From Cantharellus purpuraceus (lineage: Eukaryota > Basidiomycota > Agaricomycetes > Cantharellales > Hydnaceae), in NCBI GenBank assembly GCA_025174535.1, contig JALBUN010000037.1, positions 17,005 through 81,004 of the forward strand: 64,000 nucleotides of DNA, read 5' to 3'. Under the pieces are notes generated by a model. It saw only the letters and a list, made by a program, of their open reading frames with translations. It was not told the origin of the DNA and made no database searches. The number at the start of each line of letters is the position of its first letter. Within the stretch, counting starts at the first letter, position 1. A program made the translations under genes and the position numbers. Positions 1 to 64,000 of the stretch are shown in pieces.

Positions 1-1858
1 TGTAGTGATAATGTGTGTCGATATGCTTGGTTCGATTGTTGTTGACGTCGTTGTTGGCAAACATGATGAAGGATTGATTGTCAGTAAAGACAGGGATTGG
101 AGTGAAGATGTGTGAAAAGTCCTGTCCCAATCTTATCAACCTCCGCTGATGCAAATGATCCCGCAATGAGCTTGGATTCCATCGATGATCATGAGATGCA
201 AGTCCGCCTCTTTGAAGCCCAGGAAAGGGGTGCACTATTGTATGTGAAAATCCAGCCAGTTGTTGATTTATGATTGTTAACATCGCCTGTGAAATCTGCA
301 TCTGTGAAACCTGCAAGGTTATGTGCATATCCTTGAACTCCCTTTCCATCTTTCTGAAAGAGAATGCCATAGTTCGCCGTGTGTTGTAGATATCAAACTA
401 TTCTCTTCACGGCTTCCCAGTAATCGGCTGTGGGTTGTGACATAAACTGGGCACACTTGTTTGTGGTGTACGCAACATCAGGTCGAGTGGAAACTGCACA
501 GAGTTAATGCAGCCGATGAGAGAGGCATATGGGGCATTAATGGTGTCGTCAGAATTTGTTGAGGTGCGCAAGTCAAGTGACGGGTCCATGGGGCTGTTGA
601 TTGACTTTCCAGGTGTTATCTCAAAGTGTTTGGCGATTGTATTGATAAATGCAGGTTGAGATATATGTATCGTCCCATCGGTTTGATTTCTGTGGATTTT
701 AATGCCTAATAAACGCGTTGGCTCACCCAGGTCTTGGATATCAAATGCGTCGCTAATATCCTTAACAAGTCCCTCCATTGCCTCCTTTGTATTCATTGCC
801 AGCAGCCCATCGTCTACATACCAACTGGCTATTTCAATGGATCCCAGTTCCTTGTTTCGAAAGTAGATGGTTCCATTGGCCTCTCCAGGTTTGAAACCAA
901 GTTTCATCAACTTCTCTTTTAGCGTCTGGTACCAGACTTGTCTGGATTGCTTGAGGCCGTAGATGCCCTTATTCAGCTTGCAAACGAGATGTTCCTTCCC
1001 TTTTACAACAAATCCTTTGGGCTGTTTCATGTAAACAGTCTCCTCAAGTGCACCATTCAGGTATGCCCCCTTAATGTTGATTTGATGCAGTTTGAGGTCG
1101 TACTGGGTGGCAAGTGCAAAGATGAGTCGTATGGATGTAAATCTGATAGTAGGCGAGTATGTTTCATTGAAATCGATGCCTTCGACCTGAGAGAAACCCT
1201 GCATGACGAGTCTAGCTTTTCATTTGTCAAGGTTGCCCAGATTATCCTTTTTGACATGAAAAACCCATCTGCTACCGACTATGTTTGTGTGAGTTGGTTT
1301 CTCAACGAGTGTCCATGTTTTGTAACTCATCAGGTTTCCATATTCTGTTTCACAGGCTCTTCTCCATTCAGGAGCATTGATGGATTTCATTGTGTCCCCA
1401 TAGTTGGCTGGCTCATCCTCAGCGAGTGTAACAAAGGCTTGTTCAGTTTTTTCCAGATTGATTATTCCATTCGAGAAAGCTGATATATTTGAGTATAGTG
1501 CCTTGATTTGTTTTCCCTGTCCATAGGTAACATTGGACGGGTTGAGCCAGGCACCCCGCTTGAAGTCCTTGGGCATGTATGTTTCTTCTTCCTCTGGTTC
1601 TCCTTCTTCTTCGGCAGTTCCTTCTTCCCTCACTCCTCCACCGGCTGTTCCTTCTTCCCTTGCTCGTCCACCAGCTGTTCCTTCTTCCCTCGCTCCTCCA
1701 TTCCAATCCACTCCTTCAATCCCAGCCTCTTCCTCAGCTCCCCTCTCCAGGTGTGAAGGGAAGCTCATGGTCCTTGGTCCATTGGGTGACGGGCGTTGGT
1801 GCTTCAATAGGAGTGATTTGGATCGGTATGTCCTCTTTCCAGAGGTCTGGGAGGTCAT
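1..1858 (-). pseudogene. Ty1/copia reverse transcriptase and RNase H (3' part of pol), decayed
   Basis: Reads leftward from about 1858. The RT block shows the copia signatures GIYGLKQS and a YVDD catalytic box near nt 809-820; upstream sequence on the same strand (1220-1858) gives the RT start with 'WRRACETEYGNLMSYKTW' and 'GSRWVFHVK'. Below nt 407 the frame is broken but RNase H-like sequence continues to the window edge (TDADFTGDVNNHKST, then SWASK and SSMESKLIAGS in minus-strand translation), so the element runs out of the window. The 407-1204 and 1220-1858 blocks are separated by stops or frameshifts, so this is a dead copy. RT would copy the element RNA inside a virus-like particle; RNase H would degrade the template. 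Domain order PR-IN-RT-RH with the neighbouring entries identifies copia rather than gypsy. Confident about family, less about exact ends. Confidence 0.9.
1621..1700 (-). repeat. 30-bp tandem repeat inside copia pol
   Basis: Nearly three units of 30 bp (1621-1650, 1651-1680, 1681-1700) beginning CTTCTTCCCT. On the coding (minus) strand they encode repeats of the type AREEGTAGG in the low-complexity linker between integrase and RT, where such expansions are tolerated. Confidence 0.85.
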
Positions 1859-3434
1859 CCATGTCGGTCGCGTGTATAGTTACACGTTTGATGTGATCCG
1901 CTTCATCAAATATGACATTGCAAGCCTTCATGATGGTATGGGTGTGCAGGATCCATATCTTGTATGACTTTGAGTTATCAAAGTAGCTGACAAATATTCC
2001 TTCCACTGATCTGAAGTCGCCCTTTCTTCTGATAGGTTTTGGTACAAGGGCACAGCACTTTGCGCCATATGTCCTTAGCCAATCTATTCTGGGCCTGTTT
2101 CCCCAGAAGGCTTCATGTGGGGACATATTGATACAACTGTGAAGTAGACGGTTTTTGATGAAGTTCACCGTATGGGTCGCTGACACCCAAAATTTGTTGG
2201 ACAGACCAGAGTCATGCAAAAGGGTGAGCAAGCCTTCTTGAAGTATTTGATTGTATCTTTCAGCAATCCCATTGTGCTCTGGAGTATATGGTGAAGTAGT
2301 TTCATGTGTTATTCCTAGCTCACCGCATAACTCCTGGAATTTGTGTCCAGTATATTCTTCACCATTGTCGGTCCTTATTCTCTTGACATGTGCACCTTTT
2401 TGCCTTGTGATCCATGCTAGATAGCACTTGAACGAATCAGTGACTGTCCTACACTCCTTGTTCTTCAAAAATTCAATGCTGACATATCTGCTCTTGAGAT
2501 CGATCCAAGTTACAAAGTATCTGTATCCTCCAATGGATGGTTCGAAGGGACCACAGAGATCCGATGCAAGTATATTGCTTATGTCCTTGGGGATTTCTTC
2601 TACTTTCTGGAATGGTGCGTGCACTTGTTTTCCATATGGGCAGTTCGTACATTGACTGATTTGATTGAGGTTGATCTTTGTGGGTAGGCCGATGACAATA
2701 TTGCCCTTCAACATTTTGTCAATTGTAGAATAACTTGCATGTGCAAGTCAATGGTGCCAAAGGGTTGCCTCTGGTGGTTCCATAGAGGAATGAACTTGTT
2801 CGTGAGTGGTTTCCATTGTAGTGTGGAATGCAAATAGATTGTTGACTTTTGAACCCTGTGCGATTATGGTGTTATCTATGGACAGATAGGAGCAGTCTTT
2901 GGTGAAAGATATGTCCACATTTGCATTTGTGATATGTCTGACTGATAATAAGTTCATGTTGAGTTTTGGAACATATACGATGTCATGCAGGGTCACTGGT
3001 ATGTCGTCCACTGTGTCTGAATGAATAGTGATATCAATGATTCCTCATTTGTTGGCAGTGAAAGATTCTCCACTTGCAGTCTTGATCGTGAGGGTAGGGA
3101 CCGTATACATTGTCTTGAACATCCATTTGTTTCTGCATATATGGCTGGATGCGGCTGAGTCCATGAACCATAGGTGAGACACTTCTTTGATTGAAGAGAA
3201 TGCTAGAGTATTTGTTGATACAATTAGCTTTGGCTCTTTGTCAGGTTCAACCTCAGGTATTCGTGCCATCAGGGCAATATTCATCCTCTTCTGTTCAGCT
3301 AATCTTGCTGGAGTCGTTGTTTTGGGAATGTTTGAGGTGGTGGAGCAATTAGAGACTGAGGGAGCAGGTGGTGAGCTTCTGTTTGGAATAATATTCGATC
3401 CAAACTGATTATTCCATGGTGCTTGGCCCTCCAT
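1734..3434 (-). pseudogene. Ty1/copia protease and integrase, decayed
   Basis: From high to low coordinate: a retropepsin-like site WFMDSAASSHIC (nt about 3160-3195; active-site D present, the usual DSG/DSA triad), a GAG-pre-integrase stretch (DIVYVPKLNMNLLSVRHI, about 2920-2990), an HHCC-like remnant, then the integrase core 1734-2714 with LASDLCGPF, RTDNGEEYTG and HNGIAERYN, which hold the D, D and E of the catalytic triad. Stops interrupt the frame near 3044, 3012 and 2747. Integrase would insert the cDNA into chromosomal DNA. Upstream of RT and downstream of the zinc knuckle, as expected of copia. Confidence 0.9.
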
Positions 3435-3443
3435 TCCACCTCC

Positions 3444-4144
3444 TCATGTGTAACATTTGACTGAAGTGTGGCCTTGTTTCCTACAATTTGTGCAATAGTA
3501 ATTCATCCTTTGGTTAGGGGATTGGAATGGAGTGGGAGTGAATGTAGGTTGTTGATTGTTATTAGATGTTCTTGGGTTGCTGATGCTTTGGCCTTGAGGC
3601 ATGAACCTGGCAGTGAATGCAGTAGCAGCTTGGCTGGAAATCTCCAGTGCGCTAAGGTCTGCTTCATGTGCTTCCAATTTCTGCTCAATCTTGTTAACAT
3701 CCATGTGAATCATTCAAATAGTTTGAGCAATGGATCGCCATGATTCTGGGACATTTCATAGGATTGTGGCAGCGTGAGTCGAGTCAGGTATAAGCTCCCC
3801 CATTTTTCCAAGCTGACTTCTGTATTCTTTCATCGTTGTTAGGTATGAACTGACAGACTGGCCTTCCACCATGTGATAGTTTTCATATCTTGTCCTCATG
3901 ATGCTGATTTTGCTTGGATCCTTCGATTCGAATTTATTTGTTAGGATTGTCCAGGCTTCCAAAGCTCTATCAGTCTCATCGATCGCAGTTTGTTGCTCGG
4001 GTGAAATGCATAAGAGGATCTGGTTGTAGCTGGTGTTGTTTCTATCATGCCATTCATCAATCTTCTGTGCAAGGGGGACTTCTCCTGCGAGTTGAATTCC
4101 TCCAACCAATGTAGTAGTGGTATTTCATTCCATAGGGAGTTCAT
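3444..4144 (-). pseudogene. Ty1/copia gag with CCHC zinc knuckle, decayed
   Basis: The 3756-4144 part matches the copia gag (UBN2-like) pattern: W..L...FESKD....M....EN..M.EGQSVSSYLTTMKEYRSQL. After one stop near 3755, the 3444-3713 part carries the nucleic-acid-binding knuckle YYCTNCRKQGHTSVKC, an exact CX2CX4HX4C. Gag would form the particle shell. The start near 4144 is the first Met in the frame after the LTR-proximal leader; the real start may be altered by decay. Neighbours: 5' LTR fragment at 4330-4649 upstream on the same strand. Confidence 0.85.
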
Positions 4145-4329
4145 CTGTTCCTAGAATAGTCACATATAGACCTCTGTTGCATGCAGTTGCAAGTAGCTCT
4201 CACTTTCAAGAGACCCAGTTATCTCTACTCAACTTGGGCCTAATCTCTCTGAATTTGTGAATGTCATGTTTAGCTGGTTGGGCCATTGATATATATGTGC
4301 AATCAAAGAGTACTGAGACTCCTAATCTT

Positions 4330-4649
4330 TGTTGAAAATTTTACCTTACTGGGGGGGGGTGTGGAGAGTAGATTTCAAATAGTGACAGAGGGAGTGATGG
4401 GAACTGGGTATATGGTAGTTGAATTGAAGATATATCTTGGGAGTATCCTCATATGAAGTTTGATGAGATTTGTTGTAGTCCTCGTCTAGATATTGACAAT
4501 TTGAGCAGGGATCAGGAGCAGATGACTTGAATGAAAGTAAATGCTTAATATAAAATCAACCAGTGGAGCTTAGGCTTTGCAAACTGGGATTCAAATAGAT
4601 GTTGCAATACTTTAGAAGAGTATGCAAAGGCTTGAAGAAATTCAAGTTT
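4330..4649 (-). mobile_element. Truncated 5' LTR of the copia element
   Basis: Starts TGTTGAAAATTT at 4330 and is colinear with the first 320 bp of the complete 710-bp solo LTR at 61959-62668. It stops abruptly at 4649, where the MITE-like repeat begins; the rest of the LTR is missing. Compared with the other copy it has many CG to TG/CA changes and a run of nine or ten G. The 180-bp leader 4145-4329 lies between this LTR and gag; no convincing primer-binding site was recognised. Confidence 0.85.
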
Positions 4650-4962
4650 TATATAAGGTATTTAGATATACAAATACCAGGTGGGGATTAAAGATAGTTC
4701 AAATTATGTTACAAGTATTGTATAAGAAAGAATCAATGATATTTGGATGTTCCTTCAAGAGAGTTGCCACCACTAAATCAGGAAAAAAGAATTATTTTTG
4801 AGAATTATGCCAAAATATCAAAATATGTTTTAATCTAGTATATTGTGTAAAATTTGAGAATCATGTTGAAATATGAAAATAAGTTTGAATTGAAGTGTAT
4901 TGTATAAAATTTGAGGAAAATAGGTTGTACATACGTATTTGTTGTATTTCTGAATAAGCGTC
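4650..4962 (+). mobile_element. Right half of a MITE-like element
   Basis: About 313 bp, nearly identical and in direct orientation to 11545-11858, the right half of the complete element there. It ends with the terminal inverted-repeat sequence ...TTCTGAATAAGCGTC at 4962. Its left half is missing: the break at 4649/4650 joins it to the truncated copia LTR, so a deletion or recombination removed both partners' ends. Followed by TTAGG. Confidence 0.8.
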
Positions 4963-5490
4963 TTAGGAAAGTCTTGGAAACAAACACCTTTAATGCAGTG
5001 AAGCTATTTTTAAAACAAAGTAACTTAGTTAGGGCATAGTGGTAGATAATCTTGTTCTAACATAAGACCGTATGACTATCCCTCGTACTTTAGGGTGCAA
5101 TACCATCAGATTTTCCATCCAAAGTGGTGGAAAATAATGATCCTGCTCCATACTAGTATATAACTCTGTTAATTTCTGTTCCAGAAGTGTGCCATCAGTA
5201 CATCTGTATAAAGTCAGTGATTGGAACCTTGATATTTATAAAGGAACTTACCTCAGAAACAAATCATGGATGGATCCTATCCGAGATATATACCAATCAT
5301 TAACTCTTCTATCAAACTCTATCTTGCATTGAAGCATAAAAGAGAGCATCTTCATAATGCTTATAACATAAAAACATAATAATCATTTTATTAAGAAAGC
5401 AAGATGTATATATCTACTGCCTATACAAAATATCAAATGTTCAGAAAAAAATGATTTTTATATTTTTTCATTTCTGTTTTATAAGCAGAG
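4963..5490. other. AT-rich stretch without recognised gene
   Basis: 528 bp, strongly AT-rich. No open frame of note, no repeat shared with the rest of the window was recognised. It may be the 5' leader/promoter of the coiled-coil gene that follows; short T-rich tracts precede the ATG at 5491. Confidence 0.5.
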
Positions 5491-6491
5491 ATGGATTTGA
5501 AAATGCCACAAATCTTTGAAGATATAAAAGCAATCAAAGGCTGGATAAGTGACAATGATGCACTGATAAAAGCTATGGCAAGTCAAATGGAAGTAAAAGA
5601 TGAATTAATATCTGATCTTATAAATGTCAAGTCTTGGATGAGTGAAAAGGATAGGCAGATCACTATACTTGAACAACAGGTTAATTCCCAGAGTCAGGAA
5701 ATTCAGGTGCTTAAGAAACAGGTTGAGGAAAAAATACAATTATAACTACTTTGACAGACAGGAAAGAGAATTTAGATGAATGGATGAGTGAAATGAATGA
5801 TATTGTATCAGGATTTGGAACAGATATTCATAAACTTCAGAGACAGGTTAATAGGTGTGTTGCCACAATATCAGACCATGGAACAGATATTCATCAACAG
5901 GTCAATACACATAATGCAGAGAATCTTATATTGGACCATAGAACAGACATTAATAAACTTCAGAAACAGGTTAATAGATGTATTGCAACAATATCAGACA
6001 TTGTGGAATGGAAATCTGAAGTGCATGAGTGGATTGTAGAAACAGATGATACTGTAGTGGAACTTGGAACAGACATTAATAAACTTCAGAAACAGGGTGA
6101 TAAATATAAAGCAATAATATCTGAGATTGTTGACTGGAAATTTGATATGAATCACTGGGCTGGAAAACAAGAACAGGAGGTAACAAGGTTACAGGAAAAT
6201 GGTACCAGAAAGGTGACATTTAAGATAGTGAAAAGAGGTGTAGACTATATACTTATAGACTCAGATCAGTCTTGTAGACTAAATAGAATGGAATTATTCA
6301 TAAATGGTGAGCCTAGAAAACTATCTACAATATATACTAGGAAGAATGAAATGTCATCATATGGCGTAGATGGTAATAGGATTAATTTTCAAACATGGAA
6401 GCAAGGAATGACTCAAGGTTCAAGGCATCAAGAAAAAGGTCTAATGAACGATCTCAAACTCCTAGTTCAAGGCATCAAGAAAAAGGTCTAA
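5491..6491 (+). pseudogene. Coiled-coil repeat gene, frame broken at an A6 run
   Basis: Two open blocks, 5491-5745 (84 aa) and 5751-6491 (246 aa), are in different frames. The first ends ...QVEEKIQL; reading through the A6 run at about 5729-5734 in the other frame continues KNTIITTLTDRKENLDEW without a gap, so they were one gene. The protein is a long heptad-type coiled coil with recurring modules of the form GTDI.KLQ.QVNRC.ATISD (three to four copies) and W..E...W spacing, then a non-coiled segment (VTFKIVKRGVDYILIDS) and a Ser/Arg-rich tail that is readable to about 6560 in another frame. Function unknown; the architecture suggests a trimeric or dimeric rod. Whether the shift is decay, sequencing error at a homopolymer, or programmed frameshifting cannot be told from one copy. 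First gene of the AT-rich island. Confidence 0.6.
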
Positions 6492-6589
6492 GGAACGATC
6501 TGATTCAGACTCTGATCAATCTCAAATTCCTAGTTCAAGAAAAAGATGTAGATGGAGAACCCAGTAATGTAAGCCTCCGAAGACATAGG

Positions 6590-6840
6590 ATACAAGGCAT
6601 TCCATGCTTCTGACAAGGTCACCTTGGAGTGAATGGCTGTCCATGAGCACTCGGATCACATCATTAGACTGCTCAAGGACAACGATTCAATTATCTGGTA
6701 CACCATGCCGCTGCAAAGTCTCACCTACTGTCTGCTCAGTAAGTGCATCATTATCAACCCTCACAGCCAAAAGGCTGTCCTTTGATAATGTGATCAAACT
6801 GCTCCTGACAAGGTGACCTTCCATCCGATGTCATTATCAT
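6590..6840 (+). pseudogene. Degenerate HEAT-like fragment
   Basis: The plus strand reads KAFHAS... then, after a stop, HSDHIIRLLKDNDS, close to the repeat motif of the host HEAT gene on the other side of the window (AAFH, HIIELL, LLKDNDW). GC is higher than in the flanking island. Stops and shifts show it is not expressed as a protein. It may be captured host sequence or a remnant of the insertion site. Low certainty because the match is short. Confidence 0.35.
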
Positions 6841-7154
6841 GATATGATAATATCCAATCGGCTGGTACACCTATTTAGCTATGCAGCAAAGAATTTGGAA
6901 TGAAAGACTGGCAAGATAGGAAACAAGGAACTGGTAGAAGAATGATAGATGAAAGGACAGGAAATTCTGTATGGGACTTTGTTGTAGTATTCAGATCGAG
7001 TGCATGCATCTGGCTATTGACAACTTTAGAAAATATATATAATTCAATTTATAAATATTAGATAAAAATATGGATGTTTACTACAACATTCTGCTCTTCA
7101 GAACTATCTAGTAAAAAATGAAATAAATTTTATATATCCTTCTTTATTGACATC

Positions 7155-7925
7155 ATGGGTAAAGATAAGAAGTGCAATGATTGGAGTTCTTGTGATCTTT
7201 GGGATTATGGTATAATGGTTGACACACAATGGACTAAACAGTTTTTTGAGACAGATTTTAGAGATATTACTTTAGATATTGATGATGAGATCCTCAGTTT
7301 TGATTACAAAAAAGATGATGTGAAATGTTTAAAGGAGTCTTCAAGAAAATTTTTTACATACTTAGATAGATCTACTAGAGTCAGAGAAGGATCTACGTTG
7401 GTTAATGATTTTACCAGAGAAGTGCTCTTTCTCATGAAATATGACAAGGATGAAAGATTAATCATCACTCATAATAAAATCCCTATGAATGTGATGGGAA
7501 ATATAACAAGAAATGTTATAGAGATGTGTGTTATAAAAAATGATAATGAGATACTGTTTTTTACACATGAGAACACAAATCAGATAAATCCAGAACCGCA
7601 GATTATAGCAAGAGCTATAGCAGTTTTTCAATTGAATAACAAGATTAGGAAGAATAAGGGAAAAAGTGCTTTAGAGGAAATGACAATACCTTGCATTCAA
7701 ACATCGAGAAAAGTCCCCCAGTTTTACCTAGTAACTGTTACAAGAGAGCTTGATCATGCTATCACAGAAGGGTTGTTTTCAGAAGTGAAAACAAATGTAA
7801 GGTGTTGTTTCCCTGTAACAGTAACAGGTATGAAACATATTAATAGTAGAAAGAATGTTCTACAGTGTTTTGAAGCATTTAAGAAGTTTGTAGATATACT
7901 TGATAGGAAATTAGATGAGAAATAA
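7155..7925 (+). CDS. 256-aa protein of unknown function, possibly nuclease-fold
   Basis: Intact frame, MGKDKK start. Central and C-terminal motifs are DNEILFFTHEN, then PEPQIIARAIAVFQLNN, then MTIPCIQTSRKVPQFYLVTVTRELDHAI. I recall the same order (acidic strand, PEPQ.IA.AI..FQ.NN, MTIP.I.....P.FY.V.VT..L..A) in a widespread uncharacterised family of basidiomycete proteins, sometimes thought to have a PD-(D/E)XK-like core; here the position where a catalytic Lys would be expected reads ENTN, so activity is doubtful. No signal peptide or membrane segment. It sits 3' of the coiled-coil gene and 38 bp ahead of a 59-aa frame on the same strand. Function is inference; the frame itself is convincing. 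Confidence 0.6.
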   Translation: MGKDKKCNDWSSCDLWDYGIMVDTQWTKQFFETDFRDITLDIDDEILSFDYKKDDVKCLKESSRKFFTYLDRSTRVREGSTLVNDFTREVLFLMKYDKDERLIITHNKIPMNVMGNITRNVIEMCVIKNDNEILFFTHENTNQINPEPQIIARAIAVFQLNNKIRKNKGKSALEEMTIPCIQTSRKVPQFYLVTVTRELDHAITEGLFSEVKTNVRCCFPVTVTGMKHINSRKNVLQCFEAFKKFVDILDRKLDEK

Positions 7926-7963
7926 TGAGTTTTTAAAATTAATATATAATAACCAGAGACACC

Positions 7964-8143
7964 ATGTTGAATATACCCGAGATTGGTGATAAGGTATCAT
8001 TTATCAATGCAAGAACACAAATGACAGTGACAGGTATTGTTACATTAGTAACTGGCACTTTGTCAGATGACACTTTGCTAATAACTGTTACTTATGATGA
8101 CAATGAGATTCAGCTACCACTATGTGCACTACAACAAGTATAA
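7964..8143 (+). CDS. Small 59-aa protein, possible SH3-like barrel
   Basis: ATG at 7964, TAA at 8141-8143. Sequence begins MLNIPEIGDKVSFIN and continues with alternating beta-type segments (TVTGIVTLVTGTL, DDTLLITVTYDDNEIQL), ending LPLCALQQV. The pattern 'GDKVSF...G.V......D....V.YDD.E..LPL' is what small SH3/Tudor-like beta barrels look like. It lies 38 bp after the 256-aa gene on the same strand with a similarly AT-rich composition. No closer identity recognised. Short frames arise by chance, so moderate confidence. Confidence 0.45.
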   Translation: MLNIPEIGDKVSFINARTQMTVTGIVTLVTGTLSDDTLLITVTYDDNEIQLPLCALQQV

Positions 8144-8211
8144 GATAAATCAGATAAGTGAATATGCAATATTTTTATTCACTCAAATGAAGGCATGTGT
8201 GGTGATAGTGA

Positions 8212-8418
8212 AAAATTCAAATTACTTGGAAGTGCAATCATATAACTACTACATCTGTAGTTACAGATTGTAAGGATATTAAATGTCCTAAGAGCTCTGA
8301 ACATTCAAAAAATACTCATCATGATACTAATGGTACTTATTGTTGTGTGAACAAAAGTTCAAATCTTGAAATTATCCAAGTGAAAATAGATGAAAAATGT
8401 TGTGAGTGTAGAAACTAG
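8212..8418 (+). CDS. Cys/His-rich open frame lacking a start codon
   Basis: Open for 68 codons, from a stop at 8209 to TAG at 8416. Contains a C-rich pattern: DCKDIKCPK, NTHHDTNGTYCCVN and KCCECRN at the C terminus. No ATG exists in this frame, so it would need splicing from an upstream exon (for example from the 59-aa frame) or be a relic. A partly overlapping frame from an ATG near 8193 gives 28 residues. Metal binding is a guess from the Cys and His spacing. Confidence 0.25.
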   Translation, partial: KIQITWKCNHITTTSVVTDCKDIKCPKSSEHSKNTHHDTNGTYCCVNKSSNLEIIQVKIDEKCCECRN

Positions 8419-8436
8419 GACTTTTAAATCAACTCC

Positions 8437-9087
8437 TTATGAGGATTCTTTGAACATCTGATTTCTTATACTTTGGAATATAATGTCAATAGCATTAGAA
8501 CACTCTTCAAACTGAGCTTCTATGCTGTATCCAGAGGAAGGATATACAACAATTGAAACACCCTGATTGTTATTGGTGGTTTCATATAATTTTAACCTAC
8601 CATCCTTAGTTATGATCATACCATAGATTGTGATTTTACTTTTCTTGAAAACTCTCTGCTGTTGTTTCAATGCAACAACCATTGATGTAACCAAATTGTT
8701 ATACACATCACAGTTCTTACAAGTTTCCCCAGCAATAGAAATATCACACTTCTTGCCAGTTTCTCTAGCAATAGAAATATTACAACTAGGCAGATTATCC
8801 TGTTGCATGGTTTGCAGACTTGACATACAATGATTTTGTTGAATCCAGGTTGAATTACTTATTTCATTGCCCTTTTCAATCATCTTATTGTACAGTGCTT
8901 CTGGTGTTTTATCTCTTTCCTGAGAAACTGATCCAGCTGGAAAGAAGTCCTTTGGGGGATTTCTTAATCTGAATTTTATGTAGATGGTGTCAGAGTCTAT
9001 ATACAAAGGATTTTCATCATCCTCTGGTTCTTTTTTAACAAAGACAGTAGATATTTTATGAACAACTTGCTTAGAGACAGACAACAT
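8437..9087 (-). CDS. 216-aa protein of unknown function with Cys repeat
   Basis: Intact frame, start at 9087, 97 bp from the divergent transposase start at 9184, so the two may share a bidirectional promoter. N-terminal region is charged (KKEPEDDENP), the middle has a duplicated motif ISIARETGKKC / ISIAGETCKNC, and the C-terminal third looks like an alpha/beta fold (KITIYGMIITKDGRLKLYET, VSIVVYPSSGY, CSNAIDIIFQSI). No signal peptide or membrane helix. The only clear minus-strand gene of the island. No family recognised. Confidence 0.55.
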   Translation of the reverse strand: MLSVSKQVVHKISTVFVKKEPEDDENPLYIDSDTIYIKFRLRNPPKDFFPAGSVSQERDKTPEALYNKMIEKGNEISNSTWIQQNHCMSSLQTMQQDNLPSCNISIARETGKKCDISIAGETCKNCDVYNNLVTSMVVALKQQQRVFKKSKITIYGMIITKDGRLKLYETTNNNQGVSIVVYPSSGYSIEAQFEECSNAIDIIFQSIRNQMFKESS

Positions 9088-9183
9088 AGCTTCATAGAAT
9101 AAATATTATTTAATTTAAAATTCAATTATCAAAAAAATGAACATATTTTTGTTTTACTGTAATATAATAGTATCTTAGTCAAA

Positions 9184-10603
9184 ATGCCCTCAGACCAGCA
9201 AAAAAGCACAAAGGAGCAAAAAGAGAAAGAGCAAAAATAGAAAGAAGAAAAAGAGCTTCAGCAACTTAAAATGTGGAATGATCAAAGGGACAGAGCATAT
9301 AATAAGTTGATGGACAATCATTGGAATTTTCTATACACAAAGTGGCCTGTCTTAGAACACAAAAAATATCATAGAACAAAACTAAAAGATATGAATGACA
9401 TGGATGATGTAAAAAAAGTAGTATATAACAAGCTTGGACCAATACCAGTATTTTTCTTTCTTGTGGTATTGTTTTCAGTTGAAGAACATTCTACACCTTA
9501 TAGAGAGATAGAAAAAGGCTTGTTAGTACTATATCATCTACTCAAAGGTCCTACTTATGAAGAAATAGGAAATTTCATGCCATCAAGTAGCTTTTATGAT
9601 GTTCATAAGGAATTTTATGGTCGTCTGCATCATCTTAACTTTGATCTAGATAAACAAGTTACTGATTCACTGCGTACAATGTTCTCAAATATAATAATAA
9701 GGATATTATCAGCTCTTATAAAGAATCCTCCAAAAATGGAATCAGTGACATTACTTCTTGATGGTCATGATACAAGAGGAATTTTGATTGGATCGACATC
9801 TGAAGAGGGGTACTCACATAAATTTAAAAAGGCAGGATTTCGTACTCAAGTATGCATTGACATTAATCAAATGGTTCTATTCACCTCACCTTCATTGGCA
9901 TGTAAACTAAATCCTGATGCAAAAATGTTTGTAGAGATGGCTGTATGGAATAAAATAGATAAGAATGATCAGATAGGCTTTGATGGAGCTTATCCATCTG
10001 CTATTCCAGAAGTAGTAAAGGCAAGTATATTAAAGCCTAAGAACTTCTTTTATCCTTTTAGGAAGCCAAAAAATGTTGAACTTAAACCTGAAGAAAAGAT
10101 TTTTAATAAGAAGTTTGGTGCCTTTAGTTCAACAGTAGAAGCATTCTTTGGAGGGTTTGCAATATTGTTTGAAAAATTTGATAATAAGAGATCTATTAGA
10201 ACTACAAATCCTGCTGTCTTTAATCTGGAATTAAAGGTAGCATGTCTATTATGGAATATTAAGAAATTTGTAGAACTACGTAAGATCAAACCATCCCCTT
10301 ATCATGAAAAATGGTGTGAACAATATTTTGATTACCCTGAGGAAGAGGACCCAGATATTGAGCCACCCAGATCATTACTGGAAAGAGCAGAAGATGTTGA
10401 CAAGATGACTCTATCTCAACAACGACTATTAGAAAGATGTGAGTATGATGTGGAGATGCATTATGAGACTGAAAATGAAGTAGAACAAATAATAAGGCAA
10501 AGAAAAAGGAAATTACGTAGAATATTTAGTTAAATGGAAATGTTATGCAGAGAAAACTTGGGAAGCAACATCAAGCTTTAAATCTACAGAATGTATTAAA
10601 TAG
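9184..10603 (+). pseudogene. DDE transposase (PIF/Harbinger or IS4EU-like) with out-of-frame C-terminal chromodomain
   Basis: The main open frame is 9271-10533 (420 aa), but an in-frame ATG at 9184 opens a Lys/Glu/Gln-rich leader that is cut by TAG at 9238. In the 420-aa block a DDE_Tnp_4-like core has D164 (LLLDGHDTRG), D238 (IGFDGAYPS) and E290 (SSTVEAFFGG), with a helix-turn-helix-like stretch near residues 85-112. The block stops at RRIFS, but the +1 frame from about nt 10515 continues YVEYLVKWKCY and then EKTWEA to TAG at 10601; with the in-frame part ENEVEQIIRQRKRK this is a chromodomain (aromatic cage Y/W, YLVKWK, TWE). So a single base change split it. A chromodomain could target insertion to methylated-histone chromatin. 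Catalytic residues are all present; amber and frameshift suggest a recently dead or recoded copy. Confidence 0.75.
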
Positions 10604-10715
10604 TATTGGAAAGACAATAGTAATAGTATTATTGTATACCTATGCTACATTCAACTGTAAATTTTTTTCCCAGAATAAAATTGAATATTTGTATGTTTTA
10701 TACTTATAGGTATCT

Positions 10716-11213
10716 ATGGAGACTGATCCATTACTGAAACAGCGTCTCAATCAACAGTTTTACCAAAAGCCTTTTCACAGCAATCCACACCGGCTAGCTA
10801 ATTGTGCAACGTGTGACTGGTACCCCTTTGGGCAGTATCTGGACCGTTCATATGCTGAAGGTGAAGTGTTCCATCTTTCAAAGTATCCTCATATCAAATA
10901 TGTATTTCTTGGTCTACAACCTGATAAAATAGGCTATAATGAAAGTGATCCTATTTTTGTAGCAGAATTTGCAGGTTTTCTGAATAAAACCAACAGATTT
11001 GTAAGTGGTTCTGATCCAACCTCTGGATATGCACACATTATAACCACACATGTGAATCAGGCGTTTGTTAGACAGCCAGGCCCAGATATAAATAGGCAGA
11101 AACTATATCTTGGCCGTACAGTGCACATGATCTACATAACTAGTATTGGTATACTATTGGCTTTGCTGTGTTGGACAGTGTCCAGACATACCAATGAAGA
11201 TAAGAATTCATAA
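10716..11213 (+). CDS. 165-aa protein with C-terminal membrane anchor, unknown
   Basis: Intact frame, MET-D start preceded by an AT-rich leader with a possible 3' splice-like tail (TTATAG). No N-terminal signal peptide; one hydrophobic helix near residues 137-156 (MIYITSIGILLALLCW) followed by a short polar tail SRHTNEDKNS, the layout of a tail-anchored protein. The N-terminal domain has ANCATCDWYPFG and several aromatic residues. No family recognised. Same strand and base composition as the transposase 113 bp upstream, so likely part of the same element. Confidence 0.55.
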   Translation: METDPLLKQRLNQQFYQKPFHSNPHRLANCATCDWYPFGQYLDRSYAEGEVFHLSKYPHIKYVFLGLQPDKIGYNESDPIFVAEFAGFLNKTNRFVSGSDPTSGYAHIITTHVNQAFVRQPGPDINRQKLYLGRTVHMIYITSIGILLALLCWTVSRHTNEDKNS

Positions 11214-11292
11214 TGGCATGTCTAAATCTATGGAGAAAGAAGCTTGTTGATGATATAAGGTGATGATTTTTGTTTTTAAAATGACCTCCCTA

Positions 11293-11858
11293 GACGCTTG
11301 TTCGGAATCATGTCAGTATACAATATTCTGATGTATATGAGATATACATCAGAATTTCAATGATACATAAAGCCAGGGAGTTACAATTTGGATATCTTAA
11401 AAGATTTCGGATGTGTGAAATTTTCATAAATATAAACATATATTCTATATTTTAATAAACTTTTAAAGATAAGACATTTGGTTGAGATGAACATAATCAT
11501 TTACATGTACATAATAGGAATGTATATATGAATATAATTGGTATTATATAGGGTATTTAGATATACAAATACCAGGTGGGGATTAAAGATAGTTCAAATT
11601 ATGTTACAAGTATTGTATAAGAAAGAATCAATGATATTTGGATGTTCCTTCAAGAGAGTTGCCACCACTAAATCAGGAAAAAAAGAATTATTTTTGAGAA
11701 TTATGCCAAAATATCAAAATATGTTTTAATCTAGTATATTGTGTAAAATTTGAGAATCATGTTGAAATATGAAAATAAGTTTGAATTGAAGTGTATTGTA
11801 TAAAATTTGAGGAAAATAGGTTGTACATACGTATTTGTTGTATTTCTGAATAAGCGTC
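11293..11858 (+). mobile_element. MITE-like element, complete (566 bp)
   Basis: Ends are inverted repeats: GACGCTTGTTCGGAA at the left and TTCTGAATAAGCGTC at the right. A perfect 14-bp stem with a GAG loop lies subterminally (11325-11355, ATTCTGATGTATAT / ATATACATCAGAAT). A second full copy is inverted at 48265-48749 and a right half lies at 4650-4962. No coding capacity. Flanks do not match each other (CTA left, TAT right), because the right flank is the first base of the 34-kb inverted duplication. The short target site seen at the other copy fits PIF/Harbinger, the same superfamily proposed for the transposase next door. Confidence 0.8.
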
Positions 11859-13718
11859 TATGTTCTTTGGGGGAGCGATTCTCCTAATTATACGCTCCAG
11901 TGATTGAAGTGCAGAAGATGTCACCAAGAGTTGGTGAGAACTTTTGACCACTGGTCAATAATTCCCAGTGGCTGGGATTCTGGAACATAGTCCAGAGGTT
12001 CTTCTTAAACACAGAAGAACCCTTCTTGGGAGTGGCCTTTTGCAGCCACATCCATATGTCCACATTGGACAAGTTCATGGTGCCATCCAACTCCTGTTGG
12101 ATGGCCAGGGGGACCCCATTAGGGTTTACTTGCCACCTCTGTATGAGGGTAAGTGTGTCTACCGGTGTAGTTGATAGAGTGATGATAAGACTCACATTAT
12201 CAGCATGAGCCAGCAGAGTCATTCTCTTGATGACTCTGCGCATTGGTACAGTGTCAGGGTTCATATGACTCAGTTTCTATTTTGAGTACCTTTCTTATCA
12301 CCCCTATCAGCACAGCCTGTTAGGGTGCACTCTCCTATCTCTCCCTATTGTTCCCCTATCTTGGTTCCCCTATTGTTCCCCTATCTTGGTTCCCCTATTC
12401 CTTGCATCGTCTAGTATAAAGACCTTGCCTGGTGCAGCATGGTTTCCTCAGCTTGATCTCTGAGGATATCTGCTGTACCAGCTGGCATTATCTCTTATCG
12501 GCTCTCACTTATTGAGTATCTTGTTGTTGTGGCCTCATCATTCAGCATAGCCCTCACATACAGTCCATTTTGCAATCAGCGTGGCCAATGCCTTTTTATG
12601 GAGTGATATGAACTCTGGAGTGTCCATATCACAGATGTTGAACCAGTCTGCCCTGATGGGGGTGAACTTGTCCAGAGGTTGTGGCAGGTGGCCAGTGACT
12701 GCTCTGGGAGGGTCAGTCACAGTCATGAACCATGGTGCCCATTTGGGGAATGATTTCCCCATATTGGCATGCTTGAGAGCATGCCTGAAATTGTCCCAGC
12801 AATTGCGATAATTTGCACATTGGGCTTCTTCCAGCATCTTCAATGCTGGATCTTTTAAGGTACAGCTGGCATCACTGTGTATTCCTTTTGAAGCTGATCA
12901 ATCTCAGCTTCAATTTCAGATAGGGCAAACTCAAAGAGTTTTCCCAGTTGCTTAGCACCCTTGGGGATGCTAGCCAGGAGGAGACTATGATCATGGTTGC
13001 ATCCCTCCTAAATTGGGTCAGTGTCATCCCAATCTTGACCCTCAAACCCTTGAGGGTCGACCCAAGGCAGTTTGCTCAGGGGATCATCCTCTTTGGTGAG
13101 GTTGATCATTTCCCATGACAATGAAGCCATGGGTTGTGAAGGCATAATGGCAGGCAGTGATTTGCCTGCCGTAGTACATGATAACAATGCTACTGGAGCC
13201 AAGCACACTGTTGTGAGCTTGGTTTTGAACATAGGAGGTGCTCTATCTGCAGCCTCCTTCAGTGTTTTTAACTAATCTCTGAGACGAGTTACTTCAGACT
13301 TCTCATTATCAAGAAGTCCTTCGAGTTCTTGGACCTGTGCAAACAGGTCTGAGTTATCTTTATACATTTTATTGTAGTCTTTACGATAAGGTGTCATGAC
13401 ATCATCTTTGATGTCACATATAAGTTGTGGCCATGCAACTCTTAATGCTCTTTCCACTGAAGCAGTGGAAAGATATAGTCAGCCTCCATTTTGGGCCTTG
13501 ATTAAGTGCGATACGTATGTGTTGCACTTGTTACATCTGTGAGAGTGATGGATGGCAGTGCCACCATGCCATCTGCCAATTTTCCAGGTCATCTCATCTT
13601 AATGACCTCTGATCATATCTGCAGCACTTATTGCAGGTGGTACTGCTGTGGAAGTTTGTTCAACTTCCATTGGATGCTCATCTTGAGCATCCATCATCTC
13701 TCTTCTGGGAGATGACAT
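11859..13718 (-). pseudogene. Gypsy A1 downstream ORF ('ORF-X'), decayed, left arm
   Basis: Reads leftward from ATG 13716-13718. Order of recognisable pieces: EMMDAQDEHPMEVEQTST, then ADMIRGH(stop)DEMTWKIGRWHGG with a C..C pair (RCNKCNTY), VERALRVAWPQLICDIKDDV, a coiled coil (DLFAQVQELEGLLDNEKSEV), a Trp-rich part (CWDNFRHALKH, FPKWAPWFMTVTDPP) and, after a solo LTR at 12252-12558, NLSNVDIWMWLQKATPKKGS. Several in-frame stops. It follows pol in the same orientation after a leader of its own, that is, in the position where env or other accessory ORFs sit. Function unknown. Cut by the duplication boundary. Confidence 0.7.
12252..12558 (-). mobile_element. Solo LTR, 307 bp, TSD TACAG
   Basis: Begins TGTCAGGG and ends CCCTCACA; flanked by TACAG at 12247-12251 and 12559-12563. 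The A2 copy of the same gene is uninterrupted at this point, which confirms insertion. Contains two copies of a 25-bp unit around 12346-12405 (TTCCCCTATTGTTCCCCTAT type). No internal gene. Confidence 0.88.
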
Positions 13719-14059
13719 TTTGGTGGAGGGGGGGTTGTGGTGGTTCAAAGAAGCACCGTTAGCCTTTTACAGCAGAGCTTGAAAATTTTTTATTGAGAAT
13801 TTTTCTGGTGACTATGTCACATGGGTGTAACACAATTAATTATCACTTACCTCTTGCATGCTACCATGAGTAGCACAATGGTAAACTGCTCCCTATGGGA
13901 GCAGTTTTTACTGCTATTGAGCTGCCTGTTGTTATGGCAGCTCTATCCTCATCTAGGAACTACCATTAATTAAGGTAGTTCCTCTTCCTCTCATTGAACT
14001 ACCATCATTGATGGTAGCTCCACTTCTCCCCTTGAGCCCCATTAGATCTTTGGGCTCTG
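13719..14059. other. Hairpin-dense leader between gypsy A1 pol and ORF-X
   Basis: No gene. CT/AC-rich tract just ahead of the ORF-X start and a run of perfect short inverted repeats (CTGCTCCC/GGGAGCAG, AACTACC/GGTAGTT, GCTACC/GGTAGC). Likely 3' UTR of pol plus promoter of ORF-X. Confidence 0.5.
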
Positions 14060-14337
14060 TATAAATGTGTATCTTAGTTCACACTGTTACACAGAACTCA
14101 ACCAAGTATATTGGTTGGGTGATGTGCTGTACAGTGTGGTAGTTACCTAAGTTCTGCCTCCTACATGTGGACCCACACATGTACTTGGGTCCACTAACTT
14201 ACATAATAACTATACATATGCACCCTATGGGTGCATATATCTATTAAGAAGACAGCATTCCTTAATGGAATGCTGCATACATTAATTATGACTATATAAC
14301 TACATACTATAGTAAGTAAGTACCCTGGGTACTTACA
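14060..14337 (-). mobile_element. 278-bp short interspersed element, TSD CTCTG
   Basis: Mirror of 43588-43865, where the element starts TGTAAGTACC and the host sequence CAGAG is duplicated on both sides; the equivalent site at 21890 is uninterrupted. It is itself packed with hairpins (GGGTGCATATG / CATATGCACCC type). Other copies: 17959-18228, 39697-39966, part at 47930-48176. No open frame. Ends lack clear inverted repeats, so SINE or tiny LTR cannot be separated. Confidence 0.7.
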
Positions 14338-14389
14338 CTCTGTCTCTCTGAGAACTACCATTTATGAGGTAGTTCTCACACTCAAATCA

Positions 14390-14664
14390 CCCCTCAAAGC
14401 TCTAAATAATTGTCTAGAGCTTCTAGGTCCTTACACAACATGTAAGGTTCCTAGGTGATGTCTCCCAATGTCCATAGAACTTGAAATTCAAGTTCTTTAT
14501 TGCTTATCCATTGATGAGTGATGATTTCATCAACAAGCCACTCTTGCTCATTGTTGTTTCCAAAGTCATAAAATGACTTTGCTTCCTGTTTAAGGAATCT
14601 CATCTCATTATTTGACACATACAGTCAAATGAGACTGACATGGAATGTAGGCATAATGCATCTA
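14390..14664 (-). pseudogene. Gypsy A1 pol 3' end (integrase tail, chromodomain-like), left arm
   Basis: Mirror of 43260-43535. Reads IMPTFHVSLI, FYDFGNNNEQEWLVDEIITHQ, LEFQVLWTLGDIT, CKDLEALDNYLEL: the usual end of this Agaricomycete gypsy polyprotein, where a chromodomain-like fold follows the integrase. Contains stops. Separated from the integrase core by the solo LTR 14670-15493. Confidence 0.75.
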
Positions 14665-14669
14665 CTAGT

Positions 14670-15493
14670 TGTTAAGAAAAGATATGGAAGGGTGTTGTGG
14701 GTGAGTGTAAAATGATGGTGAGGGATGGTGGCGAAGTAGATTTTTGAATAGGGGAGCAATTACTGCAAGGATGCAGATATATGCAGGGTCGATGGAAAGA
14801 TATTGTTTAGTAGAGTAATGTTACCAAATATCAGAATATTTGGTTAAGAACTGGGACTTCTGCGAAATATTTGAGCAGAAATGGAAATAGCAACACTTCG
14901 AAAAAGTGTTTGCTTAATAGAAATGGATGTAATGATCCAAATCGTTCGTAATTTGAGATAGCAATAGTTGATGCAATATCCTAATGGGATATGCAAAAGA
15001 TTTCCAATAGAATAGGTCGTTTAGGAGTTATTCCAGGAACGACAGAAAGTTGACACAAGCTGTTTGTTTGCAGCTTGGAAGGGATTAAGAGTAATGAATC
15101 TCCTTCTTGATACTCGTACACAGTTGTAGTTAATATACAATTTGACAATCACATGATAAAAAAGCCTTTTAGTAAGATTGAAACATATGATAAAAGAAAT
15201 GATGTGGATACTGATAATATGTGATGTCATGGGGAAAAACTTTTTACAGAGAAAGGAGTTTTTACCCGTTTGACTTGATGTTTATGACGAATGAAAATCA
15301 TCATAATACCTCCCTTTTTGAGTAGTAGCCACCCCGTAGAACGAAAGGATGGCTCACAAAATAAAATCGAAAAACACCTTCTCCTCATCCCTTAATCAAA
15401 AAAATTCCCAAACTTTTCACAACTTTTTCTTATCATAAAACTCCCCCTTCTTGCTCCAATAAATTGTAATATTCCTTGAATAAATTCTTGACA
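14670..15493 (+). mobile_element. Solo LTR, 824 bp, TSD CTAGT, left arm
   Basis: TGTTAAGAAAAG ... TTCTTGACA, flanked by CTAGT at 14665-14669 and 15494-15498. The uninterrupted site exists in the A2 copy near 36340-36346, so the insertion is proven by comparison. Same family as 26805-27626. Only chance frames inside. Confidence 0.92.
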
Positions 15494-15498
15494 CTAGT

Positions 15499-17971
15499 CA
15501 GTTCTGGTGGCAGTTCTAGTGTCATCATTGAAGCTTTATTATGGGCTTCAATTACTTTATAGGGCCTGATAAACTTGGGCACTAGTTTGTTGGTTCTACC
15601 TTAGGTAGAGTCAAGTTCTTCATTGAGAGGTAGACCTTGTCACCTCTCTGGAAGATTGAACCTTTCTGATGTTTCTTATTGGCATGAAATGTCTGAATGA
15701 CACAACTTTCTATGATTGCATTGTGCATTGCTAGCAGGTTCATTTGAGCCTGCTGTGCAAATTGTTTGACACCCTTGAACTTGGTGTCATTGTTTATAGG
15801 CATGCCTATTCTAGGCATATACCTGTAGTTAAGCTCAAATGGAGTAAACTCCATTGTTGAGCTTATGTTGGAGTTTAGTGTGAACTCCACCATTGGACAC
15901 TTATGTGCCCAATCTTTCTGATCACTTTGTACAACTATAAGAAGTATTTGGCCAATGGAATGATTTGCTTGTTTCTTCACTCTATCTGTTTGTGAATGGA
16001 ACACTGTGGACATGAGGAGTTTCACTCCTATTATCCACTGTAGTTCACACCAAAAGATAGATGTGAATTTTGAGTCTCAATCAGACACGATTGAGTCTGG
16101 TACACTGTGAAGGTGTACAACTTCTCTAATGAATAGCCATGCTACTCCTTTGACTGTTACATGCATATCTGTAGGTATTATATGTGCCTGTGATGTGAAG
16201 TGATCTATGACTACCAGTAGGTAGTCATAGTCATTTGATTTTGGTAATGGACCCATAAAGTCCATATCTATTGATTACCAGGGTCGTTCCAGTACTGACA
16301 AGCTATGAAGGAGCCCTATGGGTTTCTTCATACTGTCTTTATTCATTTGGCACTTTGTGCATGAAGTGCAGAATGATTCAACATCAGTGGCCATGCCTGG
16401 CCACCAGTACAACTGTTAAATGTAATTCATGGTCTTTAGTTGACTAAAATGGCCAACTACTTGGTGCACATAATCAATTATTATCTTGACCAGCTTCCTC
16501 CCCTTCAGGAATGCTGAGCAGGGTATACAACATCACATCTGTATATATTTTTGGTCCATATTAGACCATCACATATGCCAAATCATGCATGCTCTTTTGG
16601 TGCTTCCAGCACCTTAGAAAGGACAGTATCCTTTCTATATGCACCTCATACAATCTGCATGAGGTTGATCCCATGCTTGACATGGGATCACAATAGTGTT
16701 CCATCATCATCTGATGACATCACTCCAATGTCCTCTATTTCTTTAGAGGAATTAGAATTATTATTCAATGATTCTGTTTGAACATGGAGTGCTTCAGCTT
16801 CTAGCACTCTGTTCTCTTTTTTCTCAAGCAGTTGCCTTTGGGTAACTGCTGCTGTCCTGATCTCAATGAACTGTTCCATAGAGAGCAGTTCTCCTTCAGG
16901 GTCGAGATGTACATCTGCACTCATGTAGATGTAGTTGGGATGACTCTCTGTTGAGGAGTCATCGGCATAGTAGCATGATAGACAATCTGCTACTTTGTTC
17001 TCTACCCCATCTACATGCAGGGTAGTAAAGTTGAAATGGGATAAGAACTCCCACCATCTAATCTGTCTAGGAGACAGGTTCTTTTGAATCTTGAAATATT
17101 TGAGACCCTTATGGTCAGTTACTAGGACAAACTTTCATCCTAGTAGCTTATCTTCCCATTTCTCAAGCACAGCTATAGTCTCATGCTTGTGGGTCTTATA
17201 GTGCTACACAGCAGCACTAAATTTCTTGAATAGGAATCTGGCAGGCCAACAGGTCTGCCAATCTTTTCCTTGTCCATAGACGGCTCCGACTCCAGTTTTG
17301 GAGCTGTCAGTAATAATTCAAATAGTATTGGGGTTATTAACATCAATGGACTTCAATATTGGAGCCCTACATGCTAGGAGCTTAATACTTTTGAAGCATT
17401 TCTCTAGCAATGGCATCCATAAGAATAAACAATTATTACAAGCACAACCCAATAATGGGGTAATGTATGCAGTTATATCTGGCATATAGTGTGCCAGATA
17501 CTGCACTAGTCTAAGGAAATATTGGACTTTGTAGTATGACCTAGGTTGTCTCCACTCTCATATTTGCTGCATTTTATCAGTGTCTGCATGCATGCCTTGG
17601 TCATCTATTAGGTGACCAAGGCAATCCATACTTGTTGAGTATAGATTGATCTTATCCTTGCTCAATGCCATCTTGGGTATATCTGTCAGCCTGACATGTA
17701 TCTGTTTGTATGCCTCAGACATATCAAGTTTAGATTAATATGTACAGTGGGCAACATTGTATCTGATGTTGTTCTGATTGGGGTAGGGCATTATATCCTT
17801 CACTGTATTGTCATTCTGTTTGTGCAAGTCAAACACAGTGTGGAGCTTCCCATTTTTCTTGGGAACACATAGCATTGGTACAGCCTGTCGGGCTGTAGCT
17901 GGTACCCACCACTTAGCAGTGGTGTATCGCAGAACTTTCTCTGAAAGTTCTGCTTGGCTGTAAGTACCCAA
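15499..17971 (-). pseudogene. Gypsy A1 pol: RT, RNase H, integrase, decayed (left arm)
   Basis: Reading leftward from 17971: RT start (AKWWVPATARQAVPMLCVPKKNGKLHTVFDL), then KLDMSEAYKQI; the stretch that should contain the YxDD box is missing, with the frame jumping to LYSTSMDCLGHLIDD. RNase H follows (IITDSSKTGVGAVYGQGKDWQTCWPA, HETIAVLEKWEDKLLG, VTDHKGLKYFK), then integrase (MDFMGPLPKSNDYDYLLVVIDHF, VSD.DSKFTS). The catalytic Glu position reads VKKQAN instead of the expected acidic residue. Numerous stops. Dead by three criteria. Confidence 0.85.
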
Positions 17972-18228
17972 GGTACTTACTTACTATAACATATAAGTAC
18001 AATTAATATATGCAGCATTCCCTTAAGGAATGCTGTCCTCTTGGTAGATATATGCATCCATAGGGTGCATATGTATAATTATTATGTAAGCCAGTGGACC
18101 CAGTACATGTGTGGGTCCACTTATAGTGGGTGGAACTTAGGTAACTACCACACTGTACAGCACATCGCCCAACCAATACACTTGGTTGAGTTCTGTGCAA
18201 TGGTGTAAACTAAGGCACCTAATAACAC
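17959..18228 (+). mobile_element. Second copy of the 278-bp element, left arm
   Basis: Shares the hairpin-rich body of 14060-14337 (TGTAAGTACC end at 17959, CTAAGGCACC end near 18226) in the opposite orientation. It sits where the A1 RT frame begins, so it separates the polymerase from whatever lay upstream. Target duplication not recognised. Confidence 0.6.
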
Positions 18229-18713
18229 TTTTTTGAACTTCCAAAGAAAGAATCAATTGATTCTTCCTCATTATTAAAGTTTTCTAGTCAATACTAGAAA
18301 ACCAGCTGTTGCTGGTGTACAGACATATACCAACCCCCAGTCGCTCATATAAGTGAGCAACTAGTAGACTAACTTAGTTAGCCTATAAAGATAGAAGAAA
18401 GAAAGGAGTCATCATAATGATGACTCACAGTAGAGTGAGTCATGCTGGCAGTGCACAGGATATCATAAATGATGAATGGCAGCATGTAGCCAGCAGCAGA
18501 AGCTCCAAGGAAGGGGAGCTAGACCTTAGAAAAGTCGCAGGGACTTCTCATAAGGAAGACTCTAGAAGAGAGTTGCCACAATCGTGAGATCACACAATAG
18601 ATCATCTGTCAAACAAGAACCCTTCATCAAGTGGTTCTTTGATTAGATAAGAAAGGAGGAGATAGTCATCCACTGTCTCCAATGTTCCTAAAGGAAAGGA
18701 ATGTACTCAATAT
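18229..18713. other. Junction of gypsy A1 and A2; 5' leader of A2
   Basis: No gene. This is where the minus-oriented A1 and plus-oriented A2 meet head to head. Hairpins are frequent (GACTCAC/GTGAGTC near 18421-18443). LTR ends for this family were not recognised. Confidence 0.4.
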
Positions 18714-20700
18714 ATGAGCACAAGTAGAAGTAGCAATACTTCTACTAGGGAATTGTACAGCATGGAGCAGCATGAAACCCACAGGTCAATCACAAGATTG
18801 ACTGAACAACTCATGCATAATCAACATGAGATGAAGAGCATTAGTGAAGCTAGTGCTCAGGCAGCTAAGATGGCTACTGAAGCAGGGCATGCTGCCACTA
18901 CTATGGGGCAGCAAATAGCAGAGCTAGGAACAATGTTAAAATTGCTCCAAGAGAACTCTGAGCAACACAAGTTGCATTGCTAAAGATTGGATTCTTGACA
19001 AGAATCTGAATCCAGAGAGTCTGGACCTCCCTGGGGTGAGAGGGTCCAATTGAATGATCGGTTAGACAGAGGAAATGAAATTCCCTCAATGGAGGGAATT
19101 AGAGACCCAGTAATCCCAGTGAGGCAAGGATTACCGATCCAGATTGAAGAGGAAACCCCTCAATCCATGACAAAGGAGCTTGATCAAGAGATCAAGCCAT
19201 GGAAATAATGAGAAGTTGAGGCTTCTCATAAACATAGATTAGCTCTCAAATGGAAGGCTAAACATGCAGAGCAGGAGCTTGGCCACCTGTTTAGAGAGCA
19301 GCAGCCCCAGGAAGAGCTCAATGTGGCTGTTGATTTAAATCGACAGTCGCGACATGCGCTGAACAGTTATCAGCATATACAAGCGGTGAGCCTTTCAGGA
19401 GACACCTGCCATGAGCAACAAGATACCAAATGGGTACCTCAAGAAGACATTCCCCATAACAGGGAACAATCAGTGCCATTGACTCTAGAAGGTCAAGGCA
19501 TACTGTATCAATTGGACACAATTGATCCTATCAATGGCATTACTCACATGGTGTGAGTAGCCATAGTTGATAATAGAGACACAGACCCAGAGAAGTCTGT
19601 ACTTGCCAAGGTGGACATTAAAGTATCGCCTCCTGAGCAATATGCAGGAGGTGCAGATCTTGAAGAGTTTAAGATCTTTGTAGCAGGTATGCTACAATGG
19701 CTGAAGATGAATAATCTCCTAGGGCCATCAAGTACAAAGTTTCAGCTATTGTACTTAGGCACTCGCCAGAAATAGTTCTACAGGAATGTAGAACACTACA
19801 ACAGGGCAGTCCAAGACTGGACCCTGGAAACTGCAATCCAAGGATTGCAGCATAGATTCCTACACACCCTGACGCATCACCATGCATCAAATAAATTTGA
19901 CTCTGTAATACAGGGTCAAAGGACCATTCATGAATTAATGAATGGCCTCGATAAGTATGTGGGCCACATGATAATGCTGCCAGATGCATACACATACAGG
20001 AAGAGGTTTATAACCACAATGTGTGAACCTCTGAGACAAGAAGTCCTCAAGAAGGGCTTCAATGCCAAGTTTAGCAGTATAGCAGTTGTACAAAACTGCT
20101 CAAATGATAGAGGAAGTGATGCAATACCATCAACAGTATGCGACACCTGGAGAATGTGACTAATGCATCCTCCTCAACCCATAGACCAGTAGTCAATAGA
20201 ACTACTGGTATGATGAATATGGGGAGTTGACCCATGCCCCAAGGATGTGTGTCAAGGTTGGAATCCCATAATGGAAGCTCCAGGTCCAATTCCAACAATT
20301 ACCTTTTCAAGGGTAATTATCAATCGAAGCCACCAGCACACACAAGTGGTGATCGATTGAACAATGTTACTAGTAATGCGTGACAGGTATGAAAACCTTC
20401 ATGCTAGAGCAACCCATTGCACTGCAATTAGCGTGCATTGGGAGCAGGAGTACCATAAATTATGGTACTCACACTACCATAAAGTTTGGTAGTTGGGACA
20501 TTGAAGAATATTTCAATGTCACCAACATTGAGTATTACAGTGTAATACTTGGTACCCCATTCCTATGAAGGCTAGGAATATGCCTGGACTTCAATGGCCC
20601 AGGCTGAATCATGATGGGAACTGAAGAAGTCCCCACCAATGAAGAGCATAATACTGATGCTCTTCATACCCCATCATGGGGTATAAACTCAATGCAAAGA
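18714..20700 (+). pseudogene. Gypsy A2 gag and protease, decayed (left arm)
   Basis: 18714-18983 encodes the N-terminal gag helix region (SMEQHETHRSITRLTEQL ...). 19640-20158 encodes the retrotransposon gag domain (LEEFKIFVAGMLQWLKMNN, WTLETAIQGLQHRFL, GLDKYVGHMIMLPDAY, KRFITTMCEPLRQEVLKKG). 20380-20700 is the aspartic-protease region (TGMKTFMLEQPIALQL, IKFGSWDIEEYFNV, VILGTPFL). The DxG active-site segment itself is not present before 20380 in this copy. Stops break it repeatedly. Gag would pack RNA; protease would cut the polyprotein. Confidence 0.8.
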
Positions 20701-20953
20701 AGGAGTATTGGTGTGAATAAATGATGCCAAGGGGGTAACTCTAAACACAAGCTACCCACAATGCAGTCCTTCCTAAAAAAAGGACTAGACTTGGTAAAGG
20801 ACAAATAAGAGCACAAGGTGAATAGCTTCGTCTCGTGAAGGATCAAGCTTACATGGCTGGTCAGATCCCTCAGTTGAGGGATCAATAGAAAGAAAAGTAC
20901 GCTGACCTATTTGGCAGCATACCCTTAGAACTTCCCCCATTTAGGGAAGTTAA

Positions 20954-21467
20954 TGTTATGACTATATTCATTAACACCCAGATCCCCGTCCGATCCCCTC
21001 AGATCCCCGCACATATGAAATCTATACTCCATTTGGAAACCGCTACGTCTCCATTTTCCTGTCCGATTGTCACTGCCGATTCCGCCCATCTGTCTCTGGT
21101 TCTGATTGATGCATCAGCATCACCATAGGAACCTGGACATCCGTCCCCATCGGACTCGGACATACTCATGTAAGGCCATCGGCCTCGGAGACCCATCACT
21201 GGAGTAATTATTATTAGATTTTGAATATGTATTTAAGTTGCCAACTGGGGACTTCATTCCCCAGTTCGAATATCGAATCATGCCTAGCTCCTAAGTCCGA
21301 TCCTAACTCTGTAAGTCGTACTCCGTCTCTGAAATCTCGGACACCGGTATTAGTGAGGGCGCAGCACATAAGCTGAAGCCAAGTCCGTTCCGACCCCCAT
21401 GACATGCTCCGACTCCGACCCAACCTCCGACCCAATCTCCGACCCCAATCGGTACTAGTGCGTAACA
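20954..21467 (+). mobile_element. Solo LTR of the chromovirus family, 514 bp, TSD GTTAA
   Basis: TGTTATGACTATATTC ... TGCGTAACA, flanked by GTTAA at 20949-20953 and 21468-21472. It splits the A2 RT start: LPPFREVN before and VNHKINLMDPDKQ after. Same family as 29080-29579 and 60860-61379. Carries a CG-rich, TCCGAC-repeat 3' half. Confidence 0.93.
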
Positions 21468-21472
21468 GTTAA

Positions 21473-21835
21473 CCACAAGATTAATCTCATGGATCCTGAC
21501 AAGCAAATACATTATCACTTGTCTAAGTGTCCAGAGCACTAAGCTTTGACAGTGACACTGGAACTGCCACCAGAACTGACTAGTAGGTGCATTATGCCTA
21601 CATTCCATGTCAGTCTCATTCAACTGTATGTGCTGAATGATGAGGTGAGATTCCCAAAATGGGAAGCGAAGTCATTTTATGACTTTGGAAATGATGACAA
21701 GCAGGAGTGGCTTGTCAATGAAATCATCGCTCATCAATTGAATTTCAAGTTCTATGGACATTGGAAGACATCACCTGGGAACCTTACATGTTGTATAAGG
21801 ACCTAGAAGCTGGAGACAATTATTTAGAGCTTTGA
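21473..21835 (+). pseudogene. Gypsy A2 pol remnant with large internal deletion (left arm)
   Basis: Starts with the first residues of RT (HKINLMDPDKQIHYHLSKCPEH) and at about 21540 jumps to the pol 3' end (LTVTLELPPELTSRCIMPTFHVSL, YDFGNDDKQEWLVNEIIAHQ). RT core, RNase H and integrase core are deleted, so A2 could never move by itself. Confidence 0.75.
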
Positions 21836-22270
21836 GGGGTGACTCAAGCATGAGAACTACCTCATAGACAGTAGTTCTCAGAGAGACAGAGCCCCAAAGA
21901 TCTAATGAGGCTCAAGGGGGAGAAGTGGAGCTACCAAGAATAAAGGTAGCTCCTAGTGGGATGCAACAAAGAGCTACCATCAATGATGGCAGCTCAACAA
22001 GGGGAGGAGGAACTACCTCAATTAAATGGTAGTTCCTAGATAAGGATAGAGCTACCATAACAACAGACAGCTTGATGGTAGAAAAAACTGCTCCCCTAGG
22101 GAGCAGTTCACTGTCATGCTACTCATAGTAGCACGAAAGGGGTAATTGATAATTAATTGTGTTACACCCATGTGACATAGTCACCAGAAAAATTCTCAAT
22201 AAAGAATTTTCAAGCTCAGCCATAAAAAGCTAGTGGTGTTTCTTTGAACCATCACAACCCCCCCATCAAA
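21836..22270. other. Hairpin-dense leader between A2 pol and ORF-X
   Basis: Counterpart of 13719-14389 without the 278-bp insertion. Perfect stems follow one another (GAGCTACC/GGTAGCTC, GAACTACC/GGTAGTTC, CTGCTCC/GGAGCAG). Ends in a C-rich tract before the ATG. Confidence 0.5.
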
Positions 22271-24200
22271 ATGTCATCTCTCAAAAGGGAGATGATGGAT
22301 GCTCAGGATGAGCATCCAATGGAAGTTGAACAAACTTCCACAGTGGCAGCACTGGCAACAAGTGCTGCAGATATGATCAGAGGTCATTAAGATGAGATGA
22401 CCTGGAAAATTGGCAGATGGCATGGTGGTGCTGCCATCCATCACCCTCATGGGTGCAACAAGTGTGACACATATGTGTCACACTTAATCAAGGCCCAAAA
22501 TGGAGGCTGACTATATCTTTCCACTGCTTTGGTGGAAAGAGCATTAAGAGTTGTGTGGCCATGACTTATATGTGACATCAAAGATGATGTCACAACACCT
22601 TATCATGAAGACTACAATAAGATGTACAAGGATGACTTGGACCTGTTTGTGCAGGTCCAAGAACTTGAAGGACTTCTCAACAATGAGAAGTCCAAAGTAA
22701 CTTGTCTCAGAGATGAGTTAAAAACACTGAAGGAGGCTGCTGATAGAGCACCTCCTACATTCAAGACCAAGCTCACAATGGTGCACTTGGCCCCAGTAGC
22801 ATTGCTATTGCCTGCCATTATGCCATCACAGCCCATGGCTTCATCATCATGGGAAACTATCAATCTCACTAAAGAGGATGATCTCCCAAGCAAATTGCCT
22901 TGGGTCGACCCTTGAGGGTTCAAGGGTCAGGATTGGGATGACACCAACCCAATCTGGGAAGGATACGACCACGATCATAGTCTCCTCTTGACTAGCATCC
23001 CCCAGGGTGCTAAGCAACCAGGTAGACTCAAAGAGTTTGCCCCATCAGAAATCAAAGCCGAGATTGATCAGCTTTGAAAGGAATATATGGCTGGTGATGC
23101 CAGCCATACCTTAAAAGACCCAGCATTGAAGACACTGGAGGAAGCCCAGCATACGAATTATTGCAAATGCTGGGACAATTTCAGGCATGCTCTCAAGCAT
23201 GCCAATGCAGGAAAATCATTCCTCAAATGGGCACCATGGTTCATGACTGTGACTGACCCTCCCAGAGCAGTCACTGGCCACCTGCTGTGACCTCTGGTCA
23301 AGTCCACCTCTATCAGGGCAGACTGGTTCAACATCTGCAATATGGACACTCTGGAGTTCATATTGCTCTATAAAAAGGCATTGGCCACACTGTCCGCAGA
23401 ATGGACTGTACTGATGTGCAGAGTCATCAAGAGAATGACTCTGCTCTGCTGGCTCATGCTGATAACATGAGTCTTATCATCATTCTACCAACCACACCGG
23501 TAGACACACTTACCCTCATACAGAGGTGGCAAGTAAACCCTAATGGGGTTCCCCCAGCCATCTGACAGGAGTCAGATGGCACCATGAACTTGTCCAATGT
23601 GGACATATGGATGTGGCTGCAAAAGGCCACTCCCAAGAAGGGTTCTTCTGTGTTTAAGAAGAACCTCTGGACTATGTTCCAGAATCCCAGCTACTGGGAA
23701 TTATTGACCAGTGGTCAAAAGTTCTCACCAACTCTTGGTGACACCTTTTGCACTTCAGTCACTGGAGCGTATGATTGGGGGAATTGCTCCCCCAAAGAAC
23801 ATACTTAATTAGAGCTTGTGCTCTGGTTTAGGTGATCGGGAGGCATCACCCCCAATTGTGCTGCTATATTAGAGGAGTTTGCTAAATGCATCACCTCTGG
23901 AGCAGCATTTAACCAACCCACCAGGGTTGGTAAGTGAAAGCAGGAGACTCATGGAGTCTCTCAAGCAGCTCATAAAGCTGCTAAATGCTCTCTTACTGAG
24001 CATTTAGGTCACGATCAACTTAATTGTGACCTTGATTGGCATGCTGCAGTAGCAATTGCATCCTCCTCATCCATTCAAGTGGATGAGAATACCACAACCA
24101 CATTGGGGATGACTGAGAGCCATCTCCCTCCAGAGCCATATGAACAAGATGACTATATGGACACCAACTCATTGAAACAGCTTCATAAGGAGCTGTTTAA
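22271..24200 (+). pseudogene. Gypsy A2 ORF-X, decayed (left arm)
   Basis: Same gene as 11859-13718, here uninterrupted by the 307-bp LTR. Begins MSSLKREMMDAQDEHPMEVE. The best-preserved block, 22622-22915, encodes a coiled coil (DLDLFVQVQELEGLLNNEKS) and TINLTKEDDLPSKLPWVDP; later CWDNFRHALKHANAGKSF, KWAPWFMTVTDPPRAV and NLSNVDIWMWLQKATPKKGS. Stops at about ten places. No catalytic motif recognised; N-terminal C..C pair GCNKCDTY could bind metal. Truncated at 24200 by fusion to an LTR. Confidence 0.7.
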
Positions 24201-25451
24201 GCAGACTATATGCAGAAAAGTAATATGTTTCTTAGCAGCAAGAAATGAATAAGACTTCCAAAGTCTAGAGTTCATGGATGCTTAGGGGTCCAGATATTCT
24301 AAAATGAGGGGAATGCACTTAGAGGCTAAAGGAAGTAGGTGGATGAATTCAACCATCCAACCAGTGACACTCTGAAGTGGGTAACAGCAATGTGTGAAGT
24401 AGTCTAGCAACTGCTTCACACAAGTTCAAGCTTCTAATGCTCTGCAAAGGCAGTACACACTAGTAACTTAAACAAGAGCACTAACTGCAGGACTATTGAC
24501 AGATAATCTCACCCTGTAGATTCATAGTCATGTGAGGCAGATAGTACACTCATGCCTAAAGCAGGAATATCACTACTTCAAGTGCAATCAAGTACAGTTA
24601 CACAACTGTAAGTGACCCTTGAACTGGACAATCAACAGTTACTAAGATATAGAGGATGACACTGTATGTCACTCTAGTCACACTGGTGTGCAGAAGATGG
24701 GTAGAATATATTACTGTTTTAGAGGCAGAATGACCTCCTTATATATTGTATTTACAGGAGCTGACTAATGCTTCTGGAATATTCTACCTATCAATAGATG
24801 GAAACTACTGGAAGGTTGTGGAAGGTGGAAGAAAGGGGTAGAATATTCCAAGCCAATCACAGGTTCTGATCACTGAAATAACACTGATCAGGAGCTGAAT
24901 AATGGTTCTGGAATATTCTATCTAATAATAGAAGGAAACAGCTAGAATGTTATGGAAAGGGGTAGAATATTTCAAGGCAATCACCTGATCTGATCCCTGA
25001 ACTAGGCACTGATCAGGCAAAAAAGAAGGGTATCCACCCTGTTTTCTGCACTGGTTTAGACAGCCATGGATAGCCACATCTCAGATGATGATCTCCATGG
25101 AACATAGTGCCCTGAGAGGCTGTGATTGTCAAGTTACAGAATATTTATTGATCAGAGACATCTGAGCTTGAATTCAGGCCAAATGCCTGGTCCAAAGGGG
25201 AGAGCCGGCTGTGCGAAGGTTTGTGGGTGTCTATGGGTCCACAACTGTAGCACAGCAGAAATAAATCATTCTGGGACGAGTTCTGCATGGAATATTCCTA
25301 AAAAAAATATGGCAAAATAGAGAATATTTGAATAAGTCCATACCAGGTACAAGCACCAAATATATGCTGATATTTAGGAATGGAAAAGCGAAGTATAGCA
25401 CATTGGTGCTGCATAAATAGGATTTAATAGGGAAAAGGTGGTTCCCATACA
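24201..25451 (+). mobile_element. 5'-truncated copy of the 1.43-kb LTR (left arm)
   Basis: Colinear with about 46253-47523 of the complete solo LTR and ends ...GGTTCCCATACA at 25451. The first 150 bp or so are missing; the break joins ORF-X (GCTGTTTAA) to GCAGAC. Internally an approximately 145-bp module with GGAATATTCTA motifs and a GATCAG pair is present twice (about 24755-25015). Confidence 0.8.
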
Positions 25452-25794
25452 TTCACCCTCCACCTCCTGGACCACTTCCAAGCAGTTCATCTGGTCTTCT
25501 ATATATCAATGCTCAAACCTGCTACTACAAATGAGATCTCTGGTCACACAACCTCCACCTCCTCCGATCATCATCAAAGGAGATAACGAATATGAGATAA
25601 CTGAGATCCTGGACTTGAAGATCAATTGTCAATACAAGTGCAAGCTCCAGTACCTAGTCAAATGGACTGGATACAAAGGCACCGATGAAGAGTCCTCATG
25701 GATTTCTGTGTCCGAACTTGATTACACATCCAAATCCATGTCCAATTTTCACTCTGCTTATCTCAACAAACCTGGGCCTCTTATGAATCTTTAA
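25452..25794 (+). pseudogene. Chromovirus pol 3' end with chromodomain (left arm)
   Basis: Frame ends at TAA 25792-25794. It has a proline run (QPPPPPIIIKG), then the chromodomain YEITEILDL ... LQYLVKWTGYKGTDEESSW ... NFHSAYLNKPGP. Cage residues Y, W and W are present. Everything upstream (integrase, RT) was removed by the junction with the LTR at 25451. In life the domain would steer integration to heterochromatin. Different family from gypsy A and without its hairpins. Confidence 0.85.
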
Positions 25795-25952
25795 GTTCCA
25801 TTATTGATGCCAATTATATTATTTCGCATAATCATTCATTACAAAGTCACAAAGGAAATTACAAGTCTACCCCAAACTCTGAAGGAATCTCACTCCACCC
25901 TATTTTTCTCTGCTCCGAAATATTACAATCATTTTCATTTTCATTTTTTATG

Positions 25953-28226
25953 TTATACATTGTGTTTCCTTTTTCCCTTCCCCTTGTCTACCTCAGGCTC
26001 CATCTCCGACTCATCATCACTCTCTACATCCAACACCCAATCTTTCTCATCCCCCATATCTGAATCCTCATCCAAGGGGGCCATGAACTTCCGCAGCTGA
26101 CGCAACTCAGCAGTCTGCTGACCCTTGAGAACCTCCTTCTGTTTCATTGTCTTCACCAAGTCCACTGACAACCCCTCCATCCGCCAGAGGTGCTCCGACT
26201 GCAGGTTAACCAGCCAGATAAGCTGGCCCACGATACTGTTGGGTGCAGAGACACACCCCGTACCTGCACTGGTCATTGCTCCTTCCGATCCGACACTGCT
26301 ACCCCCAGCTGCCACAGTGCCCATCTCCATCTGTGGCTTTTTGGTTGGACGACCTTCTGATTCTTTCTCTGCTTTGCACCATATGACCCTCTGGTCCGCC
26401 TCCCACTTCTCTGTATCAGCACTTGGGTGTGCCTTCAATGAAAAGATCGCAACCTCGAGGTTCTTCTTGGTGGTAGCAGCATAGAGCTCTGCTCTTTTGC
26501 GAGCTTTGACCGCACCTACCCAAGCCATCTTCTCATAGCAATTCGAGGTTGGATCTGGCTCCATATCTGTCCCAACATCCACACCCACCTCTGGCTCCGC
26601 ATTTGCGTCAAGCTCCATATTGGCATCAGGGTCCACCTCCACCTCCACCCTCTCCACCTCTGCCACGTCATCTTCCTCAGCCACACCCACTGCAAATAAT
26701 GGCTGTGACCACAGGCGTAAAGGCAAGTCCATCGTAGGGATAGTTGTTGGACGGGTTGACTCTGTCTGCATAATCAAGATAATGGCAACCTCAGGGGTCC
26801 CTGCTGTCAAGAACTTATTCAAGTAATATTACAATCTATTGGAGCAAGAAGGGGGAGTTTTATGATAAGAAAAAGTTGTGAAAAGTTTGGGAATTTTTGA
26901 TTAAGGGATGAGGAGAAGGTGTGTTTCGATTTTATTTTGTGAGCCATCCTTTCGTTCTACGGGGGTGGCTACTACTTGAAAAGGGTGGTATTATGATGAT
27001 TTTCATTCGTCATAAACCTCAAGTCAATCGGGTAAAAACTCCTTTCTCTATAAAAAGTTTTCCCCATGACATCACATATTATCAGTATCCACATCATTTC
27101 TTTTATCATATGTTTCAATCTTACTAAAAGGCTTTTTTATCATGTTATTGTCAAATTGTATATTAACTACAACTGTGTACGAGTATCAATGAGGAGATTC
27201 ACTATTCTCAATCCCTTCCAAGCTGCAAAACAAACAGCTTGTGTCAACTTTCTGTCGTTCCTGGAATAACTCCTAAACGACCTATTCTATTGGAAATCTT
27301 TTGCATATCCTATTAGGATATTGCATTAACTACTGCTATCTCAAATTACAAATGATTTGGATCATTACATCCATTTCTATTAAGCAAACACTTTTTCGAA
27401 GTGTTGCCATTCCCATTTCTGCTCAAATATTTTGCAGAAGTCCCAGTTCTTAACCAAATATTCTGATATTTGGTAAAATTACTCTACTAAACAACACCTT
27501 TCCATCGACCCTGCATATATCTGCATCCTTGCAGTAATTGCTCCCCTATTCAAAATCTACTTCGCCACCATCCCTCACCATCATTTTACACTTACCCACA
27601 ACACCCCTCCATATCTTTTCTTAACACCTGCCTGGTATTGGCACACTCAGACTCCCCAGGTGACTAGTCGCCCCTGCCCCGGTCACCTCCTCCTCTACCT
27701 CCATGGCGGCTTCTAGCTCGTGCGCCTGCTCTTCCACTTCCTTCAGTCTCACAGCCTTCATTGCGGCCACAAGTTCCTTGACCCTGCAGGCTCACTCGGC
27801 TTTCGCTTCTTCCTCCTTCCTTCTCCATCCCATCTCTGCCTCCTCCTTCCATCTCCGCTCCTCCTCCTCCTCCTTCCGTCTCCGTTCCACCTCCTCCTCC
27901 TCTTTCCGTCTCTGTTCCACCTCCTCCTCCTCCTTCCGTCTCCGTTCCACCTCCTCCTCCTTCCATCTCCGTTCCACCTCCTCCTCCTCCTTCTGTCTCT
28001 GTTCCACCACCTCCTCCTCCTTCTGTCTCCGTTCCACCACCTCCTCCTCCTTCTGTCTCCATTCTGCTTCCTCCTCCTCCTTCCGTCTCCATTCTGCCTC
28101 CTCCTCCTCCCTCTGTCTCTGCTCCTCTTCCTCTTCCTTCCGTCGGGCCAGGAGCAACTGCTCAAGCTCCGCCACACTCATGTTTGCCAAAGGATTTGAC
28201 ATTGTTAAGGATAAGACCTCAATCAT
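25953..28226 (-). pseudogene. Antisense accessory gene of the chromovirus (E/R-rich plus acidic tail), left arm
   Basis: Two halves of one gene, split by the solo LTR 26805-27626. N-terminal half: MSNPLANMSVAELEQLLLARR followed by a long Glu/Arg/Lys repeat tract (predicted single alpha helix or coiled coil); an in-frame TGA follows KAE, then KELVAAMKAVRLKEVEEQ continues. C-terminal half (289-aa frame): acidic stretch, KARKRAELYAATTKKNLEVA, then IVGQLIWLVNLQSEHLW and a very acidic, Lys-tailed end. It runs antisense between the chromodomain and the LTR of the element. A one-base shift also separates the halves. The layout (E-rich N terminus, late helix, acidic tail) recalls retroelement-associated proteins common in Agaricomycetes; function unknown. 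Confidence 0.6.
26805..27626 (-). mobile_element. Solo LTR, 822 bp, TSD CCTGC, left arm
   Basis: TGTCAAGAAC ... CTTAACA with CCTGC at 26800-26804 and 27627-27631. Same family as 14670-15493 in the opposite orientation. Lies within the antisense accessory gene, whose apparent start MNKFL in the C-terminal half is actually LTR sequence. Confidence 0.92.
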
Positions 28227-28339
28227 GTCCTTTTATATGTCTCCAGACCCCCAGTATAACTCCAACTGCACCCAACCGTCTCACCTATTCAATCCATGGA
28301 CATGAGGCCTCAGGGGCTCAGCCTTAAATGGAGAGATAC

Positions 28340-28466
28340 TGTTATGACTATATTCATTAACACCCAGATCCCCATCTGATCCACTCAGATCCCCACACAT
28401 CTATACTCCATTTGGAAACCATCACGTCTCCATTTATCTGTCCGATTGTCACTGCCAAATCTCACC
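28340..28466 (+). mobile_element. 127-bp stub of chromovirus LTR at inner edge of left arm
   Basis: TGTTATGAC start at 28340, preceded by GATAC and a purine-rich AAATGGAGAGA, the likely polypurine tract of the chromovirus. Ends at CTCACC where the spacer starts. It is the mirror of the last 127 bp of the full LTR at 29080-29579. Confidence 0.9.
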
Positions 28467-29079
28467 AAATTCCACCAAAACACACCTATGCAGTGCATTT
28501 CTGTAGTGCAACAAGATTCCCAACAAGCAGGGAATCACGACAGCTGCATATAGCTGCTGTCAGCATCAATAGATTGGCCAAACCTATGTATAATCATAGG
28601 AGTCAACAGAAGTCAACAGCTTGACCTGATAGGCTGCATATAAATAATAAAACAATCTCCAGATATTGGAAGATTGGGGGAACACTTGCTCACTGTCTAT
28701 TAGACAATGGGAGTGAGGGGATAATGATATCCCCTGAATTCACATGTGTGACAGGTATGAAAACCTTTGCACTAGAGCAACCCATTGCACTGCAATTAGT
28801 GTGCATTGGGAGCAGGAGTACCATAAATTATGGTACTCACACTATCATAAAGTTTGGTAGTTGGGACATTGAAGAATACTTCAATGTCACCAATGTTGAG
28901 TATTACAATGTAATACTTGGTGCTCCATTCCTATGAAGGCTAGGAATATGCCTGGACTTCAATGGCCCAGACTGAATCATGATGGGAACTGAAGAAGTCC
29001 CCACCAATGAAGAGCATAATACCAACACTCTTCGTATCCCATCATGGGGTACAAACTTAATACAAAGAAGGAGTATTGG
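28467..29079 (+). pseudogene. Gypsy A protease fragment forming the palindrome spacer
   Basis: Not part of either arm. Contains LLDNGSEGIMISPEF (retropepsin active-site segment, D-N-G instead of D-S/T-G), then TGMKTFALEQPIALQL and VILGAPFL, about 90 percent like 20380-20690. It is cut at GAGTATTGG by insertion of the chromovirus LTR at 29080; the uninterrupted sequence is visible near 20700. Confidence 0.8.
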
Positions 29080-29579
29080 TGTTATGCACTAGGTCTGATT
29101 GGGGGTCGGAGGTTGGGTCAGAGTTGGAGGATACGTTGTGGGGGCCAGCACGGACTTGGCTTCAGCTTATGTGCTGCACCCTCACTAATACCGGTGTCCA
29201 AGATTTCGGAGACGGAGTACAACTTAGAGAGTTAGGATCAGACTTAGGAACTAGGTGTGATTCGATATTTGAACTGGGGAATGAAGTCCCCAGTCAGGCC
29301 ACTTAAATACATATTTGAAATCTAATAATAATTACTCCAGTGATGGGTCTCCAAGGCTAACGGCCTTACATGAGTATGTCTGAGTCCAACAGGGATGGAT
29401 GTCTGGGTTCCTATGGTGATGCTGATGCATCAATCGGAACTGGAGATGGATGGGTGAGATTTGGCAGTGACAATCGGACAGATAAATGGAGACGTGATGG
29501 TTTCCAAATGGAGTATAGATGTGTGGGGATCTGAGTGGATCAGATGGGGATCTGGGTGTTAATGAATATAGTCATAACA
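29080..29579 (-). mobile_element. Chromovirus LTR, complete, 500 bp, across the spacer/right-arm border
   Basis: TGTTATGCAC ... GTCATAACA. 29080-29452 is spacer, 29453-29579 is right arm. On the minus strand the sequence before it is AAATGGAGAGATAC, a plausible polypurine tract, and further upstream lie the antisense gene and the chromodomain, so it is best read as the 3' LTR of that element. Confidence 0.9.
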
Positions 29580-29692
29580 GTATCTCTCCATTTAAGGCTG
29601 AGCCCCTGAGGCCTCATGTCCATGGATTGAATAGGTGAGACGGTTGGGTGCAGTTGGAGTTATACTGGGGGTCTGGAGACATATAAAAGGAC

Positions 29693-31967
29693 ATGATTGA
29701 GGTCTTATCCTTAACAATGTCAAATCCTTTGGCAAACATGAGTGTGGCGGAGCTTGAGCAGTTGCTCCTGGCCCGACGGAAGGAAGAGGAAGAGGAGCAG
29801 AGACAGAGGGAGGAGGAGGAGGCAGAATGGAGACGGAAGGAGGAGGAGGAAGCAGAATGGAGACAGAAGGAGGAGGAGGTGGTGGAACGGAGACAGAAGG
29901 AGGAGGAGGTGGTGGAACAGAGACAGAAGGAGGAGGAGGAGGTGGAACGGAGATGGAAGGAGGAGGAGGTGGAGCGGAGACGGAAGGAGGAGGAGGAGGT
30001 GGAACAGAGACGGAAAGAGGAGGAGGAGGTGGAGCGGAGACGGAAGGAGGAGGAGGAGGAGCGGAGATGGAAGGAGGAGGCAGAGATGGGATGGAGAAGG
30101 AAGGAGGAAGAAGCGAAAGCCGAGTGAGCCTGCAGGGTCAAGGAACTTGTGGCCGCAATGAAGGCTGTGAGACTGAAGGAAGTGGAAGAGCAGGCGCACG
30201 AGCTAGAAGCCGCCATGGAGGTAGAGGAGGAGGTGACCGGGGCAGGGGCGACTAGTCACCTGGGGAGTCTGAGTGTGCCAATACCAGGCAGGTGTTAAGA
30301 AAAGATATGGAGGGGTGTTGTGGGTAAGTGTAAAATGATGGTGAGGGATGGTGGCGAAGTAGATTTTGAATAGGGGAGCAATTACTGCAAGGATGCAGAT
30401 ATATGCAGGGTCGATGGAAAGGTGTTGTTTAGTAGAGTAATTTTACCAAATATCAGAATATTTGGTTAAGAACTGGGACTTCTGCAAAATATTTGAGCAG
30501 AAATGGGAATGGCAACACTTCGAAAAAGTGTTTGCTTAATAGAAATGGATGTAATGATCCAAATCATTTGTAATTTGAGATAGCAGTAGTTAATGCAATA
30601 TCCTAATAGGATATGCAAAAGATTTCCAATAGAATAGGTCGTTTAGGAGTTATTCCAGGAACGACAGAAAGTTGACACAAGCTGTTTGTTTGCAGCTTGG
30701 AAGGGATTGAGAATAGTGAATCTCCTCATTGATACTCGTACACAGTTGTAGTTAATATACAATTTGACAATAACATGATAAAAAAGCCTTTTAGTAAGAT
30801 TGAAACATATGATAAAAGAAATGATGTGGATACTGATAATATGTGATGTCATGGGGAAAAACTTTTTATAGAGAAAGGAGTTTTTACCCGTTTGACTTGA
30901 GGTTTATGACGAATGAAAATCATCATAATACCACCCTTTTCAAGTAGTAGCCACCCCCGTAGAACGAAAGGATGGCTCACAAAATAAAATCGAAAAACAC
31001 CTTCTCCTCATCCCTTAATCAAAAAATTCCCAAACTTTTCACAACTTTTTCTTATCATAAAACTCCCCCTTCTTGCTCCAATAGATTGTAATATTACTTG
31101 AATAAGTTCTTGACAGCAGGGACCCCTGAGGTTGCCATTATCTTGATTATGCAGACAGAGTCAACCCGTCCAACAACTATCCCTACGATGGACTTGCCGT
31201 TACGTCTGTGGTCACAGCCATTATTTGCAGTGGGTGTGGCTGAGGAAGATGACGTGGCAGAGGTGGAGAGGGTGGAGGTGGAGGTGGACCCTGATGCCAA
31301 TATGGAGCTTGACGCAAATGCGGAGCCAGAGGTGGGTGTGGATGTTGGGACAGATATGGAGCCAGATCCAACCTCGAATTGCTATGAGAAGATGGCTTGG
31401 GTAGGTGCGGTCAAAGCTCGCAAAAGAGCAGAGCTCTATGCTGCTACCACCAAGAAGAACCTCGAGGTTGCGATCTTTTCATTGAAGGCACACCCAAGTG
31501 CTGATACAGAGAAGTGGGAGGCGGACCAGAGGGTCATATGGTGCAAAGCAGAGAAAGAATCAGAAGGTCGTCCAACCAAAAAGCCACAGATGGAGATGGG
31601 CACTGTGGCAGCTGGGGGTAGCAGTGTCGGATCGGAAGGAGCAATGACCAGTGCAGGTACGGGGTGTGTCTCTGCACCCAACAGTATCGTGGGCCAGCTT
31701 ATCTGGCTGGTTAACCTGCAGTCGGAGCACCTCTGGCGGATGGAGGGGTTGTCAGTGGACTTGGTGAAGACAATGAAACAGAAGGAGGTTCTCAAGGGTC
31801 AGCAGACTGCTGAGTTGCGTCAGCTGCGGAAGTTCATGGCCCCCTTGGATGAGGATTCAGATATGGGGGATGAGAAAGATTGGGTGTTGGATGTAGAGAG
31901 TGATGATGAGTCGGAGATGGAGCCTGAGGTAGACAAGGGGAAGGGAAAAAGGAAACACAATGTATAA
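29693..31967 (+). pseudogene. Antisense accessory gene of the chromovirus, right arm
   Basis: Mirror of 25953-28226. A TATA-like ATATAAAAGG at 29681-29690 precedes two in-frame ATGs (29693 and 29717); the second, MSNPLANMS, lies about 30 bp after the TATA and looks the more natural protein start if transcription begins a little upstream. Internal TGA after the E-rich tract, a solo LTR at 30293-31115 and a shift at the insertion site inactivate it. The C-terminal 289-aa frame is still open to 31967 and converges on the chromodomain frame ending at 32132. Confidence 0.6.
30293..31115 (+). mobile_element. Solo LTR, 823 bp, TSD GCAGG, right arm
   Basis: Mirror of 26805-27626. GCAGG repeats at 30288-30292 and 31116-31120. 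The paired copy differs by a few bases, including one A in a run. Confidence 0.92.
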
Positions 31968-32131
31968 CATAAAAAATGAAAATGAAAATGAAAATGATTG
32001 TAATATTTCGGAGCAGAGAAAAATAGGGTGGAGTGAGATTCCTTCAGAGTTTGGGGTAGACTTGTAATTTCCTTTGTGACTTTGTAATGAATGATTATGC
32101 GAAATAATATAATTGGCATCAATAATGGAAC

Positions 32132-32474
32132 TTAAAGATTCATAAGAGGCCCAGGTTTGTTGAGATAAGCAGAGTGAAAATTGGACATGGATTTGGATGT
32201 GTAATCAAGTTCGGACACAGAAATCCATGAGGACTCTTCATCGGTGCCTTTGTATCCAGTCCATTTGACTAGGTACTGGAGCTTGCACTTGTATTGACAA
32301 TTGATCTTCAAGTCCAGGATCTCAGTTATCTCATATTCGTTATCTCCTTTGATGATGATCGGAGGAGGTGGAGGTTGTGTGACCAGAGATCTCATTTGTA
32401 GTAGCAGGTTTGAGCATTGATATATAGAAGACCAGATGAACTGCTTGGAAGTGGTCCAGGAGGTGGAGGGTGAA
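32132..32474 (-). pseudogene. Chromovirus chromodomain, right arm
   Basis: Mirror of 25452-25794, with the same YLVKWTGYKG and NFHSAYLNKPGP motifs and the same truncation by an LTR at its 5' side. 165 bp separate its stop from the end of the convergent accessory gene. Confidence 0.85.
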
Positions 32475-33724
32475 TGTATGGGAACCACCTTTTCCCTATT
32501 AAATCCTATTTATGCAGCACCAATGTGCTATACTTCGCTTTTCCATTCCTAAATATCAGCATATATTTGGTGCTTGTACCTGGTATGGACTTATTCAAAT
32601 ATTCTCTATTTTGCCATATTTTTTTTAGGAATATTCCATGCAGAACTCGTCCCAGAATGATTTATTTCTGCTGTGCTACAGTTGTGGACCCATAGACACC
32701 CACAAACCTTCGCACAGCCGGCTCTCCCCCTTTGGACCAGGCATTTGGCCTGAATTCAAGCTCAGATGTCTCTGATCAATAAATATTCTGTAACTTGACA
32801 ATCACAGCCTCTCAGGGCACTATGTTCCATGGAGATCATCATCTGAGATGTGGCTATCCATGGCTGTCTAAACCAGTGCAGAAAACAGGGTGGATACCCT
32901 TCTTTTTGCCTGATCAGTGCCTAGTTCAGGGATCAGATCAGGTGATTGCCTTGAAATATTCTACCCCTTTCCATAACATTCTAGCTGTTTCCTTCTATTA
33001 TTAGATAGAATATTCCAGAACCATTATTCAGCTCCTGATCAGTGTTATTTCAGTGATCAGAACCTGTGATTGGCTTGGAATATTCTACCCCTTTCTTCCA
33101 CCTTCCACAACCTTCCAGTAGTTTCCATCTATTGATAGGTAGAATATTCCAGAAGCATTAGTCAGCTCCTGTAAATACAATATATAAGGAGGTCATTCTG
33201 CCTCTAAAACAGTAATATATTCTACCCATCTTCTGCACACCAGTGTGACTAGAGTGACATACAGTGTCATCCTCTATATCTTAGTAACTGTTGATTGTCC
33301 AGTTCAAGGGTCACTTACAGTTGTGTAACTGTACTTGATTGCACTTGAAGTAGTGATATTCCTGCTTTAGGCATGAGTGTACTATCTGCCTCACATGACT
33401 ATGAATCTACAGGGTGAGATTATCTGTCAATAGTCCTGCAGTTAGTGCTCTTGTTTAAGTTACTAGTGTGTACTGCCTTTGCAGAGCATTAGAAGCTTGA
33501 ACTTGTGTGAAGCAGTTGCTAGACTACTTCACACATTGCTGTTACCCACTTCAGAGTGTCACTGGTTGGATGGTTGAATTCATCCACCTACTTCCTTTAG
33601 CCTCTAAGTGCATTCCCTCATTTTAGAATATCTGGACCCCTAAGCATCCATGAACTCTAGACTTTGGAAGTCTTATTCATTTCTTGCTGCTAAGAAACAT
33701 ATTACTTTTCTGCATATAGTCTGC
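32475..33724 (-). mobile_element. Truncated copy of the 1.43-kb LTR, right arm
   Basis: Mirror of 24201-25451: starts TGTATGGGAACC and is fused to ORF-X at 33724. Confidence 0.8.
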
Positions 33725-35654
33725 TTAAACAGCTCCTTATGAAGCTGTTTCAATGAGTTGGTGTCCATATAGTCATCTTGTTCATATGGCTCTGGAGGGA
33801 GATGGCTCTCAGTCATCCCCAATGTGGTTGTGGTATTCTCATCCACTTGAATGGATGAGGAGGATGCAATTGCTACTGCAGCATGCCAATCAAGGTCACA
33901 ATTAAGTTGATCGTGACCTAAATGCTCAGTAAGAGAGCATTTAGCAGCTTTATGAGCTGCTTGAGAGACTCCATGAGTCTCCTGCTTTCACTTACCAACC
34001 CTGGTGGGTTGGTTAAATGCTGCTCCAGAGGTGATGCATTTAGCAAACTCCTCTAATATAGCAGCACAATTGGGGGTGATGCCTCCCGATCACCTAAACC
34101 AGAGCACAAGCTCTAATTAAGTATGTTCTTTGGGGGAGCAATTCCCCCAATCATACGCTCCAGTGACTGAAGTGCAAAAGGTGTCACCAAGAGTTGGTGA
34201 GAACTTTTGACCACTGGTCAATAATTCCCAGTAGCTGGGATTCTGGAACATAGTCCAGAGGTTCTTCTTAAACACAGAAGAACCCTTCTTGGGAGTGGCC
34301 TTTTGCAGCCACATCCATATGTCCACATTGGACAAGTTCATGGTGCCATCTGACTCCTGTCAGATGGCTGGGGGAACCCCATTAGGGTTTACTTGCCACC
34401 TCTGTATGAGGGTAAGTGTGTCTACCGGTGTGGTTGGTAGAATGATGATAAGACTCATGTTATCAGCATGAGCCAGCAGAGCAGAGTCATTCTCTTGATG
34501 ACTCTGCACATCAGTACAGTCCATTCTGCGGACAGTGTGGCCAATGCCTTTTTATAGAGCAATATGAACTCCAGAGTGTCCATATTGCAGATGTTGAACC
34601 AGTCTGCCCTGATAGAGGTGGACTTGACCAGAGGTCACAGCAGGTGGCCAGTGACTGCTCTGGGAGGGTCAGTCACAGTCATGAACCATGGTGCCCATTT
34701 GAGGAATGATTTTCCTGCATTGGCATGCTTGAGAGCATGCCTGAAATTGTCCCAGCATTTGCAATAATTCGTATGCTGGGCTTCCTCCAGTGTCTTCAAT
34801 GCTGGGTCTTTTAAGGTATGGCTGGCATCACCAGCCATATATTCCTTTCAAAGCTGATCAATCTCGGCTTTGATTTCTGATGGGGCAAACTCTTTGAGTC
34901 TACCTGGTTGCTTAGCACCCTGGGGGATGCTAGTCAAGAGGAGACTATGATCGTGGTCGTATCCTTCCCAGATTGGGTTGGTGTCATCCCAATCCTGACC
35001 CTTGAACCCTCAAGGGTCGACCCAAGGCAATTTGCTTGGGAGATCATCCTCTTTAGTGAGATTGATAGTTTCCCATGATGATGAAGCCATGGGCTGTGAT
35101 GGCATAATGGCAGGCAATAGCAATGCTACTGGGGCCAAGTGCACCATTGTGAGCTTGGTCTTGAATGTAGGAGGTGCTCTATCAGCAGCCTCCTTCAGTG
35201 TTTTTAACTCATCTCTGAGACAAGTTACTTTGGACTTCTCATTGTTGAGAAGTCCTTCAAGTTCTTGGACCTGCACAAACAGGTCCAAGTCATCCTTGTA
35301 CATCTTATTGTAGTCTTCATGATAAGGTGTTGTGACATCATCTTTGATGTCACATATAAGTCATGGCCACACAACTCTTAATGCTCTTTCCACCAAAGCA
35401 GTGGAAAGATATAGTCAGCCTCCATTTTGGGCCTTGATTAAGTGTGACACATATGTGTCACACTTGTTGCACCCATGAGGGTGATGGATGGCAGCACCAC
35501 CATGCCATCTGCCAATTTTCCAGGTCATCTCATCTTAATGACCTCTGATCATATCTGCAGCACTTGTTGCCAGTGCTGCCACTGTGGAAGTTTGTTCAAC
35601 TTCCATTGGATGCTCATCCTGAGCATCCATCATCTCCCTTTTGAGAGATGACAT
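33725..35654 (-). pseudogene. Gypsy A2 ORF-X, right arm
   Basis: Mirror of 22271-24200, with the same stops. Best-preserved block 35010-35303 (coiled coil, then LTKEDDLPSKLPWVDP). Confidence 0.7.
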
Positions 35655-36089
35655 TTTGATGGGGGGGTTGTGATGGTTCAAAGAAACACCACTAGCTTTT
35701 TATGGCTGAGCTTGAAAATTCTTTATTGAGAATTTTTCTGGTGACTATGTCACATGGGTGTAACACAATTAATTATCAATTACCCCTTTCGTGCTACTAT
35801 GAGTAGCATGACAGTGAACTGCTCCCTAGGGGAGCAGTTTTTTCTACCATCAAGCTGTCTGTTGTTATGGTAGCTCTATCCTTATCTAGGAACTACCATT
35901 TAATTGAGGTAGTTCCTCCTCCCCTTGTTGAGCTGCCATCATTGATGGTAGCTCTTTGTTGCATCCCACTAGGAGCTACCTTTATTCTTGGTAGCTCCAC
36001 TTCTCCCCCTTGAGCCTCATTAGATCTTTGGGGCTCTGTCTCTCTGAGAACTACTGTCTATGAGGTAGTTCTCATGCTTGAGTCACCCC
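35655..36089. other. Hairpin-dense leader, right arm
   Basis: Mirror of 21836-22270. No gene; short perfect inverted repeats throughout. Confidence 0.5.
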
Positions 36090-36452
36090 TCAAAGCTCTA
36101 AATAATTGTCTCCAGCTTCTAGGTCCTTATACAACATGTAAGGTTCCCAGGTGATGTCTTCCAATGTCCATAGAACTTGAAATTCAATTGATGAGCGATG
36201 ATTTCATTGACAAGCCACTCCTGCTTGTCATCATTTCCAAAGTCATAAAATGACTTCGCTTCCCATTTTGGGAATCTCACCTCATCATTCAGCACATACA
36301 GTTGAATGAGACTGACATGGAATGTAGGCATAATGCACCTACTAGTCAGTTCTGGTGGCAGTTCCAGTGTCACTGTCAAAGCTTAGTGCTCTGGACACTT
36401 AGACAAGTGATAATGTATTTGCTTGTCAGGATCCATGAGATTAATCTTGTGG
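36090..36452 (-). pseudogene. Gypsy A2 pol remnant, right arm
   Basis: Mirror of 21473-21835: RT start fused to the pol 3' end, core domains deleted. Confidence 0.75.
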
Positions 36453-36457
36453 TTAAC

Positions 36458-36971
36458 TGTTACGCACTAGTACCGATTGGGGTCGGAGATTGGGTCGGAG
36501 GTTGGGTCGGAGTCGGAGCATGTCATGGGGGTCGGAACGGACTTGGCTTCAGCTTATGTGCTGCGCCCTCACTAATACCGGTGTCCGAGATTTCGGAGAC
36601 GGAGTACGACTTACAGAGTTAGGATCGGACTTAGGAGCTAGGCATGATTCGATATTCGAACTGGGGAATGAAGTCCCCAGTTGGCAACTTAAATACATAT
36701 TCGAAATCTAATAATAATTACTCCAGTGATGGGTCTCCGAGGCCGATGGCCTTACATGAGTATGTCCGAGTCCGATGGGGACGGATGTCCAGGTTCCTAT
36801 GGTGATGCTGATGCATCAATCAGAACCAGAGACAGATGGGCGGAATCGGCAGTGACAATCGGACAGGAAAATGGAGACGTAGCGGTTTCCAAATGGAGTA
36901 TAGATTTCATATGTGCGGGGATCTGAGGGGATCGGACGGGGATCTGGGTGTTAATGAATATAGTCATAACA
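36458..36971 (-). mobile_element. Solo chromovirus LTR, 514 bp, TSD TTAAC, right arm
   Basis: Mirror of 20954-21467; TTAAC at 36453-36457 and 36972-36976. Differs from its partner by isolated substitutions, for example in the GAGATTTCGGAG region. Confidence 0.93.
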
Positions 36972-37224
36972 TTAACTTCCCTAAATGGGGGAAGTTCTAA
37001 GGGTATGCTGCCAAATAGGTCAGCGTACTTTTCTTTCTATTGATCCCTCAACTGAGGGATCTGACCAGCCATGTAAGCTTGATCCTTCACGAGACGAAGC
37101 TATTCACCTTGTGCTCTTATTTGTCCTTTACCAAGTCTAGTCCTTCTTTTAGGAAGGACTGCATTGTGGGTAGCTTGTGTTTAGAGTTACCCCCTTGGCA
37201 TCATTTATTCACACCAATACTCCT

Positions 37225-39211
37225 TCTTTGCATTGAGTTTATACCCCATGATGGGGTATGAAGAGCATCAGTATTATGCTCTTCATTGGTGGGGACTTCT
37301 TCAGTTCCCATCATGATTCAGCCTGGGCCATTGAAGTCCAGGCATATTCCTAGCCTTCATAGGAATGGGGTACCAAGTATTACACTGTAATACTCAATGT
37401 TGGTGACATTGAAATATTCTTCAATGTCCCAACTACCAAACTTTATGGTAGTGTGAGTACCATAATTTATGGTACTCCTGCTCCCAATGCACGCTAATTG
37501 CAGTGCAATGGGTTGCTCTAGCATGAAGGTTTTCATACCTGTCACGCATTACTAGTAACATTGTTCAATCGATCACCACTTGTGTGTGCTGGTGGCTTCG
37601 ATTGATAATTACCCTTGAAAAGGTAATTGTTGGAATTGGACCTGGAGCTTCCATTATGGGATTCCAACCTTGACACACATCCTTGGGGCATGGGTCAACT
37701 CCCCATATTCATCATACCAGTAGTTCTATTGACTACTGGTCTATGGGTTGAGGAGGATGCATTAGTCACATTCTCCAGGTGTCGCATACTGTTGATGGTA
37801 TTGCATCACTTCCTCTATCATTTGAGCAGTTTTGTACAACTGCTATACTGCTAAACTTGGCATTGAAGCCCTTCTTGAGGACTTCTTGTCTCAGAGGTTC
37901 ACACATTGTGGTTATAAACCTCTTCCTGTATGTGTATGCATCTGGCAGCATTATCATGTGGCCCACATACTTATCGAGGCCATTCATTAATTCATGAATG
38001 GTCCTTTGACCCTGTATTACAGAGTCAAATTTATTTGATGCATGGTGATGCGTCAGGGTGTGTAGGAATCTATGCTGCAATCCTTGGATTGCAGTTTCCA
38101 TGGTCCAGTCTTGGACTGCCCTGTTGTAGTGTTCTACATTCCTGTAGAACTATTTCTGGCGAGTGCCTAAGTACAATAGCTGAAACTTTGTACTTGATGG
38201 CCCTAGGAGATTATTCATCTTCAGCCATTGTAGCATACCTGCTACAAAGATCTTAAACTCTTCAAGATCTGCACCTCCTGCATATTGCTCAGGAGGCGAT
38301 ACTTTAATGTCCACCTTGGCAAGTACAGACTTCTCTGGGTCTGTGTCTCTATTATCAACTATGGCTACTCACACCATGTGAGTAATGCCATTGATAGGAT
38401 CAATTGTGTCCAATTGATACAGTATGCCTTGACCTTCTAGAGTCAATGGCACTGATTGTTCCCTGTTATGGGGAATGTCTTCTTGAGGTACCCATTTGGT
38501 ATCTTGTTGCTCATGGCAGGTGTCTCCTGAAAGGCTCACCGCTTGTATATGCTGATAACTGTTCAGCGCATGTCGCGACTGTCGATTTAAATCAACAGCC
38601 ACATTGAGCTCTTCCTGGGGCTGCTGCTCTCTAAACAGGTGGCCAAGCTCCTGCTCTGCATGTTTAGCCTTCCATTTGAGAGCTAATCTATGTTTATGAG
38701 AAGCCTCAACTTCTCATTGTTTCCATGGCTTGATCTCTTGATCAAGCTCCTTTGTCATGGATTGAGGGGTTTCCTCTTCAATCTGGATCGGTAATCCTTG
38801 CCTCACTGGGATTACTGGGTCTCTAATTCCCTCCATTGAGGGAATTTCATTTCCTCTGTCTAACCGATCATTCAATTGGACCCTCTCACCCCAGGGAGGT
38901 CCAGACTCTCTGGATTCAGATTCTTGTCAAGAATCCAATCTTTAGCAATGCAACTTGTGTTGCTCAGAGTTCTCTTGGAGCAATTTTAACATTGTTCCTA
39001 GCTCTGCTATTTGCTGCCCCATAGTAGTGGCAGCATGCCCTGCTTCAGTAGCCATCTTAGCTGCCTGAGCACTAGCTTCACTAATGCTCTTCATCTCATG
39101 TTGATTATGCATGAGTTGTTCAGTCAATCTTGTGATTGACCTGTGGGTTTCATGCTGCTCCATGCTGTACAATTCCCTAGTAGAAGTATTGCTACTTCTA
39201 CTTGTGCTCAT
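37225..39211 (-). pseudogene. Gypsy A2 gag and protease, right arm
   Basis: Mirror of 18714-20700. One substitution (CCATGG in place of CCAGGG near 38100) extends the gag-domain frame by a few codons relative to the left arm. Confidence 0.8.
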
Positions 39212-39696
39212 ATATTGAGTACATTCCTTTCCTTTAGGAACATTGGAGACAGTGGATGACTATCTCCTCCTTTCTTATCTAATCAAAGAACCACTTGATG
39301 AAGGGTTCTTGTTTGACAGATGATCTATTGTGTGATCTCACGATTGTGGCAACTCTCTTCTAGAGTCTTCCTTATGAGAAGTCCCTGCGACTTTTCTAAG
39401 GTCTAGCTCCCCTTCCTTGGAGCTTCTGCTGCTGGCTACATGCTGCCATTCATCATTTATGATATCCTGTGCACTGCCAGCATGACTCACTCTACTGTGA
39501 GTCATCATTATGATGACTCCTTTCTTTCTTCTATCTTTATAGGCTAACTAAGTTAGTCTACTAGTTGCTCACTTATATGAGCGACTGGGGGTTGGTATAT
39601 GTCTGTACACCAGCAACAGCTGGTTTTCTAGTATTGACTAGAAAACTTTAATAATGAGGAAGAATCAATTGATTCTTTCTTTGGAAGTTCAAAAAA
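39212..39696. other. A1/A2 head-to-head junction, right arm
   Basis: Mirror of 18229-18713. No gene seen. Confidence 0.4.
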
Positions 39697-39966
39697 GTGT
39701 TATTAGGTGCCTTAGTTTACACCATTGCACAGAACTCAACCAAGTGTATTGGTTGGGCGATGTGCTGTACAGTGTGGTAGTTACCTAAGTTCCACCCACT
39801 ATAAGTGGACCCACACATGTACTGGGTCCACTGGCTTACATAATAACTATACATATGCACCCTATGGATGCATATATCTACCAAGAGGACAGCATTCCTT
39901 AAGGGAATGCTGCATATATTAATTGTACTTATATGTTATAGTAAGTAAGTACCTTGGGTACTTACA
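39697..39966 (-). mobile_element. 278-bp element copy, right arm
   Basis: Mirror of 17959-18228; ends ...GGGTACTTACA at 39966, directly before the A1 RT frame. Confidence 0.6.
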
Positions 39967-42426
39967 GCCAAGCAGAACTTTCAGAGAAAGTTCTGCGATA
40001 CACCACTGCTAAGTGGTGGGTACCAGCTACAGCCCGACAGGCTGTACCAATGCTATGTGTTCCCAAGAAAAATGGGAAGCTCCACACTGTGTTTGACTTG
40101 CACAAACAGAATGACAATACAGTGAAGGATATAATGCCCTACCCCAATCAGAACAACATCAGATACAATGTTGCCCACTGTACATATTAATCTAAACTTG
40201 ATATGTCTGAGGCATACAAACAGATACATGTCAGGCTGACAGATATACCCAAGATGGCATTGAGCAAGGATAAGATCAATCTATACTCAACAAGTATGGA
40301 TTGCCTTGGTCACCTAATAGATGACCAAGGCATGCATGCAGACACTGATAAAATGCAGCAAATATGAGAGTGGAGACAACCTAGGTCATACTACAAAGTC
40401 CAATATTTCCTTAGACTAGTGCAGTATCTGGCACACTATATGCCAGATATAACTGCATACATTACCCCATTATTGGGTTGTGCTTGTAATAATTGTTTAT
40501 TCTTATGGATGCCATTGCTAGAGAAATGCTTCAAAAGTATTAAGCTCCTAGCATGTAGGGCTCCAATATTGAAGTCCATTGATGTTAATAACCCCAATAC
40601 TATTTGAATTATTACTGACAGCTCCAAAACTGGAGTCGGAGCCGTCTATGGACAAGGAAAAGATTGGCAGACCTGTTGGCCTGCCAGATTCCTATTCAAG
40701 AAATTTAGTGCTGCTGTGTAGCACTATAAGACCCACAAGCATGAGACTATAGCTGTGCTTGAGAAATGGGAAGATAAGCTACTAGGATGAAAGTTTGTCC
40801 TAGTAACTGACCATAAGGGTCTCAAATATTTCAAGATTCAAAAGAACCTGTCTCCTAGACAGATTAGATGGTGGGAGTTCTTATCCCATTTCAACTTTAC
40901 TACCCTGCATGTAGATGGGGTAGAGAACAAAGTAGCAGATTGTCTATCATGCTACTATGCCGATGACTCCTCAACAGAGAGTCATCCCAACTACATCTAC
41001 ATGAGTGCAGATGTACATCTCGACCCTGAAGGAGAACTGCTCTCTATGGAACAGTTCATTGAGATCAGGACAGCAGCAGTTACCCAAAGGCAACTGCTTG
41101 AGAAAAAAGAGAACAGAGTGCTAGAAGCTGAAGCACTCCATGTTCAAACAGAATCATTGAATAATAATTCTAATTCCTCTAAAGAAATAGAGGACATTGG
41201 AGTGATGTCATCAGATGATGATGGAACACTATTGTGATCCCATGTCAAGCATGGGATCAACCTCATGCAGATTGTATGAGGTGCATATAGAAAGGATACT
41301 GTCCTTTCTAAGGTGCTGGAAGCACCAAAAGAGCATGCATGATTTGGCATATGTGATGGTCTAATATGGACCAAAAATATATACAGATGTGATGTTGTAT
41401 ACCCTGCTCAGCATTCCTGAAGGGGAGGAAGCTGGTCAAGATAATAATTGATTATGTGCACCAAGTAGTTGGCCATTTTAGTCAACTAAAGACCATGAAT
41501 TACATTTAACAGTTGTACTGGTGGCCAGGCATGGCCACTGATGTTGAATCATTCTGCACTTCATGCACAAAGTGCCAAATGAATAAAGACAGTATGAAGA
41601 AACCCATAGGGCTCCTTCATAGCTTGTCAGTACTGGAACGACCCTGGTAATCAATAGATATGGACTTTATGGGTCCATTACCAAAATCAAATGACTATGA
41701 CTACCTACTGGTAGTCATAGATCACTTCACATCACAGGTACATATAATACCTACAGATATGCATGTAACAGTCAAAGGAGTAGCATGGCTATTCATTAGA
41801 GAAGTTGTACACCTTCACAGTGTACCAGACTCAATCGTGTCTGATTGAGACTCAAAATTCACATCTATCTTTTGGTGTGAACTACAGTGGATAATAGGAG
41901 TGAAACTCCTCATGTCCACAGTGTTCCATTCACAAACAGATAGAGTGAAGAAACAAGCAAATCATTCCATTGGCCAAATACTTCTTATAGTTGTACAAAG
42001 TGATCAGAAAGATTGGGCACATAAGTGTCCAATGGTGGAGTTCACACTAAACTCCAACATAAGCTCAACAATGGAGTTTACTCCATTTGAGCTTAACTAC
42101 AGGTATATGCCTAGAATAGGCATGCCTATAAACAATGACACCAAGTTCAAGGGTGTCAAACAATTTGCACAGCAGGCTCAAATGAACCTGCTAGCAATGC
42201 ACAATGCAATCATAGAAAGTTGTGTCATTCAGACATTTCATGCCAATAAGAAACATCAGAAAGGTTCAATCTTCCAGAGAGGTGACAAGGTCTACCTCTC
42301 AATGAAGAACTTGACTCTACCTAAGGTAGAACCAACAAACTAGTGCCCAAGTTTATCAGGCCCTATAAAGTAATTGAAGCCCATAATAAAGCTTCAATGA
42401 TGACACTAGAACTGCCACCAGAACTG
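39954..42426 (+). pseudogene. Gypsy A1 pol: RT, RNase H, integrase, right arm
   Basis: Mirror of 15499-17971. Same missing YxDD segment, same stops and same substitution at the integrase Glu. The longest open block is 41900-42343 (147 aa, integrase C-terminal half, FELNYRYMPRIGMP, RGDKVYLSMKNL). Coding sequence here contains a clear nested hairpin at 42061-42094. Confidence 0.85.
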
Positions 42427-42431
42427 ACTAG

Positions 42432-43255
42432 TGTCAAGAATTTATTCAAGGAATATTACAATTTATTGGAGCAAGAAGGGGGAGTTTTATGATAAGAAAA
42501 AGTTGTGAAAAGTTTGGGAATTTTTTGATTAAGGGATGAGGAGAAGGTGTTTTTCGATTTTATTTTGTGAGCCATCCTTTCGTTCTACGGGGGTGGCTAC
42601 TACTCAAAAAGGGAGGTATTATGATGATTTTCATTCGTCATAAACCTCAAGTCAAACGGGTAAAAACTCCTTTCTCTGTAAAAAGTTTTTCCCCATGACA
42701 TCACATATTATCAGTATCCACATCATTTCTTTTATCATATGTTTCAATCTTACTAAAAGGCTTTTTTATCATGTGATTGTCAAATTGTATATTAACTACA
42801 ACTGTGTACGAGTATCAAGAAGGAGATTCATTACTCTTAATCCCTTCCAAGCTGCAAACAAACAGCTTGTGTCAACTTTCTGTCGTTCCTGGAATAACTC
42901 CTAAACGACCTATTCTATTGGAAATCTTTTGCATATCCCATTAGGATATTGCATCAACTATTGCTATCTCAAATTACGAACGATTTGGATCATTACATCC
43001 ATTTCTATTAAGCAAACACTTTTTCGAAGTGTTGCTATTTCCATTTCTGCTCAAATATTTCGCAGAAGTCCCAGTTCTTAACCAAATATTCTGATATTTG
43101 GTAACATTACTCTACTAAACAATATCTTTCCATCGACCCTGCATATATCTGCATCCTTGCAGTAATTGCTCCCCTATTCAAAAATCTACTTCGCCACCAT
43201 CCCTCACCATCATTTTACACTCACCCACAACACCCCTCCATATCTTTTCTTAACA
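42432..43255 (-). mobile_element. Solo LTR, 824 bp, TSD ACTAG, right arm
   Basis: Mirror of 14670-15493; ACTAG at 42427-42431 and 43256-43260. Confidence 0.92.
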
Positions 43256-43259
43256 ACTA

Positions 43260-43535
43260 GTAGATGCATTATGCCTACATTCCATGTCAGTCTCATTTGA
43301 CTGTATGTGTCAAATAATGAGATGAGATTCCTTAAACAGGAAGCAAAGTCATTTTATGACTTTGGAAACAACAATGAGCAAGAGTGGCTTGTTGATGAAA
43401 TCATCACTCATCAATGGATAAGCAATAAAGAACTTGAATTTCAAGTTCTATGGACATTGGGAGACATCACCTAGGAACCTTACATGTTGTGTAAGGACCT
43501 AGAAGCTCTAGACAATTATTTAGAGCTTTGAGGGG
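43260..43535 (+). pseudogene. Gypsy A1 pol 3' end, right arm
   Basis: Mirror of 14390-14664. FHVSLI, FYDFGNNNEQEWLVDEIITH, LEFQVLWTLGDIT with stops in between. Confidence 0.75.
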
Positions 43536-43587
43536 TGACTTGAGTGTGAGAACTACCTCATAAATGGTAGTTCTCAGAGAGACAGAG

Positions 43588-43865
43588 TGTAAGTACCCAG
43601 GGTACTTACTTACTATAGTATGTAGTTATATAGTCATAATTAATGTATGCAGCATTCCATTAAGGAATGCTGTCTTCTTGGTAGATATATGCACCCATAG
43701 GGTGCATATGTATAGTTATTATGTAAGTTAGTGGACCCAAGTACATGTGTGGGTCCACATGTAGGAGGCAGAACTTAGGTAACTACCACACTGTACAGCA
43801 CATCACCCAACCAATATACTTGGTTGAGTTCTGTGTAACAGTGTGAACTAAGATACACATTTATA
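43588..43865 (+). mobile_element. 278-bp element, TSD CAGAG, right arm
   Basis: TGTAAGTACCCAGGG ... CACATTTATA, with CAGAG at 43583-43587 and 43866-43870. Clearest copy for defining the ends; the empty site is in the A2 leader (GACAGAGCCCCAAAG near 21886). Confidence 0.75.
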
Positions 43866-44207
43866 CAGAGCCCAAAGATCTAATGGGGCTCAAGGGGGAG
43901 AAGTGGAGCTACCATCAATGATGGTAGTTCAATGAGAGGAAGAGGAACTACCTTAATTAATGGTAGTTCCTAGATGAGGATAGAGCTGCCATAACAACAG
44001 GCAGCTCAATAGCAGTAAAAACTGCTCCCATAGGGAGCAGTTTACCATTGTGCTACTCATGGTAGCATGCAAGAGGTAAGTGATAATTAATTGTGTTACA
44101 CCCATGTGACATAGTCACCAGAAAAATTCTCAATAAAAAATTTTCAAGCTCTGCTGTAAAAGGCTAACGGTGCTTCTTTGAACCACCACAACCCCCCCTC
44201 CACCAAA
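43866..44207. other. Hairpin-dense leader of ORF-X, right arm
   Basis: Mirror of 13719-14059. AATAAA-like motif at about 44132, C-rich tract before the ATG at 44208. Confidence 0.5.
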
Positions 44208-46094
44208 ATGTCATCTCCCAGAAGAGAGATGATGGATGCTCAAGATGAGCATCCAATGGAAGTTGAACAAACTTCCACAGCAGTACCACCTGCAATAAGT
44301 GCTGCAGATATGATCAGAGGTCATTAAGATGAGATGACCTGGAAAATTGGCAGATGGCATGGTGGCACTGCCATCCATCACTCTCACAGATGTAACAAGT
44401 GCAACACATACGTATCGCACTTAATCAAGGCCCAAAATGGAGGCTGACTATATCTTTCCACTGCTTCAGTGGAAAGAGCATTAAGAGTTGCATGGCCACA
44501 ACTTATATGTGACATCAAAGATGATGTCATGACACCTTATCGTAAAGACTACAATAAAATGTATAAAGATAACTCAGACCTGTTTGCACAGGTCCAAGAA
44601 CTCGAAGGACTTCTTGATAATGAGAAGTCTGAAGTAACTCGTCTCAGAGATTAGTTAAAAACACTGAAGGAGGCTGCAGATAGAGCACCTCCTATGTTCA
44701 AAACCAAGCTCACAACAGTGTGCTTGGCTCCAGTAGCATTGTTATCATGTACTACGGCAGGCAAATCACTGCCTGCCATTATGCCTTCACAACCCATGGC
44801 TTCATTGTCATGGGAAATGATCAACCTCACCAAAGAGGATGATCCCCTGAGCAAACTGCCTTGGGTCGACCCTCAAGGGTTTGAGGGTCAAGATTGGGAT
44901 GACACTGACCCAATTTAGGAGGGATGCAACCATGATCATAGTCTCCTCCTGGCTAGCATCCCCAAGGGTGCTAAGCAACTGGGAAAACTCTTTGAGTTTG
45001 CCCTATCTGAAATTGAAGCTGAGATTGATCAGCTTCAAAAGGAATACACAGTGATGCCAGCTGTACCTTAAAAGATCCAGCATTGAAGATGCTGGAAGAA
45101 GCCCAATGTGCAAATTATCGCAATTGCTGGGACAATTTCAGGCATGCTCTCAAGCATGCCAATATGGGGAAATCATTCCCCAAATGGGCACCATGGTTCA
45201 TGACTGTGACTGACCCTCCCAGAGCAGTCACTGGCCACCTGCCACAACCTCTGGACAAGTTCACCCCCATCAGGGCAGACTGGTTCAACATCTGTGATAT
45301 GGACACTCCAGAGTTCATATCACTCCATAAAAAGGCATTGGCCACGCTGATTGCAAAATGGACTGTATGTGAGGGCTATGCTGAATGATGAGGCCACAAC
45401 AACAAGATACTCAATAAGTGAGAGCCGATAAGAGATAATGCCAGCTGGTACAGCAGATATCCTCAGAGATCAAGCTGAGGAAACCATGCTGCACCAGGCA
45501 AGGTCTTTATACTAGACGATGCAAGGAATAGGGGAACCAAGATAGGGGAACAATAGGGGAACCAAGATAGGGGAACAATAGGGAGAGATAGGAGAGCGCA
45601 CCCTAACAGGCTGTGCTGATAGGGGTGATAAGAAAGGTACTCAAAATAGAAACTGAGTCATATGAACCCTGACACTGTACCAATGCGCAGAGTCATCAAG
45701 AGAATGACTCTGCTGGCTCATGCTGATAATGTGAGTCTTATCATCACTCTATCAACTACACCGGTAGACACACTTACCCTCATACAGAGGTGGCAAGTAA
45801 ACCCTAATGGGGTCCCCCTGGCCATCCAACAGGAGTTGGATGGCACCATGAACTTGTCCAATGTGGACATATGGATGTGGCTGCAAAAGGCCACTCCCAA
45901 GAAGGGTTCTTCTGTGTTTAAGAAGAACCTCTGGACTATGTTCCAGAATCCCAGCCACTGGGAATTATTGACCAGTGGTCAAAAAGTTCTCACCAACTCT
46001 TGGTGACATCTTCTGCACTTCAATCACTGGAGCGTATAATTAGGAGAATCGCTCCCCCAAAGAACATACTGAACTAGAGCTTTCACTCTGGTTT
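44208..46094 (+). pseudogene. Gypsy A1 ORF-X, right arm and continuation
   Basis: Starts MSSPRREMMDAQDEHPME. Same domain order as the left copy, with the 307-bp LTR at 45368-45674. One extra A in the run near 45982 shifts the last block compared with the left arm. Beyond 46068 the gene leaves the palindrome and runs into the 1.43-kb solo LTR; its end is at 47524-47903. Confidence 0.7.
45368..45674 (+). mobile_element. Solo LTR, 307 bp, TSD CTGTA, right arm
   Basis: TGTGAGGG ... CCTGACA; CTGTA at 45363-45367 and 45675-45679. Mirror of 12252-12558. Confidence 0.88.
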
Positions 46095-47523
46095 TGTTTT
46101 GGAACCCACAAAATTATGGTGTTAGGGCAAACTCTAAATCACCACAATTCCGTGAATGAACAGCTGAGAAGAATATCAAATCCTACTGCAGCACAACTCC
46201 AGAAACAATTTAACGTTTGTACTTTGGTTACAATCCGTTGTAATGGTCAATGCAGACAATACGCAGGAAGGTAATATGTTTCTTAGCAGTAGGGAATGAA
46301 TAAGACTTCCAGAGTCTAGAGTTCACGGACGCTTTGGGGTCCAGATATTCCAAAAGAGGGGAATGCACTTAGAGGCTAGAGGAAGTAGGTGGATGAATCC
46401 GACCGTCCAACCAGTAACACTCTGAAGCGGGTAACAGCGATGTGTGAAGTAGTCTAGCAACTGCTTCACACGAGTTCAAGATCTTAATGCTCTGCAAAGG
46501 CAGTACACACTAGTAACTTAAACAAAGAACACTAATGGCAGGACTATCGACAGACAATCTCACCCTATAGATTCGTAGTCATGCGAGGTAGATACTACAC
46601 TCACACCCAAAGCAGGACAATCACTACTTTGAGTGCAATCAAATACAGTTACACAACTGTAAGCAACCCTTGAACTGAACAATCAACAGTTACTGAGATA
46701 TAGAGGATGACACTGTATGTCACTCTAGTCACACTGATGTGCAAATGATGGGGTAGAAATGGTTATTTATTCAGAGGCAGAATGGGCTCCTTTTATATTG
46801 TATTTACAGGAGCTGACTAATACTACTGGAAACTTCTACCTATTGATAGATGGAAACTACTGGAAGCTAGTGGAATATGTGAGAAGGGGGTGGAAGTTTC
46901 CTAGCCAATGAGCTGCTTGATTTGCTCTGACTCATGGCATGAGTCATGGATGGAGTCATAGTGTGACTCAGAGCAGGAGTCATAGTATGAGTAATCACAG
47001 GAGTCATGATATGAGTCATGGCAGAAGTCATTGCATGAGTCACCATTACTCAAATAACTCGGTCAATACTTCGTTTCCCGGGCTGATTAGCACAGCTATG
47101 GGTAGGCACAGCTTCTATTGAACTCTCCACTGAAAATGGAGTCAGGAGGTGCAGTGGTTGCGAAGATATTAAGCATTTACTGGCAGTGGTGACCAGATTG
47201 AGTTGGAGATTGAAATGAGTCATGTGATTAAAAATGAGTCAGTTGTCCAGGTGACTCTGGCTGACTTTGGGGCTGCTGACATCTGCAAAGGTTTGTGGGT
47301 CCATGTGGGTCCCAAAACCCCACCCAGCAGAACAATAAGTTTGTAGACTCATTTCTGCATGGAAAATTCCTGAAAAAAATATGAAAAAATAGAGAATATT
47401 TGAATGGCCCTGAATCAAGAGAAAGCAGCACATATATGCTGATATTTTAAGGCCATGAAGCGAAATTGTACAGTTTTGGGACTTTAAACAAGATCTTTTT
47501 TAAGGAAAACCAGTTCCCATACA
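46095..47523 (+). mobile_element. Complete solo LTR, 1429 bp, TSD GGTTT
   Basis: TGTTTTGGAACCC ... GTTCCCATACA, flanked by GGTTT at 46090-46094 and 47524-47528. The empty site is visible in ORF-X of A2 (CTCTGGTTTAGGTGATC near 23822-23840). Lies just outside the right arm. Subregions repeat GGAAAC.TCTACC motifs; a GAGTCAT minisatellite is inside. Confidence 0.92.
46927..47050 (+). repeat. GAGTCAT-type minisatellite in the LTR
   Basis: Irregular tandem units based on GAGTCATGGCATGAGTCAT-like words (7-19 bp). Produces a low-complexity chance frame rich in His, Ser and Met. Absent from the truncated LTR copies in the arms. Confidence 0.75.
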
Positions 47524-47903
47524 GGTTTGGGTGATCGGGAGACATCACCCCCAATTGTGCTGCTATATTAGAGGAATTTGCTAAATGCATCACCTCTGGA
47601 GCAGCATTTAACCAGCCTACCAGGGTTGGTAAGTGAAAGCAGGGGACTCAAGGAGTCTCCCAAGCAGCTCATAAAGCTGCTAAACACTCTCTTGCTGAGC
47701 ATTTAGGTCACGATCAAGTTAATTGTGACCTCAATTGGGATGCTGCAGTAGCAATTGCATCCTCCTCATCCATTCAAGTGGATGAGGATACCACAACCAC
47801 GTTGGGGACAACTGAGAGCCATCCCCCTCTAGAGCCATATAATCAAGATGATCATATGGACACTGACTCATTGGAGCAGCTTCATAAGGAGCTGTATGAT
47901 TAA
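47524..47903 (+). pseudogene. Gypsy A ORF-X, 3' tail
   Basis: Continues ORF-X after the solo LTR: TGATCGGGAGACATCACCC, then hairpin-rich sequence encoding ...HLGHDQ.NCDL.W.AAVAIASSSSIQVDE in one frame. Ends near CTGTATGATTAA. Same sequence is at 23829-24200 in A2. Confidence 0.6.
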
Positions 47904-47929
47904 AAAGTACTGAATGAGATTGTGCCTCA

Positions 47930-48176
47930 TTCTATAGTATATAATTATAATTAATGTATGCAGCATTCTATTAAGGAATGCTGTCTTCTTGGTAGATATA
48001 TGCACCCATAGTATGCATATGTATAGTTATTATATAAGCCAGTGGACCCAAGTACATGTGTGGGTCCACATACAGTAGACAGACCTTAGTAAACAACCAC
48101 ACTGTACAGCACATCACACAACCAATATACTTGGTTGAGTTCTGTGTAACAGTGTGAACTAAGACACCAATTTACA
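47930..48176 (+). mobile_element. Partial 278-bp element
   Basis: Shares the hairpin body with 43588-43865 from ATAATTAATGTATGCAGC to CTAAGACACC; the first 40 or so bases are missing or altered. Confidence 0.6.
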
Positions 48177-48264
48177 AAGAAGCAGCATTCCTTAAGATGA
48201 GACATTCCAGGTGAGCCATGCCAATGTGTGCTAGTTGCTTATGCAGTAGTAGTTGGTCAACAAT

Positions 48265-48749
48265 GACACTTGTTCAGAAATACATTAAATATGTATATAC
48301 AATTTATTTTCCTCAAATTTTACACAATATACTAGATTAAAACATATTTTGATATTTTGGCATAATTCTCAAAAATGATTCTTTTTTCCCCATTTACTAG
48401 TGGCAACTCTGTTGAGGGAACATTCAAATATCATTGATTCTTCTTATACAATACTTGTAACATAATTTGAACTATCTTTAATCCCCACCTGGTATTTGTA
48501 TATCTAAATATCCTATATAATACCAATTACATTACTCTTATATTCACATAAACAGTTATGTTCATCTTAACCAAATATCTTATTGTAAAGTTTATATGAA
48601 ATATATGTCTATTTTTGAAAATTTCAGATATCCAAAATCTTTTAAGATATCTAAATTGTAACTCCCTGGCTTTATGTATCATTGAAATTCTGATGTATAT
48701 GAGATATACATCAGAATATTGTATAATGATATCATTCTGAACAAGTGTC
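48265..48749 (-). mobile_element. MITE-like element, complete, TSD AAT
   Basis: Ends GACACTTGTTCAGAA / TTCTGAACAAGTGTC, with AAT on both sides (48262-48264, 48750-48752); reading the ends one base shorter gives CAATG as a 5-bp duplication. Contains the same 14-bp-stem hairpin (48687-48717). Inverted relative to the copy at 11293-11858, so the equivalent 'right' ends of both copies point toward the palindrome. Confidence 0.85.
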
Positions 48750-48918
48750 AATGCGTTGTGTGCTGACAAGTACTTGTTCCAAATCTGGGATAGTCATTCC
48801 ATCTAGGTAGCCTGCTCCATTTCATATTGATGCTTGCATCTGTAATTCCTCATTGAATGAGAAAGAAATATGTTCCTTGGTAATATTTGTTATGAACACA
48901 TGATGGGTGAAGAGGTGA

Positions 48919-50018
48919 ATGACTGTCAGTAAATTACTTTGTAATGTGGGAACATGTAAGACTCTGGAAAGTCTTATTTCTTTGACCTGTATCCCATTTA
49001 TAATTGGCCAAAAAAAATGTCACCCTGCCTCACTGAATATACTGTATCATTATTTGCTAAGTGGATTGGTGTGTGATAATGCTCATGATTATGAAACCAT
49101 TCTCTTCTCAGGGTCATATGGCTCATGGCACTGGTGTTTGTGTTCCAGGAGTCATCAGGTGAGAAGCATGAGAACACAGTAGGAAGACTTGCATTGGTTG
49201 CAAGTTTGTGAGTCCCATCCACCTGTTTTGCTTCCTGGGCACTATTCATTGACCTTGGTTTTCCACTTGTGGCATTTCTTCCTCATTGTTCTATGTGTGC
49301 CAGTTGCAGTTCAGGGTGTGCCACCCAGCATCTACCAGCAGGATGCTCCTTTTTCTTGCAGACCATGCAGACCACATTTGGATTGGGGTTGGTTGTCTTG
49401 GCATGAGAAGCCACAAGCACAGCAAATTAAATAAGTGATGCTTCACACTTCATATCCTTATTTTGGAATGCAGTTGCCATGGCACAGTGGTCTAGGCTCC
49501 CTAGCAGGAGTAGAGATGAAGTGAATGCTCCATACTCCACTTGATCAAGTCCTGCTATCACAGTGTGGAGGCAGATTTCATTGATGATCTCCAGTAGAGT
49601 GAGCACACTAGGTGCCAATGCAGCAAGGTTTCTTGTCATGGTGGTTATGTGAGCAAAGTACTCTGTGAGTGACTCAGTGTCATCTTTGTGAATGTTGAGC
49701 AATCTCTGCATTGTGTAGTATCTGCTGTTAGCTATTTGAGATTGGTGTGCACCCTTTAGGCACCTCCACATGGCTGTAGAATCATCCATGATGCCTTTGA
49801 TATGCACATATTGAGTGTGTATGAGCAACCTGAGTATAATGCTAGCAGCTTTTTCTCTCTTGAGTGTCCACTCTGTGGCTTCAGCAGTGTCTTTGGGTCT
49901 TTCAGCTTCACCTGTGGTGATCCTCCATGCATTCACTGTCATGAATCTGCCCTGCATGCTGATAGCCCAAAGTATCATACCTGGGATTCGTGGGAGAGGT
50001 TTGTGACAAACCTCTCCC
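48919..50018 (-). pseudogene. Second copia: gag, zinc knuckle and protease fragment
   Basis: Gag: 49427-50020 frame with ILWAISMQGRFMTVNAWRITTG, WTLKREKAASIIL, LLNIHKDDTESLTEYFAHI, the standard pattern of Agaricomycete copia gag. A knuckle CMVCKKKEHPAGRC (CX2CX4HX4C) lies near 49330-49375 in a shifted frame. Protease: WNTNTSAMSHMTLRREWF, in which the active-site Asp is Asn. No integrase or RT follows, and no LTR is seen, so this is an isolated piece. Its 5' end stops at the palindrome at 49983-50027. Confidence 0.8.
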
Positions 50019-50027
50019 ACGAATCCC
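49983..50027. repeat. Perfect 45-bp palindrome, 22-bp stem, 1-nt loop
   Basis: Left stem 49983-50004, loop G50005, right stem 50006-50027; every base pairs (GGGATTCGTGGGAG... / ...CTCCCACGAATCCC). Marks the joint between the copia fragment and host sequence of higher GC. Confidence 0.97.
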
Positions 50028-50369
50028 TCCGTTTACGTATACAGTCCAGTACCAAACAAGGCCAAACGCATCTACGCGTCACTCCGCAACATCGCGTTAG
50101 TGCTGACACACATCGATCAGCGAAACAGACGCAAATGGAACGTGAGAGCAACATGTAACAATCCAAATTCGGACTTGGTCAATCCTTGCACAAAGGGTTC
50201 CAAACCGTGCATGTCGTCGCATCAGTATGAAGAGTTTATGTCATCTTGTGGAGGCGTATTTCCTGACCGCAAATGCGCAACCCTCTCAGAAGCAAAAAAA
50301 AACCTCGCTGGTTTTCCAACACTATATTGTACACTGATGACAGTATCCAAACGCCCCTTTCCAACCACC
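50028..50369. other. 3' flank of the secreted-protein gene
   Basis: About 50 percent GC, no repeats shared with the transposons, no gene recognised. Probably 3' UTR and intergenic sequence. Confidence 0.5.
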
Positions 50370-51353
50370 TCAGTCACAAAAGGTAATTGCGAGGTTGACC
50401 TACGTAACGTCTCTCACATGACAATCACTTACTGCAGGACAACCAGGACGACTCACGTTGTCTGATTGACAGGCCACCTGCACCTGGGTATCATTCGGAT
50501 CAAAGAATGCGGTGGGGCAGTTCGGGTTCGTGCCTGCGTCAATGGCACAGTTAACGCTGTCATTTTGACACGCGCCTCCCACTCACAGTCTGCCCCGGCG
50601 CCGTCGCACCCGTTGAAGTACCTAAATCCCAGCGATGAAAATTAGACGATTATCCTTGCGTGCGGGCGACGTAGGTAGAGTTGCATACCCAAATCCACTT
50701 GTTACGGAAAACCGATGCCTGGAAAAAGGTGAGAACGACACATCAATTAACTCGACATGGACATGCACTCACGGCGGAATAAGCGACACATCCGTGCTCG
50801 ACCCACTTCCTGGCCTCGACGGGTCCGGGTTTATCAGCGTCGTTTCTATGAGCGTACAGCCCTCGCCGTTATCACCACAACCGCCTGCGAATCGACTCCG
50901 TCAACTCAAGACGTTGATATGTCACTTAACGGATGCAAGTGAAAGCGGTGCTCACGAACCCGTTTGGAGAAACCTGAACGTCGTGGGAAAGGGGAAGGGT
51001 GAGGACGTCATATGTCACGAAAGACTCCTTGGGGAAACATACGCTATAGCAGAAATCAAGGGTCCGTTTGACCTGAAAGGTGCACCGAAGGACAGCGTCT
51101 GGCCGTTTGCTTTGAGGAGGGGCTATATGATACAAAGTCATTCCACAGTGTCCGCAAGCGAAAAGACAAGCGTGCTGTTGACCGTTCCGAACCCGCATCT
51201 GTGAAAATGAAATGAAGGTGAGCCTCGAGTCTCGGGGTTGGGTGCTGATGGTGCGCACCTGTTGTCAAAGACAACCAAATGCGATTCCGCCCTCGTCCAG
51301 GACACGACTGATGCCAGTACGAAAGCGGTCATCATGTATTTGGAAAAGGCCAT
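50370..51353 (-). CDS. Secreted Cys-rich glycopeptide/thaumatin-like protein, 162 aa, nine exons, intact
   Basis: ATG at 51353. Exons (high to low): 51353-51259, 51198-51183, 51122-51043, 50973-50960, 50884-50773, 50718-50689, 50621-50587, 50533-50457, 50399-50370; lengths 95, 16, 80, 14, 112, 30, 35, 77, 30, total 489 nt with TGA at the end. All introns are GT-AG, 53-75 bp. Protein: signal peptide MAFSKYMMTAFVLASVVSW cleaved before or near AESH; then VVFDNRCGFGT, PLLKANGQTLS, NGPLISAIAFLQTGG, CGDNGEGCTLIETTLINP, DVSLIPPHRFSVTSGFG, YFNGCDGAGADCTNPNCP, TAFF, TQVQVACQSDN and a C-terminal NLAITFC. I recognise this order as the small secreted 'glycopeptide' family common in Agaricomycetes, with an even number of Cys and a PR5-like feel; substrate unknown. 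Likely extracellular or wall-associated. No stop or shift: probably functional. Confidence 0.88.
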
Positions 51354-51429
51354 GGTTTCAATGAGTGGTCGCTGTTGGCTTGCAGAACACGGTGGGGATG
51401 GGGTGCTCACTGCTGGAGAGCATTGGGGC

Positions 51430-51437
51430 CTTTTATA
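51430..51437 (-). promoter_or_regulatory. TATA box of the secreted-protein gene
   Basis: TATAAAAG on the minus strand, about 77-84 bp upstream of the ATG at 51353, leaving room for a leader of about 50 nt. Position and match are typical of strongly expressed fungal genes. Confidence 0.55.
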
Positions 51438-52471
51438 TGGTTCATGAGCGCTGGGTGACAGAAAGGAAGGGCTCGGATTACGTGCGTGATGAGAGAGCCT
51501 GACATATGATGGTGATCGCTGTAATGCACTACGTGTGATTGTATCGATCTCAAAAGTATGGGAATGGAATGGAGGGGCCCCAGGCGAGTAAAGAAGGTGG
51601 CCGGGTGGTCTGGTATGTCAGAAATACGCAAGACAACACTTGTTGTGGGGGGAATATAGGTCACGCATAAAATGTTACGTGTTCCGAGAGGCCATGTCAG
51701 TTAGACGTCCTTCTGGATTGAGATGCTTTGTCCCTGGAGCACGTACGTATTCTGGTTTCTCACATGATATGATGAATCACTGAAGAGTAAGGCGAGGATG
51801 GACCCTATTCCTAGTTTGGAATTCCTAGTTTGGAGTTCGATGACCGGCTAATGGGGTAGACGAATAGAAGTGCACTCAGCGGACGACTTGGTAGCACTGC
51901 ACTGGCAGTATTTCGACGCTTCGGCGCAAGGTTACTAATAGCTATGCCTGCAAGCGAAACACTGACAGAAGAGTTTGTTGATTAGATATAGCTGAACTAG
52001 GGATCCCAGTCGTTTACCTCACAGGCGACACACGAGTCCCGGTAGATGGTCAGGTCCTGACGCAAGTGCCATTAAAGGCATTCAAGTAACCCAGGATGTA
52101 CCTTTATCGGCTAACCAATCACAGCAATCCGATCTCGTTGCACTGCAAGAACTCCCACTTGACACGAGCCCACTTCAATACTCCGCTGCGGTGTCCGAAC
52201 AACTTGAGACCAGTGTGTAAGCACTCACCGCGTTTTGTGGTCGCCTTGCTATTCACAAGAAATTACAATGTTGACACTAAGGCTACCAGCTCATGTATAT
52301 ATATACAGGGGGAGTATTACAAGGTCTCCAAAATACCAAATTTCTGCAGGGAATACATCATTTGATCTCGCTGGGTATGAGAGATATCTATCATGAACAA
52401 TCGAACAAAGCCACGGATGACACCGACTTCAGAAATAATATTCCTGAAGGTACCTGGCAACATGTAAATCA
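51438..52471. other. Intergenic region upstream of the secreted-protein gene
   Basis: About 1 kb with host-like GC. A short local duplication (CCTAGTTTGGAATTCC / GAATTCCTAGTTTGGAG near 51810-51835) is visible. No gene recognised; acts as promoter of the secreted gene and 3' flank of the DUF6535 gene. Confidence 0.5.
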
Positions 52472-55400
52472 TCAGACCAAGAGGTGCAGGAATACAAGCA
52501 TACCATGATCCATCAAAACCAACAGGATGGATGTCCCGCATGCTTTCAATTCAGTGTCCTCATCATCAAGACATGCGAGAGTATAGAGAATAACATTCAG
52601 CGTAGTTTCAGGGAATTCATCCCAAGAAAACGTGGGTTTGAGGTAGTACTGGCTGGCAAGTGCACAAAAAAGGTGCGCAGAGGATGCCGCGACAGTATGA
52701 TCTTTGCATTTGAGAACATTGAGAAGATCAGAGGCTGGAAATATATCGATGAGGCCGGCAAGTGCTAAAGGCAAACATATGAGCAATAGCACTATGATTG
52801 GAAATAACATCCGCTGACCATCACCAGGCAGCTTGGAAAGCAAGTCCATCGCACCAGACTGGGAAAATGGAGAATTATTCTTCAGTACTGATGTTAAGGA
52901 CGACAGCAGAGAATCAGAGAAGTATTCTGTGGCAAGATCTGAACATCGACATGGACATGAGAAATAAGATGACATACGGTGCTCAGCCAGGGTACCTAAT
53001 GCATCTACAGCAGCTGATCGGACATCCGAATCGCTGTCCTTGAGCAGTTCGATGATGAGTGGAACAGCACCCTTGATCGCATTATGGAATGCGGCTAGAA
53101 ACAGGTATCAGTCTCGTCAAAGCGCATTGCAAGCGCTACCGCATACGGTTCTTAGCCAGATTACTCAATACACTTGGGCCAGCTGATCGGGCACCCGAAT
53201 CGCTGGCCTTGAGCAGGCCTATGATGTGTGGAACAGCACCTCTGATCGCGTCATGAAATGCAGCTAGAAATAGACGTCATTTGATTAAAGAGCATGGTAA
53301 GCACCATCACATACGGTACTTAGCGAGGTTGCCCAATGCATTTACACTAGCCGATCGGATATGCCAGTAACGGTCCTTGAGCAGCTCGATGATGTGAGGA
53401 ACAGTACCCTTTATTGCATCATGAAATGCGGCTAGAAATGGACGTCAATTTGACCAAAACGTATGGTAAGCACCATCGCATACAGTCCTCAACCAGATTG
53501 CCCAATGCCATTGCGCCAGCCGATCGGACTTCTGAATTTCTGTCCTGGAGCAGTGTAATGATGTGTGGAACCGCCCCATGGAATGCAGCTAGAAGAGACA
53601 TCAGTCTCGTCAACAAGCATGGTGAGCACCATCACCATACAGTGCTTAGCCAAGTTTCCCAATGCACTTGCACCAGCCGATCGGACATCTGAATCGTCGT
53701 CCTTGAGCAGTTCAATGATGTGTGGAACAGCACTCTTGATGGCGTCATTAAATGTGGCTAGGAATGGATGTAAGTTTGGTTAAAACGAGTGGTAAGCGCC
53801 ATTACATACGGTGCTCAGCCAGTCTGCCCAATACACTTGCACCAGTTGATCGGATATCTGAATCGCCGTCCTGGAGCAGTTCTATGATTTGTGGAACAGA
53901 ACCACTGATAGCCTCATAGAATGCAGCTAGAACAGACATCAGTCTCGTCAATGAGCGTGGTGAGCACCACATACAGTGCTCAGCCATGCTACCCAATGCA
54001 CTTGCACTAGCCGAACGGACATCTGAATAACCGTCCTTAAGCAGTTCGATGATGTGAGGAATGGCACCCTTGATTGCATCATGAAATGCGGCTAGAAACA
54101 GACGTCAGTTTGGTCAAAAACAGTGCAAGCACCATTACATACGGTGCTCAGCCAGTCTTCCCAATACCCTTGCACCAGTTGATCGGAAACAGAAATCGTT
54201 GTCCTGGACAAGTTCAATGATGTGTGGAACAGCACCCCTGATCGCCTCATGGAATGTCTCTAAAAGGAACATCAGCCTCACCAATGACCATGGTGAGCAC
54301 TATCACATACGGTGCTCAGCCAGGTTGCCAAATGCACTTTCACTATCTAATTGGACATATAAATTGCTGTCCTGGAGCAGTTCGATGATGTGAGGAACAG
54401 CACCCTTGATTGCGTCATGAAGTGCAGCTAGAAAAGACATCAGTCTCTCAAAGACTGTTGTGAGCACCATCACATACGGTGCTTAGCCAGGTTGCCAAAT
54501 GCACTTGCACCAACTGACCGGGCGCCTGAATCTCTGTCCTGGAGCAGTTCAAAGATGCATGGAATAGCACCCATGATCGCATCATGGAATGCAGCTAGAA
54601 GAGACATCAGTCGTCAAAGGACGTGGTAAGCACCATCACATACTGTGCTCAGCCAGGTTGCTCAATCCACTTGCACTAGCCGATCGGACATCTGCATCGT
54701 TGTCCTTGAGCAGTTGAATGATGTGAGGAACAGCATCCCTGATCGTCTCATGAAATGCGGCTAGAAATAAACCTCAGTCTCGCCATGGAGCACAATAAGA
54801 ATTGTCACTAAACCGTCTTTGGCCCATGCACCTATAGCCATTGTGAGACTGGACTTGATTTCCGATGCATCAAACTTGAATTGAGGAATGAGCTGTTTCG
54901 AAAAGTGGGGAATATGGACAAGGTTTGTATGGACTGCAAAGGTGATATGTGCTGATGTCAGAGAACAAATATTGGACTACATACTGTAGCGGACTAGTAA
55001 GGCGAGGCATCGTGTACCATTATAACAAAGCTCGGAGTTGTTGCTGTTGACGTTGACACACGCCGCCAGTATGGGATTGGCATATAGGTTCCCTAGCCAC
55101 ACAATTGCGCGACAGTCAATATATGAAAAAAATGCACACTTGCCATTAGCATCCATGTGTGATTCTGATGAGTGTTTCGAAGTGCCTAGTATCGAAGAGG
55201 ACTGAGTGAGAAATGCAGACAGGCCATGTCCAAGCCACATCACTGGATTTGCTGAGTAGTGTATGAGTAAGGACAATGAAAATGAACAGGAAAAACTCTA
55301 CCACGTCGAGAAATTGCTTCCAATACGGTGGCAGCTGCATCCGCAATAGGTGTGTCATCATCGGCAACCTTGGCATGAAAATTGACCATATCTGGTTCAA

Positions 55401-58400
55401 GTGTTGAATAAATATCAACTGGATATTATCTCAGCGATACAAAAGTTACATAAAACAATGAGCACTGACTGTGGGCTGTCAGATTGTGTATTGCATCTTT
55501 ACAAGCCAATCGAACATCGGAACGGCTGTATCTGAGTAGCTCGATGATGCGAGGAACAGCATCCCTGATCACGTCATGAAACACGGCTAGGAACTGACAT
55601 TAGCCCGGTCATAAAAGAGGGGTAAGCACCATTACATACAGTGCTCAGCCAGTCTGCCCAATACACTTGCACCAGCTGATCGGAAATTCGAATTGTTGTC
55701 CTGGACCAGTTCAACGATACGTGGAACAATACCCTTGATCGCCTCATGGAATGCAGCTAGAAGGGACATCAGTCTCATCAATGGGCGTGGTGAGCACCAT
55801 CACATACGGTACTCAGCCAGGTTTCCCAACGCTCTTGCACTAGCCGATCGGACATCCCAGTAACCGTCCTTGAGCAGCTCGATGATGTGGGGAACAGCAC
55901 CCTTGATTGCATCATGAAGTGCGGCTAGCAACGGACGTTAGTGGATCAAAGAGTGCGGTGAGCACCGTCACATACGGTACTTGGCCAGGTTGCCAAATGC
56001 ACTTGCACCAGCTACTTGGACACCTAGATCGCTATTATGGAGCAGTTCGATGATCTGCGGAGAAGCATCCCTAATCGCCTCATGGAAATCAGCTGGAAGG
56101 AACATCAGCCTCCTCACAGACTGTTGCACCATCACATACGGTGCTCAGCCAGGTTGCCTAATGCAATTGCACCAGCTGATCGGACGTATGGGTCGTTGGC
56201 CTGGAGCAGTTCGATGATGTGTGGAACAGTACCCTTGATTGCCTCATGAAGTGCGGCTAGAAATGGACGTCAGTTGGTGACAGAGCCTAGTAATCACTAT
56301 CACTTGCGGTGCCTGGCCAGGTTGCCAGATGCACTTGCACCAGCCAATTGCACATGTGATTTGCTGTCCTGGAGCAGTTTGATGATGTGAGGAGCAGAAT
56401 CACTGATCACCTCGTAGAACGCAGGTAGAAGGGTAACTAGAAGGGACATCAGTCTCGTCAAAGAGTGTGGCAAGCACTATCACATACAGTGCTCAGCCAG
56501 GTTGCCCAACGCGCTTGCACTGGCCGATCGGACATATGAATCGCTGTCCTGGAGCAGTTTAATGATGTATGGAACAGCACCCCTGATCGCCTCATGAAAT
56601 GCAGCTAGAAATAAACATAAGTCTCCTCATGGAGCATGGTAAGCACCATGACATACGGTGCTTAGCGAGGTTGCTCAATGCTTCTGCACCAGCCGATCGG
56701 ACATACCAGTCATTGTCCTTGAGCAGCTCAATGACGTATGGGACAGCACCTCGGACCGCCTCATGAAATGCAGCTAAAAGGAACATCAGTCTCCTCAAGA
56801 GCACTGTGAGCACCATCACATACAGTTCATAGGCAGGTTGTCTATTGCTCTTGCACCAGCTGATCGGAGTCTTCGATCGCTCTGCTGGAGCAGTTCGATG
56901 ATCTGGGGCAAAGCACCCCTGATCGCATCATGGAACACAGCTAGAAGGGAGAAGGGACATTAGCCTCCTCAAAAACTGTTGTGAGCACCATCACATACGG
57001 TGCTCAGCCAGGTTTCCCAACACACTTGCACCAGCTGATTGGACCGTTGAATCGATTTCCAGGATCATCTCAATGGTGTGAGGCACAGTATCCCTGATTG
57101 CGTCATGAAATGCGGCTAGGAATGGACGTCAGTTGGTCAAAGAGCACGGTAAGCACTATCACATACGGTACTTAGCGAGGTTGCCCAGCACAGTTGCAGA
57201 AGCCGATCGGACAGATGAATCATGCCTGTCCTGGAGCATTTCAATGATGCATGGAACAGCACCCTTGATCGCCTCATGGAATGCGGCTAGAATGTACATC
57301 AGTCGTGTCAGAGAGCGTGGTGAGCACCATCACATACGGTACTCAGCCAGGTTGCTCAATGCTCTTGCACTAGCCGATGGGGCAAACAAGTGGCTGCTCT
57401 TTAGCAGTTCGACGATGTGAGGAACAGCACCCCTAATCACGTCATGAAATGCGGCTATAAATGGACATCAGTCTCGTCAGAGAGCACAGTGAGCACATTC
57501 CATACGGTACTTAACCAGGTTGTTCAATGCTCTTGCACCAGCCGATTGGACATCTGAATGGTGGCCCTGGAGCTGTTCAATGGCATCTGATGTGCTATCT
57601 TGGAGCAGTTCAATGATGTGTGGAACAGCAGCCCTGATCGTCTCATGAAATGCGGCTAGAAATAAAATCAGTCTTCTCATGGAGCGTGATAAGCACCATT
57701 ACATACGGTGCTCAGCCAAGTTGCTCACTGCACTCGCGCCAGCAGATTGGACATCTGAATCGCTGGCCTTGAGTAGCTCTATGATGTGAGGACAAGCGAC
57801 GTTGATTACGGCATGAAATGCGGCTGCAAATGGACATCAGTCTCAAAGAGCGGAGTGGGAGCCATCACATACGGTGCTCAGCAAGTTTGACAACAGTGTT
57901 CGCACCAGCCGCTCGAACTACCAAGTCACTCTCCTTAAGCCATTCACAGAGTTGAGGGCCAGCACTCTTGATCGCATCTTGGAATACACCTGATTTATGC
58001 TATTCTTCATTGTTCACTCCTTCCACATGATTTCTATCACCCACCAAAATGGGCCAGTTTCGTAAGTCCGAGCAAAGCTGCGTCACGGATGTCAGCATCC
58101 TGGTCTTTCAACAGCGCAAAAAGCCTTTTTATTGTTGCATCCCGTGTACTCTTTGTTGATGATTCTACATTCTCGTCCAGGTTGGCTCCGCTGCTTCCAG
58201 TCACCAATGATCCAAATTGCTGCGGGGACCCGCCAGTTTTTACGAGTAAAGAGAGCAAAATTGCCCCCGTCCTTTGTAAGCAATCTCCTCCTCTTTCGAC
58301 ACTGCCAATGGCCGCATCCATCAACTGCTTCAGTAAATTTGGAGGTGACCCTGTTCGACACATAGACCGTAAGCTTCTCTTGGTTGTCTCCCAGCCCTCT

Positions 58401-59756
58401 TGGTGATCATCTTTCTTCACCGCCAGGAGGATCTCTGTACGCACACAAAACGCGAGTGAGTGCAGGCAGGGCTGCAAATTATCCCACCGATGCAACGGTT
58501 GTCCCAGCCCGAATAATTTAAGGCATGGCTTGGGGTCTGTCTTCGCAACTTGGAGCAGAGCATATAGATAAGCCTCGACTTGATTGACATTATCTGTAGT
58601 CATTCTGAGATCCGGAGACCACTTGAAGCATCGAGAGAACCTGTCGCATAGTACTGACACAGCACCCGACTTGACCACCACATTTCCCCATGCGTCGAAA
58701 TGTGTCGAAGGCATGCCTGCGACAACCCGGACAGCCTCTTCAATGTTCTCCTCCACAGCAGAGCTTGCGATAACCCATGTAAGGATAGCCGCTTCAAGTT
58801 CCGTTTGCCATGGCTTGTGATGCAGATTCGCAAGCGTGTCCCAGAACGACAAACGCTTACTAGAGTCGAGCTTTCCCATACCGTAAGAAAAAGTACGGTC
58901 TTTCCTGTATCGTGAGAGTGCTGCCATCCCCGGTATAAAATCAGACATTGTTGTCTGAAGTGGGCATCCTGGGGAGAACCACGGTAAGACTGTTCCCAAG
59001 AGATAGATAGCCGCAGTGATGACGACCAAGCCGAGAACGGTGTAGCCAATTCCACTGCTGCCGTCTAAGATAAATAGAACAAGTCCTGCGAAGAACAGGA
59101 AGAGGGAAAGCTGAGTCAGGAACGGGATGCCACTGATGACTGCACCGAAATGCCACTTGTAGTCCTCAATAGCGCGAAGATGGCGCTCACATGCATCGCT
59201 TGAAGACACTCCTGGAGATGCCGGTGCGTACTTTGTGAGCCACCCTTTGGCGAGCACTCCGGCCAGCGCACCGATCAGGATAAACGTCAGGCTGGTAAAC
59301 CATAGATAATTCACATGCAAGGACAGCGTGGATGGAGTAAACGAAGATGCGGACACGTTCAAATCGTTCCGAAGAGTAGAAAGGATTTCTTGCAGCAACA
59401 TGCTTTGTGGATCCGCCTGCAATCCTTTCCGGCTTTCGATAAGGAAGGCAGTCAGAATTCCAGCGAACAGACCGGCCTGAGCACGTCAGACTTTGATCTT
59501 GTGCCGATGAAAAATCTGGACTCACAAATACCAAAAGAGTGTCAAGACCACTCTGCCATCGCGTCACTAATTCTTTGTCCTCAGCCTCTGTTTCCTTTAA
59601 GTAGAGCGACCAGATGGGTGCATCGGGGCGATAATGTGAGGCATACGGGCTGTCGCTGATTTCGGCGGGATCAGACTCTGAGGTGGTTGTAATAACGACG
59701 TGGGGAGGGGGTTTATCAGGACTGAGGGTGTCTAAACACGGGGAATTTAACGACAA
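52472..59756 (-). CDS. DUF6535-type membrane protein with about 26 HEAT/ARM repeats
   Basis: First exon 59756-59526: MSLNSPCLDTLSPDKPPP... IWSLYLKETEAEDKELV, ending DTLLVF; intron 59477-59525; second exon from 59476 resumes AGLFAGILTAFLIESRKGLQ. This block (to about 58900) is the DUF6535 domain: four or five membrane helices (LWFTSLTFILIGALAGVLA, FLTQLSLFLFFAGLVLFIL, YTVLGLVVITAAIYLLG). Residues to about 58045 form a soluble helical linker ending in a first HEAT-like repeat (DIRDAALLGLTKLAHFG). Then about 26 exons between 57992 and 52976, each one repeat of the type AFHEAV..AVPHIIELL.D.DSDVRSAGA.AL.NLA.H. The stretch 54770-55460 holds diverged repeats. The last exons (52975-52472) encode a C-terminal helical cap. 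No host function is proven for DUF6535; a membrane-anchored repeat scaffold is inference. Internal exon borders were judged by eye; total count may be off by a few. Confidence 0.8.
52976..57992 (-). repeat. Tandem exon-intron array coding the HEAT repeats
   Basis: Unit about 167 bp: an exon of about 117 bp (39 codons) plus an intron of about 50 bp. Measured examples: exons 56657-56773 and 56824-56940 with intron 56774-56823. Donor GTATGT and acceptor CTAG are copied with the unit. Because each exon is a multiple of three with the same phase at both ends, units can be gained or lost without shifting the frame. One unit near 57500-57660 has an internal partial duplication. Confidence 0.85.
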
Positions 59757-60212
59757 CGTAAAGTGTTGGAACCAAGATCGGGACGGACCTTCACGGTTAT
59801 GTTTCTGGCGTTCAACCTAACACGACTGAGCATGGGCTATCGTATGTGTACAGCAGGGATACGCAGACAGACCTTCTGTTGCTCAGACACGATGCCTGAC
59901 CTCAGGGCATGGAACCATGATCGGCACCGACCTTGAGTGTTATGTTTCTGGGCTTCAGCCTCTGGCAAGTCAGGCGGAGGCTAGTGACCAATGCCAATGA
60001 GTATCAGCCATGGTATGTACTACAGGACTACATACTTCCACTTGTTCAGACATAGATGTTGGATGGTAAGTGACACGCGATTACCATGAGGCCCGGACGC
60101 TTATGTTAAAACTTCGAAGAGTACCCATCCTTTCTCGGTCAGAATCCGTGCCGCCAGGCATTCGGAGACAGTCCTCGTGTGCATCACATACCATGAGGCT
60201 TGTGTTCAAGCG
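59757..60212. other. 5' flank of the DUF6535 gene with imperfect duplication
   Basis: Two related segments, about 59767-59817 and 59911-59963 (GGAACCA.GATCGG.AC.GACCTT, then GTTATGTTTCTGG), lie about 144 bp apart. No gene recognised; promoter function is inferred from position only. Confidence 0.45.
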
Positions 60213-60407
60213 TCAGTCAAAGAGACCGCCTAATGCCAACTCCCACAGTGCTTCCTCCCTCATGATCCTCTTCTCCTCTTCTGCCTTCTTTTTCTCTGCA
60301 GCATCTGCCTCTGCAATTGACTTATCCAAGTCAGTGAATTGCTGGTGAAGTTCTTCAGCAGAGGGAATAGCAGATGGTGGTAAGAGATAAAGAGAGAAGC
60401 AACACAC
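60213..60407 (-). other. Short open frame with charged helix, possible gene fragment
   Basis: 64 codons: hydrophobic start MCCFSLYLLPPSA, then EELHQQFTDLDKSIAEADAAEKKKAEEEKR, a charged amphipathic helix. Ends WELALGGLFD. No family recognised; could be an exon of a broken gene or chance. Confidence 0.25.
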
Positions 60408-60554
60408 ATTTAATAAATTGGCCCAGCCTCATGTGCCAATTCAAAATGCATATACCAACAATTTTCCCATGATGCTGAATAAGATCTCATGGGCTTGATC
60501 TAGACAGGAGATACTGTTACATCCTGTAACACCAAGTCCAATATCTGGATCTCC

Positions 60555-60690
60555 ATCTCCATCAACTCCATCTCCATCAACTCCATCTCCATCAACTCCA
60601 TCTCCATCAACTCCATCTCCATCAATTCCATCTCCATCAACTTCATCTCCAATAACTCCATCTCCATCAACTCCATCTCTATCAACCCCA
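60555..60690 (+). repeat. 15-bp minisatellite
   Basis: About nine units of ACTCCATCTCCATCA with small variations. Gives long chance frames in two readings on the minus strand (DGDGV and MELME repeats), which are not genes. Confidence 0.9.
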
Positions 60691-60859
60691 AACTCCATTA
60701 TTATTCTCCTTATAAGTGGTTTCTTCTTATGGGTTACAACAAACCTTATTCTTTTATATTGCTTAGTATTAGTTTGGACTTGGGTCCAAACTCCAAACTC
60801 CTTTCCATGCTGTACTCCATATCCATCTTATTGTCTTATCACTTCTAGTTTTATCATTC

Positions 60860-61379
60860 TGTTATGCACTAGGTCCAATTGAGGGTCGGAGGTTTGGTCG
60901 GAGTCTTGGTCAGAGTCGGAGAAGGAGTTGGAGTGCGTTGTGGGGGTCGGAACAGACTTGGCTTCAGCTTATATGCTGCACCCTCACTAATACTGGTGTC
61001 TGAGATTTTGGAGACAGAGTATGACTTAGAGAGTTAGGATCGGACTTAGGAACTAGGCATGATTTGATATTCGAACTGGGAATGAAGTCCCCAGTCAGAC
61101 AACTTAAATACATATTTGAAATCTAATAATAATTACTCCAGTGATGGGTCTCCGAGGCCGATGGCCTTACATGAGTATGTCCAAGTCCAATGGGGGTGGA
61201 TGTCCAGGTTCCTATGGTGATGCTGATGCATCAATCGGAACTGGAGACAGATGGGCGGAATCGGCGGTGACAATTGGACAGGTAAATGGAGACATGGCAG
61301 TTTCCGTATAGATTTCATATGCATGGGGATCTGAGTGGATCGGACAGGGATCTGGGCATTAATGAATATAGTCATAACA
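60860..61379 (-). mobile_element. Solo chromovirus LTR, 520 bp, TSD CATTC
   Basis: TGTTATGCAC ... GTCATAACA, flanked by CATTC at 60855-60859 and 61380-61384. Same family as 20954-21467. Differs by scattered substitutions and small indels. Confidence 0.93.
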
Positions 61380-61384
61380 CATTC

Positions 61385-61734
61385 AATTCTCCACATACTG
61401 ATACAAGCTACTCTGTGTCTGTTATAGTAGTTGATATATCAACTAAGATTTGCCCCATCAACTTCTTGGTTACCAGCTTCTTGACAAGTACTTTCTTGAC
61501 GAGTCAAACTCCAGATCCTTGATCCAACTCCATACCCTGAACTCCAAAATATTAGACCGACAATCTGAGGGGATGCAACACACAAGTTGAAGCCAAGTCC
61601 ACTTGATCTGACTCAATAGTTATTGCCCCTCTCTGTCTCTGGTTGAACTGGAACAGTAAAGTCCTCTCCCCTTCATCACTAGCATCCAAACTCTGGTTAC
61701 TCCATTGAACCTCTAGTATCAGCCCTTAACACTG
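61385..61734. other. Unassigned stretch between solo LTR and gypsy fragment
   Basis: No gene or recognised repeat. Medium GC with CTTCTTG repeats near 61465-61500. Confidence 0.4.
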
Positions 61735-61958
61735 CATTACAGAGTCAAACTTATTTGATGCATCATCATGCACCAGCATATGTAGGAATCTATGCTGCAA
61801 TCCAAGGATTGCAGTTCCAGGGTCCAGTCTTAGACTGCCCTGTCATAGTGTTCTACATTTCTATAGAACCATTCCTGGGCCTTGCCTTTAAGGCAAGTGC
61901 CTAAGTACAACAGTTGAAACTTTGTACTTGATGGCCTGAGAAGATTATTCATCTTCAG

Positions 61959-62668
61959 TGTTGAAAATTTCGCCTTGCTGGGGAGGTGTAGAGAGTAGAT
62001 TTCGAATAATGACAGAGGGAGTGATGGGAACTGGGTGTATGCGTAGTCGAATTGAAGATATATCTTGGGAGTATCCTCGTACGAAGTTTGATGAGATTTG
62101 GTGTAGTCCTCGTCTAGATATTGACAATTTGAGCAGGGATCAGGAGCAGATGACTCGAACGAGAGTAAATGCTTAATAGAAAATCAACCAGTGGAGCTTA
62201 GGCTTCGCAAACTGGGATTCGAATAGATGGTGCAATACTTTAGAAGAGTATGCAAAGGCTTGAAGAAATTCGAGTTCGTTCTGGAGTTATTCCAGAAACG
62301 AGTAGTTCAGACACAGTCAATGAAAACAAGTGAGAGTAAATTCTCTAATCTATTTCATATCTAGCTAAGCGTGTTTTATACAAGATATGTGTCTTTAGAA
62401 CATGTGATAAAAGTCCTGAATCATTTGAAACATGGGAAGGAAACTTGTGATAAAAACGAAATGGGGGTGGAGCCAATAGGGGAAAAATGACGAAATAAAA
62501 TATAAAAGAAATATAGGAGAATAATCTGATGGGTGTGGAACTTACAGGGGCTTCTCCTCTTCCCTCCTAACCATTTCCCCTCGCTTTCCTACCTCCCCCT
62601 CAACCTCCTGAGCCTCCTATGTGCTCCTGTTCCCCCTATCTCCTAACCCCTTTCTCCCATAATCAACA
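61959..62668 (+). mobile_element. Solo copia LTR, 710 bp, TSD TTCAG
   Basis: TGTTGAAAATTT ... CATAATCAACA, flanked by TTCAG at 61954-61958 and 62669-62673. The gypsy sequence continues on both sides (ATTATTCATC before, CCATCATAGTATTCC after). Its first 320 bp match the truncated LTR at 4330-4649 and retain CG dinucleotides lost there. Confidence 0.93.
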
Positions 62669-62856
62669 TTCAGCCATCATAGTATTCCTGCTACAAAGAT
62701 CCCAAACTCTTCAAGATCTGTGCCTCCTGGGTATTGCTCAGAGGGCAATACTTTTATGCCAGCTTTTGCAAGTACAGACTTCTCTCAACTATGGCTACTC
62801 ATACCATGTGAATAATACCATCAATAGGATCAATTGTATCCAATTGATCTGAGATA

Positions 62857-63200
62857 CCTTGGCTTCTAAGGTCAATGATGCAGATTGCTCCCAGTGATAG
62901 GGAGTGTCCTCTTGAGGTACCCATTGGGTATCTTGCTGCTCATGGCAGGTGTCCCCTGAGACCTGTTGCTCATAGGTGCTGATAACTATTCAGTGCATTT
63001 TGCAACTATTGATTTAAATTGACAGCAACCTTGGCTTCTAAGGTCAATGATGCAGATTGCTCCCAGTGATAGGGAGTGTCCTCTTGAGGTACCCATTGGG
63101 TATCTTGCTGCTCATGGCAGGTGTCCCCTGAGACCTGTTGCTCATAGGTGCTGATAACTATTCAGTGCATTTTGCAACTATTGATTTAAATTGACAGCAA
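62857..63200 (-). repeat. Perfect 172-bp tandem duplication in gypsy gag
   Basis: 62857-63028 and 63029-63200 read identically (CCTTGGCTTCTAAGG ... ATTGACAGCAA). Absent from the A2 copy. No mismatch was seen, so it is recent. Confidence 0.93.
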
Positions 63201-64000
63201 CATTGAGCTCCTGTTGGGGCTGCTGCTCTCTATAGAGTTGGCTGAGCTCTTGTTCTGTGTGTTTAGCCTTCCATTTGAGGGCTAATCTATGCTTGTAAGA
63301 AGCCTCAGCTTCTTGCTGTTTCCATAGCTCAATCTCTTGATCAAGCTCTCTTGACCTAGATTGGGGAGTTTTCCCCTCAATCTGTATCAGTAATCCTTGC
63401 CTTACAGGGATTACTGGATTTCTGATTCCCTCCAATGAGGGGATCTTGTTTCTTCTATCCAATCAATCACTCAGTTAGACCTAGATTCTCTGATTCTCAT
63501 TGAGAACCTGATCATCAGCAACATGACCTGCATTGCTCAGAACCTTCTTGGAGTGATTTTAATATTACTCCCAGCTCTGTGATTTTTTGTCCTATAGTGG
63601 CAGCAGCACATTCTGCTATAGCAATTATTTTGGCTGTCTGAGCACTAGCATCACTAATGCTCTTCATCTCATGCTGATTGCACATGAGTTGCTCAGTCAA
63701 TCTTGCAATTGACTGGTGGGTTTCATGTTGCTCCATGCTGTGCAATGCCCTAGTAGAGGTAATACTACCTCTACTTGCACTCATTTCTTGTGCACATTCC
63801 TTCCCTTTAGGAACATTAGAGGCAGTTATCAACTGTTGTTGAGAAATGTACTCACCTGCTGATCACTCAACCTAGGCTCCATACTTCTGGATCATATCCA
63901 ATCTCTGGATCATGTCAATCATCAATACCCATAAGATTACACTTTACAATTCGCTCACCAAGTTCCATCCAATCACTCATCACAAGACACAATCATGTTA

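What the first reader, a model, noticed from the sequence alone, without database searches (positions are those of the whole stretch)
18400..24200. Gypsy family A is saturated with short perfect hairpins, in coding and non-coding parts alike
Seen directly: within 20449-20683 alone there are perfect stems at 20449-20469 (AGTACCATAA/TTATGGTACT, 1-nt loop), 20497-20520 (GACATTGAA/TTCAATGTC), 20531-20549, 20559-20579, 20641-20665 (GAAGAGCAT/ATGCTCTTC) and 20667-20683 (TACCCCA/TGGGGTA). The same density continues through gag, pol, leader and ORF-X of both A1 and A2. In pol, 42061-42094 is a nested hairpin with a 15-bp stem broken by one 2-nt bulge inside integrase codons. The copia element (1-4649), the AT-rich island and the chromovirus 3' end do not show it by eye, so it is not regional composition. 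Such spacing (stems of 6-10 bp, loops of 1-15 nt, every 20-30 bases) is not a known property of gypsy elements to me. Possible causes: quasi-palindrome correction by template switching during reverse transcription, or selection for a highly folded RNA genome (packaging, or double-stranded RNA that blocks or feeds silencing).
Basis: partly seen in the sequence, partly recalled or inferred. Interest (0 to 1): 0.88.

Follow-up and report, generated by a model that had tools for sequence, protein, structure and literature searches.

The report
Retrotransposon lineage saturated with perfect hairpins
A lineage of old virus-like jumping genes in a fungus-like genome is tiled with small perfect hairpins, protein-coding parts included, and the pattern looks more like repeated self-copying during replication than like selection for folded RNA.

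Summary
One arm of the window's A sequence (10,996 nt) holds 240 perfect hairpins (stem 6+, loop 1-15) against 42.1 +/- 6.8 in 200 dinucleotide shuffles, and 93 against 2.95 for stems of 8+. Synonymous-codon shuffling gives 17.5 against 71 observed. A1 and A2 are not independent: they are mirror arms of a 16.6-kb inverted duplication. Genome copies replicate the result: 21 of 21 aligned gag copies have 17-23 per kb, 2.9-4.0 expected; subfamily B shares it. Other gypsy-type loci and random loci lie at or near chance. Stems are perfect tracts that stop abruptly, both strands fold about equally well, G-U is not preferred overall, and the excess is confined to short loops. At four hairpins, six copies carry the exact reverse complement of the loop, a template-switch footprint. 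Dead copies show no detectable arm-to-arm repair; gag evolved under protein selection. Best reading: template switching tied to this lineage's reverse transcription; selection for RNA folding fits worse. A-B covariation is weak. Closest printed case found: nematomorph mitochondrial coding palindromes.

The parts
17959..18223 (+). LTR-like piece at the 5' side of A1; 34.0 hairpins per kb, 4.9 expected
   Evidence: 87.5% match to 14073-14337; LTR identity is inferred
18224..18671 (+). leader of A1; 17.9 hairpins per kb, 3.7 expected
   Evidence: name by position
18672..20375 (+). gag-like block of A1; 18.2 hairpins per kb, 3.5 expected; the 21-copy alignment was made here
   Evidence: name by position and reading, no Pfam hit for the piece tried
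20376..20953 (+). protease-like block of A1 with the quoted hairpins; 24.2 per kb, 3.6 expected
   Evidence: protease name from recalled motif, no Pfam hit for the related piece tried
20448..20470 (+). example hairpin, 11-bp stem, 1-nt loop
20497..20520 (+). example hairpin, 9-bp stem, 6-nt loop
20639..20667 (+). example hairpin, 11-bp stem, 7-nt loop
21468..21970 (+). middle block of A1; 17.9 hairpins per kb, 4.3 expected
21971..23404 (+).
   Evidence: no Pfam hit for the pieces tried
23405..24200 (+). end block of A1; 27.6 hairpins per kb, 4.4 expected
15494..17950 (-). RNase H/integrase part of the second, opposite A element in the same arm; 21.2 hairpins per kb, 3.9 expected
14338..14669 (-). 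middle block of the second A element; 27.1 hairpins per kb, 3.9 expected
14073..14337 (-). LTR-like piece inside the second A element, probably a solo LTR; 37.7 hairpins per kb, 6.9 expected
   Evidence: inferred from its interrupting a block continuous in A1
11859..14072 (-). 3' part of the second A element; 21.7 hairpins per kb, 3.4 expected
28466..28962 (+). A-like protease-region fragment in the spacer of the inverted duplication
   Evidence: 28744-28962 matches 20376-20594 at 94%
29453..46068 (.). mirror arm of 11859-28466 (99.8%), carrying the same A sequences again
60859..63830 (-). subfamily B copy with hairpins at positions shared with A

Best explanation
The A/B lineage of Ty3/gypsy-type LTR retrotransposons acquired and kept a genome tiled with local perfect inverted repeats (about one hairpin centre per 31 alignment columns in gag; most stems 6-11 bp, loops mostly up to about 16 nt). 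The likely cause is short-range template switching during its replication, most likely reverse transcription. The growing strand folds back, or jumps between the arms of a small imperfect hairpin, uses one arm as template for the other and returns. This makes the stem perfect and now and then inverts the loop. Purifying selection on the proteins filtered the events while the element was active. After insertion the pairing was no longer kept up, and copies decayed by independent substitutions. Shown here: density, lineage specificity among the loci sampled, perfect abrupt stems, strand symmetry, locality, inverted loops, protein constraint during A-B divergence, no detectable arm-to-arm repair in dead copies. 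Inferred: that the copying took place in the reverse-transcription cycle, and that it, rather than selection for structure, made the hairpins.
For: Stems end abruptly: pairing resumes for 3 bp beyond the terminal mismatch in 0 of 139 stems of 7+ bp in the window copy and 2 of 407 in 21 gag copies; the terminal mismatch is G-T in 24 and A-C in 31 of 139, with 14.3% and 18.4% of non-pairs expected. Single mismatches inside stems: G-T 46, A-C 48 of 118. Sense and antisense folding z-scores are about equal in five parts. The excess is in loops of 1-16 nt; 26-80 nt is at chance. Loop inversions: L038 and L054, L050 and L053, L048, and B copy L060, at four hairpins. Lineage specificity: bases of 20 random loci unlike A/B have 3.31 hairpins per kb; 3 of 3 relatives at 40-44% integrase identity are at chance. 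Fixed A-B differences 12, 9, 32 at codon positions 1, 2, 3. No coupling detected in stems of dead copies.
Against: Covariation between A and B is weak: 3 pairs fixed for a double change against 7 one-sided, and compensated cells 4.4%, within the 1.5-4.7% of slid controls. A second scan of 25,304 aligned columns outside the gag set found no loop inversion. There is no codon-phase bias (16/22/16 of 54). Loop inversions could come from host replication after insertion; the inverted copies are few. Nothing here observes reverse transcription. The loop-closing mismatch in the window copy is G-T in 27 of 111 (24%, 14.3% expected), though in 21 gag copies it is A-C 108 and G-T 34. A-C mismatches outnumber G-T within the family (309 to 169), which nothing here explains.
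Confidence: 0.5

Rival explanations
1. Selection for a compactly folded genomic RNA (packaging, protection from silencing or nucleases) fixed and kept the hairpins; coding constraint was met by codon choice.
For: Hairpins occur over the whole element including LTR-like and coding parts, are shared by A and B at 23 of 29 listed positions, stem columns differ less between A and B than others (16 of 282 against 37 of 378), and upkeep seems to stop at insertion, as it would for an RNA function. The folding energy is well below shuffles.
Against: No overall G-U preference, antisense folds about as well as sense, pairing does not resume beyond a mismatch, and loops above about 20 nt are not enriched in the window copy.
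Confidence: 0.22
2. Template switching in host DNA replication or repair, not reverse transcription, made the hairpins while the element sat in the genome.
For: Template switching between inverted repeats is known from host replication (PMC8604942, PMC8794818, abstracts seen). Loop inversions are found in single genomic copies.
Against: The same host replicates copia, other gypsy-type and random sequence that is at or near chance. Facing polymorphisms in dead copies are not detectably coupled (45 pairs, mean phi 0.054 against 0.005, P 0.10).
Confidence: 0.15
3. Hairpins are tiny inserted palindromic elements.
For: Selfish coding palindromes exist elsewhere (Rickettsia, mentioned in the discussion of PMC6649704).
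Against: The hairpin sequences differ from each other. Most of the best integrase homologues align over about 97% of the piece, and residues in stems match homologues no worse than the rest (0.72 against 0.54).
Confidence: 0.03
4. Chance, base composition or codon usage.
For: A mild excess also exists in the AT-rich island (48 against 32.6 +/- 5.7).
Against: Dinucleotide and synonymous-codon shuffles fall far short.
Confidence: 0.01

Closest known systems
Coding palindromes in mitochondrial genes of Nematomorpha (PMC6649704; abstract and discussion read)
   Same: Perfect inverted repeats inside protein-coding genes, with no excess of imperfect ones, protein kept; the authors put forward repeat conversion by template switching as a possibility
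   Different: Those repeats are long (up to 284 bp) and mitochondrial, with a codon-phase preference; here stems are short, tiled over a multi-copy nuclear LTR retrotransposon, and no phase bias was found
Template switching between inverted-repeat arms in yeast (PMC8604942; only the start of the abstract seen) and in RNA genes (PMC8794818; abstract and opening lines)
   Same: Arm homogenisation and spacer inversion are named as its outcomes; reverse-complement copies that make or mend perfect stems
   Different: Reported as single events under host replication; here a whole element lineage is saturated and the host's other sequence is not
Ty3/gypsy LTR retrotransposons
   Same: RNase H and integrase homology, gag-RNase H-integrase order, LTR-like pieces
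   Different: The other gypsy-type loci sampled in this genome are not hairpin-saturated

Membership tests
Ty3/gypsy LTR retrotransposon | RNase H next to integrase in one element, integrase downstream | tested here: met
   RT_RNaseH PF17917 at 16691-17134 minus (E 7.8e-7); integrase piece 15585-16076 minus has no Pfam hit itself but its homologues carry PF24626 and, in one listed case, PF00665
Ty3/gypsy LTR retrotransposon | Reverse transcriptase domain of the gypsy type in the element | not tested
   RVT_1 was searched genome-wide but not placed in an A copy
Ty3/gypsy LTR retrotransposon | Long terminal repeats at both ends | tested here: inconclusive
   LTR-like pieces at 17959-18223 and 14073-14337; no complete element with two LTRs was delimited
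Nematomorph-type coding palindromes | Perfect repeats in coding sequence without an excess of imperfect ones | tested here: met
   Pairing resumes in 0 of 139 window stems and 2 of 407 gag-copy stems; the 118 single-mismatch stems in 21 copies exceed 23.8 expected, with G-T and A-C (post-insertion type) making 94 of them
Nematomorph-type coding palindromes | Protein sequence kept under selection | tested here: met
   Fixed A-B differences 12, 9, 32 at codon positions 1, 2, 3
Nematomorph-type coding palindromes | Codon-phase bias of the pairing | tested here: not met
   16/22/16 among 54 gag hairpin centres
RNA genome under selection for structure | G-U pairs tolerated more than A-C; sense strand folds better | tested here: not met
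   exception: loop-closing mismatch in the window copy, G-T 27 and A-C 24 of 111
RNA genome under selection for structure | Compensatory substitutions above controls | tested here: inconclusive
   3 fixed double changes; compensated cells 4.4% against 1.5-4.7% in slid controls
Template switching between inverted repeats | Spacer (loop) inversion between intact arms | tested here: met
   six copies at four hairpins, one of them (L050) with a partly decayed stem; none in a second scan

The most novel reading that the evidence does not exclude
A retrotransposon lineage whose own reverse-transcription cycle made intramolecular template switching a main force of its sequence evolution, so that its genome, proteins included, became a near-continuous array of perfect hairpins kept in concert only while the element was active.
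Probability: 0.4. Interest if true: 0.9.

Novelty: new variant of a known kind. Interest (0 to 1): 0.76.

Why it matters
Inverted repeats inside coding sequence are held to be rare because they tie two stretches of protein together (PMC6649704, abstract). Here a multi-copy nuclear element carries them along its whole length, and its many dead copies give a natural record of how stems are made, flipped and lost. If the reverse-transcription reading holds, a copying error usually met as single events shaped a whole retroelement genome, and the use of perfect or covarying stems as proof of functional RNA structure would need a caveat for retroelements.

Tried and rejected
Composition and codon effects: rejected by shuffles. 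Regional effect: rejected, since copies on other contigs have it and neighbours do not. A general property of gypsy elements in this genome: rejected for the loci sampled (L009-L016; L057-L059); integrase matches listed at 51-59% identity were not fetched, and two of them lie beside A copies. RNA-structure selection: disfavoured, not excluded. Repair of stems in dead copies: looked for in facing C/T and G/A polymorphisms, not detected. Within-family pair counts gave A-C 309 and G-T 169, while substitutions are nearly strand-symmetric (C>T 223, G>A 215 outside CpG), so this imbalance is unexplained. A search of viral contigs with the integrase piece found no relative. Codon-phase test: no bias. 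A second scan for loop inversions found none. Literature searches listed no hairpin-saturated retrotransposon; this holds only for those terms and that library, and apart from PMC6649704 and PMC8794818 the papers were seen as listings with the start of the abstract.
Full report
What was checked. The window is contig C37 17005-81004 of an unnamed 40.15-Mb, 50-contig genome. A gene with Pfam DUF6535 at 58037-59422 points to an agaricomycete-type fungus; that this domain is basidiomycete-bound is recalled, not tested. In 1-kb steps, perfect hairpins (stem 6 or more, loop 1-15) reach 11-26 per kb in 11-25 kb and 33-46 kb, where shuffles over the whole window give 1.3-6.7. They are near chance in most of 1-11 kb, 25-27 kb, 31-33 kb and 49-60 kb, and moderately raised in 27-31 kb, 46-48 kb and parts of 60-64 kb. 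Over one arm, 240 stand against 42.1 +/- 6.8; for stems of 8 or more, 93 against 2.95. With loops of 3-13 nt the excess over shuffles begins at 4 bp, is largest at 7 bp and runs to 11 bp. Synonymous-codon shuffling of ten open segments gives 17.5 +/- 3.8 against 71 observed; five control ORFs give 26 against 18.0 +/- 4.2.

Anatomy. Each arm carries parts of two A elements in opposite orientation, interrupted by other insertions such as the repeat at 20954-21467, found mostly at 94-96% identity in many places. A copy on contig C1 has the blocks in the order gag (553428-555190), RNase H/integrase (557009-559113), 3' block (559627-561099), all on one strand. RNase H is supported by Pfam; the integrase piece has no Pfam hit of its own but 302 homologues in the protein search, the best at 60-69% identity. 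The names gag, protease and ORF-X rest on position and recalled motifs; no Pfam family hit the pieces tried. The parts measured are all hairpin-rich: LTR-like 34.0 and 37.7 per kb, leader 17.9, gag 18.2, protease-like 24.2, pol 21.2, middle and 3' parts 17.9-27.6, against 3.4-6.9 expected.

A property of one lineage. Three A probes list 50, 54 and 50 matches in the genome, mostly at 83-92% identity; the tool scores only 40 candidates per probe, and some matches are fragments of one copy. I fetched 20 gag copies from the list, chosen for near-full coverage and leaving out the four near-identical places, and aligned them with the window copy. All 21 have 17.2-22.7 hairpins per kb, expected 2.9-4.0 (L043 and L044 are 99.8% identical). 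Subfamily B, about 81% identical to A in gag, has 15-22 per kb in 4 of 4 fetched copies. Three relatives at 40-44% integrase identity are at chance in 3 of 3; matches listed at 51-59% were not fetched. Eight other RT loci have mostly 1-8 per kb, with one 1-kb step at 12. In 20 random 10-kb loci, the 185,913 bases unlike A/B have 3.31 hairpins per kb and the 14,087 bases like A/B have 11.1.

Hairpins are old and shared. In gag, 57 of 78 hairpin centres occur in at least 3 of 21 copies, about one per 31 alignment columns, and 24 of 78 in 15 or more. Of 29 listed positions in about the first 840 nt, 23 are found in both A and B, 5 in A only and 1 in B only; two of the A-only ones lie where the B sequences end. 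Some stems differ on both sides, for example AGTAGAAGTA/TACTTCTACT and AGTAGAGGTA/TACCTCTACT. Strict counting gives little covariation: 3 pairs fixed for a double change, 7 for a one-sided change (5 involving A-C, 2 G-T), and compensated cells 4.4% against 1.5-4.7% in slid controls, while unchanged pairs are 79% against 60-71%. Stem columns differ less between A and B (16 of 282) than others (37 of 378).

DNA-like rather than RNA-like. If folded RNA were selected, G-U pairs should be tolerated and the sense strand should fold better. Single mismatches inside stems over 21 copies are G-T 46 and A-C 48 of 118. Mismatches shared by most copies are 2 T-G, 3 A-C and 3 others of 8. The mismatch that ends a stem is G-T in 24 and A-C in 31 of 139, and pairing resumes in 0 of 139; in 21 gag copies it is G-T 40 and A-C 134 of 407, resuming in 2. 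Against this, the loop-closing mismatch in the window copy is G-T 27 and A-C 24 of 111, a G-T excess over 14.3% expected; in the gag copies it is G-T 34 and A-C 108 of 328. Energy z-scores, sense and antisense, are -3.45/-2.99, -4.31/-4.91, -4.33/-3.79, -3.44/-3.68 and -3.99/-3.88 in five parts. Loops of 1-16 nt are in excess and 26-80 nt at chance in the window copy; in the gag copies a few shared hairpins have loops of 22-26 nt. Loop 0 is 3 against 0.9 expected. Loops of 1-2 nt are about as frequent as chance complementarity at the ends of 3-4-nt loops would give (inference).

Footprints of template switching. Six copies at four hairpins carry the exact reverse complement of the loop of others: L038 (TTGC against GCAA in 8 copies) and L054 (TTGT against ACAA in 9) at one hairpin; L053 and L050 (TCTT against AAGA in 19) at another, L050 with a partly decayed stem; L048 (TCTATTG against CAATAGA in 17); and B copy L060 (TGTTG against CAACA in 5). 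L050 and L053 are not each other's closest copies (0.895 identity), so the flip is recurrent or an old polymorphism. Elsewhere in the 21-copy alignment, inverted 4-8-nt segments are transition-only changes of the CpG-decay type (end of alignment inspected). A scan of 25,304 aligned columns in other A and B pieces found none. Spacer inversion and arm homogenisation are the stated outcomes of template switching between inverted repeats in PMC8604942 (start of abstract).

When it acted. The fixed A-B differences fall 12, 9 and 32 on codon positions 1, 2 and 3 (of 220, 223, 217), so gag was under protein selection while it carried the hairpins. Integrase residues in stems match homologues no worse than the rest (31 residues at 0.72, 131 at 0.54). 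In dead copies, facing C/T and G/A polymorphisms in stems are not detectably coupled (45 pairs, mean phi 0.054; 701 unpaired pairs, 0.005; P 0.10, L044 left out as a duplicate). The upkeep therefore seems to have stopped at insertion. Since other sampled sequence replicated by the same host is at or near chance, I place the process in the element's own cycle, most simply reverse transcription. That last step is inference.

Comparison. The nearest printed case that I found is the mitochondrial coding palindromes of Nematomorpha (PMC6649704, abstract and discussion read): perfect repeats with no excess of imperfect ones, protein kept, template switching put forward. The present case differs in being a nuclear LTR retrotransposon with short stems throughout and no codon-phase bias (16/22/16). 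I rate it a new variant of a known kind. The searches listed no hairpin-saturated retrotransposon.

Noticed in passing
11859-28466 and 29453-46068: Giant inverted duplication, 16.6-kb arms at 99.8%; pieces of the same sequence recur at 99-100% on contig C35 and near the end of contig C1. Real duplication or assembly product is open.
   Followed up: partly
52945-57862: Tandem array of a unit of about 168 bp, 23 copies listed.
   Followed up: no
27773-28174 and mirror 29745-30146: Array of 27-30-bp units, 10 copies of the reference listed; one frame reads as a Glu/Arg/Lys-rich stretch.
   Followed up: no
G000, RT and integrase matches: In-frame stops in many gypsy matches are mainly TGA, and CpG is depleted in gag copies (observed/expected 0.08-0.28), as CGA to TGA decay at methylated CpG would give (inference).
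   Followed up: partly
L026:2129-2291 and 6620-6781: A repeated stretch with several perfect hairpins, not A-like by blastn.
   Followed up: no
42048-42095: Overlapping hairpins that share an arm, as serial copying would give.
   Followed up: no
gag alignment of 21 copies: A-C mismatches in stems outnumber G-T 309 to 169 although substitutions are nearly strand-symmetric; unexplained.
   Followed up: partly
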